Assembly (NCBI GenBank): GCA_000200715.1
Contig: DP000238.1
Coordinates: 956,593 to 1,020,592 of the forward strand
DNA from: Cenarchaeum symbiosum A
Lineage (GTDB): Archaea; Thermoproteota; Nitrososphaeria; Nitrososphaerales; Nitrosopumilaceae
Length of the DNA: 64,000 nucleotides
Direction: 5' to 3'
Under the pieces are notes generated by a model. That model was not told the DNA's origin and did not search any database. It saw only the letters and a list, made by a program, of their open reading frames with translations. Made by a program: the position numbers and the translations under genes. Positions 1-64,000 of this stretch are shown one piece after another (positions within the stretch are counted from its first letter, which is position 1; every line of letters begins with the position of its first letter).

Positions 1-193
1 GCTCCTCTTTGTCAAAGTCCATTGCTAAAGCCTGGCCGGCTGCCGACGGCGCGATTATCCCCGAATGCGCCAGCAGGCTATCACTCATCGTCGTCTTGCC
101 GTGGTCGACATGGGCTATCACGCCAAAGTTTCGTATCTGATCCTTGTTTTTTATTATCTTGAGCACCTGCTCTGTCGACTTGAATTTTACCAT
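1..193 (-). CDS. fusA: Translation elongation factor EF-2, N-terminal part
   Basis: This is the 5' end of the gene for archaeal EF-2, the GTPase that moves the ribosome along mRNA; the rest lies beyond base 1. The 64 visible residues begin [17 protein letters not shown] and contain the GTPase P-loop stretch [18 protein letters not shown]. The HVDHGKT form is typical of translational GTPases, and the preceding region matches archaeal EF-2 rather than EF-1A. The start at 193 is supported by an A/T-rich box (216-224) centred 27 bp upstream, the usual spacing here for leaderless transcripts. Confidence 0.93.
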
Positions 194-249
194 ATCCGCA
201 CGCCTCTCTGATCGGGTATTAAACCTTTACAGACAGGGCCGGGCAAATT

Positions 250-1212
250 CTAGTAGATCATCCCGTCGCTTAGCGCCAGCAGCCTCTTTGATTCCATAAA
301 GTGGCATTCTTGGCGCCCCTCTTGTTCCGCGATGTGCAGCGGGACCAGCTGCGAGAGAAATGTATAGAATAGAAACTCGCCTGTCCTGCCGCAGGGCCCA
401 GGGTCCGGCTGGATGGCGCGCAAGCCCGCCCCGCGCAGGCCGCGGACCAGGCGCTCACTGTGCCCCGAGTGTCTCTCCAGTACCAGAACCGTATCGCCCT
501 TTTTGGCGGAGAAGAGCCCCATGTGGGAGAACTGCTCGGTCCGCTCGTAATGCGCGGGCATTCCCAGTACCTCGTGGAGCTTTGCTGCAGCATACATGGC
601 AAGCGGGTAGGTCTGCAGGCCCCCCAGTATGAAGACCCTGTTTTGCAGGGTTATTCTGCGGGATGCAGATTCTGCGCGGGCAAATATTTTGCGCGCGCCG
701 CGTATTCCCACGGGCCCGACAAGCGACATGCAAGTCAAAGCGCTATCCAGAAAGCTGACGCTTCCTGCGGTCAGAACGTCAGAGTTTGGGAACATCAACC
801 GTATGGTCCTGCCGCACGACCTTGTGAGCCTGCTGTGTGGGTTCGATGTGATTGCCACTGCCCTGCGGGAGAGCCGGGCTACACGTATGTTGGAGACTGT
901 GCGCCCGGATATGGAGACTATATAGGCGTCAGTAGACCGCGGGATGGGAGGGTTTCTGAGCAGGTCAAGCGGGTCTGCAGACCTTGCGGCCATTCCAGAG
1001 TGGGCCGATGCAAGCATGCATGCTGCAAGGGAGTCGCCGCTGCCGCAGAATATGGCGCGCTTTTGGGCCGCCCCGGAGAGCGGCCTCTGCGGGATAAAGC
1101 CGTCGAGGGCTTTTGGCTGCGAGTATACATCATCTCGGAGGGCCCTGATGCTGTCCACGGCGGTCCGCCGCCCCGCCCTCATATAACGAGTGTACCGTGA
1201 TGGTGCCCGCAT
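250..1212 (-). CDS. SIS-domain phosphosugar isomerase/aminotransferase-like protein
   Basis: About 320 residues with two SIS (sugar isomerase) folds. The first contains IFCGSGDSLAA (near residue 54) and the phosphate-binding SISGRTVSNI (near residue 100). The second contains VFILGGLQTYPLAMYAA and HYERTEQFSHMGLFS, the latter like the EQF-H motif of the GlmS and AgaS isomerase domains. No glutaminase domain is present, so this is not a full GlmS. Likely roles are phosphoglucose/phosphomannose isomerase or amino-sugar isomerase; the substrate cannot be told. It lies 54 bp downstream of the giant surface-protein gene on the same strand and may be co-transcribed with it. A shorter start at 1182 (MRAGRRTAVD) is equally possible. 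Confidence 0.75.
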   Translation of the reverse strand: MRAPSRYTRYMRAGRRTAVDSIRALRDDVYSQPKALDGFIPQRPLSGAAQKRAIFCGSGDSLAACMLASAHSGMAARSADPLDLLRNPPIPRSTDAYIVSISGRTVSNIRVARLSRRAVAITSNPHSRLTRSCGRTIRLMFPNSDVLTAGSVSFLDSALTCMSLVGPVGIRGARKIFARAESASRRITLQNRVFILGGLQTYPLAMYAAAKLHEVLGMPAHYERTEQFSHMGLFSAKKGDTVLVLERHSGHSERLVRGLRGAGLRAIQPDPGPCGRTGEFLFYTFLSQLVPLHIAEQEGRQECHFMESKRLLALSDGMIY

Positions 1213-1265
1213 GCCGGCCTTTCAGGCCAGATGAAGAAATCCATGCAGGCAGTAAGGCCGTGCGG

Positions 1266-4200
1266 TCAGCCAAACAGCGACCTGAAAAAGTCGATTAATC
1301 TGCCCAGTATGTCCATGTCTTCAGGTGCAGAGTCACGTGCAGAGTCCTGTTCAAGACCACTAGGCTCTGGATCCATCCGGGGTGTACCGGGCCGCGGGGC
1401 CTGGGGCTCTGGCTCGACTGGAGATGGCGCCGCGGGCTCATCCCTGGGCGGCTGGGCTGCAGGCCCGGGGGGCTCTACCTGGCGGGGGGGCTGCGGTTCT
1501 GCTGATGGCTGCGGTTCTGCAGCAGGGGGCCCGGATGGAATGGGCGTGTCGGCGAGAATTGTGCTTACCCGGTACAGCCGCTCGTGGTCTGCAAGCTTTA
1601 GGCCCTGGTTGTCGCGCAGCATCAGGGTCATTGTGCCGGAGAAGCCATCCTGCAGGGGTATCGAGATGCTCTCAAGGGCGCCGCCCTTTTCTGAATGGGA
1701 GGCAGCCCCGGAGATTGCAGACGAGACGTCACAGGTATAGAGGGATGCAGACTCTGCGGTTTCTCCGCCGCACTCTTTGCCGTAAAATGCGCCAAGCCTG
1801 TTGTAGTATACTTCGGCCGCGGCCCCTTCTATATCGTTGAGCCTTATCTCCATGTCATAGACGGTCAGTGTCCCGGGGTTGAGGACCGGGGTTATGACCA
1901 GCGGCAGGCCAGATGCAAGGCGTATGGAGACGGGGGCGGTGAGCGTGTTTATGCCGCCCGATGTAAAGTCAAACGATGCGGAATAGCCCAGCGAGCTTCC
2001 GGTGGGGGCCAAGCCGCCACCGCCGCCTCCTCCTCCGCCTCCTCCGGATGACCGGGGCACGGGGCGCGGCTCGGGTGGCGGCGCGGGCCGGATGCGATCG
2101 GCCTCGGCCAAGTCTGAGACTGCCGGCGCGTCTGTTGGTTCTAGCCCCGGCGTGCGGTCGGCCACGGTCGGCTCGTCGGAGACAGTGATGGACAAGCCAA
2201 ACGCCACTGAATCATCGACGTCTGGAATATCGCGGATCATAATGGGGCCCGGCTGGGCGGAGTCGGCTACGGTAGGCTCGTCGGATGCCATCCGGGAGAA
2301 CCCGAGGCTGATGCGCTCAGCCACGGTCGGTGCATCCTCGTTGCGGCCGCTGTCCACATCGGGCACATCTACAACTGTAGGTGCGTCGTCTCCCGACAGG
2401 AAGAACTGTACAGAAAGCCTGGCCGAATCGGAGACGGCCGGCATATCCGCCGCATCCCGGCTCGTCATGTCATCTACGCCAGGTATCTCCTCAAATGACG
2501 GGGAATCATCTTCGGATATGGATGTGATCCGGGCCACATGTTGGTCTTCGGATACGGTTGGCGCATCCGTTACACTCCTGATTACAGCATCCCTGCCCAT
2601 CATAACGTTCGCGCCGGGCAGTTCCGTGAATGACGGGCTATCGCCGCCGGGTAAGGGTATGGGCCGATTGGCCATCTCGTCCACGCCGGGCACATCTAGA
2701 ACAGTCGGCGCGTCGTCTCCCGTCAGGTGGAACAATACAGACAATCTGACCGGATCGGATATGATCGGCGTATCCGTTCCATTCCGCCTTGTCGTGCCGC
2801 CCACGTCGTCCCTCTCCTCAACTGACAGGGTATCGTTTCCGGATAGCGATATGGTCCGGACCAGGCGGGGCTCGTCAGATACGGCCGGCCTATCTGTTCC
2901 ATTCCGCTCCACCACATTCCTGCCCATCATTACGTCCACGCCGGGCAGATCCACAAACATCAGAGAATCGCCGACGGATACAAGTGTGGGACGATCGGGG
3001 ATCTCGCCTACATCTGGCACATCTGCAACCGTCGGTGCGTCGTCTCCTGCTAGGTTGAACGATACTGCCAGCCTGACCGGATCAGATATGGCCGGCGTAT
3101 CCGATGCACTCCGGCTTGTCATGCCGCCCACGTCGTCTATCTCCTCAAATGACAGAGTGTCATTTTCAGATATGTGTATGGTCCAGACCAGACGGGGCTC
3201 ATCGGATACGGCCGGCTTGTCTGTTCCATTCCTCACCACCGATTCACTGCTCATCATTACGTCCACAGCGACCGGATCCTCAAACATCAGGGAATCGGCG
3301 ACGGATACAAGTGTGGGTCGATCGGGGATCTCGCCCACGCCGGGCACATCTAGAACAGTCGGTGCGTCGTCTTCAGTCAGGAAGAACTGTACGGCCAGCC
3401 TGACCGGATCGGATATGGCTGGCGTGTCCGATGCATTCCGGCTGCTTATCATTACGTCCACAGCGACCGGATCCTCAAACATCAGGGAATCGGCGACGGA
3501 TACAAGTGTGGGTCGATCGGGGATCTCGCCTACGCCTGGCACATCTAGAACAGTCGGTGCGTCGTCTCCTGCTAGGTTGAACGATACAGCCAGTCTGACC
3601 GGATCGGAGATGCCCGGCTTGTCTGTTGCATTCGGGCTTGCCATGTCAGCTATGCCGTCTGTCTCCTCAAACGACAGGATATCGTTTTCAGATATGATCA
3701 ATGTCCGGACCACGGTGGAGGCCGGGGGGCCATCGAACACGGAGGGTTTGTCCACCGCCGGTACGTTGTGCGTCATTGTATCCACATCATCTAGCACGCC
3801 GGGCAGCACGCGGATGGTCTCGGGGCCCGCCAGATCAAACAGGTATACCAGATCCCTCTGCTCCCCGGTAAAGAACAGCCTCGAGCCGTCTTCGGAAAAT
3901 GCAATCCCCCGGGGCTGGTTCTCGAGGCGCCCCACGCTGATCAATCCCGAATATACGGCGGTCGAAAGGTTGTGCGCGATATCCAGGTCGTATCTTTGTA
4001 TGGCATCCCTGTTGGCCCCCGTGATGAACATCCTCTTGCCGTCTGCAGAAAATGCGAGCCCGGAGGGGTTGCTATCCCTGTTCTCGACGTCAAGGGATTC
4101 TACATAGGCAGTCGTATTGTCAACTAAATACGGGCTGCTCAGGTTAAAGTGATGTATTGCTCTTTCGATCTCGTCAATTATAAACAGGTCTATCCCATCC

Positions 4201-7200
4201 GGCGAGAACCTCATTGCCGAGGGGCTGCTTATCGACTTGTCTGGCGGCTCGTTCCGTGGCTCGCTCGGCAGTGGGTTTGTCACGCTGCCGGTGATAAAGC
4301 TGCCTATAAGCTGGGCCGTGGTTGTGTCAAATGCCGTGCTCAGGTTGTATGTATGAATCTCCCGGCCTGCAATATTATCCGGATTATCGCCGGCAGCGGG
4401 TGCGGTCCACCCCATCAAGAACATCAGCGTCCCGTTGGATGAAAACTCCATCGCGTTTACATTGCTGTTGGCGGCCGCGGGCGATTCGGCCTGTTGCCCC
4501 CGGGTGGACAGGTCGTACGGCTGGAGCAAGGTGTAGTCGGATACCCTGTCCCGTAGGTTGTTGAATACAAGCACCGACCTGCCGTCATTGCTCACGGATA
4601 CATCACTCGGAGTGGGATTAGAGCTGGTCTCCACCAAAAGAGCCGTGCTGCGGGCGGACGAGGTTATGTCGTAGGGCGATGTCAGGTTGTACGTCACTAT
4701 GTTGTGGCCCTGGCCCCCGGCGATGAACAGCTTTCTGCCGTCGCCGGAGAATGTTATATCGTTGGTTTGGGCATCGCTGTTGAATACCTCAGAGTCTATA
4801 AACAGGGAGACATTCAGGCTGTACGGCGTTAAAAGGTCGTACCTGTGCACCACCTCGGTGTTATCCATGATGAAGAGCCTGTGCCCGTCGGACGAATATT
4901 CAAGCCCCACCGGGCTAAGCCCGTCCCCTATGCTGAACGGGGCCGCCACGGCGCCAGATATGTTAAACGGGTTGGGAAGGTTGTATTCCTGTATAGAGCC
5001 CGGGGTTTCCACTGCAAGCAGCATGATGGTTCCTTCGGGGTTGAATACCACGGCCGCCTGCGCCGACGTCTCTATGTCGTACGTGCCATTCTGCACGGCA
5101 GATGTTATGTTGTACGGGGTGTCCAGTGTATACGAGTACAAGTTTTGTCCCTCACGCCCGGTGTTGAACATCCAGAGGCCGTCGGCGGAGAATTCCACGT
5201 CAAAGGGGCGATCGCGGGCGAGGCCCGAGGTGGCCGTGGCATAAGAGTCTGCGGCCGTAGCCGTTGTCACTGAATAGGGGACTGTCAGGTTGTACGCTTG
5301 TACGGTGCCCAGGGCATGAGAGGAGACGAACATCTGCAGGCCGTCAGGGGAGAATACAATACCCGTCGGGACCCTTCCGGGCCCGTCCCGGTTGTCGACA
5401 TTGTTGTACACGTTGAAGGTGGGTCCGCCATCCGCCCTGACCTGGGCGGCGTCGTATGGAGCACCTAGGTCGTACCTGTGCACTTCATTGTTCTGTGTAC
5501 CTGTGACAAAGAGCAGCCTCCCATCGGCCGATGCCGCCATTCCCTCCGGGTTGTTCTCCTGGTTCCTAACTTGCAGGGAGCCCACGTACCCTGCGGTGGT
5601 GATATTGTGCGGCTCGTCTATTCCGTACATGTATACCCTGTCGTCTTCTCCGCCGAGCACCAGCATATTGCGGCCGTCTTCTGAGACTATGACCCCGCGG
5701 GGCGAGTCATCCTGCGATACCGTGCTAAAGTTTCCCGCATGGACGGGCTGGACGGTTATGTCGTACGGACTTGACAGGTCGTACTGCTGGATGGCGCTGT
5801 TGTTTGCCCCCGAGAGGTACATTATGGTGCCGTTGCGGCCAAAGTCAATCCCCGTGACCAGGCCATCCTCGACCGTGCTAAAGCTTGCATTGAACGAAGG
5901 AGCGGGGTTGAAGCCAAACTGCGAGCCCAGGGAATACTGGTGTACCGTGTCGTTTCCAGCTACGAACATCTTGAGCCCGTCTGCGGAGAATGCCAGCCCG
6001 CGCGGATCCTCCTCCTGGTCGCCCACATTGTGCGAGCCGTCAATTCTTGCCGAGGATATGTCGTAGGGCTGTTCTAGCACATACCGGAATACTGTATCCA
6101 GGTCGAGGCCCACCGTAAACATCACCGTTCCGTCCACCGAGAATGCAAGCGCCTGCGGCGATTCCTCGGTGTTGTTAAGATCTACTGATGCCGTGTCCAG
6201 CTCGTACGGGTACAATGTATCAGGTAGCCGGTATCCCACATCGGGCAGCCCGGGCCCGAGCGCGCCTATATCAAACCGCAGCCGGGGATCCGCATAATCC
6301 CGCACAAGGTTCCACTTGTTCGCGTCCAGTGCATAGCGCAGGCTGTCCGGCCCGGCGGTGGTGATCTCTCCGGCAGTCAGGGGTATCCGCCCGGCCGGCG
6401 CATACCCGTCGGCGATGCTGATCAGGCCGTGTTTTATGACGTTTTTGTTTACCATACCGTCAAAGGTTATCTCCAGTACTCCTCTGCTGTCCAGCACGAT
6501 GGAAACCACCTGCAGGTCAGGCGGCATCATCACACCGTTGATAATGCGCTCCGCGCGGTCGCTCACGCCGGGCGCACTCGTCCCATTTGCAACGAGCTTC
6601 CTCATCGCATCGTGAACGCCGCCGTCTGCAACATCTGGCGTGTCATCTGCCGATAACTTGCCCATGCGGGCTGTCGCGGCGCCGTCGACCACGCCGGGCG
6701 TGCTACTGCCCTCTGCAACCTCGTTCCTTGTAGCATTGGGCACGCCGCCATCCACTATTCCCGGCATATCGACCTCCGAAATCTTTGCCGTGCGGTCGGC
6801 CGTGGCGGCGTCACCCACGCCGGGCGTGCTATTGCCCTTTGCAACCCCGTCCCCTGTAATGTCGTGCACGCCGTCGCCGATGATGACCGGCATATCGACC
6901 TCCGAAATCCTTACCGTGCGGTCGGCCGTGGCGGCGTCACCCACGCCGGGCGTGCTATTGCCCTTTGCAGCAAGCTTCCTCATCACATCGGGCACGCCGC
7001 CGTCTACTATTCCCGGCGCGTCTCCCTCCGCTACAGTGATGTTACGCGCAAACGCGGTCTGTGATATGCCTATCGGATGCGTGCCCATCTGATACCAGTA
7101 GACAGCAGCGGTGTCCGAGTCGGTAAAGAACATCCGCAGGCCGTCTGCCGAGAATGCAAGCCCCGTGGGGGATGTGCCCTGATCCCTCAAGTTGAAGGAG

Positions 7201-10200
7201 CCCGTGTATTCCACACTGCCCAGCCCGTACGGTGAGCCGAGCTCGTACCTGAGCACCCTGTCTCTGGCGGAGCTTGCCGCAAACATGACATGCCCGTCGG
7301 TTGAAAAGGACACGGCCACGGGGCTATCGTCCTGCCCCTTTACACTGAAGGATCCAACAAGGGAGTCGGCAGGCATGGAGCCGCGCAGGTCGTACGGGCC
7401 CGCAAGGCTGTATTCGTACACTGTATGCTCGTCGGCGCCCACGATGAACAGCCCCTCCCCGTCCGGCGTAAATTCAAGGCCGCTGGGGAAAGGCTCGGAT
7501 CCGCCGACGAAAAAGGATCCGTTGGGGGTGGGCGCGGTTATGTTATAGGGCGATGCCAGATCGTACCTGTGCACGCGGCCACCCTCCCTCCCTATGACAA
7601 ATACCGAGCCGCCGTCGGCCGAGATATCCACGTCATGCGGCTCGGCATCCTCGCCGGACGTGCTAAATGATCTATTGGTCCCCGGCGCCGACAGGTCAAA
7701 CGGCAGGCCCAACTCAAACCCGAACACTCCGTCCCTGTCATTCCCCGAGACTATCATGAGGGTGCCGTCTGCAGAGAACGCCACGCCCGTGGGATCCGCA
7801 TCTGGCAGGCCGAACATTCCCGTGGGCGGGCCGTCTATACCGTACGGGCCGTCAAGCTCGTATACGTGGACTGCATCAAAGACAAAGTCCGACACGAATA
7901 CAAGCCTGCCGTCGGCCGAAAAGTCCAGGCCGGAGGGCGACCCTGCGTTGTCCGCCAGGTAAAAGGTTCCCGTATGCGTGCTCCCCGCTATGTTGAAGGC
8001 GCCATCGAGCTCGTACCTGTGCAGGGATTTCGAGTTCGCCCCCGTTATGAACATGAGTGTTCCGTCTGCAGAAAATGTCACGCCCTGGGGGCTCATTGCC
8101 TGATCCATCACTTCAATGGAGGCATTGTAGACCCCCGTGCTGAGGTCAAATGCCGTGCCCAGGGAATATTCATGCACAGAATCACTCTCCTGTCCCGTCA
8201 CGAATACCTGCAGGCCGTCAGACGAGATAGCAATCCCGCGGGGTGCCGGCGCCTGTGACCGCACGGAGAGCACCCCTTCCGTCGGGATCGCATTGACTAT
8301 GTCGTAGGGCTCCGCCAGCCTGTAAGCATGGACGGCATCGTTGGCAATGCCAAGGATTACCAGCAGGCTACCGCCGTCTGCAAATGCCAGGTCTACTGGT
8401 TCTATCATGGTAGGAATGGAGATGCCAGAATACCGTGCTGCCTGCATATCATAGGGCCTCGGCAGGTCATACTGGTGTACAGCACCGCTGTCAGTACCTG
8501 TTATTATCATGCGCCGCCCGTCGGGTGAGAATGCCACGCCTTCGATTCTGGTCTCCTGTACGGCCACGCCAAACGAGCCCCTGTATGAGGGCAGGGGCAG
8601 CTCAAACTGCCGTGGGAATGAATCCCCGTGTATACTCCTGAGGGCGTCTGCATCAAAGTGCAGCCGGGGGCTTGAATAGTCTAGTATCTCCCCCAGGTTG
8701 CCTGACATGTTAAAGGATACGGTATTGCCTGTGCCCGGGCCCACAAGGTCCGCCTGTACAAGCGTCACACCCGTAGTCTCGTTGCCGTCCCTTGCGTGAA
8801 TTCTAGACGCATTTACCGTCGAGTGATCTATGGGCTGGTCAAATACAATCCTCAGGATGTCCCCCGCGTGGGCCGTAACGGATACCAGGCCGGGCGGAGG
8901 TATGCTGGCAGATGCGTCATCTGAGAACAGTGGCACGTCCGAGGCTGCACTGGACTGGGTGATCCCGACAGGGTACGTGCCCAGCTCATACCAGTGGATT
9001 GCATCGGTGACCGCGTCGGTAACGAACAAGCGCATGCCGTCTGCCGAGTATGCAAGCCCCGTGGGGGATGTGCCTTCATTCCTCACACTAAAGGATCCCG
9101 CGTATTCGGCGGTGCTGATATTATAGGCGGATTCAAGATCGTACCTGAGCACAGAGGCCGCGCCGACGCTTGCCGCAAGCATGACGTCCCCGCCGGGCAA
9201 AAAGTACACGTCAGTGGGGTTCTCCCCCCTGTCCCCGAGGTTTAAGGATCCGGCAAGGGAGCTGTTGGGCATGGAGCCGTTCAGGTCGTACGGGCCCTCA
9301 AGATTGTATTCGTACACTGCATCTTCTGCAAAGCCCACAATGAACAATCCATCCCCGTCCTGTGTGAACGCAAGGCCGTTGGGCGTTGTCTCGGTTTCGC
9401 CGACGAAAAATGATCCGTTGTGTGTAGGCGCGGTTATCTCAAAGGGCGATGCTAGGTCGTACCTGTGCACGCTGTCAGTTTGCCTCCCCATGACAAATAC
9501 CGAGCCGCCGTCGGCCGTGATGTCCACATCCCGGGGGACAGTATCCTCGGCTGCCGTGCTAAATGATCCAGAGGACCTTGGCGCAGACAGGTCAAACGGC
9601 GGATCCAGCGCGAACCCGTACACTGCATCCCCGCCGTTCCCCGAGATCAGCATGAGCGTCCCGTCTGCCGAGAACGCCACCCCCGTGGGCGCACTGTCGG
9701 GCAGGCCGTACTCTCCCGTCGGGGTTCCATCTATCCCGTACGGGCCGTCGAGCTCGTACCTGTGGATGGAATCAGAAGAAGAATCCGGTATGAATGCAAG
9801 CCTGCCGTCAGTCGATAACGCCAGGTCCATGGCATCCCCCCCGGTGCCCGCAATGTACAGCGACCCCGTGTGCGTGCGCCCCGAGAGATCAAAGGCGCCG
9901 CTCAGCTCGTACCTGTGCAGCAAATCCGATTCCGTACCGACTATGAACATGAGGTCTCCTCGGGCAGAGAATGCAACGCCCTGGATGTTGGTCTCCTGTT
10001 CAGCCACGCTGACGGATTTTCCGCTGTATGAACCCGTGCTCAGATCAAAGGCCGTGCCCAGGGAATACTGGTGCACGGAATTGCTGCCCTGCCCCGTCAC
10101 AAATATGCTCAGCCCGTCGGGGGAGATGGCGATCCCTCGGGGCTCCACCTCCCGCCCGCTCGTCGAGAGCACACCCCCCGACGGGGCGGCAGTGCTTATG

Positions 10201-13200
10201 TTGTAGGGATCTGTCATCTCGTAGGAGCGGACCGCAAAGCCTGCCCCGTCAAGGATTATCAGCAGCCTCCCGCCGTCCGCGAACACAAGTGCCACGGGCT
10301 CCATCCCGGGCGTCGCGAGGGACGCGCCAGAGTACTCGGCGGCCTCCACGTCATAAGCAGCGGGCAGGTCGTACTGGTGTACGGCGTCGCTGCCCGTTCC
10401 CGCCATCAGCATGATCATCCCGTCGGGCGAGAATGCCGCGCCTTGCGGGGTGCCGTCTTGTGCCGCCACGTTGAGCGAGCCCTTTTGTGCGGGCAGGGGC
10501 AGTGCAAACGGCTCGGGGAACCTCTCGCCTCCTGCGCCGTTTAGCGCACCCTCGTCAAAGTGCAGCCGGGGGCTTGACTGGGCGAGCACCTCCCCGATGC
10601 GCGTCTCATTCAGGCCAAAGGAGACGGTGTTTCCGGTGCCCGTGCTTGAAAGCTCTACTGGCAGCAGCGTCAGCCCCTCCGCGTCATTGCCATCCCTTAT
10701 GTGGATTCTCGACGCATCAACAGAGGAGTGATCGACGGGCGCGTCAAACACAATGCTCAAGATACCCCCCGAGTCGGCAACGGCCGAGACCAGTGCAAAG
10801 CTCTTCCCGATGACAGTCGCCGAATCCGAAAAGAGCGGGAGGTCGCCTGCCCTGGTGGGGCGCAGCTGCTCCACAAGATCCTCCGATATGGTGGGCGCAT
10901 CCGTAATATCCAGAACGCGCCTTGCGTCGGCTGCATCAGACTGTTCAGGTGCATCGAGCGCGAACAGTGGATACTGCGCAGTGATCGTCCCGCAGACCGG
11001 ATCCCCCGGACACAGTGCAAGATCCCGGGAGAACAGATCATAGCTGTTCAGGCTCCCGGCCCCGGCAATGAACATGGTGCGCCCGTCGTGGGAGAATGCA
11101 AGATCATTGGGCACCCCGCCCACCCCCACCGAATCAAAGGTCGACCCGGACACATTGCCAAGGTCGTACGGCAGCGACAGATCAAACCGGTACACGCCGT
11201 TTGCGTTGCTCTGCGATACCAGCAGCTCAGTGCCGCCCGGCGAGAACCACATCCCGCCTACGGACCCCCCTCTCGAGACAAAGGCGCTGTGCTGCAGCTC
11301 CGCCAAGGACAGGCTGTACGGGACGGCCAGATCATACTGGTGTGCGTTGCCGTCCAGAGTGGCAAGGAACATCCTCAGCCCGTCGGGCGAAAAGATCACG
11401 TCCCGGTACGCGGGCAGGCCCGAGGGCCCCCCGGCAAGCGTCTGCGTCCTCTGTACGCCGGAGGTTATCTCCGCCGGCCTCGACAGGGAGTACCTGTACA
11501 CGTCATCAAAGAAGAACGCAACGAACAGCTGCCTGTCGTCGGGGCTCAGAAAGAGCCCCGTCGGGGGCGTATCTGAACCTGTATTGTACATGCCCTCGTA
11601 GGTGGCTCCGGCTAGGCGGTACGGCGGATCAAGCGAGTACTGGTATATGAAACTGGTGCCGTTTGCCATCAGCATAGTCGTGCCGTCCGACGAGAATGTC
11701 ACGGCTTCGGGGGCGTCCCCTCCGGAGCTAAACCGGTCCACCCTCTGGAGGGATTCCACGTCAAGTGGCACGGGGAAGCTCCTCCCGTCCCTGTCACGGA
11801 AGGCATCCTCCTGATATGCAAGGGCCGGACTCTCCGGGGCTATCCCGGTAATGTCAAACTCCCCGCCGCCGGCCATCATCCTTATGACGTCCGAGTCCGC
11901 CTCCGTCGTCCGGAATAACGAGGATGAGAATGGAAAGCTATAGTCAGGATCGTTGGCGTCTGCCAGGATGAGGCTCTCGTCGGATATGCTCGAGGTGTTT
12001 ATGACCCTGTCGAGCTTTACTATGATCGTGCCCGTCCTGATCTCAAGTGTCGCATCCAGCAGCCGGGGCCCGTCGGGCTCAAATGCAAGCTGCCTGACGT
12101 TGAGTGCGTACTGGATAATCCCAGCAGGGTCCGCATCAGCCGAGAACATCCGCAGCCCGTCGCCCGAGAATGCCACCCCGCTGATCCCCCCAGGAACCCT
12201 GCCTGCCCGGTTGGGCCCCGTGTATTCGGCAGATGTCACATCAAACGGCCGGAATAGCTCATACATGTGGACCAGGCCGCCCGCTCCCCCCGCTACATGC
12301 ATGATAGACCCGCCCCCGGCAAATGAGACCCCCGAGGGCAGTCTGTCCTGTCCTGAAACGTCAAACGAGCCTGCAAGCAAGGCCGTATTCAGGGCGTACG
12401 GCGCCGACAGGTCGTACTGGTGCACAGACCCGCTTGCCCCAGTGACAAAGATCCGCCGGCCGTCATCCGAGGCGGCCAGCCCCAGCGGGGCGGCCTCCTC
12501 TGTGGGCGAGTAGGATTCCCCAAGGATGCCTCCGATTGGAAAGTACGGCGCGTTCAGGGAATAAGAGTCAATACCCGCCTCACTGGCCAGCAGCATCACC
12601 GTGCCGTCGGCCGAGAACTCCACCGCGGTATAGTTTGCCTCCGGTTCAGACATGCCAAACAGAACGGCCCCCCGTACATCAAATGGATCAGCCAGGGTGT
12701 AAACTGCAACGCCGCCACCCGCAACAATCATGCCAAGCCCGTCTGCCGAGAATGCCACATCAGCTGGCGGATCGTCCACTGGAAAAAAGGCCTGCCGGAC
12801 GGCAGTCCTTGAATCATGCGGTATTGGGAACGGATCGCCTGCCAGGTTGGCAAGCGCCCCCGCCTCAAAGTGCAGGTACGGATTCGTATAGTTATACGCC
12901 TCGTCAAGCTCCGGGCCGCCAAGCTCCAGCCGCACAACCGAGTCGCCGTCCCCCGGCACGGAGTCCAGGGGCCCCACCCCGGAGGTGGCAGACAGTCCGT
13001 CCCTTACGCTGATCAGTCCCGGCTGTATGGATTCCGCGTTGATCAACTCGTTGAAGGGCATCTGCAATAGCCCCGTCGCGCCGTCAAGGCCCGGCGGGGC
13101 GAGCTCGATCCCCGACGGTATCTCACCTGCGCAGGCGCCATTCTCTATGTGCTGCTGGGCCGGGCAGACGAACAGCTGCCGGGCCCCCAGCAGGTACTGG

Positions 13201-16200
13201 TGCACACCGTCGTTTCCGGAGACATACATTACAAGGCCGTCATCCGAGAATGTTACAGCCGTGGCATTCCCCATGTGCTGGGACAGCTCAAGATCCCCCC
13301 GGTATGAGGCCGTCGACACTTCATACGGGATTCTCAGGGAGTACTCGTGCAGCTGGTCCCCATCGGATATGAACATAGAGTCCCCGCCCGGAGACATGTA
13401 AAGTCCCGTCGGGTCTCCTACCTCGGATCCCAGCGCGAACGAGCCCGCGTACCGGTTGCCCTGGCCTATCGCAAACGACTCATCTAGATAGTACTGGTGG
13501 ATGGTGCGAGTCATCCCGTCTGCGACAAAGATTTTTTGGCCGTCGTCCGATACTTCTATGCCCTGCAGATCACCAGCAGTGTCTGCCAATCTTATGGTCG
13601 TGTCGGGCACAAGGTCTACCGGCGGCCCGCTGTTGAGCTGCGCCACCATGCTGCCGTCGAGTGCGGCATATACACGGTGGCCCGACGGGGAGGCCGCCAG
13701 GCCGCGGCCAGCGGAGCCTCCGACGCTCTGCATGTTGCTTTCATTGGGATCGGCCCCCAGTATGTTGTACGGCGGGATCATAAAGTGCCGGTAGAGATCG
13801 GTCGACGAGGTCAGGAACAGGGACTCCCCGCCGGGGCCCGCGGCAATTCCGTCGCCGCCCGGGCTGGCTCCACTGTCGAAGAGGCCGTCGTATGCAGAGA
13901 CCGCAGGATCAAACGGCCGGGGGAGCACATACCGGTATATCGTGCCGGTCTCACTCCCGGCGATGAACATCTGATGGCCGTCGGCAGAGAACGCTACGCC
14001 GCTAGGCGAGGCATCCTGTGCATCCACCTCGAGAAACGGCGTGCTCGACATGCCCGACAAGTCAAACGGCTCATCTAGATCGTACCGGTACACGTGGCCC
14101 GACCCCCCCGTAACTATCATGATCAAGCCGTCGGGCGAGAACCGCAGGCCCCCCGCCGCGGGATCCTCCACAAGGGCAAAGGAGGCATCAGGGGTGGACG
14201 CTGCGGAGTTGATATTAAAGCGCGGGAAGAGTGCATACTGGTGCACCGTGCCGCCATCTACTATGAAGAGCCTGCCACCGTCGGATGATACGACCGCGTC
14301 TGTGAGTTCTACAGACCCGGCGGTAAAGCCCCCCGTGCGGCAGGCCCGGCCCTGCGGTCTGGTCGGGGAGTTGCAGCTGCCGTCGGCAAACGAGTCGCCC
14401 TCGGGCAATCCTGCCTCGAGCACAACAAACGGCACATCCAGGCGGTACTGGAACACCCTGTCGTGCATGGCAACGTACATCCTGCCCCCATCGGGCGAGA
14501 ACGACATACCCTCGGGATCGCCGGGCCGGCTAGAGATGTCAAAGCGGCCATAGTATTCTGCCGCATCAATATCGTATGGAGTGCCCAGAGAATACTGCAA
14601 GATTCCCTTGGGGTCCGCAGATACTGCATACATCACGGAACCGTCCGCCGAGAACTCCACCCCGGAGAGCGCCTCCGTCCTGTCCGATATGTCTGCAGAG
14701 CCGGCCACGGGCGGGCCCGGCACCTCAAAGCCCGGCGGGAAATTGTAAAAGGTGCCGCGCAGGGCGCCGCCGTCAAAGCGCAATGTAGGGTCGTCGTATC
14801 CGAACACCGTCGACGCGTCGGTCCTGTTGAGCTCAAACCTGATCGTATTGGGGTCGCCTTGTACAACCTGGGCGGCGCTGGACAGTTGGACCCCGCCGAC
14901 AAGCCCGACCCCGTCGGTTATAGTTATCCTGTCCGGCCGCACGCTAGCCGCGTCCACCGGGCGGTCGAATGTTATCTCGATCTCCCTGCCGGCCAATCCC
15001 ATTATGGCCGATGCAAAGGCGGGTGGTTCCCCCAGATCCCCACAGGCGCCGCCGGCGAGGGGCTGCCCGGGGTCGCACGGGCGGAGGGGCAGTGCGGCTG
15101 TCGCCAGCCTGCTGATGGTGCCGTCCCCCGACAGCGTGATTATGCCGCTGCCGTTGAGCAAAGGTACGGCCCCGCCGAGTCCCCCGGGCCGGTCTCCCGT
15201 AAACGACCGCCCGTACGAGGCGGTGCCCAGGTCGTACGGCTGCCCAAGCGAGTAAGAGTGCATGATCCCGTCGCTCTCAGTCAGCAGCATGAACAGGCCG
15301 CCCAGGGCAAACTCCACATCAGAGGGGTCCCGCACCCTGTCCGAGACATCAAGGGTCTCCGCATATACAGCCGGGATCGGCCTGTATGGATCCGAGAGAT
15401 CATACCGATGGACCGAGTCGGACTGGTGCCCCGTCACAAAGACGGACGTGCCGTCATCGTTATGGGCAAACCCCCCCGTCATGTTATCCTCATCGCCCAC
15501 GCGGAGTTCCCCACCCGAGAAAGTAGCGCTTGTAAGATTGTACGGGCTGGTTAGAAAGTACTCTAACACCTTGCCGTCTCTCGGGACTCTCTCGTTGCCG
15601 CGGTCCAGCACATACATTACATGATTGCTGGAGTGCAGTATTACATCCACCGGCCGGTTCAGGGAGACGTTAGTAACGTCATCAAACACGGCAGTCGACG
15701 TGTCATACGGGGCCGACAGCCGGAAGCCGCGCACCTGGGATTCTTCTGTATCGGTTACTAGCATGTATAACCCGTCGGCGCTAAACGCAATGCCGCTGGT
15801 CTCGCCGCCAATGCTGCTTGATACGGACGGCGTCACAAGTGCCCCGTCGTACAGGGAGGCAAGCTGTATGCGGTGGATCCCGTCCGTGCCTATGTTCTCT
15901 GCTATTAGGAGATCCGTGCCGCCCGGCATGACGAGCACGTCTGCCGCACGCCCGCCCAGCGCGCTCAGGTCAAGCGGCCTCCCCACCAGTGTTGCTTCCC
16001 TCACATCGTACGGCGCCTGCGCGCGATACACATGCAGCATGTTATTCGCGGCATCGGTCATAAAGATCCGCAGGCCGTCGGGGGAAAATGAGATTCCCGA
16101 TATGGACGGGTTCAGTGCAGAGCCCCCCACCGCCAGGCTTCCGGCAGAATCCACGATCAGTCCCGGGCTGTACGGAACGGTGAGGTCGTACTGGCGTATC

Positions 16201-17132
16201 TGGTCGTTGGCTAGATCCGAGACGAACATCCTCGTGCCGCCGGGATCAAACGCAAGCCCGTCTAGAATCTGTCCGGCGCCGCCCTCGTTTGCCGCATCGT
16301 ACTCCGCAACATAGGATATGGGAGATGAGACTACGTCAAAGGGAGCACCCACAGAATACTGGCCTACGTGGCCGGTGGTTCCGGAGACGAACATGCGGAG
16401 GCCGTCATTTGAAAAGGCAAGCCCGAGCGGATCGCCTGTCCGCGAGTCCAGATCAGCAGAACCCTCTAGCTCGGCAGATTCTATATCGTACGGGCCCGAC
16501 AGTGCATACTGGAACACCCGTCTCGGGGCATCCCCGGTGATCAGCATAGTGAGTCCGTCTGGCGAGAACGCCATGGCCCGCACGACCCTCTCCTGTGCTC
16601 CGACCGACACAAACGCAGTCCGCGAGGGCAGCGTAAATGTAGAGCTCCCGGGATATGATCCCGCGGGCCCCGACAGCGCGTCGGCATCAAAGTGCAGCCA
16701 GGGATCCGCAAACCCGCCCAGTTGGGAATACTGTTGACTAGTAAGCTCAAACACCAGCACGTCAGAGTCACCCGCTGTAACTAGGCTGTCTCCCTCTAGT
16801 GTTATGCCGCCCGACAGGGTGTCGCCGTTCCGCACGTGCATCCTGGTCGGGTCCACCGACGAGATGTTGACTGTAGAATCAAACACAAGGACGATCCTCT
16901 GGTTCTCTACATCCAGTGCCGATGATACCGCATCAAGCTCGGCATATGCGCCCGGAAGAGCCGCAGCGCATGCGGCAAGCAAGACCGCAACGGCCAGCAC
17001 CGGGGCAGACCGTACTGACCCCCGGCGTCGCGGGCCCCGGAGCCCGCTGTTTCCCCCCGTATAGTGCATCATAACAGAGGGGTGCGTACGCTTACCCCCC
17101 ATAGGTAAAAGCCCCCTGGTTTGACGTGCCAT
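1266..17132 (-). CDS. Giant secreted multi-propeller surface protein (about 5,288 aa)
   Basis: One uninterrupted frame of 15.9 kb. An N-terminal signal peptide has a basic n-region (RGPRRRGS), a hydrophobic core APVLAVAVLLAACAAALP and a likely cut after AYA near residue 64. The body alternates about seven Ig-like domains (core VFD...VDxSRIHIRDG; near residues 70, 710, 1350, 1695, 2110, 2750 and 3540) with beta-propeller blocks whose 45-50-residue blades read like FSxDGxxMFVxG...VHRYDLxxPYDI. I estimate 70-80 blades. Low-complexity DxPxVxD repeats lie near residues 3360-3525 and 4455-5010. A poly-Gly run (about 5030), a domain with two cysteines (about 5048-5190), a Pro/Glu linker and the terminal helix DMDILGRLIDFFRSLFG follow. 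It is probably extracellular and structural or adhesive; propellers of this type often bind ligands, but no enzyme motif was seen. Starts at 17102 or 17072 are alternatives. Confidence 0.9.
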   Translation of the reverse strand: MARQTRGLLPMGGKRTHPSVMMHYTGGNSGLRGPRRRGSVRSAPVLAVAVLLAACAAALPGAYAELDAVSSALDVENQRIVLVFDSTVNISSVDPTRMHVRNGDTLSGGITLEGDSLVTAGDSDVLVFELTSQQYSQLGGFADPWLHFDADALSGPAGSYPGSSTFTLPSRTAFVSVGAQERVVRAMAFSPDGLTMLITGDAPRRVFQYALSGPYDIESAELEGSADLDSRTGDPLGLAFSNDGLRMFVSGTTGHVGQYSVGAPFDVVSSPISYVAEYDAANEGGAGQILDGLAFDPGGTRMFVSDLANDQIRQYDLTVPYSPGLIVDSAGSLAVGGSALNPSISGISFSPDGLRIFMTDAANNMLHVYRAQAPYDVREATLVGRPLDLSALGGRAADVLVMPGGTDLLIAENIGTDGIHRIQLASLYDGALVTPSVSSSIGGETSGIAFSADGLYMLVTDTEESQVRGFRLSAPYDTSTAVFDDVTNVSLNRPVDVILHSSNHVMYVLDRGNERVPRDGKVLEYFLTSPYNLTSATFSGGELRVGDEDNMTGGFAHNDDGTSVFVTGHQSDSVHRYDLSDPYRPIPAVYAETLDVSDRVRDPSDVEFALGGLFMLLTESDGIMHSYSLGQPYDLGTASYGRSFTGDRPGGLGGAVPLLNGSGIITLSGDGTISRLATAALPLRPCDPGQPLAGGACGDLGEPPAFASAIMGLAGREIEITFDRPVDAASVRPDRITITDGVGLVGGVQLSSAAQVVQGDPNTIRFELNRTDASTVFGYDDPTLRFDGGALRGTFYNFPPGFEVPGPPVAGSADISDRTEALSGVEFSADGSVMYAVSADPKGILQYSLGTPYDIDAAEYYGRFDISSRPGDPEGMSFSPDGGRMYVAMHDRVFQYRLDVPFVVLEAGLPEGDSFADGSCNSPTRPQGRACRTGGFTAGSVELTDAVVSSDGGRLFIVDGGTVHQYALFPRFNINSAASTPDASFALVEDPAAGGLRFSPDGLIMIVTGGSGHVYRYDLDEPFDLSGMSSTPFLEVDAQDASPSGVAFSADGHQMFIAGSETGTIYRYVLPRPFDPAVSAYDGLFDSGASPGGDGIAAGPGGESLFLTSSTDLYRHFMIPPYNILGADPNESNMQSVGGSAGRGLAASPSGHRVYAALDGSMVAQLNSGPPVDLVPDTTIRLADTAGDLQGIEVSDDGQKIFVADGMTRTIHQYYLDESFAIGQGNRYAGSFALGSEVGDPTGLYMSPGGDSMFISDGDQLHEYSLRIPYEVSTASYRGDLELSQHMGNATAVTFSDDGLVMYVSGNDGVHQYLLGARQLFVCPAQQHIENGACAGEIPSGIELAPPGLDGATGLLQMPFNELINAESIQPGLISVRDGLSATSGVGPLDSVPGDGDSVVRLELGGPELDEAYNYTNPYLHFEAGALANLAGDPFPIPHDSRTAVRQAFFPVDDPPADVAFSADGLGMIVAGGGVAVYTLADPFDVRGAVLFGMSEPEANYTAVEFSADGTVMLLASEAGIDSYSLNAPYFPIGGILGESYSPTEEAAPLGLAASDDGRRIFVTGASGSVHQYDLSAPYALNTALLAGSFDVSGQDRLPSGVSFAGGGSIMHVAGGAGGLVHMYELFRPFDVTSAEYTGPNRAGRVPGGISGVAFSGDGLRMFSADADPAGIIQYALNVRQLAFEPDGPRLLDATLEIRTGTIIVKLDRVINTSSISDESLILADANDPDYSFPFSSSLFRTTEADSDVIRMMAGGGEFDITGIAPESPALAYQEDAFRDRDGRSFPVPLDVESLQRVDRFSSGGDAPEAVTFSSDGTTMLMANGTSFIYQYSLDPPYRLAGATYEGMYNTGSDTPPTGLFLSPDDRQLFVAFFFDDVYRYSLSRPAEITSGVQRTQTLAGGPSGLPAYRDVIFSPDGLRMFLATLDGNAHQYDLAVPYSLSLAELQHSAFVSRGGSVGGMWFSPGGTELLVSQSNANGVYRFDLSLPYDLGNVSGSTFDSVGVGGVPNDLAFSHDGRTMFIAGAGSLNSYDLFSRDLALCPGDPVCGTITAQYPLFALDAPEQSDAADARRVLDITDAPTISEDLVEQLRPTRAGDLPLFSDSATVIGKSFALVSAVADSGGILSIVFDAPVDHSSVDASRIHIRDGNDAEGLTLLPVELSSTGTGNTVSFGLNETRIGEVLAQSSPRLHFDEGALNGAGGERFPEPFALPLPAQKGSLNVAAQDGTPQGAAFSPDGMIMLMAGTGSDAVHQYDLPAAYDVEAAEYSGASLATPGMEPVALVFADGGRLLIILDGAGFAVRSYEMTDPYNISTAAPSGGVLSTSGREVEPRGIAISPDGLSIFVTGQGSNSVHQYSLGTAFDLSTGSYSGKSVSVAEQETNIQGVAFSARGDLMFIVGTESDLLHRYELSGAFDLSGRTHTGSLYIAGTGGDAMDLALSTDGRLAFIPDSSSDSIHRYELDGPYGIDGTPTGEYGLPDSAPTGVAFSADGTLMLISGNGGDAVYGFALDPPFDLSAPRSSGSFSTAAEDTVPRDVDITADGGSVFVMGRQTDSVHRYDLASPFEITAPTHNGSFFVGETETTPNGLAFTQDGDGLFIVGFAEDAVYEYNLEGPYDLNGSMPNSSLAGSLNLGDRGENPTDVYFLPGGDVMLAASVGAASVLRYDLESAYNISTAEYAGSFSVRNEGTSPTGLAYSADGMRLFVTDAVTDAIHWYELGTYPVGITQSSAASDVPLFSDDASASIPPPGLVSVTAHAGDILRIVFDQPIDHSTVNASRIHARDGNETTGVTLVQADLVGPGTGNTVSFNMSGNLGEILDYSSPRLHFDADALRSIHGDSFPRQFELPLPSYRGSFGVAVQETRIEGVAFSPDGRRMIITGTDSGAVHQYDLPRPYDMQAARYSGISIPTMIEPVDLAFADGGSLLVILGIANDAVHAYRLAEPYDIVNAIPTEGVLSVRSQAPAPRGIAISSDGLQVFVTGQESDSVHEYSLGTAFDLSTGVYNASIEVMDQAMSPQGVTFSADGTLMFITGANSKSLHRYELDGAFNIAGSTHTGTFYLADNAGSPSGLDFSADGRLVFVSDFVFDAVHVYELDGPYGIDGPPTGMFGLPDADPTGVAFSADGTLMIVSGNDRDGVFGFELGLPFDLSAPGTNRSFSTSGEDAEPHDVDISADGGSVFVIGREGGRVHRYDLASPYNITAPTPNGSFFVGGSEPFPSGLEFTPDGEGLFIVGADEHTVYEYSLAGPYDLRGSMPADSLVGSFSVKGQDDSPVAVSFSTDGHVMFAASSARDRVLRYELGSPYGLGSVEYTGSFNLRDQGTSPTGLAFSADGLRMFFTDSDTAAVYWYQMGTHPIGISQTAFARNITVAEGDAPGIVDGGVPDVMRKLAAKGNSTPGVGDAATADRTVRISEVDMPVIIGDGVHDITGDGVAKGNSTPGVGDAATADRTAKISEVDMPGIVDGGVPNATRNEVAEGSSTPGVVDGAATARMGKLSADDTPDVADGGVHDAMRKLVANGTSAPGVSDRAERIINGVMMPPDLQVVSIVLDSRGVLEITFDGMVNKNVIKHGLISIADGYAPAGRIPLTAGEITTAGPDSLRYALDANKWNLVRDYADPRLRFDIGALGPGLPDVGYRLPDTLYPYELDTASVDLNNTEESPQALAFSVDGTVMFTVGLDLDTVFRYVLEQPYDISSARIDGSHNVGDQEEDPRGLAFSADGLKMFVAGNDTVHQYSLGSQFGFNPAPSFNASFSTVEDGLVTGIDFGRNGTIMYLSGANNSAIQQYDLSSPYDITVQPVHAGNFSTVSQDDSPRGVIVSEDGRNMLVLGGEDDRVYMYGIDEPHNITTAGYVGSLQVRNQENNPEGMAASADGRLLFVTGTQNNEVHRYDLGAPYDAAQVRADGGPTFNVYNNVDNRDGPGRVPTGIVFSPDGLQMFVSSHALGTVQAYNLTVPYSVTTATAADSYATATSGLARDRPFDVEFSADGLWMFNTGREGQNLYSYTLDTPYNITSAVQNGTYDIETSAQAAVVFNPEGTIMLLAVETPGSIQEYNLPNPFNISGAVAAPFSIGDGLSPVGLEYSSDGHRLFIMDNTEVVHRYDLLTPYSLNVSLFIDSEVFNSDAQTNDITFSGDGRKLFIAGGQGHNIVTYNLTSPYDITSSARSTALLVETSSNPTPSDVSVSNDGRSVLVFNNLRDRVSDYTLLQPYDLSTRGQQAESPAAANSNVNAMEFSSNGTLMFLMGWTAPAAGDNPDNIAGREIHTYNLSTAFDTTTAQLIGSFITGSVTNPLPSEPRNEPPDKSISSPSAMRFSPDGIDLFIIDEIERAIHHFNLSSPYLVDNTTAYVESLDVENRDSNPSGLAFSADGKRMFITGANRDAIQRYDLDIAHNLSTAVYSGLISVGRLENQPRGIAFSEDGSRLFFTGEQRDLVYLFDLAGPETIRVLPGVLDDVDTMTHNVPAVDKPSVFDGPPASTVVRTLIISENDILSFEETDGIADMASPNATDKPGISDPVRLAVSFNLAGDDAPTVLDVPGVGEIPDRPTLVSVADSLMFEDPVAVDVMISSRNASDTPAISDPVRLAVQFFLTEDDAPTVLDVPGVGEIPDRPTLVSVADSLMFEDPVAVDVMMSSESVVRNGTDKPAVSDEPRLVWTIHISENDTLSFEEIDDVGGMTSRSASDTPAISDPVRLAVSFNLAGDDAPTVADVPDVGEIPDRPTLVSVGDSLMFVDLPGVDVMMGRNVVERNGTDRPAVSDEPRLVRTISLSGNDTLSVEERDDVGGTTRRNGTDTPIISDPVRLSVLFHLTGDDAPTVLDVPGVDEMANRPIPLPGGDSPSFTELPGANVMMGRDAVIRSVTDAPTVSEDQHVARITSISEDDSPSFEEIPGVDDMTSRDAADMPAVSDSARLSVQFFLSGDDAPTVVDVPDVDSGRNEDAPTVAERISLGFSRMASDEPTVADSAQPGPIMIRDIPDVDDSVAFGLSITVSDEPTVADRTPGLEPTDAPAVSDLAEADRIRPAPPPEPRPVPRSSGGGGGGGGGGGLAPTGSSLGYSASFDFTSGGINTLTAPVSIRLASGLPLVITPVLNPGTLTVYDMEIRLNDIEGAAAEVYYNRLGAFYGKECGGETAESASLYTCDVSSAISGAASHSEKGGALESISIPLQDGFSGTMTLMLRDNQGLKLADHERLYRVSTILADTPIPSGPPAAEPQPSAEPQPPRQVEPPGPAAQPPRDEPAAPSPVEPEPQAPRPGTPRMDPEPSGLEQDSARDSAPEDMDILGRLIDFFRSLFG
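1269..2050 (-). other. C-terminal module of giant protein 1 (Gly hinge, two-Cys domain, Pro-rich linker, amphipathic helix)
   Basis: This subregion encodes, in order, an uninterrupted run of glycines, the start motif SLGYSASFDF, a beta-rich domain with LTVYDMEIRLND and VYYNRLGAFYGKECGGE, a second Cys in LYTCDV, the strand SISIPLQDGFSG, a Pro/Glu/Gln-rich linker and the last 15 residues, which form an amphipathic helix. The second giant protein (53980-54725) has the same order and recognisably homologous sequence, although its repeat region differs. Confidence 0.85.
2110..3770 (-). repeat. DxPxVxD repeat region of giant protein 1
   Basis: About 550 residues in which motifs such as DAPTVLD, DTPAISD, DKPAVSD and DRPTLVS recur every 20-26 residues, arranged in longer units of about 70-80 residues. 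Some longer units are nearly identical at DNA level, for example around 3290-3360 and 3480-3550. The region is acidic, lacks Cys and aromatic residues, and probably forms an extended stalk. Confidence 0.8.
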
Positions 17133-17229
17133 GCTTTTTCCATATCGGAGAAACAGACCCGGTCTTTATATGATGATCACCGGCCGTCGGGGCCGGAGTT
17201 TGGATTTGGGCATGGGGAAAAATCTCCAA

Positions 17230-17256
17230 GGCGGGATCCGTGCCTGAAATCTGGTT
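17230..17256 (+). repeat. Copy A of a partly palindromic intergenic element
   Basis: The core GGCGGGATCCGTGCCTGAAA is about 100 bp upstream of giant gene 1. Similar cores occur at 17709, 20531, 42948 (opposite strand) and 44087. Similarity to the 42948 copy extends over about 45 bp, including a GGAAAAAT..CCAAGG left part and a GGTTTTG right part. Confidence 0.6.
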
Positions 17257-17547
17257 TTGAGGGGCCAGGGGGCAAACTCACGCCGGCACGCCACATGTGC
17301 GGGCCCCGCGTACAGGCGGCCGCCGGGCCTTTCTGTACCATGTTATACACGGCGGGATGCCCCTGCGGGGCGTCTGCAGAGGCCCATGCCGGGTACATGC
17401 GGCGGCCGCCCATGCAAGCCAGCGCGGCACCCCAGCCCATACAGGCCGCCGCAGCCGGCACGGCCCTGTTCTGTGCGGCTGCCCGCGGCATCCCGGGGGG
17501 ATCCACATCTCTGGAACAGGATCCGCCGGGCGCAGGCGGCCGCGGGT

Positions 17548-17555
17548 TTTTTTTC
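17548..17555 (+). terminator. Possible T-run terminator
   Basis: Eight consecutive T on the + strand follow a G/C-rich sequence. Archaeal RNA polymerase often stops at T-runs. No + strand gene is called just upstream, so this would end an unannotated transcript, or it may have no function. Confidence 0.3.
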
Positions 17556-17708
17556 AGAGCCGCCCCCGCATCCTTGCATCCGGAATCAGAGCAGGTTGGA
17601 GGGCTCTAGATAGGAGATCCGCGGATGCCGCCGTGCCGCGGCAGATCCCCTTCAAATCCGCATAAAATACACTCGAGTCCGGGATCACACACAGGAATAG
17701 ACTCCCCG

Positions 17709-17735
17709 GGCAATCCGTGCCTAAGGCCGGATCCC
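17709..17735 (+). repeat. Copy E of the intergenic element
   Basis: The core GGCAATCCGTGCCTAAGGCC matches the other copies at ATCCGTGCCT. It lies about 70-90 bp upstream of the mqnD-like start. It is the least complete copy. Confidence 0.4.
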
Positions 17736-17801
17736 GCAAGGTATAGGACTTGCCGCTCCATATCGCCTGCATTTTTATAGCGAGGTACTAGAGGCCGCCG
17801 C

Positions 17802-18629
17802 GTGGAGATCACGGTGGGGCACACGCCGGATGCCGACGACGCATTCATGTTCTACGGCATGCTGACGGGCAGGGTGCCGTCGCCGGGATTCAGCATAAAG
17901 CACGTGGTAGAGGACATAGAGAGGCTAAACCGGAGGGCGCTAGACCCGGCGCTAGATGTTACGGCCGTCTCAGTCCACGCATGTGCCCACATAAGCGGGT
18001 ACACAATATTGAGGAGCGGCAGCAGCTTCGGCCTCGGGTACGGCCCGATAGTGACTGCCGCAAAGGAGATGACCATCGAGGATGTAAAAAAATCAAGGAT
18101 AGCCGTGCCGGGCAAGATGACCTCTGCGTTTCTGCTGCTGCAGCTCATGATAGGAAAGTTCGAGTATGTAGAGATGAACTTTGACGAGATACCCCGGGCC
18201 GTCAGGGAGGGCAGCGCGGACGCGGGCCTTGTAATACACGAGGCGCAGCTCTCGTACGGCCAGGAGGGCAACGTAAAAGTGGCCGACGTGGGCGAATGGT
18301 GGAGCAGCACAACGGGGGGCCTTCCGGTCCCGCTGGGGATCAACGTGATGAGGACATCCCTTGGAACTGACGTCATAGGCAGGTTCGACCGATACATGCG
18401 GGCATCAATCGAATACGGCATGGAGCACCGTGACGACGCAGTCGACTATGCCATGCAGTATTCAAGGGGCAAGCCCCGCGGGCTGATAGACAAGTTTGTC
18501 GGCATGTACGTGAACGCGGCCACCGTCGACATGGGCAAGTCCGGCGAGCAGGCCATCCGGAAGATGTTCGAGATGGGCGCCGAGAAGGGCCTCGTGGGCA
18601 GGACGGACGTTACAATCAACGGGGCATAG
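17802..18629 (+). CDS. mqnD: MqnA/MqnD-family protein, probable 1,4-dihydroxy-6-naphthoate synthase
   Basis: 275 residues in the MqnA/MqnD family, which has a periplasmic-binding-protein-like fold and acts in the futalosine route to menaquinone. The N-terminus VGHTPDADDAFMFYGML matches the family's SPCPNDTF-like start, and LDVTAVSVHACAHI plus GLVIHEAQLSYG match conserved inner regions. The length suits MqnD (about 270-280). Thaumarchaeota are known to make menaquinones, which fits. No other mqn genes are nearby. The GTG start has a TATA box (17772-17780) centred 27 bp upstream. MqnA cannot be fully excluded without an alignment. Confidence 0.8.
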   Translation: MEITVGHTPDADDAFMFYGMLTGRVPSPGFSIKHVVEDIERLNRRALDPALDVTAVSVHACAHISGYTILRSGSSFGLGYGPIVTAAKEMTIEDVKKSRIAVPGKMTSAFLLLQLMIGKFEYVEMNFDEIPRAVREGSADAGLVIHEAQLSYGQEGNVKVADVGEWWSSTTGGLPVPLGINVMRTSLGTDVIGRFDRYMRASIEYGMEHRDDAVDYAMQYSRGKPRGLIDKFVGMYVNAATVDMGKSGEQAIRKMFEMGAEKGLVGRTDVTINGA

Positions 18630-18691
18630 GGCTTGTTATCAACATTGAAAATCAGCGGGCATTTAATAGGGGCCGCCGGTATACCATAACC

Positions 18692-19111
18692 ATGGCAAAG
18701 ACGTTCAAAAAGATACTAGTGCCCCTGGACGGATCGGCAAACTCGATGAGGGGCCTGGACTGCGCGATAAAGATGGCAGGCGAGGCCGAGATAACCGGCT
18801 TTTACGTATTTCACCTGCCTGCGGCAGCCGGCATAAAGTATACGGCAAAGATGAAGGAGGAGGCCCAGAAAAAGGCCGCCAAGGCAATCGGGCCCGCCAT
18901 GCGCAAGGCAGAAAAAGCGGGCGCCGCCTTCAAGTACAAGACCGGCGGCGGGCATACCGGCGACGAGATAATCAAGGCGGCAGAAAAGGGCAAGTACGAC
19001 CTCATCATAATAGGCGCGAGGGGCCTCTCTGGCGCAAAGTCCGCGTTTTTGGGCAGCGTGTCCAACCACGTAATGCACCGCTCGAAGGTGCCCGTCATGG
19101 TCGTAAAATAG
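18692..19111 (+). CDS. Universal stress protein, UspA family
   Basis: 139 residues with one Usp domain, a small cytoplasmic alpha/beta nucleotide-binding fold. The N-terminus FKKILVPLDGSANSMRGLDC matches the family's first strand and helix. The C-terminus IIIGARGLSGAKSAFLGSVS keeps the G-x2-G-x9-G-S ATP-binding motif, so this belongs to the ATP-binding class. The TATA box TTTAATAG at 18662-18669 sits 27 bp before the ATG, so it has its own leaderless promoter. A T7 run at 19157-19163 may be its terminator. Confidence 0.92.
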   Translation: MAKTFKKILVPLDGSANSMRGLDCAIKMAGEAEITGFYVFHLPAAAGIKYTAKMKEEAQKKAAKAIGPAMRKAEKAGAAFKYKTGGGHTGDEIIKAAEKGKYDLIIIGARGLSGAKSAFLGSVSNHVMHRSKVPVMVVK

Positions 19112-19156
19112 GCCCGTACAGGGAGCCGTGCCCCTAGAGGCGCGCAGGGCTCTGGC

Positions 19157-19163
19157 TTTTTTT
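19157..19163 (+). terminator. Possible terminator after uspA
   Basis: Seven T about 46 bp after the uspA stop, a common archaeal termination signal. No hairpin is needed in archaea. Confidence 0.4.
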
Positions 19164-19380
19164 CTCCACTACATGCGTTTGGGGCGGGCATCATCGGAAT
19201 CCAAGATGGTGCGGGCAGCCTTCCTGTCTTGGAATCCAACCCATCACGGACCTGCATTGTACGCGCTATGCGGCCGCACCTGTTGCACATCTGAGTCTTG
19301 CGCCACTAGGTCGGACTCTCTGGTTCCGCTGTCTCGATCTTATCCTGTATGTCCAGAAATACCTTGTTCATGCCGACCGG

Positions 19381-19545
19381 CTATAGCACCTTGGCGATCT
19401 CGCCATCGACCAGCCGCGTATATTCAACCCATTCGGCCTCTTTGGGATCTGCCGTGAGACTCAGATCCTCTGTACGCATGACCGCGTCTGGCGGATAATC
19501 CTTGAGGTCTGGGAATGTAATATCAGCCAACTCTACCCATTGCAT
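19381..19545 (-). CDS. Small hypothetical protein (54 aa)
   Basis: A short frame starting MQWVELADITFPDLKDYP and ending LVDGEIAKVL. It is acidic, has no membrane segment and matches no family I know. Its amino-acid make-up looks like a real soluble protein. A longer start at 19572 is possible. The A/T-rich box at 19555-19564 is only about 15 bp before 19545, so the start is uncertain. A second tiny frame, beginning MNKVFLDIQDKIET, starts about 10 bp after its stop. Confidence 0.35.
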   Translation of the reverse strand: MQWVELADITFPDLKDYPPDAVMRTEDLSLTADPKEAEWVEYTRLVDGEIAKVL

Positions 19546-20021
19546 TTTCAACCCATTTAAAACCAACGTCATCTATCGGACATGTGCCGAAGCAAAAAAC
19601 CGGCAAGTGATTCCACCTATACGGCCCGGCCCAACTATGACTTGGGGCTTTGACAAACCCCGGCCAATATCATTAGCGAGGTTTGGTAACGCCTGTTTGA
19701 GGTCGATATCACAAGCCCGCAACTAGGGTATACCGGTGTCGCCGGCGGGCAGAGCCGTGAAAACAAGGGTTATTAAATGAGAAGTGTCCATACTATATCG
19801 GTGGCTTACGCCCCGTAATGTGATGGTTGTCATCGGGTTATGGTGGCCGGGGGCCACTATCATAATAAATTCATTCATCTTGCCCCCAAGTTCAGATGCC
19901 CTGTCCTAGTTGACATGTTCCAAAACCCGGCAGTGTGCGTATGGCCAGGCAGTTATGTCTGCTATTTCATGTGCAAATCCGGGTTTGATGCACGTTCTGC
20001 CCAGTCTTCTATCCCAGCAGA

Positions 20022-20297
20022 CTAGGCAGGAATTTTCTGTGTTTTTCCAAACTCCTGCCCCGCGGCATGCGAATTCTGCCTTTCAGCCTCCATTGCATTG
20101 AGCGTCTTTCGCATTTTTTTGAGCTCCTGTTCCATGGTGTGCAGGTCCTTCAGCTCGAACATGATCCCCTTTAGGTGGTCCGTAAATTCATCATCGTACA
20201 GGCGATACCGTACCCGGTGCATCTTTTTTATTCCCGAGTGAACAATCTCCTGCATCATGCGGATTCTCTCCCCGTCGTTTCTGGGAATAGGCCTCAT
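20022..20297 (-). CDS. Small helical hypothetical protein (91 aa)
   Basis: Begins MRPIPRNDGERIRMM. The second half (FELKDLHTMEQELKKMRKTL and the residues after it) has a heptad-like pattern and should form a coiled coil. I do not recognise a family. The start at 20297 is chosen because an A/T-rich box (20321-20328) is centred 27 bp upstream, which makes a leaderless transcript likely; a longer frame to 20315 would ignore this promoter. It is isolated between sparse DNA and the J-domain gene. Confidence 0.6.
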   Translation of the reverse strand: MRPIPRNDGERIRMMQEIVHSGIKKMHRVRYRLYDDEFTDHLKGIMFELKDLHTMEQELKKMRKTLNAMEAERQNSHAAGQEFGKTQKIPA

Positions 20298-20320
20298 GAG
20301 AAGGCTTGGTCCCAATCCTA

Positions 20321-20328
20321 TATTTTAA
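20321..20328 (-). promoter_or_regulatory. TATA box for the 91-aa helical protein
   Basis: TTAAAATA on the minus strand, centred 27 bp upstream of the ATG at 20297. It decides the start. Confidence 0.6.
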
Positions 20329-20530
20329 TGCAAAAGCAGATGCTAGTGCATGCCCCATAGTTACAGACGTGCCCCGGATCGGTTTTTCGCCGCGCCCCGT
20401 GGCGCTACAGTGCGCCAAGATTCTCCACATCTGGAATGCAGACAGATGCGCCTCCGCATTTGGGGGCCAAGCCGGAGGGGCCGCCCGCAGGATGCCCCGC
20501 GCCGGAATCGCACTCCAGAGAAAGCCGGCA

Positions 20531-20553
20531 TGGCGGAATCCGCGCCTGAAACC
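20531..20553 (+). repeat. Copy C of the intergenic element
   Basis: The core GGCGGAATCCGCGCCTGAAA is about 80-100 bp upstream of the J-domain gene. The centre GCGGAATCCGC is an exact inverted repeat around one A. The flank TCCAGAGAAAG is similar to the flank of copy D. Confidence 0.55.
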
Positions 20554-20630
20554 CCGCCGTGCACAACGGGGCCCGATACCTGCTCAGGCAGGGAAACTAA
20601 AAGTATGGCCGCAACAGTCCCAACACGGGG

Positions 20631-21833
20631 ATGGTCGAGAGCAACTACGAGGTCCTCGGGGTTAGCGACGGGGCGCCTGCCAAGGAGATCCAGGAGGCCT
20701 TTAGAAAGCTGGCCCTGCTGCACCACTCGGACAGGGGCGGGGACGCCGAAAAGTTCAAGAGGATAAAGCAGGCCTATGAGGACCTCAAGGCGGGCAAGAG
20801 ATACCCGGACACCACCGATGAGCGGCTCCGCAACTCCCGCGTATACACTGGAGACGACGAGGCGGAGGCGAGGCGCAGAAACACGATAATAGCAAGGGAG
20901 ATCGCCGCCGAGATGAGGCTCGTCGAGGAATGGGCGGCCGCATTGGCCCGCAGCGGGGGCACCGCCACCAGGCTGTTCGGCTCAAAGTCAATGGGCGAGA
21001 TGGAATTTGAGAGAAAGGCAAACGGCGCGCTCTCCATAAAGGGCAACGTCATGGCGGGAAAGCTCGAATACGACGGCCCCATTACAATCCAGGGCAGCAT
21101 CAGCAGCCCGTCGTTCAGCGAGGAGGATTCCACCGTGATAACCTGCTCTACAGGAGACTTCCGCATGGTCAACCCGATAGAGAACAAGTACCGTATAGAG
21201 AACGGCGCTGCAGTGACCGCAAAAAATGGCAACATAATAGCCGGCAACGTGTTTGGAAGAAAGATGCGCGTGCAGGACCCAGGAGGAAAAGTGGGCCTGT
21301 ACCTTACCGTCGAGCGCAGGACGCGCCTGTACGCGCCACATGGAGAGGTGGTCGTCGAGAACGCGGCAAATACCGTCGAGATAGACGCAGAATCTGTCAT
21401 CGTGCTGAACACAATAGAGGATGATGCCAGGATATCTGCAAAAAGAATACTCATGTACGGCAGCAAGATCACCCACGATGCGGTGATAGAGCTCAAAAAG
21501 GGCGGCCGGATCAGGTTCTTTGAGGACTTTTCCGTCCAGGGCCTCAGCGATGACGCCACGCTGACCCTCGAGGGCGGCAGGTCGTTCCGGCTCCACGAGC
21601 TCAAGGTCAGAAAGATAAACGACATACCACCCGAGTACATCCGCGGGGAGACGCCCGGCTACGCAAAGGCCGCCGTGGCCCAAGAGTCCCGCCCGGCTGG
21701 TCCCGCCTACCACAAGGACGATACGATGGTCGGCAAGGGCTTTGTCATAACCTATGAGATGCTAGAGAACTTTGAAAAAAGGGCCGAGGGGCCCCGCGGG
21801 AGGTGGCTCTCCAGGATGAGGGGGAGGGCATGA
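20631..21833 (+). CDS. J-domain protein with a long beta-repeat C-terminal region
   Basis: 400 residues. Residues 5-58 form a J-domain (YEVLGVSDGAPAKEIQEAFR, KRIKQAYEDLKAGKRY), but the HPD tripeptide needed to stimulate Hsp70 ATPase reads HSD (residues 32-34). There is no Gly/Phe region or zinc domain, so it is not a standard DnaJ. Residues about 120-340 are rich in short beta strands (GALSIKGNVMAGKLEYDG, TVEIDAESVIVL) suggestive of a beta-solenoid or bactofilin-like fold. The last 60 residues are charged. It may be a structural or scaffold protein that recruits DnaK. A weak A/T box lies near 20600. Confidence 0.75.
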   Translation: MVESNYEVLGVSDGAPAKEIQEAFRKLALLHHSDRGGDAEKFKRIKQAYEDLKAGKRYPDTTDERLRNSRVYTGDDEAEARRRNTIIAREIAAEMRLVEEWAAALARSGGTATRLFGSKSMGEMEFERKANGALSIKGNVMAGKLEYDGPITIQGSISSPSFSEEDSTVITCSTGDFRMVNPIENKYRIENGAAVTAKNGNIIAGNVFGRKMRVQDPGGKVGLYLTVERRTRLYAPHGEVVVENAANTVEIDAESVIVLNTIEDDARISAKRILMYGSKITHDAVIELKKGGRIRFFEDFSVQGLSDDATLTLEGGRSFRLHELKVRKINDIPPEYIRGETPGYAKAAVAQESRPAGPAYHKDDTMVGKGFVITYEMLENFEKRAEGPRGRWLSRMRGRA

Positions 21834-21859
21834 GGGCCCCCGGGTGCGGCCACTGACGG

Positions 21860-23566
21860 GTGCCACGCTTGGAATTCTCCTTCAACCTGAACAGGAAGCT
21901 CGTCGTGCTAGTCATGGTAGTATCGGTGCTGGCGCTATCCATAACGTCCTTTCTCAGCTTTAGCTATTCGGACCAGATACTCCGGGAGCGGGCGGGCGCG
22001 CAGCTCTCAGGCGAATCATCCATCCGGGGCGACTCGGTGCTGTTCCTGCTCAATACGCGCATGGGCGAGGTGCAGACCATAGCCTCCGACCCGGAGATAG
22101 GCGCCCTAGTGGAGGGCGCGGTCTCGTCGGGCGGCACTCCGGCCGCGTCAGAATTCGTGGAGCAGCTGCGCGCCTTTGAGCACCTGACGGGATCCGAGGA
22201 TCTTGAGGGGCTGGTAATAGCGGGCGCGGACGGCAGGGTGCTGTTCGAGCGCGGCAATGTGGGCGACCACACCGGGAATCCGCTGCTGATACGCGCCCTG
22301 AAAGGCGGGACGTCCGACTTTGTGCCCTGGGAGGACGGCAAGAGGCTGCTCGTGGCGGCGCCCCTGGCCCCGGCAGGGGGCGGATCCGTGCCTGCGGGAG
22401 TGGTGATGGCACAGCTTGCCACGTCGGGAATAGACGAGATCCTGCTGGACAGAAGCGGCCTTGGAGAGACCGGCGAGGTGTACATGGTCGATGACGACTA
22501 TATGATGATCTCCGAATCGCGCTTTATCGAGGGGGCGGTATTCTCGCAGGTTGTGGAGACGCATGCGACCACCGAGTGCTTTGAAAAGGGCATTGACAGC
22601 TCCGGACTGTACGATGATTACCGGGGCGTCTTGATATACGGCTCGGCTTTTTGCGCCAAGGACATGGGCTTTGTACTGATAGCGGAGATAGACGAGGCCG
22701 AGACTGTCCAGCCGATAAAGACCCTCGAGGGCAGGATCCTCCAGACCGGAATAGCGATAATGGTGGGCATGTCGGTGCTCACGCTGGTCCTGGCAAGATC
22801 CCTTACGGGCCCGCTGATCAAGCTGCGCAATGCCGCAAACGACATAGCCCACGGCAACTACGACGTGAGCACATCCATATCGTCGAGGGACGAAATAGGC
22901 GACCTGTCCACATCGTTCGACTACATGGCAAGGCGCCTCAAGGAATCGCTTGAAGAGATAAGGGCCAAGGACAGCGTGATCAGGCAGCAGGAGGACATGC
23001 TGCTGAGCTTCTCCGAGCAGAGCCAGGAATACTGCGTATGCATGGTGGATATGAGGGATTCTACCAGGATAGCGGCGGCGCTCTCTGAACCGCAGACGAT
23101 CGACTTTTACCAGACGTTCCTCAATTCAATGGCGGAGATAGTAAGGGGCCACGGGGGCATAACGATAAAGAACATAGGCGACGCGCTGCTCTTCTCGTTT
23201 CCCAACCTGCATCCAGACACGCTGGAGGTGTTCCAAAAGACCATGGAGTGCTGCCTCGACATGGGCGACGCCCACGGCGAGATATCCAAGAAACTCACGG
23301 GGCGCGGCCTCCCCGCCGTAAGTTATAGGATCAGCGCCACATACGGCCCTGTCCAGCTGGCCAAGATTTCCACATCCTCGGTAAACGACATATTCGGGCC
23401 CACCGTAAACAGGTGCGCAAAGATCAACCGCGCCGCCCCCCCAAACGGCCTCGTAGTGGGGGCCGAGTTCCACCGCAATGCAAGGTCCATGCCGGGCTTT
23501 GCGTTTGCAAAGTCCGACAAGGGATCGGGCGGCTTTGACGCGTACATAGTGACAAGGGCCGGCTGA
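21860..23566 (+). CDS. Membrane class III adenylate cyclase with extracellular sensor and HAMP
   Basis: 568 residues. A transmembrane helix (about 13-35) is followed by an extracytoplasmic sensor of about 250 residues that resembles a Cache domain. A second helix (about 293-312), a HAMP domain (about 313-367) and a class III cyclase domain (about 388-560) follow. Metal-binding Asp residues are seen in CMVDMRDSTRI (near 396) and NIGDALLFSF (near 439). The base-selecting positions are Lys in TIKNIGDAL and Asp in NDIFGPTVN, the adenylate-type pair, and VNRCAKINRA supplies the Asn/Arg of the transition-state motif. It should make cAMP in response to an outside signal. The GTG start is 27 bp after the previous stop. 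Confidence 0.87.
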   Translation: MPRLEFSFNLNRKLVVLVMVVSVLALSITSFLSFSYSDQILRERAGAQLSGESSIRGDSVLFLLNTRMGEVQTIASDPEIGALVEGAVSSGGTPAASEFVEQLRAFEHLTGSEDLEGLVIAGADGRVLFERGNVGDHTGNPLLIRALKGGTSDFVPWEDGKRLLVAAPLAPAGGGSVPAGVVMAQLATSGIDEILLDRSGLGETGEVYMVDDDYMMISESRFIEGAVFSQVVETHATTECFEKGIDSSGLYDDYRGVLIYGSAFCAKDMGFVLIAEIDEAETVQPIKTLEGRILQTGIAIMVGMSVLTLVLARSLTGPLIKLRNAANDIAHGNYDVSTSISSRDEIGDLSTSFDYMARRLKESLEEIRAKDSVIRQQEDMLLSFSEQSQEYCVCMVDMRDSTRIAAALSEPQTIDFYQTFLNSMAEIVRGHGGITIKNIGDALLFSFPNLHPDTLEVFQKTMECCLDMGDAHGEISKKLTGRGLPAVSYRISATYGPVQLAKISTSSVNDIFGPTVNRCAKINRAAPPNGLVVGAEFHRNARSMPGFAFAKSDKGSGGFDAYIVTRAG

Positions 23567-23567
23567 T

Positions 23568-24413
23568 TCAGCACATGCCGGCCGCATACCGGGCTATCTC
23601 CCGCGGTATGTTCCGCTCCGATACGCGCGATATACCCCGGAACTCGACGGTATTGTTCACCTCTGTGACGACAAGCCCCCTGCTTTCATCCTCCATCATG
23701 TCTATTCCCAGTATGCCGCCGCCTGCCGCCTCGGATGCGCGCGACGCAAGCTCCCCCATCTCGGATGTTATCTTGCACGGCTCGGGCTCTGCGCCAAGGG
23801 CCACGTTGGTCTTGAAGCCGCCGCTCGACCGGCGGTACATTGCCGCCAGCGGCTCGCCGCCGACAGTGACCACGCGTATGTCGCGCGGCGGGCGCCGCAC
23901 AAGCTCCTGAAGATAGTATATCCGGTCATGCGGGGTGTCTGTTATCTCGCGCGATTCTATTACCGCATCCATTGCATCCCGGTCCCGGACGGGCATGACC
24001 CCCCGGCCCCAGCTTCCTATGACGGGCTTTATGACCAGCGGGTACCCCGCTTCTTCTGCCACCCCCATGGCCGCATCCTTTGAGAATGCAAAGTACGTCC
24101 GGGGCGTGGGCACTTTCTTACCCTGCAGGGCCAGGGTCATGAACATCTTGTTGCCGCATCTTGCGGCCACCTCAAACGAGTTGACCACCTTGACGCCCGC
24201 CGATTCCAAACACGCGGTAAAGTGCAGGCCCCTGAAATAGCTCACGCACCTCTCTAGAACAACATCCCCGTATTCGCCCCGCACAGAGCAGGTGTCAAAG
24301 CTTGCGGACTTTGCATCCACCATCATGACATGATGCCCCAGCAGCTCGGCCTCTTTTTTGAGCATCTTCTCCTCGGACCTGAGGCGGTCAAACACTATGC
24401 AGATATCCGTCAT
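23568..24413 (-). CDS. lysX: LysX/ArgX-type ATP-grasp ligase (LysW-dependent lysine/arginine synthesis)
   Basis: 281 residues of the RimK/LysX ATP-grasp family. The enzyme joins the alpha-amino group of aminoadipate (LysX) or glutamate (ArgX) to the C-terminal Glu of the carrier protein LysW. The N-terminus MTDICIVFDRLRSEEKML fits the family. Visible ATP-grasp features are PLVIKPVIGSWGRGV, GGGILGIDMMEDESRG and the C-terminal EVNNTVEFRGISRV. The ATG at 24413 matches family length; a longer frame to 24581 runs back into argG and is rejected. It starts 17 bp after the argG stop on the same strand, which suggests a role in arginine synthesis, possibly shared with lysine as proposed for thaumarchaea. 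LysW is not in this window. Confidence 0.85.
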   Translation of the reverse strand: MTDICIVFDRLRSEEKMLKKEAELLGHHVMMVDAKSASFDTCSVRGEYGDVVLERCVSYFRGLHFTACLESAGVKVVNSFEVAARCGNKMFMTLALQGKKVPTPRTYFAFSKDAAMGVAEEAGYPLVIKPVIGSWGRGVMPVRDRDAMDAVIESREITDTPHDRIYYLQELVRRPPRDIRVVTVGGEPLAAMYRRSSGGFKTNVALGAEPEPCKITSEMGELASRASEAAGGGILGIDMMEDESRGLVVTEVNNTVEFRGISRVSERNIPREIARYAAGMC

Positions 24414-24429
24414 GGCATCCCCCTGTATG

Positions 24430-25614
24430 TCAGCGCCTGTCCCGCAGCCTGGCAGCTTCTGCCGACTGCATACCCCAGAGCTCCACAAAGCCACGGGCCA
24501 GCCTCTGGTCGAAAGTCGAGCCCGGGCCGTAGGTGGCGGCCTTGCGGCTGTACAGGGAGCGCGGCGACCTTCTGCCCACAACGCGCATTCCCCCCTGCAA
24601 AAGCCTCAATCTCACATCCCCCGTTACAGCCGACTGGCTGGACTCTATCAGAGAATCAAGGTCTTCTCGCAGCGGATCATCCCAGAGCCCCGTGTACGCG
24701 AGCTGCGCCCACTCGGCATCTGCAGACCTCTTGAACCTGCTCTGGTGGCTTGTGTGGACCATCTTTTCAAGATCTGCGTGCGCCTCTATAAGGCACAATG
24801 CCCCCGGCGTCTCGTATACTTCGCGCGATTTTATCCCGACCACGCGGTCCTCGATATGATCCACTATGCCGACTCCGGCGGCGCCCGCTTTTTTGTTCAT
24901 GTATGCGACAAGGTCCGCCGGGCGCATCCTTTTGCCGTCGACAGCCACGGGGACCCCCCGCTCGAAGCGGACCACTATGTATGTGGGCTTTGCCGGAAGG
25001 TTCCTTGTCCTCACCCAGGCAAACGCGTCATCCCGGGGCTCGCTGTACGGATCCTCAAGGTCGCCGCCCTCTATGGCGCGGCCCCAGAGGTTCTGGTCGA
25101 TAGAATACCTCTTTGCCACTTTGTCTATGGCTATTCCGTGCTCGGCGGCATATTCGAGCTCCGCCGGCCGGTCCAAGTCGAGCTCCCGTATGGGCGCGAT
25201 TATCGGGAGCTTGCCTCCTGCGCGCAATGCATTGTCAAAGCGCACCTGGTCGTTGCCCTTGCCAGAGCAGCCGTGGGCCAGCGCTTTTGCGCCCTCTTTT
25301 CTTGCCACCTCGAGAAGCTTTACTGCTATCAGCGGCCGGGCGAGGGCCGTGGCCAGACAGTACTTGCCCTGGTACAGGGCGTTTGCCTTTATCGCAGGTA
25401 TCACATATCTGGTGGCAAACTCGGCGCGGGCGTCTATATGGCGGTGCTTTACCGCCCCGAGGCGCCTCGACTTTGCTGCCACCCTGCGGTAGTCGCCCCC
25501 CTGGCCCACGTCCACAGTTACTGTAACCACGTCCATGCCGCGGTCCTGCAGCATCCGGGCCACCACCGACGTGTCGAGCCCGCCGCTGAACGCCAGCACA
25601 GCCTTGCCGCCCAT
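24430..25614 (-). CDS. argG: Argininosuccinate synthase
   Basis: 394 residues, the normal length. The enzyme condenses citrulline and aspartate with ATP to argininosuccinate, the second-last step to arginine. The N-terminal ATP-pyrophosphatase loop is AFSGGLDTSVVARML (residues 8-22). Further conserved stretches are GCSGKGNDQVRFD and PIRELDLDRPAELEYA. The ATG start has a TATA-like box at 25638-25645, centred 27 bp upstream. It is first in a two-gene unit with the LysX/ArgX ligase and is divergent from the ABC transporter genes. Confidence 0.95.
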   Translation of the reverse strand: MGGKAVLAFSGGLDTSVVARMLQDRGMDVVTVTVDVGQGGDYRRVAAKSRRLGAVKHRHIDARAEFATRYVIPAIKANALYQGKYCLATALARPLIAVKLLEVARKEGAKALAHGCSGKGNDQVRFDNALRAGGKLPIIAPIRELDLDRPAELEYAAEHGIAIDKVAKRYSIDQNLWGRAIEGGDLEDPYSEPRDDAFAWVRTRNLPAKPTYIVVRFERGVPVAVDGKRMRPADLVAYMNKKAGAAGVGIVDHIEDRVVGIKSREVYETPGALCLIEAHADLEKMVHTSHQSRFKRSADAEWAQLAYTGLWDDPLREDLDSLIESSQSAVTGDVRLRLLQGGMRVVGRRSPRSLYSRKAATYGPGSTFDQRLARGFVELWGMQSAEAARLRDRR

Positions 25615-25694
25615 CAGGTCGGGCCCTGTAATTTGGGATTTATCTCTTGTGAGGTGTGCCGCCGGCCGCTAGGTAGAGCTAAAAAGCGATCGCA

Positions 25695-25701
25695 TTTTAA
25701 G
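25695..25701 (+). promoter_or_regulatory. TATA box of the ABC importer operon
   Basis: CATTTTAAGG around 25695-25701, centred 26-27 bp upstream of the ATG at 25723. It supports that start and a leaderless operon mRNA. Confidence 0.6.
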
Positions 25702-25722
25702 GACGGGTCATTGCGCTGCCCC

Positions 25723-26697
25723 ATGAGGATCCGTCATGTGGCGGCAGCCGGGGCGGCCGGGGTCATACTGGCCGGCGCGGCGGCCCTGCTAGCCCAGGAC
25801 GCCCCCGACGGGGCGGTCAGGGTGGCCTTTCTGCCCAACATGGGGCATGCAATACCGATAGTGGGCCTGGAGATGGGGTTCTTTGAGATGGATGTAGAGC
25901 CGCGCATGCTAGACAGCGGGCCGCAGGTAATAGAATCGCTATTCTCAGGCTCTGCAGATATCGCATATGCAGGGCCCGGGCCGGCAGTCAACGGCTTTCT
26001 AAAGTCGGGCAAAATAACGGTCCTTGGCGGCGCGGCCAGCGGCGGCTCAAGCCTGATAGTGCAGAATAATTCAGGGATAACCGGCGCGGCCGGCCTCTCC
26101 GGGATGATTGCTGCCGCCCCCCAGGTGGCAAACACGCAGGACGTCTCGCTTCGGACATACATATCGGGCGCGGGCCTGGGCACTGCCGAGCGCGGCGGCT
26201 CCGTTACAGTGCTGAATACTGCGAGCCCCGAGATACACGCATTATTCAGGAGGGGCGACATAGATGCTGCCTGGTCCCCCGAGCCATGGGCCACCATGCT
26301 GGTAAGCGAGCTTGGCGGCGAGAGATTGTTCCGGGAGGAATCGCTCTGGGATGATGGCCGATTTTCGTCTACTCTGCTGATAGCCAGTAGCGGCTATATC
26401 GGGGAGAACCCGGAGGCTGCAGAGAAATGGCTTGCGGGCCACAACAGAACCGCCGCCTGGATAGCAGAGAACCCCGACGGGGCGGCTGCCGCGTTTGGCT
26501 CATTCATGGAAAGGGAGATTGGCGCCAGATATCCTGATGGCGTGCTTGCCGAGGCGTTCTCCAACATAGAGATAACATCCGACCCCCTGCCGGATTCCGT
26601 GGCAGAGTTTGCGCGCAGGGCCGACGATCTGGGATACCTGGGCCGCGGAGAATACGACCTAGACGGGCTATTCCGCCCGGGGCTGGCTGTACAATGA
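25723..26697 (+). CDS. ABC importer substrate-binding protein, nitrate/sulfonate/taurine type
   Basis: 324 residues. A signal or anchor segment (AAAGAAGVILAGAAALLAQD) is followed by a type II periplasmic-binding fold of the NMT1/SsuA/TauA class: VRVAFLPNMGHAIPIVGLEM, then SGSADIAYAGPGPAVNGF and GDIDAAWSPEPWATML. Family members bind small anions or organic sulfonates; the ligand here is unknown. No lipobox Cys is seen, so it is probably held by the uncleaved helix or released. The three ABC genes overlap by ATGA (26694-26697), so this is one translationally coupled operon. The start is set by the promoter at 25695. Confidence 0.87.
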   Translation: MRIRHVAAAGAAGVILAGAAALLAQDAPDGAVRVAFLPNMGHAIPIVGLEMGFFEMDVEPRMLDSGPQVIESLFSGSADIAYAGPGPAVNGFLKSGKITVLGGAASGGSSLIVQNNSGITGAAGLSGMIAAAPQVANTQDVSLRTYISGAGLGTAERGGSVTVLNTASPEIHALFRRGDIDAAWSPEPWATMLVSELGGERLFREESLWDDGRFSSTLLIASSGYIGENPEAAEKWLAGHNRTAAWIAENPDGAAAAFGSFMEREIGARYPDGVLAEAFSNIEITSDPLPDSVAEFARRADDLGYLGRGEYDLDGLFRPGLAVQ

Positions 26698-27452
26698 CAA
26701 AGCTCGAGGCAAAGGGGATAGAGAGATACTATGAGCACGGTGGATACCGCCTCAAGGCGCTCGACGGCGTGAGTCTTAGCGCCGGCGACGGCGACTTTGT
26801 CTGCATTGTGGGCCCGTCAGGGTGCGGCAAGTCCACATTTCTCAGGGTGCTTGCCGGATTTGACGAGCCGGATGCGGGCGAGGTGCTGCTAGATGGAAAG
26901 CAGGTAAGGGGGACGGGCCCCGAGAGGATAATGGTATTCCAAGAGGGCGCGCTCTTCCCGTGGCTCAAGGTAAAGGACAATGTAGAGTTTGGCCTCAAGA
27001 TGGCAGGCATCCCGCCCGACGAGCGCGGGCTGATATCGGGCAGGTATCTTGACATGATGAGGCTCTCCGAGTTTGCCGGCTCGTACACGTACCAGCTATC
27101 TACCGGCATGAGGCAGCGGGTGGCAATAGCGAGGGCCCTTGCGATGGACCCCGACGTTCTTTTGATGGACGAGCCGTTTGCCGCTCTTGACGCGCAGACA
27201 AAGGATCTTTTGCTCGAAGAGATGCAGCACATCTGGCAGAGGACGAAAAAGACAATCCTGTTTGTTACACACAATGTGGCAGAGGCGGCGGTCCTTGGCA
27301 CAAAGGTGGCCGTATTCTCCAACAGGCCGTCCCGCGTGAAAAAAGAGGTGGTGATAGACGCCCCGCGGCCGCGGCACGGCGGGGACGCCGGGCTGGCTGC
27401 AGTCCAGCGCGAGATACTAGCCGAGCTGCGGCCCCCGGAGGGCCCGCAATGA
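26694..27452 (+). CDS. ABC importer ATPase, SsuB/TauB type
   Basis: 252 residues. Walker A is GPSGCGKST (residues 40-48), the Q-loop is VFQEGALFPW, the signature is QLSTGMRQRVAIARAL (LSTGM instead of LSGGQ), Walker B is VLLMDEPF and the H-loop lies in ILFVTHNVAEA. The SsuB/TauB/NrtD subfamily energises uptake of nitrate, taurine, sulfonates or similar compounds. It overlaps the binding-protein gene by 4 bp and the permease gene by 4 bp. Confidence 0.93.
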   Translation: MTKLEAKGIERYYEHGGYRLKALDGVSLSAGDGDFVCIVGPSGCGKSTFLRVLAGFDEPDAGEVLLDGKQVRGTGPERIMVFQEGALFPWLKVKDNVEFGLKMAGIPPDERGLISGRYLDMMRLSEFAGSYTYQLSTGMRQRVAIARALAMDPDVLLMDEPFAALDAQTKDLLLEEMQHIWQRTKKTILFVTHNVAEAAVLGTKVAVFSNRPSRVKKEVVIDAPRPRHGGDAGLAAVQREILAELRPPEGPQ

Positions 27453-28213
27453 AAGGGATATCCAAGGTGCGCGCGCGCAGGCTGCTGTTCTATACATCGC
27501 TCATAGTCGCCTGGCAGGCGGCAGCCTCTGCCGGGGCATGGCCGCCAGAAGTGTTCCCCTCGCCGTATGAAGTGGGCGAGGACCTGGCATACGGGGCGGC
27601 CGACGGCAGCCTGGTGTACGGGCTGGCAACTAGCTTGTGGAGGCTGATTGTGGGCCTCTCGGCCGCGATAGCTGGGGGCGTGGTCCTAGGAGTATTGATG
27701 GCGCGCGTGCCCGCCGTCGACCAGACGATAGGCAGCCTGGTGCTCGGCCTGCAGTCGATACCGAGCATAGCATGGGTCCCGCTGGCTCTGATATGGTTCG
27801 GGCCGTTTGACGCGGGCATAATATTTGTGACCGCGGTCGGGGCCGTATTTGCCGTGACGATAAACACGTACACGGGAGTCAAGAACATAGACCCGCACTA
27901 TGTCGAGGCCGCGCGCAACATGGGGGCCCGGGGAGGGAGGCTGGTCACCGACGTGATCATACCTGCTGCATTCCCGTACATGATATCGGGCTTCAAGCAG
28001 GGCTGGGCGTTTGCATGGCGCGGAGTGATAGGCGCGGAGATACTGTTCTCGTTTCTGGGCCTCGGATTTCTATTGCACGTGGGCAGGTTCACAAGCGATG
28101 TATCGCAGGTGATATCGGTCATGCTGGTGATAATGGCCGTCGGCATGGCAGTCGACGGGCTGGTGTTTCGGCGCCTCGAGGACCGCGTCAGGCTGCGCTG
28201 GGGCCTCGGCTAG
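27449..28213 (+). CDS. ABC importer permease, SsuC/TauC type
   Basis: 254 residues with about six hydrophobic helices. The cytoplasmic EAA loop is YVEAARNMGARGGRLVTDVI followed by PAAFPYMISGF, the contact site for the ATPase. It completes the three-gene importer. Its 3' end overlaps the MFS transporter gene on the other strand by 26 bp. Confidence 0.92.
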   Translation: MKGISKVRARRLLFYTSLIVAWQAAASAGAWPPEVFPSPYEVGEDLAYGAADGSLVYGLATSLWRLIVGLSAAIAGGVVLGVLMARVPAVDQTIGSLVLGLQSIPSIAWVPLALIWFGPFDAGIIFVTAVGAVFAVTINTYTGVKNIDPHYVEAARNMGARGGRLVTDVIIPAAFPYMISGFKQGWAFAWRGVIGAEILFSFLGLGFLLHVGRFTSDVSQVISVMLVIMAVGMAVDGLVFRRLEDRVRLRWGLG

Positions 28214-29333
28214 CCGGGCGAAGCGGGATCCGGGTGCTCGTCGCAAATGCGGCAAGCGAAATGGCGATGGCAAAGTAGAGGACCGCGCCGTACCCGTAAG
28301 AGTCAGCTATTGCACCTGCGGCCACGGGCCCCGCCACCATGCTTATCGAGAGCGTCGAGCTAAATATGCCGGTGCTCGTCGACTTTGGATGGTGCTCCAT
28401 CAGGTGGAAGTTGCCCCCAATGTACAAAAAGGCCCAGGTGCCGCCCACCAGGACCATAAGGGGGAAAAAGTGCCACCATTCTGTAACAAAGAGCATCCCG
28501 ACGAATACAAATATGGTCACGCCCACGCCTGCCTTGAACTTTGTCACGTTGTGCATGCGTATTCGCGTCGCCATCAGCGTCATTATCACAAATGCAGTGG
28601 CGGTATTCCCCATGTAGACCGCAGATACGTGGTATATCTCGCCCCCAAAATCCTCGACTATCATCAGCGGCAGGACGGTCCAGACAGATACCGCGCCCAC
28701 GTGGCGGAGCAGCAGGGAGAGAAATAGAAAGCGGCTCTGCGAGATTATCCTCATGGTCGTACCCCGGGCCGTGTCCTTTGGCACGTGTATGTCGGGAAGC
28801 TTTGATGTGACGGCCAGCCCTGCGATAAAGACGCCGGCAGAGATTAGAAATATTATCGACGTGTCGTTTGCCAGGCCTGCCGCGGCTATCCCAGCAAGCC
28901 AGCCGAGGGCGTGAAACGAGACCACCGATGCGACCTTTCTCTTCTCCTTGCCTGATTCGTACGCATAGGCCATCATTGCGGGGATCATTATCCCGCTGGC
29001 CACACCTGCCGCAATGCGGGCGGCCAGCAGCAGGGGAACGCTGTCGGCAAAATAGTGCAGCCCGAATGTGACCGCGCAGAGCACAAAGCCCGCCCGTATG
29101 AAGAGCAGCCGCGCGCCCCTCCTGTCCGAGATGCGCCCAAAATAGATCTCCGAGATGATCTGGGCCACGGCAAACGACGACAGTACCAGGCCCACCTCAA
29201 GAACAGACGGGGTCGCGCCCTTTACTATCAGCGGCATGAATATTGCGACCACAGAGATCCCCGCGTTCTGGAAGAACGTGGCGATCCTCACATAGTTGTT
29301 AAGCGATGCCTGCTGCAATACCCCGGCGCGCAT
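28188..29333 (-). CDS. Major facilitator superfamily transporter
   Basis: 381 residues from MRAGVLQQASLNNYV, with about 12 hydrophobic helices. After helix 2 the sequence YFGRISDRRGARLLFIRAGF matches the MFS loop motif G-x3-D-R-x-G-R-[KR]. No substrate can be assigned. A longer frame to 29396 is open but adds a hydrophilic, Cys-rich leader before the first helix, so 29333 is preferred. It is convergent with the ABC permease gene and divergent from the methyltransferase gene. Confidence 0.82.
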   Translation of the reverse strand: MRAGVLQQASLNNYVRIATFFQNAGISVVAIFMPLIVKGATPSVLEVGLVLSSFAVAQIISEIYFGRISDRRGARLLFIRAGFVLCAVTFGLHYFADSVPLLLAARIAAGVASGIMIPAMMAYAYESGKEKRKVASVVSFHALGWLAGIAAAGLANDTSIIFLISAGVFIAGLAVTSKLPDIHVPKDTARGTTMRIISQSRFLFLSLLLRHVGAVSVWTVLPLMIVEDFGGEIYHVSAVYMGNTATAFVIMTLMATRIRMHNVTKFKAGVGVTIFVFVGMLFVTEWWHFFPLMVLVGGTWAFLYIGGNFHLMEHHPKSTSTGIFSSTLSISMVAGPVAAGAIADSYGYGAVLYFAIAISLAAFATSTRIPLRPASRGPSAA

Positions 29334-29396
29334 CCCCGTCCTGCCTAATTTGAAGCAAGACTTGCAGTGGCACGCACCGGCCGCGGGTGGAATCAC

Positions 29397-29403
29397 CTTT
29401 AAC
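29397..29403 (+). promoter_or_regulatory. TATA box of the SAM methyltransferase gene
   Basis: CACCTTTAACC around 29397-29403, centred 27 bp before the TTG at 29427. This supports the TTG start over the ATG at 29457. Confidence 0.5.
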
Positions 29404-29426
29404 CGGCGTGGAGTCAGCGCCGAAAG

Positions 29427-30275
29427 TTGAGGACGCCGGGCCCCTGGGAGCAGCTGATGTGGATGCTACGCCGCAGCGAGGCCGACGTGGCGGGCATGTA
29501 CGGGTACCTCTCGGACATGATGCGGGCAGCCTCCGGGGGCGACATGCTCAACTTTGGGCTCTGGGACGGCGAGGAGGCGCCGCTGGGCGCGCAGGAGAGC
29601 CTCTGCCGCAGGCTCGGCAGGGCCGCAAGGCTGGGCCCCGGCCTGCGCGTCGTCGACGCCGGCAGCGGGTACGGCGCGGCGGCCGCCCTCTGGGAGAGCG
29701 AGCACGGCCCTCTGGATATCTCGTGCCTCAACATAACCAGGGGGCACCTGCTCGGGGCGCCAGCGGCTGCAGGATCCCGGATAGGCGCCAGTGCAACCCG
29801 CATGCCGCTCCGCGCAGGCTCGGCCGACCGCGTGATAGCTTGCGAGTCGGCGCAGCATTTCAGGCCCATAGAGGCCTTTGTCGGAGAATCCCACCGGGTG
29901 CTATCAGACGGCGGAATCCTGGCGCTCGCCATACCGGTGGCAGCAGGCGGGCCGCTGATGCGCGCAAAACTGGGAATACTCTCCCTTACGTGGGCCTCTG
30001 AACATTACACAAAAGAGAGGGTGCTGGGCGCCCTCGAGGGCTTTACAGTGCTGGAATGTACAGAGGTGGGCCCTAGCGTATACGTCCCGCTTGCCGACTA
30101 TTACGAGGCGAACAGAAAGGAGATAGCGCGCAGGATCCTGCCCAGATACCCGCGCCATATAGAGCGGGTCCTGGCGGCATCCATGAAAAAGATGAAGAGC
30201 GCCGCCCTGGCAGGCGACATAGGATACATGATCGTATCGTGTGCAAAGGCGGGGCCCGCCCGGAAGGGAAATTAA
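29427..30275 (+). CDS. Class I SAM-dependent methyltransferase
   Basis: 282 residues. SAM motif I is RVVDAGSGYGAAAAL (near residue 73), followed by ITRGHLLGAPAAAGS and RADRV-like motif II (AGSADRVIACESAQHF), typical of the UbiE/small-molecule methyltransferase group. The substrate is unknown. It lies just before two methionine synthase genes, so it may simply share their promoter region. The TTG start agrees with the TATA spacing; ATG at 29457 is the alternative. Confidence 0.75.
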   Translation: MRTPGPWEQLMWMLRRSEADVAGMYGYLSDMMRAASGGDMLNFGLWDGEEAPLGAQESLCRRLGRAARLGPGLRVVDAGSGYGAAAALWESEHGPLDISCLNITRGHLLGAPAAAGSRIGASATRMPLRAGSADRVIACESAQHFRPIEAFVGESHRVLSDGGILALAIPVAAGGPLMRAKLGILSLTWASEHYTKERVLGALEGFTVLECTEVGPSVYVPLADYYEANRKEIARRILPRYPRHIERVLAASMKKMKSAALAGDIGYMIVSCAKAGPARKGN

Positions 30276-30297
30276 GCCGAAAGGTACGGCATATACC

Positions 30298-31251
30298 ATG
30301 GGGCGCAGGGTCACGTTTCTAGAAGCGGCAAGGGGCAGGGTGCTGCTGTTCGACGGGGCCATGGGCACGGAAATCCAGGCGCTCGACCCGGGGCCGGAGG
30401 ACTTTCCAGACGGCAAGGAGGGCTTTAACGACGGGCTGGTCCTGAGCAGGCCCGAGTGGATATCCAAGATACACAGGAGCTACATAGAAGCAGGTGCCGA
30501 CTGCATAGAGACCAACTCGTTTGGCTCCAACAAGATAAAGCTCGACGAGTACGGCTTTGGGGAGAGGACCGTAGAGATAAACGAAAAGGCGGCAAGCCTG
30601 GCAGCGGCCGAGGCGGGGCGCGTGGAAAGGGATGTATATGTAGTGGGCTCGATGGGGCCCACGGGATATCTCCCGAGCTCAAACGATCCCGACCTTGGGC
30701 AGATACCGCTCGATACAATACAGGATGCGTTTGCGCTGCAGGCAGAAGGGCTGGTCCGGGGCGGCGCCGACGCGCTGATTATAGAGACAAGCCAGGACAT
30801 ACTAGAGGTAAAGCTGGCCATAGAGGGCGCCCATGCAGCCATGGAAAAATCAGGCTCCAGCGTCCCCCTGATAGCAAATACGACGCTCGACAGGTACGGC
30901 AAGATGCTGCTGGGCACTACCGTGCAGGCCGCATATACCACCGTCTCGGACATGGGGATAGACTTTTTCGGGCTCAACTGCTCGACGGGCCCGCGCGAGA
31001 TGGCGCCGAGTGTGAGATGGCTCAGCGGGCAGGGCCACGGCCTGCTGGTAGTGCCAAACGCCGGGATGCCGGAGAACGACGGGGGCAGGTCCGTATATGG
31101 AATGACGCCCGACGACATGGCAGGTGTGCTCGGCGGGTTCATCTCAGAGTACCCGCAGGTCAGAATGGTGGGGGGCTGCTGCGGCACCACGCCCGCCCAC
31201 ATATCGGCGCTGCGCCGCGCCATAGACGGGGCGCAGGCCGGCGGGCGCTAG
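30298..31251 (+). CDS. metH: Homocysteine methyltransferase module of methionine synthase (separate gene)
   Basis: 317 residues equal to the N-terminal homocysteine-binding barrel of MetH. The start MGRRVTFLEAARGRVLLFDG leads to GAMGTEIQ. Zinc ligands are in GLNCSTGP and the C-terminal GGCCGTTPAHI. The cobalamin and folate modules are in the next gene, so methionine synthase is split here. The ATG at 30298 has an A/T box (AAATTAAG near 30268-30275) 27 bp upstream. A betaine- or SAM-homocysteine methyltransferase is possible, but the next gene makes MetH more likely. Confidence 0.87.
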   Translation: MGRRVTFLEAARGRVLLFDGAMGTEIQALDPGPEDFPDGKEGFNDGLVLSRPEWISKIHRSYIEAGADCIETNSFGSNKIKLDEYGFGERTVEINEKAASLAAAEAGRVERDVYVVGSMGPTGYLPSSNDPDLGQIPLDTIQDAFALQAEGLVRGGADALIIETSQDILEVKLAIEGAHAAMEKSGSSVPLIANTTLDRYGKMLLGTTVQAAYTTVSDMGIDFFGLNCSTGPREMAPSVRWLSGQGHGLLVVPNAGMPENDGGRSVYGMTPDDMAGVLGGFISEYPQVRMVGGCCGTTPAHISALRRAIDGAQAGGR

Positions 31252-31282
31252 GTATTTAGAAAAACCCCCAGGATCCAACCCC

Positions 31283-33769
31283 ATGGCCGTCCCAAGGGTT
31301 AGCTCCGCGCTGCGCTCGGTGGAGCTGCGGCAGGACCCTCCCCCGCTGATAATAGGCGAGCGCGTAAACACGCAGGGCTCCAAAAAGGCAAAGCGGATGG
31401 TGCTAGAAGACGACTACGACGGGCTCGTCGACCTTGCCCGGACCCAGGTGGAGGAGGGGGCCCACTGCCTGGACATCTGCGTGGCTACAACCGAGAGGGC
31501 CGACGAAAAAGAGTTCATGGTAAAGCTCGTAAAGAGGATAAGCCTCGAGGTAGACGCGCCCCTGGTAATAGACTCTACCGACCCCGAGATAATAGAGGCG
31601 GCCATACGCCAGATACCCGGCAGGCCGGTGATAAACTCGATAAACCTCGAGGGCGACGGCAGCCGCTTCAAAAAGCTCGCGCCATTAATGGCAAGGTATG
31701 GCACACCCGCGATAGCCCTGTGTATCGGGCCCCGCGGCATGGCAAAGACTCCGGCCGAAAAGCTCGAGACAGCCGAGCTGTTATACAATACGGGCCTCGA
31801 GTACGGCCTTGGCCCGGAACAGTTCATATTCGATGTGCTGACGTTTACGCTCGCCACAGGCGAGGAGGAGTTTGTAGATTCCGGGGCCAGCACTCTCGAG
31901 GGCATAAAGCTGGTCAAGGAGAGGTTCCCTGAATCGTATACGGTGCTCGGCCTGAGCAACATAAGCTTTGGTCTCTCCCCGTACGCAAGAAAGATCCTCA
32001 ACTCGGTGTTCTTGTACCATGCTGTGCAAAACGGCCTCGACTGCGCCATAGTAAACGCAAGGGAGATCACGCCATACGCAGAGATAGGCCCCGAGGACAG
32101 AAAGGCCGCAGAGGACCTCATATTCAACAAAGATGCAGACGCCCTCTCCAGGCTGATATCGCGCTTTGAGGGGAGGGATGCCGGGCCGTCTGCCGGCGCG
32201 GGGCCCGAGGTGGACCCGTCGTGGCCCGCCGGAAAGAGGTGCAACTTTCGCATTGTAAACAGGCTCAAGGACGGGATAAAAGACGACGTGGTGCAGGCCA
32301 TATCCGAGAGGTCCCCGGGCGCGGGCGCGCCAAAAAAGACGGACGACGGCCTCGTCCTCGATGATCCCGCGGATGTAACTCATGCAGGCGCCATAGCCAC
32401 ACTCAACGAGGACCTGCTGCCCGCCATGAAGGAGGTAGGCGACAAGTTTGGCTCAGGCGAGCTCATACTTCCTTTTGTGTTAAAGTCTGCAGAATGCATG
32501 AAAGCAGCAGTGGGCGAGCTTGAAAAATACCTCCTCAAGGAGGAGGGATCCACAAAGGGCAAGCTCGTAATAGGGACAGTATACGGCGATGTACACGACA
32601 TAGGCAAGAACCTGGTCAAGACGATATTTGTCAACAACGGGTATACCGTATACGACATGGGCAAGCAGGTGCCCCTGCAGGCGTTTCTCGACAAGATAGA
32701 GGAGGTGAGTCCAGACGCGGTGGGCCTCTCGGCTCTTTTAGTATCGACCTCCAAGCAGATGCAGTTCTTTATAGAGCATGCAAGAAAGGCAGGCCTTGGC
32801 GTGCCGGTCCTCTGCGGGGGGGCCGCCATCAACACCAACTATATCAACAGGATAGCAAAAGATGGCGGCATATACGATCCCGGCGTGTTCTATTGCGCGA
32901 CCATGTTCGACGGGCTAAAAACCATGGACGCACTGGTATCCGACAAAAAAGAAGAGCTTGTCTCATCGTGGAAAAAGAAGCTAGAAGGCTGGAGCGAGCC
33001 CGCACCCAGGCAGACAGGTGAGAAGCTGCCGCGCAGCAATATAACGCCCGTCGTCCCGCCTGTGCCCCCGAGCATAAACGAGAGGATCCGCGTATCGGAT
33101 ATCGACATGGACGAGGTGTGGCCGTTTGTCGACAAAAAGTCGCTCTTCCGGCTCTCGTGGGGCTTGCGAGGAAAGGCGGGCAAGGCGCATGAAGAGGAGC
33201 ACGAGGTGTTGTTTGAAGAGTGGAAGGCGCGCGTCGTATCCGACTGTCTCTTTGAACCCCGGGTGGTCTATGGGTATTTCAAGTGCCGCGGCGGCGACGG
33301 CACTCTCGAGGTGGACAAGCCCGGCGGCGGGAGCGTCACCTTTGAGTTTCCCCGCTCGTCAAGGCAGGGGAATCTGTGCCTTGCCGACTATTTCGGCAAG
33401 GACGACATAGTGGCGTTCCAGGCGGTTACGGTGGGCACAAAAGCAGCCGAGACAATAGACGCGTGGAACGCAGAAGACAGGTATACAGACGCATACTATC
33501 TGCACGGCCTGGCAGTCGAGACTGCAGAGGCGCTAGCTGAATGGTCGAACCGCCGGATAAGATCCGAGCTTGGCCTTGATGGCGGGTGCCTCCGGTACAG
33601 CTGGGGCTATCCTAGCTGTCCCGACACACTGCAGCACAGGCTCGTCTGGGAGCTTTTAGCGCCAGAAGAATCCGGCATGACCCTTACCGAGGGCGGCCAG
33701 ATAGTGCCCGACCAGTCGACAGCTGCGATAGTTGTCCACCATACTGGCGCAAAGTACTTTGGATTATAG
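31283..33769 (+). CDS. metH: Methionine synthase, pterin/B12/activation modules
   Basis: 828 residues. Modules in order are: methyl-THF-binding barrel (about 20-290; IIGERVNTQGSKKAK, LVIDSTDPEII), B12 cap domain (about 370-425), B12-binding domain with the cobalt-ligating motif DVHDIGKN (near residue 437) and VGLSALLVSTSKQM, and the SAM-dependent reactivation domain (about 605-828; MDEVWPFVDKKSLFRLSWG, WGYPSCPDT). It needs the separate homocysteine module encoded just upstream. A TATA-like box (GGTATTTAG near 31250-31258) is 27 bp before the ATG, so it may also be transcribed independently. Its end overlaps the MTHFR gene stop by 6 bp on the other strand. Confidence 0.94.
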   Translation: MAVPRVSSALRSVELRQDPPPLIIGERVNTQGSKKAKRMVLEDDYDGLVDLARTQVEEGAHCLDICVATTERADEKEFMVKLVKRISLEVDAPLVIDSTDPEIIEAAIRQIPGRPVINSINLEGDGSRFKKLAPLMARYGTPAIALCIGPRGMAKTPAEKLETAELLYNTGLEYGLGPEQFIFDVLTFTLATGEEEFVDSGASTLEGIKLVKERFPESYTVLGLSNISFGLSPYARKILNSVFLYHAVQNGLDCAIVNAREITPYAEIGPEDRKAAEDLIFNKDADALSRLISRFEGRDAGPSAGAGPEVDPSWPAGKRCNFRIVNRLKDGIKDDVVQAISERSPGAGAPKKTDDGLVLDDPADVTHAGAIATLNEDLLPAMKEVGDKFGSGELILPFVLKSAECMKAAVGELEKYLLKEEGSTKGKLVIGTVYGDVHDIGKNLVKTIFVNNGYTVYDMGKQVPLQAFLDKIEEVSPDAVGLSALLVSTSKQMQFFIEHARKAGLGVPVLCGGAAINTNYINRIAKDGGIYDPGVFYCATMFDGLKTMDALVSDKKEELVSSWKKKLEGWSEPAPRQTGEKLPRSNITPVVPPVPPSINERIRVSDIDMDEVWPFVDKKSLFRLSWGLRGKAGKAHEEEHEVLFEEWKARVVSDCLFEPRVVYGYFKCRGGDGTLEVDKPGGGSVTFEFPRSSRQGNLCLADYFGKDDIVAFQAVTVGTKAAETIDAWNAEDRYTDAYYLHGLAVETAEALAEWSNRRIRSELGLDGGCLRYSWGYPSCPDTLQHRLVWELLAPEESGMTLTEGGQIVPDQSTAAIVVHHTGAKYFGL

Positions 33770-34507
33770 CTTGGCGCCTTTCATGGCGTCGAGGGCAGCG
33801 GCAAAGTCGTTGGGGGAGCTTACCAGGACGTCCCCCGCCGCATCGTGCACCTCGCCGATGAACCCGGCAGGGTCCCCCTCGTAGCCCGACCAGTCAAGGT
33901 GCAGCATCTTGGCCGAGCGCATATTCTTTGCAGAGGGCACCATCACGCACGGGATTATCCTAAAGCTGGGCCGTAGTCTTCCGCATATCCGCGAGACCTG
34001 CTGGATAGAGCCCACGACCTGCGTAAAGAATCCCTCCGGGGCGGCCTCCAGCTTTGCGCCTATCCTATCAAAGTCCGGCTCCGCCAAAAGTGATAGAAAT
34101 ACAGAAACGTCCCGGCCGCGGAGGCTGGCCGCCACGCGGCTTGGCGCAAGGGCCGGCCCTGTCTGCACGCCCTTTGGCGGATCCCCCATCACCACAAGGA
34201 CGCCGTCCGCCCCGGCAGATGCTGCATCTGCCACATATTGCTCTGCATCGGCAAGATCCCTGCCAATCACCCTCATGGTTACGGTTATCCCCAAAGACGG
34301 GTGGTCGCGCCGCATCAGTGCGGCGGCAGTTATCGGCGAGATCCTCGATGTGCCCAGCACGGATTCTGTCAGGTGTATGCCGTCGCAGACGGCCGCCGCC
34401 CTCGAGACCCTCTCCAAAAGAGGGGCGAGCAGCCGCTCGGCCTCTTCGGGCGGGAGTGGCGCCCCGGGCTCTACCTTGGGCGGGTTTATCTCGTATATTA
34501 TGGCCAC
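33764..34507 (-). CDS. metF: Methylene-tetrahydrofolate reductase-like protein
   Basis: 247 residues, shorter than bacterial MetF (about 290). It starts VAIIYEINPPKVEPG from GTG; the EINPPK stretch matches the EFFPPK region of the MTHFR barrel. Further matches are the barrel strands TVTMRVIGRD and ADGVLVVMGDPPKG. It would supply methyl-THF (or the archaeal pterin equivalent) to the adjacent methionine synthase. The GTG at 34507 is preferred because the A/T box at 34531-34539 is centred 27 bp upstream; the open frame continues to 35002 but overlaps the Nudix gene and is not protein-like there. Confidence 0.8.
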   Translation of the reverse strand: MAIIYEINPPKVEPGAPLPPEEAERLLAPLLERVSRAAAVCDGIHLTESVLGTSRISPITAAALMRRDHPSLGITVTMRVIGRDLADAEQYVADAASAGADGVLVVMGDPPKGVQTGPALAPSRVAASLRGRDVSVFLSLLAEPDFDRIGAKLEAAPEGFFTQVVGSIQQVSRICGRLRPSFRIIPCVMVPSAKNMRSAKMLHLDWSGYEGDPAGFIGEVHDAAGDVLVSSPNDFAAALDAMKGAKL

Positions 34508-34530
34508 GTGCGCACCCGTGCGCGGTCCAC

Positions 34531-34539
34531 GTAAAAACC
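34531..34539 (-). promoter_or_regulatory. TATA box of the MTHFR gene
   Basis: GGTTTTTAC on the minus strand, centred 27-28 bp upstream of the GTG at 34507. It fixes the start. Confidence 0.55.
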
Positions 34540-34577
34540 CTTGAAAAAAGCGCAAGCTCAATATCGGGCGCCGCCGG

Positions 34578-35192
34578 ATGAGCGGCATGGACCTGCCACT
34601 AGTAAGGTCTAGGCTGTCTAGTGCCATAAGCCCGCCGTCTGAACACGGCGGCAGAAAGCCCGCCGCAGTGCTGGTGGTCATACACGGCGCCGAGCCGCAT
34701 GTCGTGATGACCGAAAAGCCCGCAAGCCTCAGGGTGCACGCGGGCGAGATATCGTTTCCCGGCGGCAAGCCAGAAGACGGGGATGCGGACCTGCTGCACA
34801 CCGCCCTCAGGGAGACCCGGGAGGAGATCGGCCTTGACGTGCCGCGCGGCGCAGTCACCGGACAGATGGGGCCCGTCGTCACGCTAAACTCGGGCTTTGT
34901 GATAACCCCGTTTGTGGCGGTGCTGGACTGCATACCGGGCCTTGCGGCCAACGAGGAGGTGGAGAGGATATTCGAGGTGCCACTGGGGCCGCTGCTGCGC
35001 ACAGAGGCGGCTGATACGGATCCTGATCACCACGCCATACAGGAGATGTCGGTGTTCACGTTCGGGGACAGGACCGTCTGGGGGGCGTCGGCAAGGATAC
35101 TGGGACAGGCGGCGGCAGCGCTCGGGGTGCGGGGCCCCGCCGCGGAACGGCCCTCCGGGGAACAGTCCCGAGACTTTGCGGGATTCATTTAA
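34578..35192 (+). CDS. Nudix hydrolase, coenzyme A pyrophosphatase type
   Basis: 204 residues. The Nudix box region is FPGGKPEDGDADLLHTALRE continuing TREEIGL, and just before it lies MTEKPASLRVHAGEISFPGG. That stretch matches the extra signature of the CoA-diphosphatase branch (UPF0035, as in human NUDT7 and E. coli NudL). The protein probably hydrolyses CoA or a related nucleotide diphosphate. An ATG nine bases downstream (34587) is an alternative start. It is divergent from the MTHFR gene. Confidence 0.85.
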   Translation: MSGMDLPLVRSRLSSAISPPSEHGGRKPAAVLVVIHGAEPHVVMTEKPASLRVHAGEISFPGGKPEDGDADLLHTALRETREEIGLDVPRGAVTGQMGPVVTLNSGFVITPFVAVLDCIPGLAANEEVERIFEVPLGPLLRTEAADTDPDHHAIQEMSVFTFGDRTVWGASARILGQAAAALGVRGPAAERPSGEQSRDFAGFI

Positions 35193-35195
35193 AAG
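35187..35195 (+). promoter_or_regulatory. TATA box of the L39e-L31e operon
   Basis: CATTTAAAAGG around 35187-35195, centred 27 bp before the ATG at 35218. It overlaps the stop of the Nudix gene. Confidence 0.65.
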
Positions 35196-35217
35196 GAGCC
35201 GATCGTCCCCCCGGTTC

Positions 35218-35376
35218 ATGGGATCGCGCAAGCCTTCAGGCCGCAAGATCCGCCTGCAAAAAAAGACAAAGCAGGCGGCGCCCGTGCCCGCGTGGATAAT
35301 ACTAAAGACACGCAGGGGCGTCAGGACAAACCCCAAGCGCAGGGCGTGGCGGTCCACCGACGTGGAGGTCGGATAG
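35218..35376 (+). CDS. rpl39e: Large ribosomal subunit protein L39e
   Basis: 52 residues, the usual size: MGSRKPSGRKIRLQKKTKQA, then VPAWIILKTRR and a basic C-terminal half. L39e is an Arg/Lys-rich protein lining the peptide exit tunnel in archaea and eukaryotes. Its TAG is directly followed by the ATG of L31e (35377), the conserved archaeal pairing. The TATA box is 27 bp upstream. Confidence 0.95.
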   Translation: MGSRKPSGRKIRLQKKTKQAAPVPAWIILKTRRGVRTNPKRRAWRSTDVEVG

Positions 35377-36030
35377 ATGTCCCAGGAATCAGAGCGCGTA
35401 TACACGATACCCCTGGGCAAGGTGCTGCTCTCCCCGGATAACAGGCGCGCAATGAGGGCAATCAACATGATAAAGGAATTTGCCACCCACCACATGAAGA
35501 ACGCCAACATAAGGATAGACGAGGAGGTCTCCCACCAGATCTGGCTGCGGGGCATAAAGAGTCCGCCGCGGAAGATAAGGGTCCGGATGGTCAGGGCCGA
35601 TGACGGGTACATACTGGTCTCGCCTTACGGCGAAGAAACCAAGGCGGAGGCAGCCGATGCAAAGGGCGCCAAGGAGCCAAAGAAGCTGGCAGAAGGGGCG
35701 GCCGAGGCGGCAGCCAAGCCGGAGGCAAAGACAGAGGCCAAGCCTGATGCAAAACCAAAGGCAGAGGTAAAAGCAAAATCGGAAGCCAAGCCGGAGGCAA
35801 AGCCAAAGGCAGAGACCAAGGAAAAGCCAGAGGCAAAACCAAAGGCCGAGTCAAAACCAGAAGTTAAAGCAAAGCCGGAGGCAAAACCAAAGACGGAAGC
35901 CAAGCCTGATGCAAAACCAAAGGCAGAGTCAAAGACAGATACAAAACCAAAGACCGAGGCCAAGGAAAAATCAGGCGAATCAGCAGGCAAATCCAAGCCA
36001 AAGGGCGCCGGCAAAGATTCAGGCAAATAA
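35377..36030 (+). CDS. rpl31e: Large ribosomal subunit protein L31e with long KPEAK-type tail
   Basis: 217 residues. Residues 1-88 are ordinary L31e (ERVYTIPLGKVLLSPDNRRA, HQIWLRGIKSPPRKIRVRMV), a protein near the exit tunnel. Residues about 89-217 are an added tail of Lys, Ala, Glu and Pro with repeats such as AKPEAKPKAE and ending KSKPKGAGKDSGK, resembling histone H1 tails. Archaeal L31e is normally about 80-100 residues. The frame is continuous with no sign of a frameshift or a second start. The role of the tail is unknown; RNA binding is a reasonable guess. Confidence 0.93.
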   Translation: MSQESERVYTIPLGKVLLSPDNRRAMRAINMIKEFATHHMKNANIRIDEEVSHQIWLRGIKSPPRKIRVRMVRADDGYILVSPYGEETKAEAADAKGAKEPKKLAEGAAEAAAKPEAKTEAKPDAKPKAEVKAKSEAKPEAKPKAETKEKPEAKPKAESKPEVKAKPEAKPKTEAKPDAKPKAESKTDTKPKTEAKEKSGESAGKSKPKGAGKDSGK

Positions 36031-36106
36031 CCCGGGCCCATATACAGCGGCAATACATCAAACAGTAATGGATTGAAATTTCGAACTGCACTAATCCGCG
36101 GAGATG

Positions 36107-37039
36107 TTATTCCAGATGTGGCAGCTTCAGCTCACAGTCTATGCTGCACTCCGGCTCGTCCCAGTCGATGGTGTCGGACCTTGGTATGGCGTCAAGCGGG
36201 TCGTACGAGTCAAAGCGCGTCGCCCCCTGCAGCTCTGTAACCATCACCACGCGCGAGCGGCCCTCCCCCGAGGCGAGGCCAACTGACCCCCTACCATCCA
36301 GGACCCCGTCGGCCAGGCCGGATATGGCGCCCAGCACACCGACCGGGGCATCCCTGCCGCCAAGCACATGCAGCACGGAACCGCCGGTGCCGCCGGGCTG
36401 GGCGCTGGTACAGAGCGCCTTGAATGCATCCCTAAATGATTCCTCAAGGTTCACGCCATCCCTGCTCGTAGATGCCACTGCTGTGCCCTCAGGTAAAGAG
36501 CCCAATGATCCCGCCATGTACAGGACTGCCGAGTCCGTCATGCCGTGGCACTCGGCGGGGCTCATCCCGGGGTTGGCACCGAGAAACGCGTCATTATCTA
36601 TCACTATTGTGCACCCAGAGTCCTCCCTGAGCCTCTTGAGCGCAGTCCCCGAGTTGGCTATGCGGTCCTTTTCAAACCCAAACGGCATCATGGCAAACGA
36701 GACAGCAGGCCTGCCAAGCTGCCTGCATATCCGCGAGACTAGCGGCGCTATCGCCGAGCCGCTCCTGCCGGCAAGGTTGGCAAATATCACAGCCGTGCCG
36801 CACCCGGATATCCTCTCCGTTATACCCCCCGAGACAGAATCCGTGCAGCCGCGTATGTACCGGCTCGACGGGTTGATCACGCCCCTAGTCGGCACCAGCA
36901 CCCCGCCTGGCCCCAGGTCGTCAGGGTCGCTGCTGATCTGAAGGGTATCGAGGCCGAGAATCCCGCCGGCACGCGATGCAAGCCTGGATCCCGCCCCGCC
37001 TGCTCCAACTAGCAGCACAGGCCCCCTCATCTCACTCAT
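36107..37039 (-). CDS. Divergent FtsZ/tubulin-family protein
   Basis: 310 residues. The N-terminal fold start VLLVGAGGAGSRLASRAG matches FtsZ. Later, GRPAVSFAMMPFGFEKDRI and CTIVIDNDAFLGANPGMS match the segments after the nucleotide loop. However, the GGGTGTG tubulin signature is replaced by NLAGRSGSAIA, so GTP hydrolysis is doubtful. Thaumarchaeota divide with Cdv/ESCRT proteins and keep a divergent FtsZ of unclear role; this fits. Start 37039 (MSEMRGPV) is chosen from the A/T box at 37061-37069; GTG at 37045 is also open. Confidence 0.8.
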   Translation of the reverse strand: MSEMRGPVLLVGAGGAGSRLASRAGGILGLDTLQISSDPDDLGPGGVLVPTRGVINPSSRYIRGCTDSVSGGITERISGCGTAVIFANLAGRSGSAIAPLVSRICRQLGRPAVSFAMMPFGFEKDRIANSGTALKRLREDSGCTIVIDNDAFLGANPGMSPAECHGMTDSAVLYMAGSLGSLPEGTAVASTSRDGVNLEESFRDAFKALCTSAQPGGTGGSVLHVLGGRDAPVGVLGAISGLADGVLDGRGSVGLASGEGRSRVVMVTELQGATRFDSYDPLDAIPRSDTIDWDEPECSIDCELKLPHLE

Positions 37040-37060
37040 ATGCACACCCGTGGCCGCCCG

Positions 37061-37069
37061 GGTAAAAAA
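37061..37069 (-). promoter_or_regulatory. TATA box of the FtsZ-like gene
   Basis: CTTTTTTACC on the minus strand, centred 27 bp upstream of the ATG at 37039. Confidence 0.5.
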
Positions 37070-37110
37070 GATCCCGGGGTGGTTTTCGTCAAACGGCAGA
37101 TCTAAAAGTT

Positions 37111-38379
37111 TTAGCTCTCAATCTCGCCCACAAGGCAGTGATTGGTGGCCTTTGTAATGCGGACCTGCCGGGTCTCGCCGAGGACGGCCCCTTCTGCATA
37201 GACAGGCTTGTACTCGCGGTTTCTCCCCCGGATGCCCCCTTCTGTGGCCTCGCTGAACAATACATCGCCCTTCCAGCCCACCCACTCTTTGTTCCTATCC
37301 AGGGAGATCCTGCAGGATAGCTCGTACATCCTCTTGCTTCTACGCTTTACCGTCTGTACATCCACCTGCTCCCGGCCTGCCGCCTCTGTCCCCGGCCGGG
37401 CGCTGTACCGGGACAGGTTGACCGTATCGGGGCGGACCTCCTCGATAAGGGCCTCTGTGCTCTCATAGTCCCCGTCGGTCTCGCCGGGAAAGCCCACTAT
37501 GACATCGGTCGATATTGTAAAGCCCCCGAATTCCGACCGGAAGCGCCGCGCCGCGTCGGCAAATATGCCGGCGGTCCGGCCGCGCCCCATCTCCCCCAGG
37601 ATTCTCCCGCTCCCGCTCTGCACCGGTATGTGCAGGAACCTGTACAGCTTGTCGCTCTGGAAAGACTTTGCCAGCCCCTCGCGTATGCGCGGCATATACA
37701 TGGGGTTCATCATGCCCACCCTCACCCTGAACCTTCCAGGTATTGTAATCACCGCGTCCAGCAGGCCCGGCAGGTCTTCTGATATGTCAAACCCGTAGCA
37801 GCCGTTGTCTGTAGATGTGAGCCAGACTTCGCTGCATCCGTCGTCAACTTCTGCGCGCACCTGCCGGACGATATCGCCTATTCTATAGCTCCCAAGGTCC
37901 CCCTTTGCAAGCTTTGTCTGGCAGAATGTGCACTCGCTGAGGCAGCCGCTGGCTATCTCTACTATTCCCACGGCCTCGTTGAGCCGCACCTTTGGCAGGC
38001 CCGTCTTTGTAAGATCCGTATCATCAAGCTCGATACGCCGCTCCCCCCGGAGCGCCGCCTCCACAACGGGGACGGTCCTGCCTATCGAGTTTGGGCCCAT
38101 CAGGGCCGCGCCCGGGGATATCCTGGCCATCGTTCCCGGTTCCGCCTTGGGCAGGCATCCCGCCACCACAAGCGGCCTGCCGCCGAGCATCTTTATCCTG
38201 TGGACCATCCTGTTTGCCGTGGCATCCTTTACCGCGCAGGTCACTATCACGCCGGCGTCGGATTCTTCTGGCGAAGCGGCCAGCGTGTGCCCCCCGTTGA
38301 CTAGCAGCCCCGATATCATCTCGGAATCGGCCTGGCTTGCCGAGCACCCGTATGCCTCAATCCATATGCGCGCCATCAT
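37111..38379 (-). CDS. MiaB-family tRNA methylthiotransferase, archaeal MtaB/CDKAL1 type
   Basis: 422 residues. The N-terminal methylthiotransferase domain has Cys residues in IEAYGCSASQAD, VTCAVKDA and VVAGCLPKAEP. A radical SAM core follows with ASGCLSECTFCQTKLAKG (CxxxCxxC, near residue 150), and a TRAM-like RNA-binding end (about 360-422). Archaeal members put a methylthio group on threonylcarbamoyladenosine-37 of tRNA. It starts directly next to the stop of the aspartase/fumarase gene (38380) on the same strand, so the two are likely co-transcribed. Confidence 0.88.
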   Translation of the reverse strand: MMARIWIEAYGCSASQADSEMISGLLVNGGHTLAASPEESDAGVIVTCAVKDATANRMVHRIKMLGGRPLVVAGCLPKAEPGTMARISPGAALMGPNSIGRTVPVVEAALRGERRIELDDTDLTKTGLPKVRLNEAVGIVEIASGCLSECTFCQTKLAKGDLGSYRIGDIVRQVRAEVDDGCSEVWLTSTDNGCYGFDISEDLPGLLDAVITIPGRFRVRVGMMNPMYMPRIREGLAKSFQSDKLYRFLHIPVQSGSGRILGEMGRGRTAGIFADAARRFRSEFGGFTISTDVIVGFPGETDGDYESTEALIEEVRPDTVNLSRYSARPGTEAAGREQVDVQTVKRRSKRMYELSCRISLDRNKEWVGWKGDVLFSEATEGGIRGRNREYKPVYAEGAVLGETRQVRITKATNHCLVGEIES

Positions 38380-39741
38380 CTATCCCAGGAGCTTGTCCAT
38401 CTCCTTGTTTGTCACCAGGCCGCCCGAGACTGCAATATCGCGTATGGTCCGGCCTGTCCCCAGCGATTCCTTGTAGAGTTCTGCAGAGCGGGAATAGCCT
38501 ATCCTGGGCGCCAGCAGCGTCACTATTACAGGGCTTGATTCAATCCTGCCGCGCAGCCCCTTTTTGTCCGCCGTTAGCCCGTCTATCAGGTTGGCGGAAA
38601 ATACCGGCAGAAAGCTTGCCAGCATGTCAGTCGATTCGAGCACCGACTTTAGCATGCCCGGCAGCATTACATTTAGCTCAAACTGCCCCGCCTGCACGGC
38701 GTGCGCTGCTGCAGTATCATTTCCTATTATGGAATAGCACACCATGTTCATGCATTCCGCAAGCGACGGGTTTACCTTGCCTGGCATTATCGACGAGCCT
38801 GCGTGCACCGCGGGTATGCCTATCTCGGATAGGCCCGCAACGGGCCCCGACGCCATGAGGCGTATATCATTTGCAAGCCTGCCGAGCTCGAGCGCGAGGT
38901 TTCTAAGGGCAGAAGAGACGCCCGCCACGGCCAGCCTGCTTTGCAGCGCATACTGCATGTCAGGCTCGGGCCTCAGCCTGAGGCCTGATATCCTTGCAAG
39001 CTCCCTTATCGCTGCCCTCCTGTACCCCCTGGGCGTGTTGGCCCCCGTGCCGACTGCCGTGCCGCCAAGGGCGACAGGCTCGAGCCCTTTCATGGAATAG
39101 GCAAGGGCCGCGCCTGCGCGGGAGGCGGCAGTAGCGTGCGCGGCAAGCTCCCCCCCGAGCGTGACCGGCAGAGCATCCATGAGGTGCGTCCTGCCTATCT
39201 TTTTGTGCCGTGCAAAGCTGCGCGCCTTGGATTTTAGCGAGCGGACCAGCATCCCCACGCCGGAGAGCGCCCTGCCGGAGCCCCCAAGTATCGATACGTG
39301 CATTGCGGTAGGGAAGGTGTCGTTTGTCGACTGGGACATGTTGACATGGTCGTTTGGGTGTATGTATTCATAGTCTCCTAGCTTCCTGCCTGCAATCTCG
39401 AGCGCCACGTTGGCTATGACCTCGTTTGCGTTCATGTTAAACGCGGTCCCCGCGCCGGAGTTTATCATATCTATTACAAACTGGTCGCGGAACCTGCCGG
39501 AGAGCACCATATCGCAGGCGCGCGTAATCGCCCTGCCGCGCCGGGCATCGAGCGCGCCAGCCTTTGTGTTTGCTGCAGCCGCCGAGCGCTTTATCATTGA
39601 ATACGCCTCGATTAGCGCGGGGTGGGCAGCAGTACCGGTCACGCGGTACTGTTCGGCTGCCCTGGCGGTAAACGGCCCGTAATAGGCGTCTGCGGGGATC
39701 TTTACCCTCCCCAGCGAGTCCTCGTCTGTCCTGTATCTCAC
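38380..39741 (-). CDS. Class II fumarase/aspartate ammonia-lyase
   Basis: 453 residues of the fumarase/aspartase superfamily. The signature GSSIMPGKVNPSLAE is intact. The stretches GAGTAFNMNANEVIAN and HPNDHVNMSQSTNDTFPTAM, and AGQFELNVMLPGM, look nearer to aspartase (fumarate plus ammonia from aspartate) than to FumC, but fumarase is not excluded. The GTG at 39741 (VRYRTDEDSLGRVKIPADAY) is chosen because family proteins begin YRxExDxxGxxxVP and an A/T box (39762-39770) is 27 bp upstream; longer frames overlap the divergent dehydrogenase gene. Confidence 0.83.
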   Translation of the reverse strand: MRYRTDEDSLGRVKIPADAYYGPFTARAAEQYRVTGTAAHPALIEAYSMIKRSAAAANTKAGALDARRGRAITRACDMVLSGRFRDQFVIDMINSGAGTAFNMNANEVIANVALEIAGRKLGDYEYIHPNDHVNMSQSTNDTFPTAMHVSILGGSGRALSGVGMLVRSLKSKARSFARHKKIGRTHLMDALPVTLGGELAAHATAASRAGAALAYSMKGLEPVALGGTAVGTGANTPRGYRRAAIRELARISGLRLRPEPDMQYALQSRLAVAGVSSALRNLALELGRLANDIRLMASGPVAGLSEIGIPAVHAGSSIMPGKVNPSLAECMNMVCYSIIGNDTAAAHAVQAGQFELNVMLPGMLKSVLESTDMLASFLPVFSANLIDGLTADKKGLRGRIESSPVIVTLLAPRIGYSRSAELYKESLGTGRTIRDIAVSGGLVTNKEMDKLLG

Positions 39742-39761
39742 GGGGCCGCATGATCTTGCAG

Positions 39762-39770
39762 GCTTAATCA
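39762..39770 (-). promoter_or_regulatory. TATA box of the aspartase/fumarase gene
   Basis: TGATTAAGC on the minus strand, centred near 39767, about 26-27 bp upstream of the GTG at 39741. It decides the start. Confidence 0.5.
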
Positions 39771-39826
39771 CTCTATCGCGCCCGCCCCAAGCTTGAATTA
39801 TATTCAATGGGGCAATTCCCGCGTGC

Positions 39827-40759
39827 ATGGGCTTTAACGAGACGGTGCTTATATGCGACAAGGCGGACCCCGTCCTGGGCAGGATACTCCAGCAGAACGG
39901 TCTCCGCGTAAGCTACAAGCCGGAGATCACGCCAGAAGAGCTTGCAGCAGAGGCGCCCGGATACAGCATCATCATAGTGAGGAGCAGGACCACGATAACG
40001 GGCGAGATAATCCGCAGTGCAAAGGACTGCAAGATAATAGCCCGCGTGGGCGTGGGCCTTGACAACATAGACCTGGCCGCGGCAGAGTCCGCGGGCGTGC
40101 GCGTCATCAACGCGGTAGAGGGCGCCACTACTGCAGTGTCCGAGCTTGTGCTCGGAATGATGCTGTGCATGGCAAGGCAGATCCCCCGGGCCGACCGCGG
40201 CATAAGGGGCGGCAAGTGGCTCAAGGGCGAGCTGGGCGGGACCGAGCTAAAGGGCAAGTACCTGGGGATAGTCGGGCTTGGCAACATAGGAAGGCGCCTA
40301 GGACGGCTCGCCAGGGGGATGAACATGAACATCATAGGGCACGATGTCGTCCCAATAGACGCAGAGTTCTCTAGGGAGGTGGGCCTGATGAAGACCGACC
40401 TGAATACCCTGCTGGGCAGCTCCGACTATGTGTCCCTGCATGTGCCGCTCCTGGATTCGACCCGCCACATGATCAACGCAGAAAAGCTGGCCCTGATGAA
40501 GCCTACTTCGAGGATAGTCAACACGTCGCGCGGCGGCATAATAGACGAAGACGCTCTGTACGAGGCCCTCAGCGGGGGCAGGATAGCGGGCGCGGCCCTT
40601 GACGTCTTTGAGAGCGAGCCTGCGACGGGGCACAGGCTTGCCGAACTTGACAATGTCATACTTACGCCGCACGTGGGCGCAGCTACTGCCGAGGCCCAGT
40701 CGCTTGCGGCAAACGTGATAGGCGAGAAGATAATACAGATACTCAGGGGAGTAATCTGA
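39827..40759 (+). CDS. serA: D-3-phosphoglycerate dehydrogenase-like 2-hydroxyacid dehydrogenase
   Basis: 310 residues of the D-2-hydroxyacid dehydrogenase family, closest in look to SerA, which oxidises 3-phosphoglycerate in serine synthesis. The NAD motif is LGIVGLGNIGRRLGRLARGM. Catalytic regions are IARVGVGLDNID, RIVNTSRGGIIDEDAL (Arg) and VILTPHVGAATAEAQ (His). It lacks the C-terminal ACT domain of long SerA, so serine feedback through that domain is not expected. The TATA box GAATTATAT (39795-39803) is 27 bp upstream. Confidence 0.85.
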   Translation: MGFNETVLICDKADPVLGRILQQNGLRVSYKPEITPEELAAEAPGYSIIIVRSRTTITGEIIRSAKDCKIIARVGVGLDNIDLAAAESAGVRVINAVEGATTAVSELVLGMMLCMARQIPRADRGIRGGKWLKGELGGTELKGKYLGIVGLGNIGRRLGRLARGMNMNIIGHDVVPIDAEFSREVGLMKTDLNTLLGSSDYVSLHVPLLDSTRHMINAEKLALMKPTSRIVNTSRGGIIDEDALYEALSGGRIAGAALDVFESEPATGHRLAELDNVILTPHVGAATAEAQSLAANVIGEKIIQILRGVI

Positions 40760-40787
40760 GCGCCGAATAGTGACTGCCCATGCCACT

Positions 40788-40796
40788 ATTTTTAAG
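40788..40796 (+). promoter_or_regulatory. TATA box of the Cys-motif membrane protein gene
   Basis: ATTTTTAAGG around 40788-40796, centred 27 bp before the ATG at 40818. It rules out the longer GTG frame from 40770. Confidence 0.65.
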
Positions 40797-40817
40797 GCAC
40801 CTCCGCGGATCGTGCGC

Positions 40818-41771
40818 ATGATGCGGGCTGCATGGGCGATACTTTTGCTGGCCGCGCCCTTCGCTGTATTTGCCGTTCCCGGCGAGGTCATGGTGGACCT
40901 GGAGGGGGAAGCTGTGGCCATAAGCTATGACGCGGTAGGCCTCGAGGTAAGAGACGCGGTGATAGACCGGGATGCCACTTCCGTGATATTCGAGGTGGAG
41001 GTCACCGGAACCCCGGGGATGCTGACTATTACAATGGAGAGGGAGTTTCTCGACGCGATAGAGGACGGAGAAGATGTGGATTTCGTGGTAATAGCGGACG
41101 CAGAGGTAACGGACCATGAGGAGGTCTCTACCGATGACGGGAGCAGGGTGCTGCAGATTGAGCTGTCTGCAGGAATAGAGGATGTAGAGGTGATAGGAAG
41201 GGTCTTTGCCATGCTCGATGCAGGTCCTGAGCCCCGGACGGAAGATGCGGAGCCGGTGGATGCCGAAGAGCCCGGGGATGCGGCAGATGAAGATCCCGAG
41301 GATGTGGAAGTGGACGAGCCTGCGGATGCCAGCGTGCGCGAGCCCCGGACGGGGACAGACGGGCGCGATGATATGGAAGGGGCCGGACCCGAGACGGAGG
41401 AGCTGGAGGATGCAGGGGCCGCAGAAACGAGAGATGATTCAGATCAAGGGCGCGAGGCCATGGCGGATCCGCGGGAATCTGCATGCGGGCCGGGCACTGT
41501 TCTTCAGGACGGCGTCTGTGTGCTCGAGCTGTCATGCGGAGCAGGCACTGTTCTTCAGGACGGCGTCTGTGTGCTCGATGAGGCATGCGGGCCGGGCACC
41601 ATCCTGAGAGACGGCGTCTGCGTTCTAGACAATGTGCGCACCCCGTCAGGGTCGGGCCTCGGGGTCGGGTTCATAGGCGGGATCATGATTGCGCTCTTTG
41701 TGGCCGTCATACTCTGGGTAATCAGCAAGATAGCCAGGGACAGGTCGGATGGCCCGCACGTGTACCCCTGA
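40818..41771 (+). CDS. Exported, C-terminally anchored protein with three Cys-motif repeats
   Basis: 317 residues, family not recognised. A signal peptide (MMRAAWAILLLAAPFAVFA) is followed by a beta-rich domain of about 110 residues, an acidic Glu/Asp/Pro linker of about 110 residues, and three tandem 14-17-residue repeats of the form CGPGTVLQDGVCVL. A transmembrane helix (FIGGIMIALFVAVILWVI) and a short basic cytoplasmic tail (SKIARDRSDG) end it. Each repeat probably closes one disulfide loop. A related Cys-x(8-11)-Cys motif is found in both giant proteins, so the three may belong to one cell-surface set. The start is set by the promoter. Confidence 0.75.
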   Translation: MMRAAWAILLLAAPFAVFAVPGEVMVDLEGEAVAISYDAVGLEVRDAVIDRDATSVIFEVEVTGTPGMLTITMEREFLDAIEDGEDVDFVVIADAEVTDHEEVSTDDGSRVLQIELSAGIEDVEVIGRVFAMLDAGPEPRTEDAEPVDAEEPGDAADEDPEDVEVDEPADASVREPRTGTDGRDDMEGAGPETEELEDAGAAETRDDSDQGREAMADPRESACGPGTVLQDGVCVLELSCGAGTVLQDGVCVLDEACGPGTILRDGVCVLDNVRTPSGSGLGVGFIGGIMIALFVAVILWVISKIARDRSDGPHVYP

Positions 41772-42051
41772 TTCCGGCGGTTCAAAAAAGCATATGATCC
41801 ATTGCGGCCGGGCTTTTTGCGCTCGTCTGACTGCATATTCTCCCCGAACTACCTGGCCGGGCTGGGCATGTGGTGCCCCGCGCGCTGCCGCTTGAACCTC
41901 TCGAGCTTGGCATTGCGGGCGCCGGACTCTGTTCTACACAGTGATGACGTCGATGCAGTACTTCAGCCTCTGCACGTGCCCCTCCGCCAGTCCCTGCACC
42001 TTCCCTTATACAGCACGGTACAAAGAAGATTTAACATGTAAACGTAGGACT
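41772..42051. other. Intergenic region without a clear gene
   Basis: About 280 bp between the Cys-motif protein and the AT-rich island. On the minus strand a frame reads NAKLERFKRQRAGHHMPSPA before a stop, which could be the end of a lost gene, but it has no start with promoter support. Nothing else is supported. Confidence 0.4.
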
Positions 42052-42093
42052 CATTCCAATCATAATGGAAAAACCAGAACAATTTGGGAATAT

Positions 42094-42228
42094 CTAGTCT
42101 TTTTGTGTTTGTCTGCGCCTGTGCTTGGTTGGTTTTGCGTTAAGGTAAGAAGGGGGTTTAGGAAATGGATAGCCGCCGGTGGAGGCAACCTTCTCTTTGA
42201 CCACTTTCTCTTCTTCCTCTTCAGCCAT
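42094..42228 (-). CDS. Small charged protein, duplicate 1 (44 aa)
   Basis: Protein MAEEEEEKVVKEKVASTGGY, then PFPKPPSYLNAKP and a basic tail ending RRRQTQKD. It has an acidic start, a Pro-rich middle and a basic end; family unknown. It is paralogous to the gene at 42610-42741: the reading frame is kept, indels are whole codons, and changes are mostly conservative (Thr/Ser, Arg/Lys), which argues that both are translated. A TATA box (TTTAATAG, 42253-42261) is 27 bp upstream of this ATG; an in-frame ATG at 42237 would add three residues. Confidence 0.65.
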   Translation of the reverse strand: MAEEEEEKVVKEKVASTGGYPFPKPPSYLNAKPTKHRRRQTQKD

Positions 42229-42252
42229 ATTACTCATAGTATAAAATCACCT

Positions 42253-42261
42253 ATTAAAGGT
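42253..42261 (-). promoter_or_regulatory. TATA box of small gene duplicate 1
   Basis: CCTTTAATAG on the minus strand, 27 bp before the ATG at 42228. The same sequence precedes duplicate 2 at the same spacing. Confidence 0.65.
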
Positions 42262-42376
42262 TTTTTGAGGAGACAGACGAGTATGTTTAGCCCGGCACAT
42301 AGGAGATTTATTATTCAAACGTAGAACTGAATCATGCTGCCTATGATAGTATACTTGCCAACGGAATATTCATTCC

Positions 42377-42613
42377 TTGAAACCACAATTACAACAAAGT
42401 ATACAGACTGTTTACAAAAGGATTAAAAAATACAACAAATATGTGAACAGTATCAGTGAAATACCGCCATCTTATGCTAATGAAAGTCTCAAAATACTCG
42501 ACATAGAGAAACAAAATGCACGATATCTTGTATGGTTAGACAGTACCGGGGATAAACTGAAAGAGGACATTCCAATTATAATGGAAAAACTAGAACAATT
42601 TAGGAATATCTAG
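42377..42613 (+). CDS. Small AT-rich hypothetical protein (up to 78 aa)
   Basis: Lys-, Ile- and Tyr-rich, mostly helical sequence starting (TTG) MKPQLQQSIQTVYKRIKKYN and ending IIMEKLEQFRNI. No family is recognised. It is much more AT-rich than neighbouring genes, suggesting recent arrival. Its stop overlaps the stop of the small gene on the other strand (42610). The last codons are repeated as a remnant at 42052-42096. The start is uncertain. Confidence 0.5.
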   Translation: MKPQLQQSIQTVYKRIKKYNKYVNSISEIPPSYANESLKILDIEKQNARYLVWLDSTGDKLKEDIPIIMEKLEQFRNI

Positions 42614-42741
42614 TCTTTTTGTGTTTGTGTGCGCTTGTGCTTGCTTGGTTTTGCATTAAGGTAAGAAGGGGGTTTGGGCAATGGAACGCCGCCGGTGGAG
42701 GCAACCTTCTCTTTGACCACTTTCTCTTCTTCTTCGGGCAT
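42610..42741 (-). CDS. Small charged protein, duplicate 2 (43 aa)
   Basis: Protein MPEEEEKVVKEKVASTGGVP, then LPKPPSYLNAKPSKHKR and the end TQTQKD. It aligns with duplicate 1 along its whole length with one codon fewer in the Glu run. The TATA box (42764-42772) is 27 bp upstream of the ATG. GTG at 42750 is in frame and matches the ATG at 42237 of duplicate 1, but promoter spacing favours 42741. Function unknown. Confidence 0.65.
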   Translation of the reverse strand: MPEEEEKVVKEKVASTGGVPLPKPPSYLNAKPSKHKRTQTQKD

Positions 42742-42763
42742 ATTATTCACAGCATAAAACCAC

Positions 42764-42772
42764 CTATTAAAG
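42764..42772 (-). promoter_or_regulatory. TATA box of small gene duplicate 2
   Basis: CTTTAATAG on the minus strand, centred 27 bp before the ATG at 42741. Confidence 0.65.
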
Positions 42773-42791
42773 ATTTTTTACGAGACAGGCC

Positions 42792-43031
42792 AAATGCACC
42801 TCTGGACATAACAGGATTCCATGGACTGTCCCTGTATATTGTAGATCGGGCCCCCTCGGCCCAGCAGGGCAGACTGGCCAGATGTGGATAATCTCTGATT
42901 TTTGTTCAACCGGCGGGGGCCCCGGGGCAGGGGTTTATCCCCCCATGCAAAACCGGATTTCAGGCACGAGTGCCACCTTGGGGATTTTTTCCTGCGTGCG
43001 AGCCCAAACCATACGCCCGGCCGCGCGTTTC
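42792..43031. other. Intergenic region before L15e
   Basis: About 240 bp. It holds copy B of the intergenic element (42948-42992, minus orientation). No gene is supported. Confidence 0.5.
42948..42992 (-). repeat. Copy B of the intergenic element
   Basis: On the minus strand it reads GGAAAAAATCCCCAAGGTGG, then CACTCGTGCCTGAAATCCGG and TTTTG, nearly matching copy A over 45 bp. GGCACTCGTGCC is an exact inverted repeat. It lies about 70-115 bp upstream of L15e, on the opposite strand. Confidence 0.6.
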
Positions 43032-43039
43032 AGATATTA
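43032..43039 (+). promoter_or_regulatory. TATA box of the L15e gene
   Basis: AGATATTAAGG around 43032-43039, centred 27 bp before the ATG at 43063. It supports the short L15e start. Confidence 0.6.
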
Positions 43040-43062
43040 AGGGGGCGCCCTTGCGGGCCGCC

Positions 43063-43521
43063 ATGCTAATCAGCAGGGACCGGCTCTGGGTAAAGCTCTG
43101 GAGATCAAACTCGCATGATATACGCGACAGGGTGATCATATGGCGCAAGCAAAACGCAGTCACCCGCATTGAGAGGCCCACAAGGATAGACAGGGCAAGG
43201 AGCCTCGGGTACAAGGCCAAGCAGGGCATAGTGGTGGTCAGGATGCGCGTGGGAACAGGCGGCATGAGAAGGCAGAGGCCGCGCGGGGGCAGGAGGCCCA
43301 AGCATCTCGGAGTCACCAGGATCAAGGCCGACGTAAGCATGAAGCAGGTGGCCGTGCGCAGGGTCCTCGAGAGGTACCCCAACATGTCGCTGCTGGGGTC
43401 GTACTTTGTGTACAAGGACGGCGCTTATTACTGGTTCGAGGTAATACTGGCCGACCCGTCCCATCCAAGGGTGGCAAAAGACCCGGAGCTGCGCGACCGT
43501 GTCGGTGCACGCGCTGCATAG
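43063..43521 (+). CDS. rpl15e: Large ribosomal subunit protein L15e
   Basis: 152 residues. The conserved block RIERPTRIDRARSLGYKAKQ, then GIVVVRMRV and RRPKHLGVTRIK, is diagnostic for L15e, an rRNA-binding protein of archaea and eukaryotes. The C-terminus YYWFEVILADPSHPRVAKDP is also conserved. The start at 43063 matches usual length (about 150) and promoter spacing; the frame is open to 42970 but the extension is not conserved. The next gene overlaps its end by 23 bp. Confidence 0.94.
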   Translation: MLISRDRLWVKLWRSNSHDIRDRVIIWRKQNAVTRIERPTRIDRARSLGYKAKQGIVVVRMRVGTGGMRRQRPRGGRRPKHLGVTRIKADVSMKQVAVRRVLERYPNMSLLGSYFVYKDGAYYWFEVILADPSHPRVAKDPELRDRVGARAA

Positions 43522-43990
43522 AGCGGCGGCCTGCATAGCCGCCGTATCGCTGTGCATAGTTCCTGCATACGGCCTGGATAGCCCCGGCCTCAAGCAGAGG
43601 TTTGACGTCGAGACCGGCGGTTATGTCTTCGAGGTGGTTACGACATCCAACTTTGATGTGACGGGGCACGAGTTTGTCGCAGAAGAGCGGCGCCTGACCC
43701 TGTTCATAGATAGCAATGTGGAGGATAACATATCCGAGATGGTGATACCGGTCAACTTGATAAACGGAAACTTTACCTTCATGTTAAACGGGGAGGAGCT
43801 CCTCCCCTTGGTGCGGACCGGCGGCGACATCTCGTTCATAACGGCAGAGTTTCCCGGCAGCGGCGAGCACCGGCTGGACATAGTGGGGACCACGTACCTG
43901 CCAGAGTTCGCGGGCGCCGCCATGCTGGTGCTCGCGGCATCCATAATGTGCATAGTGCTGTTGAGAAACAGCCAGATCATGGTCCGCTAG
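43499..43990 (+). CDS. Exported membrane-anchored protein with PEF-type C-terminus
   Basis: 163 residues. A signal peptide (ACIAAVSLCIVPAYG) is followed by a beta-rich extracellular domain of about 100 residues and a C-terminal LPEFAGAAMLVLAASIMCIV helix with the short tail LLRNSQIMVR. The PEF motif before a terminal helix and a basic tail resembles the PEFG-CTERM sorting signals of thaumarchaeal surface proteins. It starts (GTG) inside the end of L15e and is probably in its operon. Function unknown. Confidence 0.7.
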   Translation: MSVHALHRAAACIAAVSLCIVPAYGLDSPGLKQRFDVETGGYVFEVVTTSNFDVTGHEFVAEERRLTLFIDSNVEDNISEMVIPVNLINGNFTFMLNGEELLPLVRTGGDISFITAEFPGSGEHRLDIVGTTYLPEFAGAAMLVLAASIMCIVLLRNSQIMVR

Positions 43991-44086
43991 GGCAGCCTGT
44001 GCGCCCCACACCCTTCCGGGCCCGGAAGATACCCCGCCTTTTTCCCCCCGGCCCGGGTGCACCCAGTCAAAAGTCCAGAAAAGGGG

Positions 44087-44106
44087 TGCGGAATCCGTGC
44101 CTGAAG
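44087..44106 (+). repeat. Copy D of the intergenic element
   Basis: The core GTGCGGAATCCGTGCCTGAA is about 165-180 bp upstream of giant gene 2. The left flank GTCCAGAAAAGG is similar to the flank of copy C. Confidence 0.55.
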
Positions 44107-44175
44107 CTGCGCCTTGTGCAATCCGGGACGGGCACTGCGATAAAGATTATCAAGGGCGCGGTTTTACGCGCCCGT

Positions 44176-44271
44176 ATGAACCGCGCGCCGAGGCCGCGGC
44201 CCGCCCGCTACCCCGGGCGGACACCGGCACGCAGCTGCGGCCATACAGGAGCCCTGGAGGCACCCCCATGA
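44176..44271 (+). CDS. Possible upstream leader ORF (31 codons)
   Basis: ATG-initiated frame MNRAPRPRPARYPGRTPARS and onward, very rich in Arg and Pro, whose TGA overlaps the ATG of giant gene 2 (ATGA). An A/T-rich sequence near 44140-44150 is about 27 bp upstream. It could couple translation to the giant gene, but such short frames are common in GC-rich DNA. Confidence 0.25.
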   Translation: MNRAPRPRPARYPGRTPARSCGHTGALEAPP

Positions 44272-47200
44272 GAGTTGGTACTGCAGCATGCCTTGCCCTG
44301 CTGGCGGCCCTGCTGCCGGCCGCAGCACATGCCGAGCCCGTGATATTCTCGGCGGTCCTGGACGGGAATACAGGGAGCCTTGTGATCACATTTGATGCGA
44401 CCATAGACGCCGGCAGCATAGATCCATCAAAGGTGCACATAAGGGACGGCGGCCTGGCAAAGGGGGGGATCACACTAACGGCGGACAGCCTGGTCCCGTC
44501 GGGCAACTCCGGTACGGTGACATTTGTTCTCGACGAGGCCGCCTTGTCCACTGTATCAGGGTATGCAGGGCCCACGCTGCACTTTGAGAACGGCTCGTTT
44601 AGGGATACCGACGGGGGCCTTCTCGGCCCGCTCAAGCTGCCGGAGCTTGCCCGCCCCGCCACATCGGCGGCAGATCTGGATGCGCAGGCGGGCGGTTTTG
44701 ACTTTACCCGGGACGGGCAGCCGCTCGGCATGGAGTTCTCGCCCGACGGCTCTCTTTTGTTCATAGTCGGGGGCATCACTGATTCCGTATACAGGTATGT
44801 CCTCGGCACCCCCTATGATGTTACGACGGCGGGATCTGTCAGCTTCGCCCCGCTGCCGGCCGTTGCGCGCATCGACGCTACCGGCGGCCGCATCGACGCC
44901 CCCCACGGGCTGGCCTTTTCATCCAACGGGACCATGATGTTCGTGCTCTCGCAGGACCGGGATACGGTATTCCGGTTCGACATGGATACGCCGTTCAACC
45001 CTATTCCAATCACGCCTTCTGCAGAGAGATTCGTGCTCACGGGCCCCGACTTGCGGGCCGCCGATGTGCAGCCAAGCGACGTGCACTTTACAAGAGACGG
45101 AATGATGATGCTCGTCCCTGATTCCACCGGGGAGCTGGTCCGTTCGTACTCCATGCCCTCGCCCTACGATATCTCGAATGCCGAGCCCGCGGGGGAGTTT
45201 TCCGTGGAGGGGCCGGAGGATGTCATCGGCGACGTGTCCCTGTCGCCCGACGGCCGGCGCGCGTTTGTCGTCGGCGGCGACACGGACAGGGTGCACCGGT
45301 ACGACCTGGCAGAGCCGTACAATGTGAGCACGGCAGTGCGCGTCGATTCGCTTTACGTCGGGGGGGAGGAGACCAGCCCGACTAGCCTAGAGTTCTCGGC
45401 AGATGGAATCCGCATGTACGTGATAGGGACCACGTCGGACCGGGTGTCCCAGTACGACCTGGAGGCCCCGTTCGATGTGACCCTGCCGGCGCAGGCAGAC
45501 ACCCTGTACCTTGGAGACGGCGACGGCATCAACACAGGCCTTGCGTTTACCGGCACCGGCCTGCGCATAGTGGTTACGGGCTCGGAGAGGGAGCGCCTGT
45601 ACGTCTACGAGATGGATGAACCATACGACGTGGCCACCGGCGAGCGCACAGGGTCCGCAGACATAAGCGAGCAGGCGACTGCCGCCACGGGGGTTGCATT
45701 CTCGGGCGACGGCCTCAAGTTATTCGTCATAGGGCAGGTCACGGACGGGGTGCACGAGTACAGCCTGTCCAACAGGTATAACATCTTCGGGCGTACATAC
45801 GAGGGCCTGCACCCGATAAGCGAGGAGGGGAGGCCGCAGTCGCTTGACTTCTCCGAGGACGGAATGCTCATGTTCATTTCGGGCCTGGACACGGAGCAGG
45901 TCCACAGGTACTCCCTTGGGGAGCCCTTTGATCCGGGCAGTGCGGAAGGGGCCGTGGAGTCGTTCTCTGTGGCGGACCGGGCCGGCTTCCCCACAGGCGT
46001 GACATTCTCGCCCGGCGGGACCGACATGTACGTCTCGAGCCGCGTCTCGGACCACATACACAGGTACGAGCTGGCCGAGCCGTACGTGCTGGCGGGCGCA
46101 ACCCATGCGGGCGCGTTCAATGTAGGGCAGTATGAGAGGGGCCTCTTTGAAGTGTTGATGGATCCCGACGGCTCGGGCATCACCATAGTGGGGAACCTGG
46201 CGGACACCATGTTCAAGTATCCGCTGGACGTGAGGGGGCTGCCAGTCATTGCAGACCCGCCCGAGATAGCATCCGCGGCATTCGACCCGCAGACCAACAG
46301 GCTGGGAATAGCCTTTGATGTAGAAGTTGACGCCGCATCGGTCATACCGCCGAGGATAAGCATAGGCGACGGCGCGGACCGCGGCATTTCATTTGTGGGC
46401 GCGGAGGCAGTGCAGGGCACAAGCCCCAAAGACGTGGAGATGGAACTGTCCGGGAGTGCAGGAACTACGGTGTCAGGGTATGTGGATCCGACGCTACACT
46501 TTGGGCCGTATGCCGTGGGCACCGGGGCCGGCGCTTTCCCCGAGCCGTACAGGTTCGCAGAAGGCATGATGATATCAAGCACGAGCTGGGGCGGTGCCGA
46601 TCCCGAGGGGCTGGCATTCTCAGCTGACGGCTCAAGCTTGTTTGTGATCTCCGCGGACCGCTCGCTGTACAGGCATGCACTGGGCACACCGTTTGACGCC
46701 TCCTCTGCCGGGGATACAACCATTACAAAGCTGCTGGACCAAGACTCTGTCCCCGCCGGCCTTGCGTTCTCTGCTGACGGGTTTAGGATGTTCATCGCCG
46801 ATGACGGGGCAGATATGGTGCACCGGTACGAGCTGGATGTAGAGTACGAGATACCATTACAGCTGGAGATAGACGGCTCGATCGAGGTGGCAGACGGGGA
46901 TACAGGAGGGGTCGCATTCTCGTCCGACGGGAGGAGGATGTTTATCATATCGGACGGATCTATTCTAGGGTATATTCTAGATGAGCCGTACGGGGCAATA
47001 TCCGCGGGCGCGCCGTCGACGTTCACGCCGGGCGACACAGTCACGGACGTGTCTGACGTGTCCTTCTCGTTTGACGGCACAAGGATGTTCATATCTGACG
47101 AAGGAGCTAGCGCCATCCACAGGTACGACCTGTCCATACAGTATGACACTGCCTCGGCTCAATATGCGGGATCCATCGGGACAGGCGCGGGCAGCGCGGC

Positions 47201-50200
47201 AGCCGCCCTTACTCCCGACGGGTCAGGGATGGCAGTCGCGCAGGGCGGGTCGGTGGTCCAGTATTCGCTGTTCACGGGGATGCTCGACGTGTGCGCGCAG
47301 GAGCAGGCCCTGTACAGGGGCACATGCGTCGATGCATCCGCGATATTCGCAGAAGACAGGCCGGGCACAGCAGAGCCGCTATCTCTGGCTCCCATGATAT
47401 CGACAGGGGACGCGCCCGGCCTGGCGGAACCGGCCCTAACCAGGGTCATCATGATGAACATTATAGAGGCGTTTGACGCACCCGGGATAATCGAGCCCGG
47501 AAGGTTCTCGTTTCCCCGGCCGGCAATAGACGTCCCGGGCATAGCTGATGTGAGCCTCTCCGTCCCGGACGTGCCCGGGCCGGTCATCCTCTCTGCAGTG
47601 ATGGACGAATCGGGAATAGTCGAGATACTATTCGACAGCGCAATAGATGTGGACAGCATAGATAAGAGCGGGATATCAATAAGGGACGGCTCTGTAAACA
47701 TAGACGACAGGCCGCTAGTCGGCAGCCTGTTGAGCGGCTCGAATACGAATGTCTTAAGGTTTGAGCTGGCCAAGGACTATGTGGACAGGGTCCTCGGGTA
47801 CTGGAACCCCACGCTGTACTTTGCACCCTCGACGATGTTCAGCACCAGGGGCGGCGCGTTCCCCGTCCCGTATTCGCTACCCATAGTTACAAGCAGGGTC
47901 ACCTTGAATACCACGGAAGAGGCCGAGCTTACCGACGGGCTGGCCTTTACGGAGAACGGGCTCGGGGCATTCATCCTTGGCCGGAATACTGCGTCCGTGT
48001 ACAAGTACGACCTCCTGACCCCCTTTGAAATGACCGGCGCGCGGTACTCGGGGGCAATGCTAAACATGTCAGGCCAGGATAATACGCCTGTGGGGCTGGC
48101 CTTCTCCGCCAACGGCACAATAATGTACATGCTAGGAAGCAATACCACGACCATACACAGGTACGACCTGGGCACGGCCTTTGGGATAGATACGGTAAAT
48201 TATACGGGCGGCGAGTATGTGGGGGACAGGGTGCCCGTGCCCCGTGAGATGGTATTCTCCGAGGACGGATTGCGCATGTTCCTGCTAACAGAGACTGCCG
48301 ACTTTGGCGGCGATTCTATCCACCAGTACACCCTAAGCTCGCCGTACCAGGTTGCCGGCGCGGTTCATGACGGCTCGCTCGGGGGCACACTGCGGGACGG
48401 GAATCCCAGCGGTGTAAGCGTCATATCCGGACTGCTGGCCTTTGAGCCCGGGGGCAGGGTGATGTACGTATCAGGGTTCTTTAACATCCAGATACTCAGG
48501 ATGCCGCTGGGCACGGCATACGATGTCACCACGGCTGCAAACGGCACGCAGTATCTTGAAGGGGCCCTGATCAGCCAGGGTCACGGGGCTCTTGTGTTTA
48601 CCGAGGAGCGCCCCCGCGCATTTTTTGCCACAGAGCAGGGCACCATAGAGCAGCTCATACTGAGCAGCCCCTACAGCCGGCTTGATGACGCCTTTGAGCT
48701 GGACCTGCTTGAGGGAGGGGGCGGCAGCGGCCTCGCCTTCTCGGAGGACGGGACACGGCTGTTTACAGGCTCGGCGCAGACCAGCCTCATACGCGGATTC
48801 AACGTGGGCCTGCCCTTTGAAATACGGGAGGCCGAGCTCGACAGGGGGCTTGATTTTGTCCTGTCTGGGGGCAGTGCAGAATTTCGCGATATCAAGTTCT
48901 CTGCCGACGGCAAGACCATGTTCGTGCTGGTAAACGAGGGCTTTAGCGGGGGAAGGATCGACTGGTACGACCTGCCTGGCGAGTACGACACCAGCACGCC
49001 GGAGCTTGCAGGATCGTACGTGGTCAAGAACGTGACCGGCCAGCCGGTGGTGACCTCGGTCAGGGGGATAGAGTTTTCGGCCGACGGGATGCTGCTGGTT
49101 GCAGGGGCCGCGTTTGAGGAAATCTATGTGTACGAGCTCGGCGAGCCGTATCTCATACAGGAGATGAATGCCAGCCGGAGGGGGGATGTCAGCGCAAGCC
49201 CCGATGGCGCCTTTGACCAGGGGGGGATAGAGTTTTCGGCCGACGGCGAGAGGATGTTTACCGGGGGAAGGAGCGCCGGCTTTGGCGACCGCGACGCCTA
49301 TGTAAACCAGTTCAACCTCACCGGGCCGTACACTTTTGATCTGGACAGGCCCGTGGGCAGGTACAATACAGAGACGAGGGCGAACCCGGTAGCGCTGGAG
49401 TTCAATGACAACGGCTTTGACATGTACATTGCAGGCGGGTCCAGTGCATACCAGTACAACCTGAACATCTTCAGGCTGCAGCTCTGCGATTCCGAGACGC
49501 AGTTTGTGGAGAACGGCGTGTGCAACAACCTGTTTTCCTCAAACGCGACTGACGCGCCGGTGGTGTCCGATGGCACAGGCATGCCGAAGATTGGCAATGG
49601 GACAGACGTTCCAGTGGTGGCAGATATGGTAGAGGTTGATGCCTCGCTTGGCGCGAGGGATATGCCAGAGGCGGCAGACGGCGCAAGTGCAAAGGGGCCC
49701 CTGGCAATAGCGGTGGGCGATGTGATGGAGCTTGGCGATGATGCGATGGTTCCGGCAGCAGACGGCATGGTCTACAGGATCATGGGTGCGGACGGTCCCG
49801 CGGTGGGTGATGAGGGGGAGCCGGACCTTGAGCGTGCGCCGATAATGATAATGGGCACAGACGGGCCCGCTGTTGCCGATAACGAGAATGTCGTGCGTAT
49901 TCAAGGCGGGCCCAGCCTAATAGCAGTATCCGACGTGATGGAGCTCGGCGATGATGCAGCAGTGCCGGCAGCCGTGCCGCCGGCCACCGGGACGGTGCAC
50001 ATGATCGGCGGTGATGACGGGCCCGCGGTTGGCGACGCTGGCCTGCCGGTACTTGAGCGTGTGCCGATAATGATAATGGGCTCCGATGATCCGGCGGTGG
50101 ACGATGACGAGATGGTCATGCATAATCCGGGAGGGCCCCGCATGGTAGCAGTATCCGACGTGATGGAGCTCGGCGATGATGCAGCAGTGCCCGCACCAGT

Positions 50201-53200
50201 CGGTATGATCTACAGGATCTCGGGCGCAGACGATCCCGCGGTGGGTGATACGGGGGAGCCCGACCTTGAGCGTGCGCCGATGATGATAATGGGATCCGAT
50301 GATCCGGCGGTGGATGATGACGAGACGGTCATGCGTAATCCGGGCGGGCCCCGCATGATAGCGGTTAGTGATGTGATGGAGCTTGGTGATGATGCAGCAG
50401 TGCCCGCACCAGTCGGTATGATCTACAGGATCATGGGTGCGGACGATCCCGCGGTGGGTGATACGGGGGAGCCCGACCTTGACCGTGCGCCGATGATGAT
50501 AATGGGCTTCGACGGACCGGCGGTGGTCGATGACGAAAGGATCATGCATAATCTGGGCGGGCCCCGCATGATAGGGGTTAGTGATGTGATGGAGCTTGGC
50601 GATGATGCAGCAGTGCCCGCACCAGTCGGTATGATCTACAGGATCATGGGTGCGGACGATCCCGCGGTGGGTGATACGGGGGAGCCCGACCTTGACCGTG
50701 CGCCGATGATGATCATGGGCTTCGACGGACCGGCGGTGGTCGATGACGAAAGGATCATGCATAATCTGGGTGGGCCCCGCATGATAGGGGTTAGTGATGT
50801 GATGGAGCTTGGAGATGATGCAGCAGTGCCCGCACCAGCCGGTATGATCTACAAGATCATGGGGGGAGATGATCCCGCGGTGGGTGATACGGGGGAGCCC
50901 GACCTTGACCGTGCGCCGATGATGATCATGGGCTTCGACGGACCGGCGGTGGTTGATGGCGAGATGCTAATTCATAATCTGGGCGGGCCCCGCATGATAG
51001 CGGTTGGTGATGTGATGGAGCTTGGAGATGATGCAGCAGTGCCCGCACCAGTCGGTATGATCTACAGGATCATGGGTGCGGACGATCCCGCGGTGGGCGA
51101 TACGGGGGAGCCCGACCTTGACCGTGCGCCGATGATGATAATGGGCTTCGACGGACCAGTGGTGGTCGATGACGAAAGGATCATGCATAATCCGGGCGGG
51201 CCCCGCATGGTAGCGGTGGGTGATGTGATGGAGCTCGTCGATGATGCAGCAGTGCCGGCACCAACAGGTATGAACTACGAGATCATGGGCGCAGACGATC
51301 CCACAGTAGGCGATGACGAGATGGTCATGCGTAATCCGGGCGGGCCCCGCATGGTAGCGGTATCCGACGTGATGGAGCTCGTCGATGATGCAGCAGTGCC
51401 GGCACCAACAGGTATGAACTACGAGATCATGGGTGCAGACGGTCCCACAGTAGGCGATGACGAGATGGTCATGCGTAATCCGGGCGGGCCCCGCATGGTA
51501 GCGGTATCCGACGTGATGGAGCTCGTCGATGATGCAGCAGTGCCGGCACCAACAGGTATGAACTACGAGATCATGGGCGCAGACGATCCCACAGTAGGCG
51601 ATGACGAGATGGTCATGCGTAATCCGGGCGGGCCCCGCATGGTAGCGGTGGGTGATGTGATGGAGCTCGTCGATGATGCAGCAGTGCCGGCACCAACAGG
51701 TATGAACTACGAGATCATGGGCGCAGACGATCCCACAGTAGGCGATGACGAGATGGTCATGCGTAATCCGGGCGGGCCCCGCATGGTAGCGGTGGGTGAT
51801 GTGATGGAGCTCGTCGATGATGCAGCAGTGCCGGCACCAACAGGTATGAACTACGAGATCATGGGCGCAGACGATCCCACAGTAGGCGATGACGAGATGG
51901 TCATGCGTAATCCGGGCGGGCCCCGCATGGTAGCGGTATCCGACGTGATGGAGCTCGTCGATGATGCAGCAGTGCCGGCACCAACAGGTATGAACTACGA
52001 GATCATGGGTGCAGACGATCCCACAGTAGGCGATGACGAGATGGTCATGCGTAATCCGGGCGGGCCCCGCATGGTAGCGGTGGGTGATGTGATGGAGCTC
52101 GTCGATGATGCAGCAGTGCCGGCACCAACAGGTATGAACTACGAGATCATGGGCGCAGACGATCCCACGGTGGACGACGAGGGTGTACCGGTCCGGGATG
52201 CCGTGACCTTTATGATCAACAGGACTGATGCATTCACGTTCGAGGAGACAGGCGACGCGCCCATTGACAGAGCCCCGCTTACGATCATGGTAGCCGAAGG
52301 CCCCACGGTGCGCGAGAGGATAGATGAAGATCATACCCCGGGCGGGCCCCGCATGGTAGCGGTATCCGACGTGATGGAGCTCGGCGATGATGCAGCAGTG
52401 CCGGCACCAACAGGTATGAACTACGAGATCATGGGCGCAGACGGTCCCACAGTAGGCGATGACGAGATGGTCATGCGTAATCCGGGCGGGCCCCGCATGG
52501 TAGCGGTGGGTGATGTGATGGAGCTCGTCGATGATGCAGCAGTGCCGGCACCAACAGGTATGAACTACGAGATCATGGGCGCAGACGGTCCCACAGTAGG
52601 CGATGACGAGATGGTCATGCGTAATCCGGGCGGGCCCCGCATGGTAGCGGTATCCGACGTGATGGAGCTCGTCGATGATGCAGCAGTGCCGGCACCAACA
52701 GGTATGAACTACGAGATCATGGGCGCAGACGGTCCCACAGTAGGCGATGACGAGATGGTCATGCGTAATCCGGGCGGGCCCCGCATGGTAGCGGTATCCG
52801 ACGTGATGGAGCTCGTCGATGATGCAGCAGTGCCGGCACCAACAGGTATGAACTACGAGATCATGGGTGCAGACGGTCCCGCGGTGGACGACGAAGGTGT
52901 ACCGGTCCGGGATGCCGTGACCTTTATGATCAACAGGACTGATGCATTCACGTTCGAGGAGACAGGCGACGTGCCCATTGACAGAGCCCCGCTTACGATC
53001 ATGGTAGCCGAAGGCCCCACGGTGCGCGAGAGGATAGATGAAGATCATACCCCGGGCGGGCCCCGCATGGTAGCGGTATCCGACGTGATGGAGCTCGGCG
53101 ATGATGCAGCAGTGCCGGCACCAACAGGTATGATCTACAGGATCCCGGGCGGAGATGATCCCACGGTCTCCGATGTAGGCATGCGGATGCATGTCATGGT

Positions 53201-54728
53201 TCCGGAAATGCACATGATCACGGAAGTGGACAGCCCCACATTCACCGACCCCGGCAGGGCGCACCGTGCAGGGGATCCCATCCCGATCATGGGCGGAGAT
53301 GATCCCTCGGTCTCCGATGTAGGCATGCGGATGCATGTCATGGTTCCGGAAATGCACATGATCACGGAAGTGGACAGCCCCACATTCACCGACCCCGGCA
53401 GGGCGCACCGTGTCGGGGATCCCATCCCGATCATGGGCGGAGATGATCCCTCGGTCTCCGATGTAGGCATGCGGATGCATGTCATGGTTCCGGAAATGCA
53501 CATGATCACGGAAGTGGACAGCCCCACATTCACCGACCCCGGCAGGGCGCACCGTGCAGGGGATCCCATCCCGATCATGGGCGGAGATGATCCCTCGGTC
53601 TCCGATGTAGGCATGCGGATGCATGTCATGGTTCCGGAAATGCACATGATCACGGAAGTGGACAGCCCCACATTCACCGACCCCGGCAGGGCGCACCGTG
53701 TCGGGGATCCCATCCCAATCATGGGCTTCGACAATCCCGCGGTCTCTGACTTCCCCGAGATGCCCCGCAGGATGGCCTTCCTGGGTGTTGTAGACAGCCC
53801 GTCGCCTGAAGATAGAACCATGCTGGGCTTCTTTGTGGACGTATCAGATACTCCGAAGGTTGAAGACCGCGAAGGGGACGTAATCAGGAACGGCAGCACG
53901 CCCGTGGTAAACGACACCGCGGAGGCGTCACACACGCTGGGCCCTGCCGACGTTGCCCCGCCGCCGGTGCCGCCCCGCGGAGGCGGCGGCGGTGGAGGTG
54001 GCGGAGCCTCAGACAGGGGCCCCGGCCTGCCAAGGGGCAACAGCCTCGGATATGACCTCATATTCGAGTTCCGCTCCAACGGGAGGGACGTGCTGGAGAA
54101 GCCGTCAACCATACGCCTCCAGCCCGACGCGCCGCTGACCATAATTCCGATACTGACGCCCGCGGGCACCCTGGACGTCTACGACATGGAGGTCATAATG
54201 AAAGATGGCGACGAGCTGGCCGCCAGCGTCTACTACAACAGGCTGGGCATATTCCACGGCAGGGATTGCGGCGGCGAGGTCGTGCAGACCAGCAGGATTC
54301 ACACGTGCGACGAGGAATCCCTGGTATCCGGCGGCGTCACCTATAGGGCAAGCGGAGTCACCCTCGACAGCATCACCATTCCCCTCGAGGGCACCTACAC
54401 TGGAAAGCTCGGCATACTGTTGCGCGACGGCCAGGGCCTGATCTTTGCGCTGCCCGAGATCGACGTGTACACATTGAGAATAGAGGGGCCGTCAGCTGCA
54501 CCCCCGCCCGCGGCGCCCGCCCCAAGTATACAGCCAGAGATGGATCCGGAGCCCGCCAGGGAGCCGGAACCTGCAGAGCCCCGGGCGGATTCCCCCACGG
54601 AGCCCGAGCCCGAACCTGCAGAGCCCCGGGCGGATTCCCCCATGGACCCAGAGCCCGAGTTTGTGCCCCGGGAGAGGAACGTATTTGAGATAATAGGCGA
54701 CTTTCTGAGGAATATTTTCGGGTTCTAG
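44268..54728 (+). CDS. Giant secreted repeat protein 2 (about 3,486 aa)
   Basis: One frame of 10.5 kb. The signal peptide is MRVGTAACLALLAALLPAAA with a likely cut after AHA near residue 22. Three Ig-like domains (near residues 25, 665 and 1105; core ITFDATIDAGSIDPSKVHIR) each precede a block of beta-propeller blades of the FSxDGxxMFVxG type. Cys motifs (CAQEQALYRGTC, CDSETQFVENGVC) close two of the blocks. Residues about 1760-3225 are DxPxVxD repeats, including arrays of 144-nt units. A poly-Gly hinge, a domain with two cysteines, a Pro/Glu linker and the amphipathic end FEIIGDFLRNIFGF follow, as in giant protein 1. It probably forms a long surface or adhesive fibre. The start is at the signal peptide; the frame is open to 44097. 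Confidence 0.9.
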   Translation: MRVGTAACLALLAALLPAAAHAEPVIFSAVLDGNTGSLVITFDATIDAGSIDPSKVHIRDGGLAKGGITLTADSLVPSGNSGTVTFVLDEAALSTVSGYAGPTLHFENGSFRDTDGGLLGPLKLPELARPATSAADLDAQAGGFDFTRDGQPLGMEFSPDGSLLFIVGGITDSVYRYVLGTPYDVTTAGSVSFAPLPAVARIDATGGRIDAPHGLAFSSNGTMMFVLSQDRDTVFRFDMDTPFNPIPITPSAERFVLTGPDLRAADVQPSDVHFTRDGMMMLVPDSTGELVRSYSMPSPYDISNAEPAGEFSVEGPEDVIGDVSLSPDGRRAFVVGGDTDRVHRYDLAEPYNVSTAVRVDSLYVGGEETSPTSLEFSADGIRMYVIGTTSDRVSQYDLEAPFDVTLPAQADTLYLGDGDGINTGLAFTGTGLRIVVTGSERERLYVYEMDEPYDVATGERTGSADISEQATAATGVAFSGDGLKLFVIGQVTDGVHEYSLSNRYNIFGRTYEGLHPISEEGRPQSLDFSEDGMLMFISGLDTEQVHRYSLGEPFDPGSAEGAVESFSVADRAGFPTGVTFSPGGTDMYVSSRVSDHIHRYELAEPYVLAGATHAGAFNVGQYERGLFEVLMDPDGSGITIVGNLADTMFKYPLDVRGLPVIADPPEIASAAFDPQTNRLGIAFDVEVDAASVIPPRISIGDGADRGISFVGAEAVQGTSPKDVEMELSGSAGTTVSGYVDPTLHFGPYAVGTGAGAFPEPYRFAEGMMISSTSWGGADPEGLAFSADGSSLFVISADRSLYRHALGTPFDASSAGDTTITKLLDQDSVPAGLAFSADGFRMFIADDGADMVHRYELDVEYEIPLQLEIDGSIEVADGDTGGVAFSSDGRRMFIISDGSILGYILDEPYGAISAGAPSTFTPGDTVTDVSDVSFSFDGTRMFISDEGASAIHRYDLSIQYDTASAQYAGSIGTGAGSAAAALTPDGSGMAVAQGGSVVQYSLFTGMLDVCAQEQALYRGTCVDASAIFAEDRPGTAEPLSLAPMISTGDAPGLAEPALTRVIMMNIIEAFDAPGIIEPGRFSFPRPAIDVPGIADVSLSVPDVPGPVILSAVMDESGIVEILFDSAIDVDSIDKSGISIRDGSVNIDDRPLVGSLLSGSNTNVLRFELAKDYVDRVLGYWNPTLYFAPSTMFSTRGGAFPVPYSLPIVTSRVTLNTTEEAELTDGLAFTENGLGAFILGRNTASVYKYDLLTPFEMTGARYSGAMLNMSGQDNTPVGLAFSANGTIMYMLGSNTTTIHRYDLGTAFGIDTVNYTGGEYVGDRVPVPREMVFSEDGLRMFLLTETADFGGDSIHQYTLSSPYQVAGAVHDGSLGGTLRDGNPSGVSVISGLLAFEPGGRVMYVSGFFNIQILRMPLGTAYDVTTAANGTQYLEGALISQGHGALVFTEERPRAFFATEQGTIEQLILSSPYSRLDDAFELDLLEGGGGSGLAFSEDGTRLFTGSAQTSLIRGFNVGLPFEIREAELDRGLDFVLSGGSAEFRDIKFSADGKTMFVLVNEGFSGGRIDWYDLPGEYDTSTPELAGSYVVKNVTGQPVVTSVRGIEFSADGMLLVAGAAFEEIYVYELGEPYLIQEMNASRRGDVSASPDGAFDQGGIEFSADGERMFTGGRSAGFGDRDAYVNQFNLTGPYTFDLDRPVGRYNTETRANPVALEFNDNGFDMYIAGGSSAYQYNLNIFRLQLCDSETQFVENGVCNNLFSSNATDAPVVSDGTGMPKIGNGTDVPVVADMVEVDASLGARDMPEAADGASAKGPLAIAVGDVMELGDDAMVPAADGMVYRIMGADGPAVGDEGEPDLERAPIMIMGTDGPAVADNENVVRIQGGPSLIAVSDVMELGDDAAVPAAVPPATGTVHMIGGDDGPAVGDAGLPVLERVPIMIMGSDDPAVDDDEMVMHNPGGPRMVAVSDVMELGDDAAVPAPVGMIYRISGADDPAVGDTGEPDLERAPMMIMGSDDPAVDDDETVMRNPGGPRMIAVSDVMELGDDAAVPAPVGMIYRIMGADDPAVGDTGEPDLDRAPMMIMGFDGPAVVDDERIMHNLGGPRMIGVSDVMELGDDAAVPAPVGMIYRIMGADDPAVGDTGEPDLDRAPMMIMGFDGPAVVDDERIMHNLGGPRMIGVSDVMELGDDAAVPAPAGMIYKIMGGDDPAVGDTGEPDLDRAPMMIMGFDGPAVVDGEMLIHNLGGPRMIAVGDVMELGDDAAVPAPVGMIYRIMGADDPAVGDTGEPDLDRAPMMIMGFDGPVVVDDERIMHNPGGPRMVAVGDVMELVDDAAVPAPTGMNYEIMGADDPTVGDDEMVMRNPGGPRMVAVSDVMELVDDAAVPAPTGMNYEIMGADGPTVGDDEMVMRNPGGPRMVAVSDVMELVDDAAVPAPTGMNYEIMGADDPTVGDDEMVMRNPGGPRMVAVGDVMELVDDAAVPAPTGMNYEIMGADDPTVGDDEMVMRNPGGPRMVAVGDVMELVDDAAVPAPTGMNYEIMGADDPTVGDDEMVMRNPGGPRMVAVSDVMELVDDAAVPAPTGMNYEIMGADDPTVGDDEMVMRNPGGPRMVAVGDVMELVDDAAVPAPTGMNYEIMGADDPTVDDEGVPVRDAVTFMINRTDAFTFEETGDAPIDRAPLTIMVAEGPTVRERIDEDHTPGGPRMVAVSDVMELGDDAAVPAPTGMNYEIMGADGPTVGDDEMVMRNPGGPRMVAVGDVMELVDDAAVPAPTGMNYEIMGADGPTVGDDEMVMRNPGGPRMVAVSDVMELVDDAAVPAPTGMNYEIMGADGPTVGDDEMVMRNPGGPRMVAVSDVMELVDDAAVPAPTGMNYEIMGADGPAVDDEGVPVRDAVTFMINRTDAFTFEETGDVPIDRAPLTIMVAEGPTVRERIDEDHTPGGPRMVAVSDVMELGDDAAVPAPTGMIYRIPGGDDPTVSDVGMRMHVMVPEMHMITEVDSPTFTDPGRAHRAGDPIPIMGGDDPSVSDVGMRMHVMVPEMHMITEVDSPTFTDPGRAHRVGDPIPIMGGDDPSVSDVGMRMHVMVPEMHMITEVDSPTFTDPGRAHRAGDPIPIMGGDDPSVSDVGMRMHVMVPEMHMITEVDSPTFTDPGRAHRVGDPIPIMGFDNPAVSDFPEMPRRMAFLGVVDSPSPEDRTMLGFFVDVSDTPKVEDREGDVIRNGSTPVVNDTAEASHTLGPADVAPPPVPPRGGGGGGGGGASDRGPGLPRGNSLGYDLIFEFRSNGRDVLEKPSTIRLQPDAPLTIIPILTPAGTLDVYDMEVIMKDGDELAASVYYNRLGIFHGRDCGGEVVQTSRIHTCDEESLVSGGVTYRASGVTLDSITIPLEGTYTGKLGILLRDGQGLIFALPEIDVYTLRIEGPSAAPPPAAPAPSIQPEMDPEPAREPEPAEPRADSPTEPEPEPAEPRADSPMDPEPEFVPRERNVFEIIGDFLRNIFGF
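49910..51194 (+). repeat. Array of 71-residue (213-nt) repeats in giant protein 2
   Basis: Units such as GGPRMIGVSDVMELGDDAAV, then PAPVGMIYRIMGADDPAVGD and a third 24-residue part with RAPMMIMGFDGPAV, recur about every 213 nt. The DNA of adjacent units is very similar. The unit looks like three 23-24-residue sub-repeats. Confidence 0.85.
51195..52170 (+). repeat. Array of 144-nt repeats, first block (7 units)
   Basis: Seven tandem 48-residue units starting GGPRMVAVSDVMELVDDAAV and containing GMNYEIMGADDPTVGD. Units start near 51195, 51339, 51483, 51627, 51771, 51915 and 52059. They differ at only a few bases, for example the SD/GD and ADD/ADG codons. The last unit diverges into DDEGVPVRDAVTF. 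Confidence 0.9.
52341..52880 (+). repeat. Array of 144-nt repeats, second block (4 units)
   Basis: Four more copies of the same 48-residue unit (starts near 52341, 52485, 52629 and 52773), separated from the first block by a spacer encoding DDEGVPVRDAVTFMINRTDA and onward. The same spacer follows this block again at about 52875. Confidence 0.9.
53148..53723 (+). repeat. Array of a different 144-nt repeat (4 units)
   Basis: Four tandem units GGDDPSVSDVGMRMHVMVPE, then MHMITEVDSPTFTDPGRAHR and the end GDPIPIM (48 residues). Starts are near 53148, 53292, 53436 and 53580. Units alternate Ala/Val at one codon (HRAG, HRVG, HRAG, HRVG), which points to duplication of a two-unit block. Confidence 0.9.
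53980..54725 (+). other. C-terminal module of giant protein 2
   Basis: Poly-Gly hinge, NSLGYDLIFEF start, LDVYDMEVIMKDGDELAASV, YYNRLGIFHGRDCGGE and a second Cys in IHTCDE, then SITIPLEGTYTG, a Pro/Glu linker with a repeated PEPAEPRADSP unit, and the terminal amphipathic helix. It corresponds segment by segment to the end of giant protein 1. Confidence 0.85.
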
Positions 54729-54731
54729 TAC

Positions 54732-55391
54732 CTATTCGGCTACAAGCTTTTTGATGCTCGACTCGAGGCCCGGGTTCTGGCCAAACGAGACGTCCCGCAG
54801 GATTCCCTTTCTATCGACTAGTATCGAGGACGGGGTGCCCCGCAGGGAATATTCCTCAAACGTGCCCGCCGAGTACAGCTTGGACCGGGCATAGTCCCGG
54901 ACCCTCTCGATGATCTCCTGCTTGAACTGCTCGGGCCTTGAATCAAAGTCCGGTATCTGCGGGTATATCATGGCCATCATCTTGTCGTGGTCCATCTCGC
55001 CTCCCGTGCTGTCAAGAGAGTCCATTGCAAGGGGAAACGGTATCTTGAAGGTAAGCTTGTTCCCGTCTAGATGGCCCATCCCGCCCAGCGACTGGAGCGT
55101 ATCGCCGACCACCTCGCCGGTCTCGGCGAGCATCCGGAGGTTCTCCAGCGTGTTCTTGTCAAAGTCCTCAAACGCGGTGGCCAGGCCGAGCACCCGGAAC
55201 CCGTCGTCTTGGTACTCGTTGTACAATTTGATCGCCTCGGGCATCGCATAGATAAAGCACCCCGGGCAGTTGACCTGGAATACCTCCACTAGCACCACAT
55301 GGTCCTTTTCCTGGTCTATATTGGTGGGCAGCCCCTGGACCCATTCGGAGATCCTCAGGTTGGGCGCCGTCTCCCCCACAGTTGCTGGCAT
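54732..55391 (-). CDS. Thioredoxin-fold redoxin, TlpA/AhpC-TSA type
   Basis: 219 residues starting MPATVGETAPNLRISEWVQG. The active site is VFQVNCPGCFIYAMPEA (CPGC), in the place of the CxxC of TlpA-like thioredoxins; the cis-Pro region is LRGTPSSILVDRKG. A long insert lies between them. It likely acts as a thiol-disulfide reductase or peroxide-related protein; no signal peptide is seen, so it should be cytoplasmic. Start 55391 is set by the A/T box at 55414-55421. It is convergent with giant gene 2, with 3 bp between the stops. Confidence 0.8.
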   Translation of the reverse strand: MPATVGETAPNLRISEWVQGLPTNIDQEKDHVVLVEVFQVNCPGCFIYAMPEAIKLYNEYQDDGFRVLGLATAFEDFDKNTLENLRMLAETGEVVGDTLQSLGGMGHLDGNKLTFKIPFPLAMDSLDSTGGEMDHDKMMAMIYPQIPDFDSRPEQFKQEIIERVRDYARSKLYSAGTFEEYSLRGTPSSILVDRKGILRDVSFGQNPGLESSIKKLVAE

Positions 55392-55413
55392 GGCGCAAAT
55401 GGGCCGCGCATCT

Positions 55414-55421
55414 GTTAAAAA
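55414..55421 (-). promoter_or_regulatory. TATA box of the redoxin gene
   Basis: CTTTTTAACAG on the minus strand, centred 27 bp upstream of the ATG at 55391. It rules out the longer frame from 55448. Confidence 0.6.
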
Positions 55422-55521
55422 GATAACTGGAATCGCAAAGCCCGCCAAGCCGGCGCGCGGATTCCGTCCCGCCGCCCCGGCCTCAAATTACGCTAATATA
55501 CCGGGTATCCGCGGGTGATCC

Positions 55522-56019
55522 GTGGACAAGAACAACCCCGTTACAGACGAGAGGCTCAGGATCTTTGCAGACATGGAATCAAGGTACGAGAGCGCCGACG
55601 CAGGCTACTTTGTGGGCCTGCTCTCCTCTGACGACTATGTAGTCAGGACCCGCGCCACGTGCGTGCTAGTAGACCTCGGCGGAGAGGACAAGGTCCACCA
55701 CATAGCCGGCGTGCTCAAAAACGACCCAAACGAGCTGGTCCGGCACGAGGCGGCATTCTCGCTGGGCCAGATGGGCCATGCCAGCTGCGTGCCCCACCTG
55801 GAGGACGCGACACTCAACGACCCGAGCATGTTTGTGCGGCACGAGGCGGCAATTGCCCTCGGCGTAGTAGGGAACAAAGACGCCCGCACTGCGCTCACAA
55901 AGGCGCTCGACGACCCGGAAGAGCCCGTGGTGGAATCTGCAGTAGTCGCCCTCTCAAATATCGACTTTATGGAAAAGATAAGCAAGAATGAAAAGTTCGC
56001 CAAGCTCACCGGCGGCTAG
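55522..56019 (+). CDS. HEAT-repeat protein with two His-Glu pairs, deoxyhypusine hydroxylase-like
   Basis: 165 residues, all helical HEAT/PBS-lyase-type repeats. Two repeats carry His-Glu pairs: ELVRHEAAFSLGQMG (His75-Glu76) and FVRHEAAIALGVVG (His107-Glu108), 32 residues apart. Deoxyhypusine hydroxylase has four such pairs in two halves, with near-identical context (RHE-A--LG), to hold two irons. This protein has one half. It could dimerise into a di-iron enzyme or be a simple scaffold. The GTG start has an A/T box (55492-55499) about 27 bp upstream. It is convergent with rad50, overlapping by 4 bp. Confidence 0.75.
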   Translation: MDKNNPVTDERLRIFADMESRYESADAGYFVGLLSSDDYVVRTRATCVLVDLGGEDKVHHIAGVLKNDPNELVRHEAAFSLGQMGHASCVPHLEDATLNDPSMFVRHEAAIALGVVGNKDARTALTKALDDPEEPVVESAVVALSNIDFMEKISKNEKFAKLTGG

Positions 56020-58469
56020 TCCTCTACAGATATCTCTGATGTGCCGGACGGCTTTGAAATTTTGAACGTATGATCCGCAGAGTTCCCCAGATCCCCCTTG
56101 TGCGATACCAGTATCACCTGCTTGGATTCCATGCTCTTGAGGACAGAGACCACCTTTGTTATCTGCGCCTCCGAGAAGCCGTCCGTGGGCTCGTCCAGTA
56201 TGAGCAGCCCGGACTCCAGCGATGACGTCTCCCTCCGCATGAGCGAGTTGAGTGCGAGCCTGTACGCCAGGCCTATGCTGGTCCTCTCCCCGCCGGACAG
56301 GTACTCGACCTCCTGCTCATACCCGTCCTGCTCCACAAGCGGCGCAAACTCCTCGTCTATCCTTGATTCCTTGCTGGGATCATCCACCAGTGAATGGTAA
56401 AACCCCTGGTATGCGGCCTCAAACTCGGCCCGGATGTTTATCATCATCCGTTTTTCTATCCTGTCAAGAGACGGGACATAGAATTTTTCCATCCACTCGC
56501 GGTAATCCGAGTACACCCGGTGCCGGTCCCTCCACTTTTTCGCATCTTCCAGCCGGGCCCTGCCCTCTGCCAGGCCGGCCTCCCCGTTCCTTAACGCCTC
56601 CCTGCTTGCTGCAATGCCGGCATTTCCCCCGCTTATCTCCCCGGAGATCCTGCCGCACTCTGCGGCACATCTATCCTTCTCTTCTTCCAGCCCCTCAAAG
56701 CGGCGCATCTCTTTCTCTGTCTCGCCAAGCTCCAGCTCTCGTGCGCCTATCGAGGCCTCCACATCTGTCCTCTCCCGGGTTCCATCCTGCAGGTCCCTCT
56801 CATATCCAGCCTTGGCCCTGCGCGCCTCATTGATCGCGCTCTGCGCCTTTTCATATTCGACAAGGGCCGCCCGGGCACGCTCAAGCGCCGATATGGGATC
56901 CCCGCCGCCCATCAGCTCGCGCACACGCGCATCAGTAGAGCCGGGCCCCAGCCTCGATGCCTCCCCTTCGAGCTCCCTTATCCTTGACTGTGTATCCGCC
57001 AGCCCCGACGACCGCCGCTCATATTCCATAATATCCCGGACAAGCCCCGCCAGCCTGTCTGTCTCGCCCGAGAGCCTCTTTGCCTCTGCCTCCCCCTCAG
57101 ATACCAGTGTTCCAAGCCTCTCCGATTCCCTGCCCATCTCCCCGAGGCGCCCGTCTATATCCGCGAGCCTGCCGCTGCGCTCCCCCTCCATCTTTCCCCG
57201 ATGCTCTTCTGTTATCTCGCTCTCGCAGTACGGGCAGGTGCCGACCATCGTCCTGAACCTCTCAAGATCCCCCTCCAGTTCCGCCCGGACCCTGCGGTCC
57301 CCCGCCATGGACTCCCGGAGCTTCCCCAGATGCGCCCTGTTGAGATCAAGCGCTGCAGCAACATCCGACTGCAAAGCGGCAAGATCCAGCCGCTCCTTCT
57401 CTGCCGCCGCGGCATCCCTCTGGCCGCCAAGGCGCGCCTCCGACTGCGCCACCTGCCCTGCCTGCTCGTCGCGCCGGGCCGCCAGGCCGCCAAGCTCCAT
57501 GCCCACCTTTCGGAGGCCCTCCAGAAGGCCATCCATCTCGCGTATGCCCATCTCGGTGGGCTTTTGCAGCGGGCCGTATCCGCGGATCTTTGCGTCGGCC
57601 GCATTCAATTCCGCCTGCTTTGCTGCAATCCTGGACACTATCAATTTTAGGCGCCCCCGCTCTGACGACAGGGAGGATTCCAATTCGCGCCTCCGGGCGC
57701 CAAGGCTCGCGCTGCGGTCCAGCCTCTCCTGTACAGACTTGAGGGCGGCCTCCGCCGATACAAGCCGGGCCTTGGCCCCGCCCAGTGCATCTTCTAGCCC
57801 GGCTATCCTGGACCGGGCGGCATCAGCTGCCGCGCCTGAATCGCGCACTGCCGCCTCATGCCTTGAGATATCCGCAAACCTGCCCTCGAGTCTTGCCATC
57901 TCAGTCCGGAGCCAGGACGCGGCCTGCCTTGCGTTCTCTGATGCCGTGCTGTACTCTTCAATTCCAAAGGCCCTCCGGACGGTCTCCAGCCTCCGGTCCC
58001 TGTCAGACAGCACATACTTCATCTCCTCCTGCGGGGTGAACACTGCATACCGGTATATCCTGCTCACCGCGCCTGCAGACTCCGGCTCGTTGAACCCCAG
58101 TATGCGCATCACCCGCTGCTTGAGCTCCGACGGGGAGAGCGACTCTGTCGCATCCCCCGTATCCAGATAGGACCTTTTTGGATCCTGCGACACCAGACCC
58201 TTCTTGTTTCTTTTGAGATAGCGCCCCACTTCATACGACCTGCCGCCGACAGAGAACTTGAGCCGGACGCCGCCTGATTCTGCCCTCTTTGCAAGCAGGG
58301 CCTCGGATTTTTGCGAGCCCAGCCCGAACAGGGCAAACTCTATCCCCATGAGTATCGACGACTTGCCCGCCCCTATCTCGCCAAAGAAGAGCGTGATCCC
58401 CGGCGGAAATGACACCTCCGCATCCCCGTAGCTGCGGATGTTCTCCAATCTTATGGATTCAAGAATCAT
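56016..58469 (-). CDS. rad50: DNA double-strand break repair ATPase Rad50
   Basis: 817 residues, slightly short for Rad50. Walker A GEIGAGKSSILMG is near residue 35, followed by a long coiled coil with the zinc hook GTCPYCES (CPYC, near residues 410-413) and a second coiled coil. The signature YLSGGERTSIGLAYRLALN and Walker B LLILDEPTDGFSEAQ are near the end. With Mre11 it tethers and processes DNA ends. It is the last gene of the nurA-herA-mre11-rad50 operon; its ATG overlaps the end of mre11 by 11 bp. Confidence 0.96.
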   Translation of the reverse strand: MILESIRLENIRSYGDAEVSFPPGITLFFGEIGAGKSSILMGIEFALFGLGSQKSEALLAKRAESGGVRLKFSVGGRSYEVGRYLKRNKKGLVSQDPKRSYLDTGDATESLSPSELKQRVMRILGFNEPESAGAVSRIYRYAVFTPQEEMKYVLSDRDRRLETVRRAFGIEEYSTASENARQAASWLRTEMARLEGRFADISRHEAAVRDSGAAADAARSRIAGLEDALGGAKARLVSAEAALKSVQERLDRSASLGARRRELESSLSSERGRLKLIVSRIAAKQAELNAADAKIRGYGPLQKPTEMGIREMDGLLEGLRKVGMELGGLAARRDEQAGQVAQSEARLGGQRDAAAAEKERLDLAALQSDVAAALDLNRAHLGKLRESMAGDRRVRAELEGDLERFRTMVGTCPYCESEITEEHRGKMEGERSGRLADIDGRLGEMGRESERLGTLVSEGEAEAKRLSGETDRLAGLVRDIMEYERRSSGLADTQSRIRELEGEASRLGPGSTDARVRELMGGGDPISALERARAALVEYEKAQSAINEARRAKAGYERDLQDGTRERTDVEASIGARELELGETEKEMRRFEGLEEEKDRCAAECGRISGEISGGNAGIAASREALRNGEAGLAEGRARLEDAKKWRDRHRVYSDYREWMEKFYVPSLDRIEKRMMINIRAEFEAAYQGFYHSLVDDPSKESRIDEEFAPLVEQDGYEQEVEYLSGGERTSIGLAYRLALNSLMRRETSSLESGLLILDEPTDGFSEAQITKVVSVLKSMESKQVILVSHKGDLGNSADHTFKISKPSGTSEISVED

Positions 58470-59712
58470 CGGCCTTGAGCCCCATCGTCTTGAGCGCCCC
58501 CTCGATCATGCGCCCCTGGTAGTCGGCCTTTTTCTCGTTGGCAAGCGGCGGCAGGCGCAGCGCCTCGAGCAGCCTGCAGGCAAGCTCCACCCCCTGCTCG
58601 CCCACCAGCCCGTCCCTCTTCAGCCTGACCTCCCCTATGTTCTCGGCAAACGTGTTCCGCTCCGTCTCCTCCCGGGTCCCCCCCGGCGCGTCTGTAATCC
58701 TGTACTCGCGGGACGTAAGCTGGTTCCGGCTGACTTTTACCGCAAGCGCCGCCCCCTTGACCATCGCATCCCTAACAGCGGGAATGTCCACATCCGCAGT
58801 CCTGCCCGACGAGAGCTCGCCTGTCACCTTGATTATCACCACCTTTCTCTCCGGGCTCACCCCCTTTGCCGCCTCCTTGAGCCCTGTATCGACTGATTCG
58901 GCATTCCTGTTGTGCGCGTCCACCTCGATGAGCTCGTACTCGGCGCCACGGACCTCGACAAACTCCACGGCAGGCCTGTCCCCGCCGGTATCAACTATGA
59001 CAAAGCCGCGCCTCGCCCCCCTTGCATTATCCTCCAGATCAACTGCCTGCCCCGCAAAGGGCGTCCCCGGGTACACTATCGGATGATCAGCATCCCCTAT
59101 CTTGATGAACTTGTGCAGGTGGCCCCCTGCGTAATAGTCAAACCCCCGCGGAAGCAGAGACGCGGGCATAAAGCCCTCGTTGTACCGCTCGTCGGTCTTG
59201 GCCTCGGTTATCCCCCCGTGGAATAAAAATATCTTGAAACCATCCCCCTGCGGTATATTCTCCCTGTCCAATCGCGCGTAATACTCCTCGTCCCGGCCGC
59301 TCTTGAGCCCCGAAAGGCCCGCAATCATTGCGCCCGTCTTGTCATCGGTGACCAGGCCGAGTCGTATCTTGCCATCGTCCGTAACCTCCGGCAGCTGCAC
59401 CCTCGTTATGTACCCGGTCTCTGCGAGCAGGTCTATTACCGAGTTGTATACTGGCGAAAAGTCGTGACTCCCGTACACTACATACACGGGTATGCCGGCC
59501 TCGTGCAGCCTCCGAAATCCTGCAAATGCAAACTTTTGCACGCGCATCTCCGGTATGTTAACGTGGAAGATGTCGCCCGGCATCAGCACAAAGTCCACCT
59601 TGCGCGATATGCACCCGTCTATTACCTTCTCGAATACCTCCCTCTCTATCCCTTGCAGTGCCGCGCCGTCCTGAAAGCCAAGGTGTATGTCCGATGCGTG
59701 CGCAAACCTCAT
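58459..59712 (-). CDS. mre11: DNA repair nuclease Mre11
   Basis: 417 residues. Metallophosphoesterase motifs are ASDIHLGFQ (motif I), LMPGDIFHV (motif II), [10 protein letters not shown] (motif III, GSHD in place of the usual GNHD), [10 protein letters not shown] (motif IV) and [10 protein letters not shown] (motif V). It cuts and resects DNA ends with Rad50. The gene overlaps herA by 4 bp and rad50 by 11 bp, so translation is likely coupled. Confidence 0.95.
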
Positions 59713-61268
59713 CCAAACACCCTCGGCTTTTTTGCCGGCGCATCGCCTGCCCGGCTCGCACCCTTTACTATCTCGTCGAAGAGCGGTATCTTGATTGGCA
59801 TTGCAAAGGGCACAAATATGCTAGTTATTATCGCCTCGCCCTTGTCCAGGCTCGCTATGTTCCTGTCATCGTCAGAAAGATCCTGCGACGCGGATGCTAT
59901 CACCGCCTCGCGCTCCTGCTTCATCTCGTTGCCCAGTATTATCTTGGTGTTCATGTTGGCAAGTATTGCGCGCGGGATGGCGCTCGACAGCTGCGTCACC
60001 GCCACAAGGCCCACCTTGAACTTGCGGCCCTCCCGGGCTATCGTTGCGTACACGTTGCTGTTCTTGGAGGATAGCACATCCTCGCCTATCACGCGCGGCG
60101 CCTCCTCGATAACTATCGAGGCGACAGGCATCCTGTCTAGCTGTCCCGACGCCTTGTACTGCTTGTACCTGTCCAGCAGGCCGGCGGCTATGACGTTTCC
60201 CGCCACCAGTTCTGCCTCGCTGCCAAGCCGGGACGTATCCATGACTACAACCTTGCCCTGCTCTATGTGGCCTATGATATCCCGGGCGGTAGTCGCCCCC
60301 TTTGTGACGTCGAAAAAGCCGTTCCGGGAGACCAGCTGCCTGCCCTCTACTATCTCGAGGTCCAGCATCAGCTTGAGCTTGCGCTGAAGGGCCACAAGGG
60401 TGCCTGTCTTTATCTCCTTGTCCCGGGCCCCCTCGCTACGCTTGGCGGGATCCTCTGTAAGGATCCTTGTGAGCCATTCTTCCTTGAACCTTCCATGAAA
60501 GACCCGCAGGGCCTGCGACTGCGCGTCGCTCAGGTCGGTTATCCCCTCAAAGTGCTCCGGCAGTATCGAGGCTAAATTTATTGACAGGGAGTGTGCGCCC
60601 GGCGGCGGGCGGTCCGGCGTATAATAGACCAGGTTCTCGCCTGCCCTCTGATGCACAGACAGCCCGTCGCCCCTGCGGCCATAGTATTCATCATGCGCGT
60701 CAAGCACCAGGATTCCGACCCTGTTGGAACAAAGCGAGTGCCAGAGGATTGTCTTTACAAGATTGGACTTGCCGCGCCCCGTTGTCGCAGGTATCAGTAT
60801 GTGGTGGGAAAATACATCTTCTGCCGGCAGCCAGACCTCGGTCTCTAGCACCTCGCTTCCGCTCCTTATCCGGCCGACAAATATCCGGTCCCCGCCCTTT
60901 TTCATAAACTCAAGATCGCCTGCAGAGATTGGCCGGAGCCTGCCAAAAAATGTAGGCAGCGACTTTGGTATGCTCACCTTTCCCCCCGATATCCGGGCAA
61001 GCGGCTTTACCCGGGCCAGCACATAGTGGACGAACTCGCCCTCATAGAACCGCATATCCCCCTCCCGCTCGAGCTGCACGCCAGATACCATCTGCCGCAT
61101 TCCGTCTTGTATCTGCGAGCCGTACTCCAGCCCGAACACCTCGAGGATCAGGATGGAGTCATCCTCCTCGGATACCAGCAGCGAGCCCACCTCCAGGCGC
61201 CTGCCCGATTTCTGCCGTATCAGTATGTCGCCAAAGCCGCCGCCTACAACCTGCCCTACCACATCCAT
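59709..61268 (-). CDS. herA: DNA-translocating helicase HerA
   Basis: 519 residues. An N-terminal HAS barrel ([20 protein letters not shown]) precedes the RecA-like motor: Walker [14 protein letters not shown] (near residue 175), Walker [14 protein letters not shown], and a downstream [15 protein letters not shown] and [20 protein letters not shown]. HerA forms a hexamer that pumps DNA into NurA during end resection. It overlaps nurA by 1 bp and mre11 by 4 bp. Confidence 0.95.
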
Positions 61269-62347
61269 CAGCTAGTCACCCTGTTTAGCATGCCGTGTGC
61301 AGAGAGCATCCTCCCGTATAATATCACCCTGTCGCCCCCGGGCACCCCGGTTGATTCAACTAGCAGCGCAGACCTGTACGATTCCGCCTCGTGGTTTCGG
61401 ACCTGCGCGAACCTGTCGGCATCCACTGCCCCGTAGGGATACCCCGGCATGGAGAGGTCGTCAGAGTTTGCTGCAAGACTTGAGAGCACCGAGTCAGTCT
61501 CGTCTGAGCTCATTGAGGCGTACTGGTCCTCGAATATCTCAAAGCGAAAGATATAGTCCGATGCAGGGTGCAGCCTTACTACAAATACAAACCCCTTGTC
61601 GTTCTCTGAGAGTCTCTTTCCCACCGGCAGGTACCACCTGTCATGGGTAGTACCTGCTGCAATCTCGGATACCCTGTCCAGCAGCGGCTCGCCTGACGCG
61701 GTCACCAGCCTGCTCTGCTTTGAGAGCCCGCAGACTGTAACGCCCGCTTTGGCGGCCCCCCGGTACACCCTGTCTGCATACTTGTCCTCGCCGTCGTATG
61801 AGGTCTGCAGCGAGCCGTCCATTACCAGTACATCCCCGGGCCCGAGCTCCTCCTCTATCACCCTCTCGGCGAGGCGCCACTCGGCGAACTTTCTTGCCAT
61901 CGATGCGGACCTCTCGTCCGGCTCGCCAGGCGCGGGCACAAGGTCCGCCTCTTCCGGCAGGCGCCGCGCATCATCCCCGCCGTACGGGAACAGCTTGATG
62001 TTCCCGGACGGGACAGTCTCGCCGCCTTCTGCCCGCATACCCGATGTCACACAGGAGAAAAACTGCAGGCGCGGGCCGGCGCGCGGGCTTAGCCTCTCGC
62101 CTCCGCGGAACAGCGAGTAATAGGTCCGGTTTATCGATACCTGGCAGCCTGGCGCGTCGTATAGCAGCGCAGATCCCCCGTCCACAAAGGCCATCTTGCG
62201 GGGCTCCCCGCACGGCCCTATCCCCGTGATGCCTGATGGATCCAGTGTATGCATGGTGCCGTCGTGGCCTAGCACCCCGTCGAGGTGCCCCCTGCCGGAG
62301 GCCTGCTCCCCCATGTATCCCGCCAGCTCCCTTACCGGATCGTCCAT
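61268..62347 (-). CDS. nurA: 5'-3' resection nuclease NurA
   Basis: 359 residues. The RNase H-like metal sites are in [16 protein letters not shown] and [14 protein letters not shown], with a later [15 protein letters not shown] stretch. NurA works inside the HerA ring to make 3' overhangs. It is the first gene of the operon; the TATA box (62368-62377) is centred 27 bp before the ATG. Confidence 0.92.
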
Positions 62348-62367
62348 GGGATAAGCCGGCAGGCTCC

Positions 62368-62377
62368 ATTAAATATC
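62368..62377 (-). promoter_or_regulatory. TATA box of the nurA-herA-mre11-rad50 operon
   Basis: GATATTTAATGG on the minus strand, centred 26-27 bp upstream of the nurA ATG. No other promoter is evident inside the operon, where all genes overlap. Confidence 0.65.
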
Positions 62378-62449
62378 ATTTTCATGCATGAATAGCTGAC
62401 CCAGAGTCAGCTGCGGGTCAGCCGCGGGACAGGGTTATTACGGGCGTAG

Positions 62450-63280
62450 ATGCCAGATATATCGTTGAGGAGGATCGCCCTGCTCGGCTGCGGCGCAATG
62501 GGCACCCGGATAGCCCGGGCGATAGATTCTGGGGGGATAAACGCCGTGCTGACCCACGTGTACGACCAGGCGCCCGAACGCTCTAAAGGGCTAGTCGACA
62601 GCCTGAAAACCAAGCCGATAATAGTAGAGAACACACACCTGCTCTCCTCGAATAATACAAACCTGGTAGTCGAGGCCGCCTCCCAAGACGCTGTAAAGGA
62701 TGTAGCCCTAAGTGTAATACAGAACAAAAAGGACCTGCTGATCATGAGTGTGGGGGCTCTGCTTGATGAGGCCATATTCGAGGTGCTAGCCGACGCGTGC
62801 AGGGAATACGGCAGGAGCATATACCTTCCATCGGGGGCCATAGCCGGGATAGACGCGCTCAGGGCGGTGCGCGGCGAGCTTGAATCTGTCACCCTTACCA
62901 CAACAAAGAACCCAAGATCCCTCTCAGGGGTCCCCTACATAGAGCAGTCCGGCGTGGACCTCGGATCCCTGGACGGCCCCGCAGAGGTCTTTGCGGGAAC
63001 GGCTGCAGATGCGGTCCGCCACTTTCCCGCGAACATCAACGTGGCCGCCCTCATCGATGTTGCATGTGCCGGGGGAGGCTCGACAAAGGTAAGGATAGTG
63101 GCGGATCCCTCCATCGACAGGAACATACACGAGGTCCGGGCGTCAGGCGGGTTTGGCTCGATGATTATAAGGGTCGAGAATGTGCCCGACCCGGACAACC
63201 CCAGGACGAGCCTGCTGGCCGCGCTCTCCGCCATCGAGAGGATCCGCGGGCTATGTTCCGGCGGCATAATGGCCGGCTGA
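62450..63280 (+). CDS. nadX: L-aspartate dehydrogenase (NadX type)
   Basis: 276 residues. The Rossmann motif is [17 protein letters not shown]. The conserved later stretches are [28 protein letters not shown] and [17 protein letters not shown], with [12 protein letters not shown]. The enzyme makes iminoaspartate from aspartate with NAD(P), the substrate of NadA encoded next. The ATG at 62450 is used, but the nearby A/T box (62430-62437) is only about 15 bp away; TTG at 62465 would begin just before the Rossmann strand and fits the spacing better. Confidence 0.9.
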
Positions 63281-63338
63281 TACGGCAATTATTGCCGGGA
63301 CCCTTGCGGCGGGCGAACATATATGCACAAATCCCTCT

Positions 63339-63346
63339 CTTTAAAT
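63339..63346 (+). promoter_or_regulatory. TATA box of nadA
   Basis: CTTTAAAT, centred 27 bp before the ATG at 63370. It selects this ATG over the one at 63365, which is out of frame. Confidence 0.6.
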
Positions 63347-63369
63347 CCGCAGGCTGCCCATCGTATGCA

Positions 63370-64000
63370 ATGCAGGTACAGGCAGAGGGGCTGCACGACG
63401 AGATAATCCGCCTAAAGAAGAAGACGGACACGATAATACTGGCGCACAACTATCAGGTGCCCGCCGTGCAGGACGTGGCAGACCTTGTGGGCGATTCACT
63501 GGGGCTGGCAAGAAAGGCAGGCACTACAAGCAACAGCAGGATACTATTCTGCGGGGTGCATTTCATGGCAGAGACTGCCTCTATAATCAGCCCGGAGAAA
63601 AGGGTGCTGATACCGGACCCGGCTGCAGGCTGCTCTCTCTCTGATTCCATAACGCTCGATGATCTGCGCAGATGGAAAAAGCAGCACCCGGGGGCAGTAA
63701 GCGTCGGATACGTAAACACCACCGCAGAGATCAAGGCTGAGCTTGACTATTGCTGCACATCGTCTAATGCTGCCGCAATAGTGGAATCGATACCCAAAGA
63801 CAGGGAGGTATTGTTCCTGCCTGATATGTTCCTCGGATCATACGTGGCAAAGGCCACCGGCAGAAAGAACATGTTCATCTGGCCCGGCGAGTGCCACGTG
63901 CACGCGGGGATAACCCCAGAGGATGTTCAAAAGAGGCTCGACTCCATGCAGGATGCCGAGTTTGTCGTGCATCCAGAATGCAGCTGCACAACGCCGATGC
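63370..64000 (+). CDS. nadA: Quinolinate synthase NadA, N-terminal part
   Basis: The first 210 residues are visible; the gene runs off the window. The protein joins iminoaspartate and dihydroxyacetone phosphate to quinolinate using a 4Fe-4S cluster. Visible family motifs are [58 protein letters not shown] (first cluster Cys), [43 protein letters not shown] and [11 protein letters not shown]. It follows aspartate dehydrogenase by 89 bp. Confidence 0.95.

Follow-up and report, generated by a model that had tools for sequence, protein, structure and literature searches.

A C-terminal module ending in a conserved amphipathic helix, a candidate surface-retention element of secreted giant proteins in an archaeon

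The giant secreted proteins of the archaeon Cenarchaeum symbiosum A, which we take to be sponge-dwelling, end in a short amphipathic helix that is maintained by selection, terminal and separable from the domain that usually precedes it. The family comprises 34 proteins, 32 with a shared C-terminal domain and two that carry the helix without hinge, domain or spacer, and their frames cover 300,924 bp, or 14.7%, of a genome that consists of one contig of 2,045,086 bp. On the sequence features described below, we tentatively read the module as a C-terminal device for cell-surface retention of secreted giants, in which the terminal amphipathic helix would serve as an in-plane membrane anchor.

Two of these giants lie in the window, the whole stretch of 64,000 bp analysed here (956593-1020592 of the genome). 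Their features, in window coordinates, are as follows.

1266..17132, minus strand: giant protein 1, 5288 aa, with signal peptide, beta-propeller repeats, SDxPxVSD repeats and C-terminal module
1269-2057, minus strand: protein 1 module, from hinge to terminal helix
2013..2057, minus strand: protein 1 hinge, PRSS-Gly11
1530..1994, minus strand: protein 1 putative Ig-like module domain (Cys 5121 and 5134)
1314..1529, minus strand: protein 1 acidic Pro/Glu spacer
1269..1313, minus strand: protein 1 terminal amphipathic helix, DILGRLIDFFRSLFG
43898..43981, plus strand: PEFG-CTERM signal of the small protein at 43499-43990, a different, known surface signal
44268..54728, plus strand: giant protein 2, 3486 aa from the ATG at 44268, with beta-propeller repeats, SDxPxVSD-type repeats and C-terminal module
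44268..44333, plus strand: protein 2 Sec-type signal peptide, MRVGTAACLALLAALLPAAAHA, followed by EP
53973-54725, plus strand: protein 2 module, from hinge to terminal helix
53973..54005, plus strand: protein 2 hinge, P-R-Gly9
54042..54491, plus strand: protein 2 putative Ig-like module domain, starting SLGY, with Cys codons at 54267-54269 and 54306-54308
54492..54677, plus strand: protein 2 acidic Pro/Glu spacer, predicted disordered
54678..54725, plus strand: protein 2 terminal amphipathic helix, NVFEIIGDFLRNIFGF; stop codon 54726-54728

The initial annotation had described a poly-Gly hinge, a domain starting SLGY, Cys residues in KECGGE/RDCGGE and TCD contexts, a Pro/Glu linker and a terminal helix in both giants, and each of these elements was found at 53973-54725 (+) and 1269-2057 (-). 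The protein lengths it gave, 5288 and 3486 aa, agree with start codons that yield signal peptides; the full open frame of protein 2 spans 44097-54728 (+), and the ATG at 44268 is likely its true start. The C-terminal ends read DILGRLIDFFRSLFG in protein 1 and FEIIGDFLRNIFGF in protein 2, and the two domains are homologous (47% identity over 136 aa, E 9e-46). The annotation had also called the giants otherwise different and had described the module in these two. The first view had to be given up, for the same beta-propeller repeats run through both proteins, which belong to one paralogous set. The module reaches well beyond the two: 32 proteins of the genome carry the domain, in 33 copies, and two more have the helix only.

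These genome-wide statements are based on profile searches rather than on a full proteome. A profile built from the two domains matched 33 copies, each at E <=3e-11, in open frames of 623 to 12,016 aa. Every one of the 32 proteins carries its domain C-terminally, with 78-113 residues after it, and one has two domains in tandem. The layout is constant: a signal peptide, variable repeats (mostly beta-propellers), a P-x-R-Gly(5-16) hinge, a putatively Ig-like beta-sandwich, an acidic Pro/Glu spacer and a terminal helix of 16 residues. In each of the 32 proteins with a hinge, Arg stands 1-3 residues ahead of the 5-16 Gly. The spacer, 60-95 residues long, contains no Cys, averages 41% Pro+Glu and has a net charge of about -17. 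In the domain, two Cys are invariant in 33/33 copies, in a pattern of invariant C, C-D, E and G, and mean pairwise identity is 0.43, compared with 0.47 for the helix.

AlphaFold2 predicted a confident all-beta fold for the domain (pLDDT 92.6, pTM 0.85). When the full tail of protein 2 was modelled, the domain was again confident, the spacer was of low confidence and a helix was placed at residues 237-249 of 251 (block pLDDT about 79). The two invariant Cys adjoin one beta-hairpin in the model, where they would presumably form a disulfide. A Foldseek search of the PDB returned mostly Ig-like chains with a TM of 0.38-0.47 of the query and none below E 1e-3, and these Ig-like matches, like those to viral models, were not accepted as homology. 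A PDB sequence search with the domain found nothing (best E 1.3), and Pfam and NCBIfam scans of the 33 domains and 28 full tails gave no meaningful family. Weak matches to TonB and a polymerase subunit in these scans look like Pro/Glu low complexity.

The helix follows the consensus G-F-[FL]-D-x-I-x-x-F-F-R-S-L-F-G, usually with one further residue, as exemplified by GFFDAIGDFFRSLFGL. Positions 3, 4, 7, 10, 11, 14 and 15 are bulky-hydrophobic in 31/31 aligned helices, and positions 2, 5, 9, 13 and 16 never are. Because the hydrophobic residues swap freely among F/I/L/V/W/M, the constraint falls on physical character and not on exact residues. The mean Eisenberg hydrophobic moment is 0.52 (median p 0.0045 when each helix is compared with its own residues shuffled), and the hydrophobic face covers about 140 degrees, like that of in-plane membrane helices. 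Taken together, the sequences and the AlphaFold2 model give an amphipathic helix at the C-terminus whose hydrophobic face is unbroken. On the polar side, R is conserved in 25/31, S in 28/31 and G in 28/31 helices. The tail has no transmembrane segment, as the initial annotation had noted: within the last 60 residues, Kyte-Doolittle means over 19 residues reach at most 1.26 across the family.

A helix profile built from 28 terminal helices was run on the whole genome and recovered the family together with six places outside the profile. Three of these belong to domain proteins: one has additional residues beyond the helix (942938), one is the helix of the tandem-domain protein, in a different frame after a frameshift (407951), and one is a weak helix match (1737827). 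Two others, 584603 and 607975, are frames of 596 and 608 codons in which a signal peptide and a propeller run directly into an end reading EEPGILDAIAEFFGSLLGL, the helix following the propeller after a linker of about 10 residues, with no hinge, domain or spacer. The sixth, 564648, is a decaying tail remnant of 108 codons without a domain, and its helix carries an L-to-P change. In one more domain protein, 1188887, the amphipathic tail has diverged and was recognised by eye only. Since 584603 and 607975 keep the helix without the domain, the helix is separable from the domain and is the element common to all members.

Signal peptides are readable on 28 of the 34 frames. Each of the remaining frames starts beside another frame upstream, one with a propeller or a signal peptide or one that otherwise looks coding, suggesting that most of them are split genes. 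A type I secretion signal was ruled out because the proteins bear Sec signal peptides. N-terminal similarity, mostly through the beta-propeller repeats, links 31/34 proteins, and the two giants of the window are therefore paralogues. Exceptional bodies are those of 1533106, which consists of repeats only, and 406696, whose domains are unknown to Pfam; 619597 has a plastocyanin-like domain ahead of its propellers (PF00127, just below the cut-off). Most of the set being paralogues of a single family, the tail is shared in part through common descent.

The tail is nonetheless very unlikely to be just a passenger, carried without a common mechanism by duplicates of one ancestor, a reading already disfavoured here even though N-terminal similarity is so extensive and nearly all copies sit in one genome. 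Domain pairs at 75-98% identity gave dN/dS of 0.15-0.33, indicating purifying selection. Across the family, the helix has a pS of 0.71 and a pN of 0.33, and its conserved Ser is spelled by four codons (TCG 11, TCC 10, TCA 4, TCT 2), so that much synonymous change has accumulated around conserved residues. The pair 584603/607975 differs over 549 codons by a pS of 0.215 and a pN of 0.071 (pN/pS 0.33); both are therefore kept as proteins. Passive carriage also fits poorly with a helix that is retained where domain and spacer are missing, with the L-to-P change in the helix of a decaying fragment and with the presence of the tail in another metagenome-assembled genome (MAG).

That genome, G411 (Cenarchaeum sp. 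isolate MEX2-MAG13, placed in a different genus in the taxonomy used), is the one other archaeon in which the helix was found (E 7.6e-9) in searches that covered 250 genomes of the family, 398 of the phylum and 400 of the order. One of its contigs ends in a spacer-plus-helix C-terminus reading ...PPPPPAPLVPDPIPEPEAEEFESIFDAIINWFRSLFGG-stop, and a second contig encodes a propeller giant of at least 3186 aa that runs off the contig. Weak helix matches in other family genomes were tiny open frames of 34 aa ending FFTSLLG (E 0.004), without a giant protein. In profile searches the domain was absent from the 250 family and 398 phylum genomes and from the GTDB and viral collections scanned; weak phylum-wide matches at E 0.013 and worse were short, often crossed stops and were dismissed as noise. 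The sole congeneric genome has no domain, no helix and no propellers. Because repetitive giants break assemblies, absence from draft MAGs is weak evidence; absence from the complete genomes searched is better evidence. The suggestion of a widespread archaeal signal is thus not borne out. In contrast, neither of the outcomes that the initial annotation had named as telling against it was encountered: the module is shared by 34 proteins and not confined to two paralogues, and it always stands at protein ends and never inside them.

The annotation had further proposed an attachment, assembly or export signal. That the module has a function is backed by the domain dN/dS, the codon scatter in the helix, the helix-only proteins and the independent G411 tail; the three roles are inseparable by sequence. 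We prefer an anchor because the proteins bear Sec signal peptides but neither a transmembrane segment nor a PEFG tag, which leaves the module as the only common element able to hold the giants after removal of the signal peptide. After Sec export and signal-peptide removal, a giant would otherwise be free. The terminal helix would then act as a monotopic anchor, lying in-plane at the outer face of the cytoplasmic membrane, and the strongly acidic spacer could act as an extended stalk, pushing the Ig-like domain and the giant body out through the space beneath the surface layer, with the Gly hinge allowing the body to swing. The helix would be the essential element, and hinge, domain and spacer an optional pedestal. 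Several features count against a membrane anchor. The helix carries a net charge of mostly 0 to -1 and the spacer one of -17 on average, in contrast to the cationic anchors of MinD and FtsA; the conserved polar-side R, S and G are needless for a purely lipid-binding helix; and a single short helix would hold a protein of up to 12,016 codons only weakly if its binding is not multivalent. We tentatively infer that the helix binds lipid rather than a receptor, and the same R, S and G give some weight to a receptor or a bundle.

The main rival, which we consider rather unlikely, is that the helix is a docking or assembly element for protein-protein attachment, either fitting a shared receptor groove in the envelope or bundling tails into a common coat. 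The conserved polar-side residues, including the terminal G, would suit such a contact, as would positions 4, 7, 11 and 14, which form the a/d positions of a heptad and are hydrophobic in every aligned helix; moreover, the Ig-like domain is about as conserved as the helix, which is expected of two contact surfaces. However, the identities of the hydrophobic residues drift (F/L/I/W/V/M), R is missing from 6/31 helices, a span of two heptads is little for a stable coiled coil, and no receptor candidate was found. It is less probable still, and in our judgement improbable, that the tail is a sorting or export signal read by a dedicated machine and later cleaved at the P-x-R-Gly hinge, comparable to the handling of type IX CTDs or to sortase systems. 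The invariable Arg before the poly-Gly and the putative C-terminal Ig-like fold would fit a cleaved signal, yet the helix persists in two proteins that have neither hinge nor domain, no NCBIfam sorting family matched, and such an archaeon lacks an outer membrane for its proteins to cross.

These results tie 34 unexplained giant genes, a considerable part of a small genome, to one shared candidate surface module that can be tested, and as the helix is a short peptide, its binding is directly measurable. If the helix anchors, other secreted archaeal proteins with neither a transmembrane segment nor a PEFG tag may have to be reinterpreted, and contact with the sponge host or with neighbouring cells would have its leading candidates in these giants.

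Among known systems, PEFG-CTERM is similar in being a C-terminal tag on many secreted, otherwise different proteins, and it operates in the same genome, where eight proteins carry it, one of them in the window and none with the giant-protein module. It differs in consisting of a short motif, a transmembrane helix and a basic end, whereas the giants have an amphipathic helix at the very end and no transmembrane segment; the TIGR04296 profile did not match any of their 28 full C-termini. PEF-type signals had been assigned to two small proteins of the window. The assignment holds for the one at 43499, a PEFG-CTERM protein (TIGR04296, 40 bits), and fails for the one at 40818 (40770-41771), which ends in an ordinary transmembrane helix and a basic tail and has no PEFG match. 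It is possible, though we propose it guardedly, that the module represents a second archaeal C-terminal surface-anchoring system beside PEFG-CTERM, this one transmembrane-free and based on a terminal amphipathic helix, with which a sponge-associated lineage has equipped all of its giant beta-propeller proteins.

The membrane-targeting C-terminal helices of MinD and FtsA share the layout of linker and helix, a flexible linker leading there to a short, Phe/Leu-rich amphipathic helix at the end; they are not homologous and are cytoplasmic and cationic, whereas the giants are secreted and their helix is near neutral. For type IX CTDs we know of no terminal helix, and the profiles of this secretion system (TIGR04131/PF13585 and type A relatives) did not match any of the 33 domains or 28 full tails. 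Like the predicted fold of the module, these CTDs are C-terminal beta-sandwiches on many different secreted proteins with Sec signal peptides; the T9SS crosses the outer membrane and is confined to Bacteroidota (PMC10202324), whereas the genome studied here is archaeal. We found no published description of the module; the original genome paper lay outside this comparison, and an earlier mention is possible. A huge-protein survey gives SGL and lactonase domains as exclusive to Thaumarchaeota among archaeal huge proteins, and the passages considered describe no C-terminal module (PMC11573180). A parallel in layout is Giant1-5 of Apilactobacillus kunkeei, giant secreted repeat proteins of a symbiont that occupy 6% of its genome and have a signal peptide at one end, a shared C-terminal domain proposed for attachment and no transmembrane domain; they are bacterial, use an SH3b-like cell-wall-binding domain, have no terminal helix described and number five rather than 34 (PMC12863079). 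Neither a common C-terminal attachment domain on giant repeat proteins nor the C-terminal sorting signal as a kind is new; the module described here looks like a means, not recognised until now, of keeping giant proteins at the cell surface.

Several giant genes on the Cenarchaeum symbiosum A contig (G000:C1) are apparently split by frameshifts, the frame that encodes the C-terminal module having no signal peptide and a propeller, signal-peptide or other frame stopping shortly before it:

G000:C1 327374-332500
G000:C1 499261-503600
G000:C1 523798-534656
G000:C1 676826-683563
G000:C1 765139-768747
G000:C1 860040-875183
L068 (tandem-domain giant), tail, with the terminal helix in a different frame

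These splits may represent either sequencing error or real phase variation. One of these upstream frames precedes the module protein at 327677:

about G000:C1 330860-332500, minus strand (L078)

Judged by eye only, this frame resembles part of a subtilisin-type protease.

Two module proteins begin with a plastocyanin-like domain, which is followed by propellers and the module:

L069:1256-5803, minus strand
L070

In the L069 protein, ∼20 GYDSGDER repeats come after the plastocyanin-like domain. The domain may point to a copper or electron-transfer protein at the surface.

A cysteine motif, C-GPGTVLQDGV-C, is present in three near-copies in a smaller protein:

window 40770-41771, plus strand, 333-aa membrane-anchored protein

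Similar C-x(7-11)-G-x-C mini-motifs recur within several giants, including 12 in the 10,048-codon frame.

Neither the module nor beta-propeller giants were found in G401, the sole other genome of the genus in the search set, despite its larger size (3.2 Mb in one contig, >1 Mb larger). Within the family, a 34-aa open frame that ends in NIIE[ST]IVDFFTSLLG is common to three genomes belonging to another single genus (L112-L114); this helix looks similar to the terminal helix of the giants and occurs there without a giant protein.
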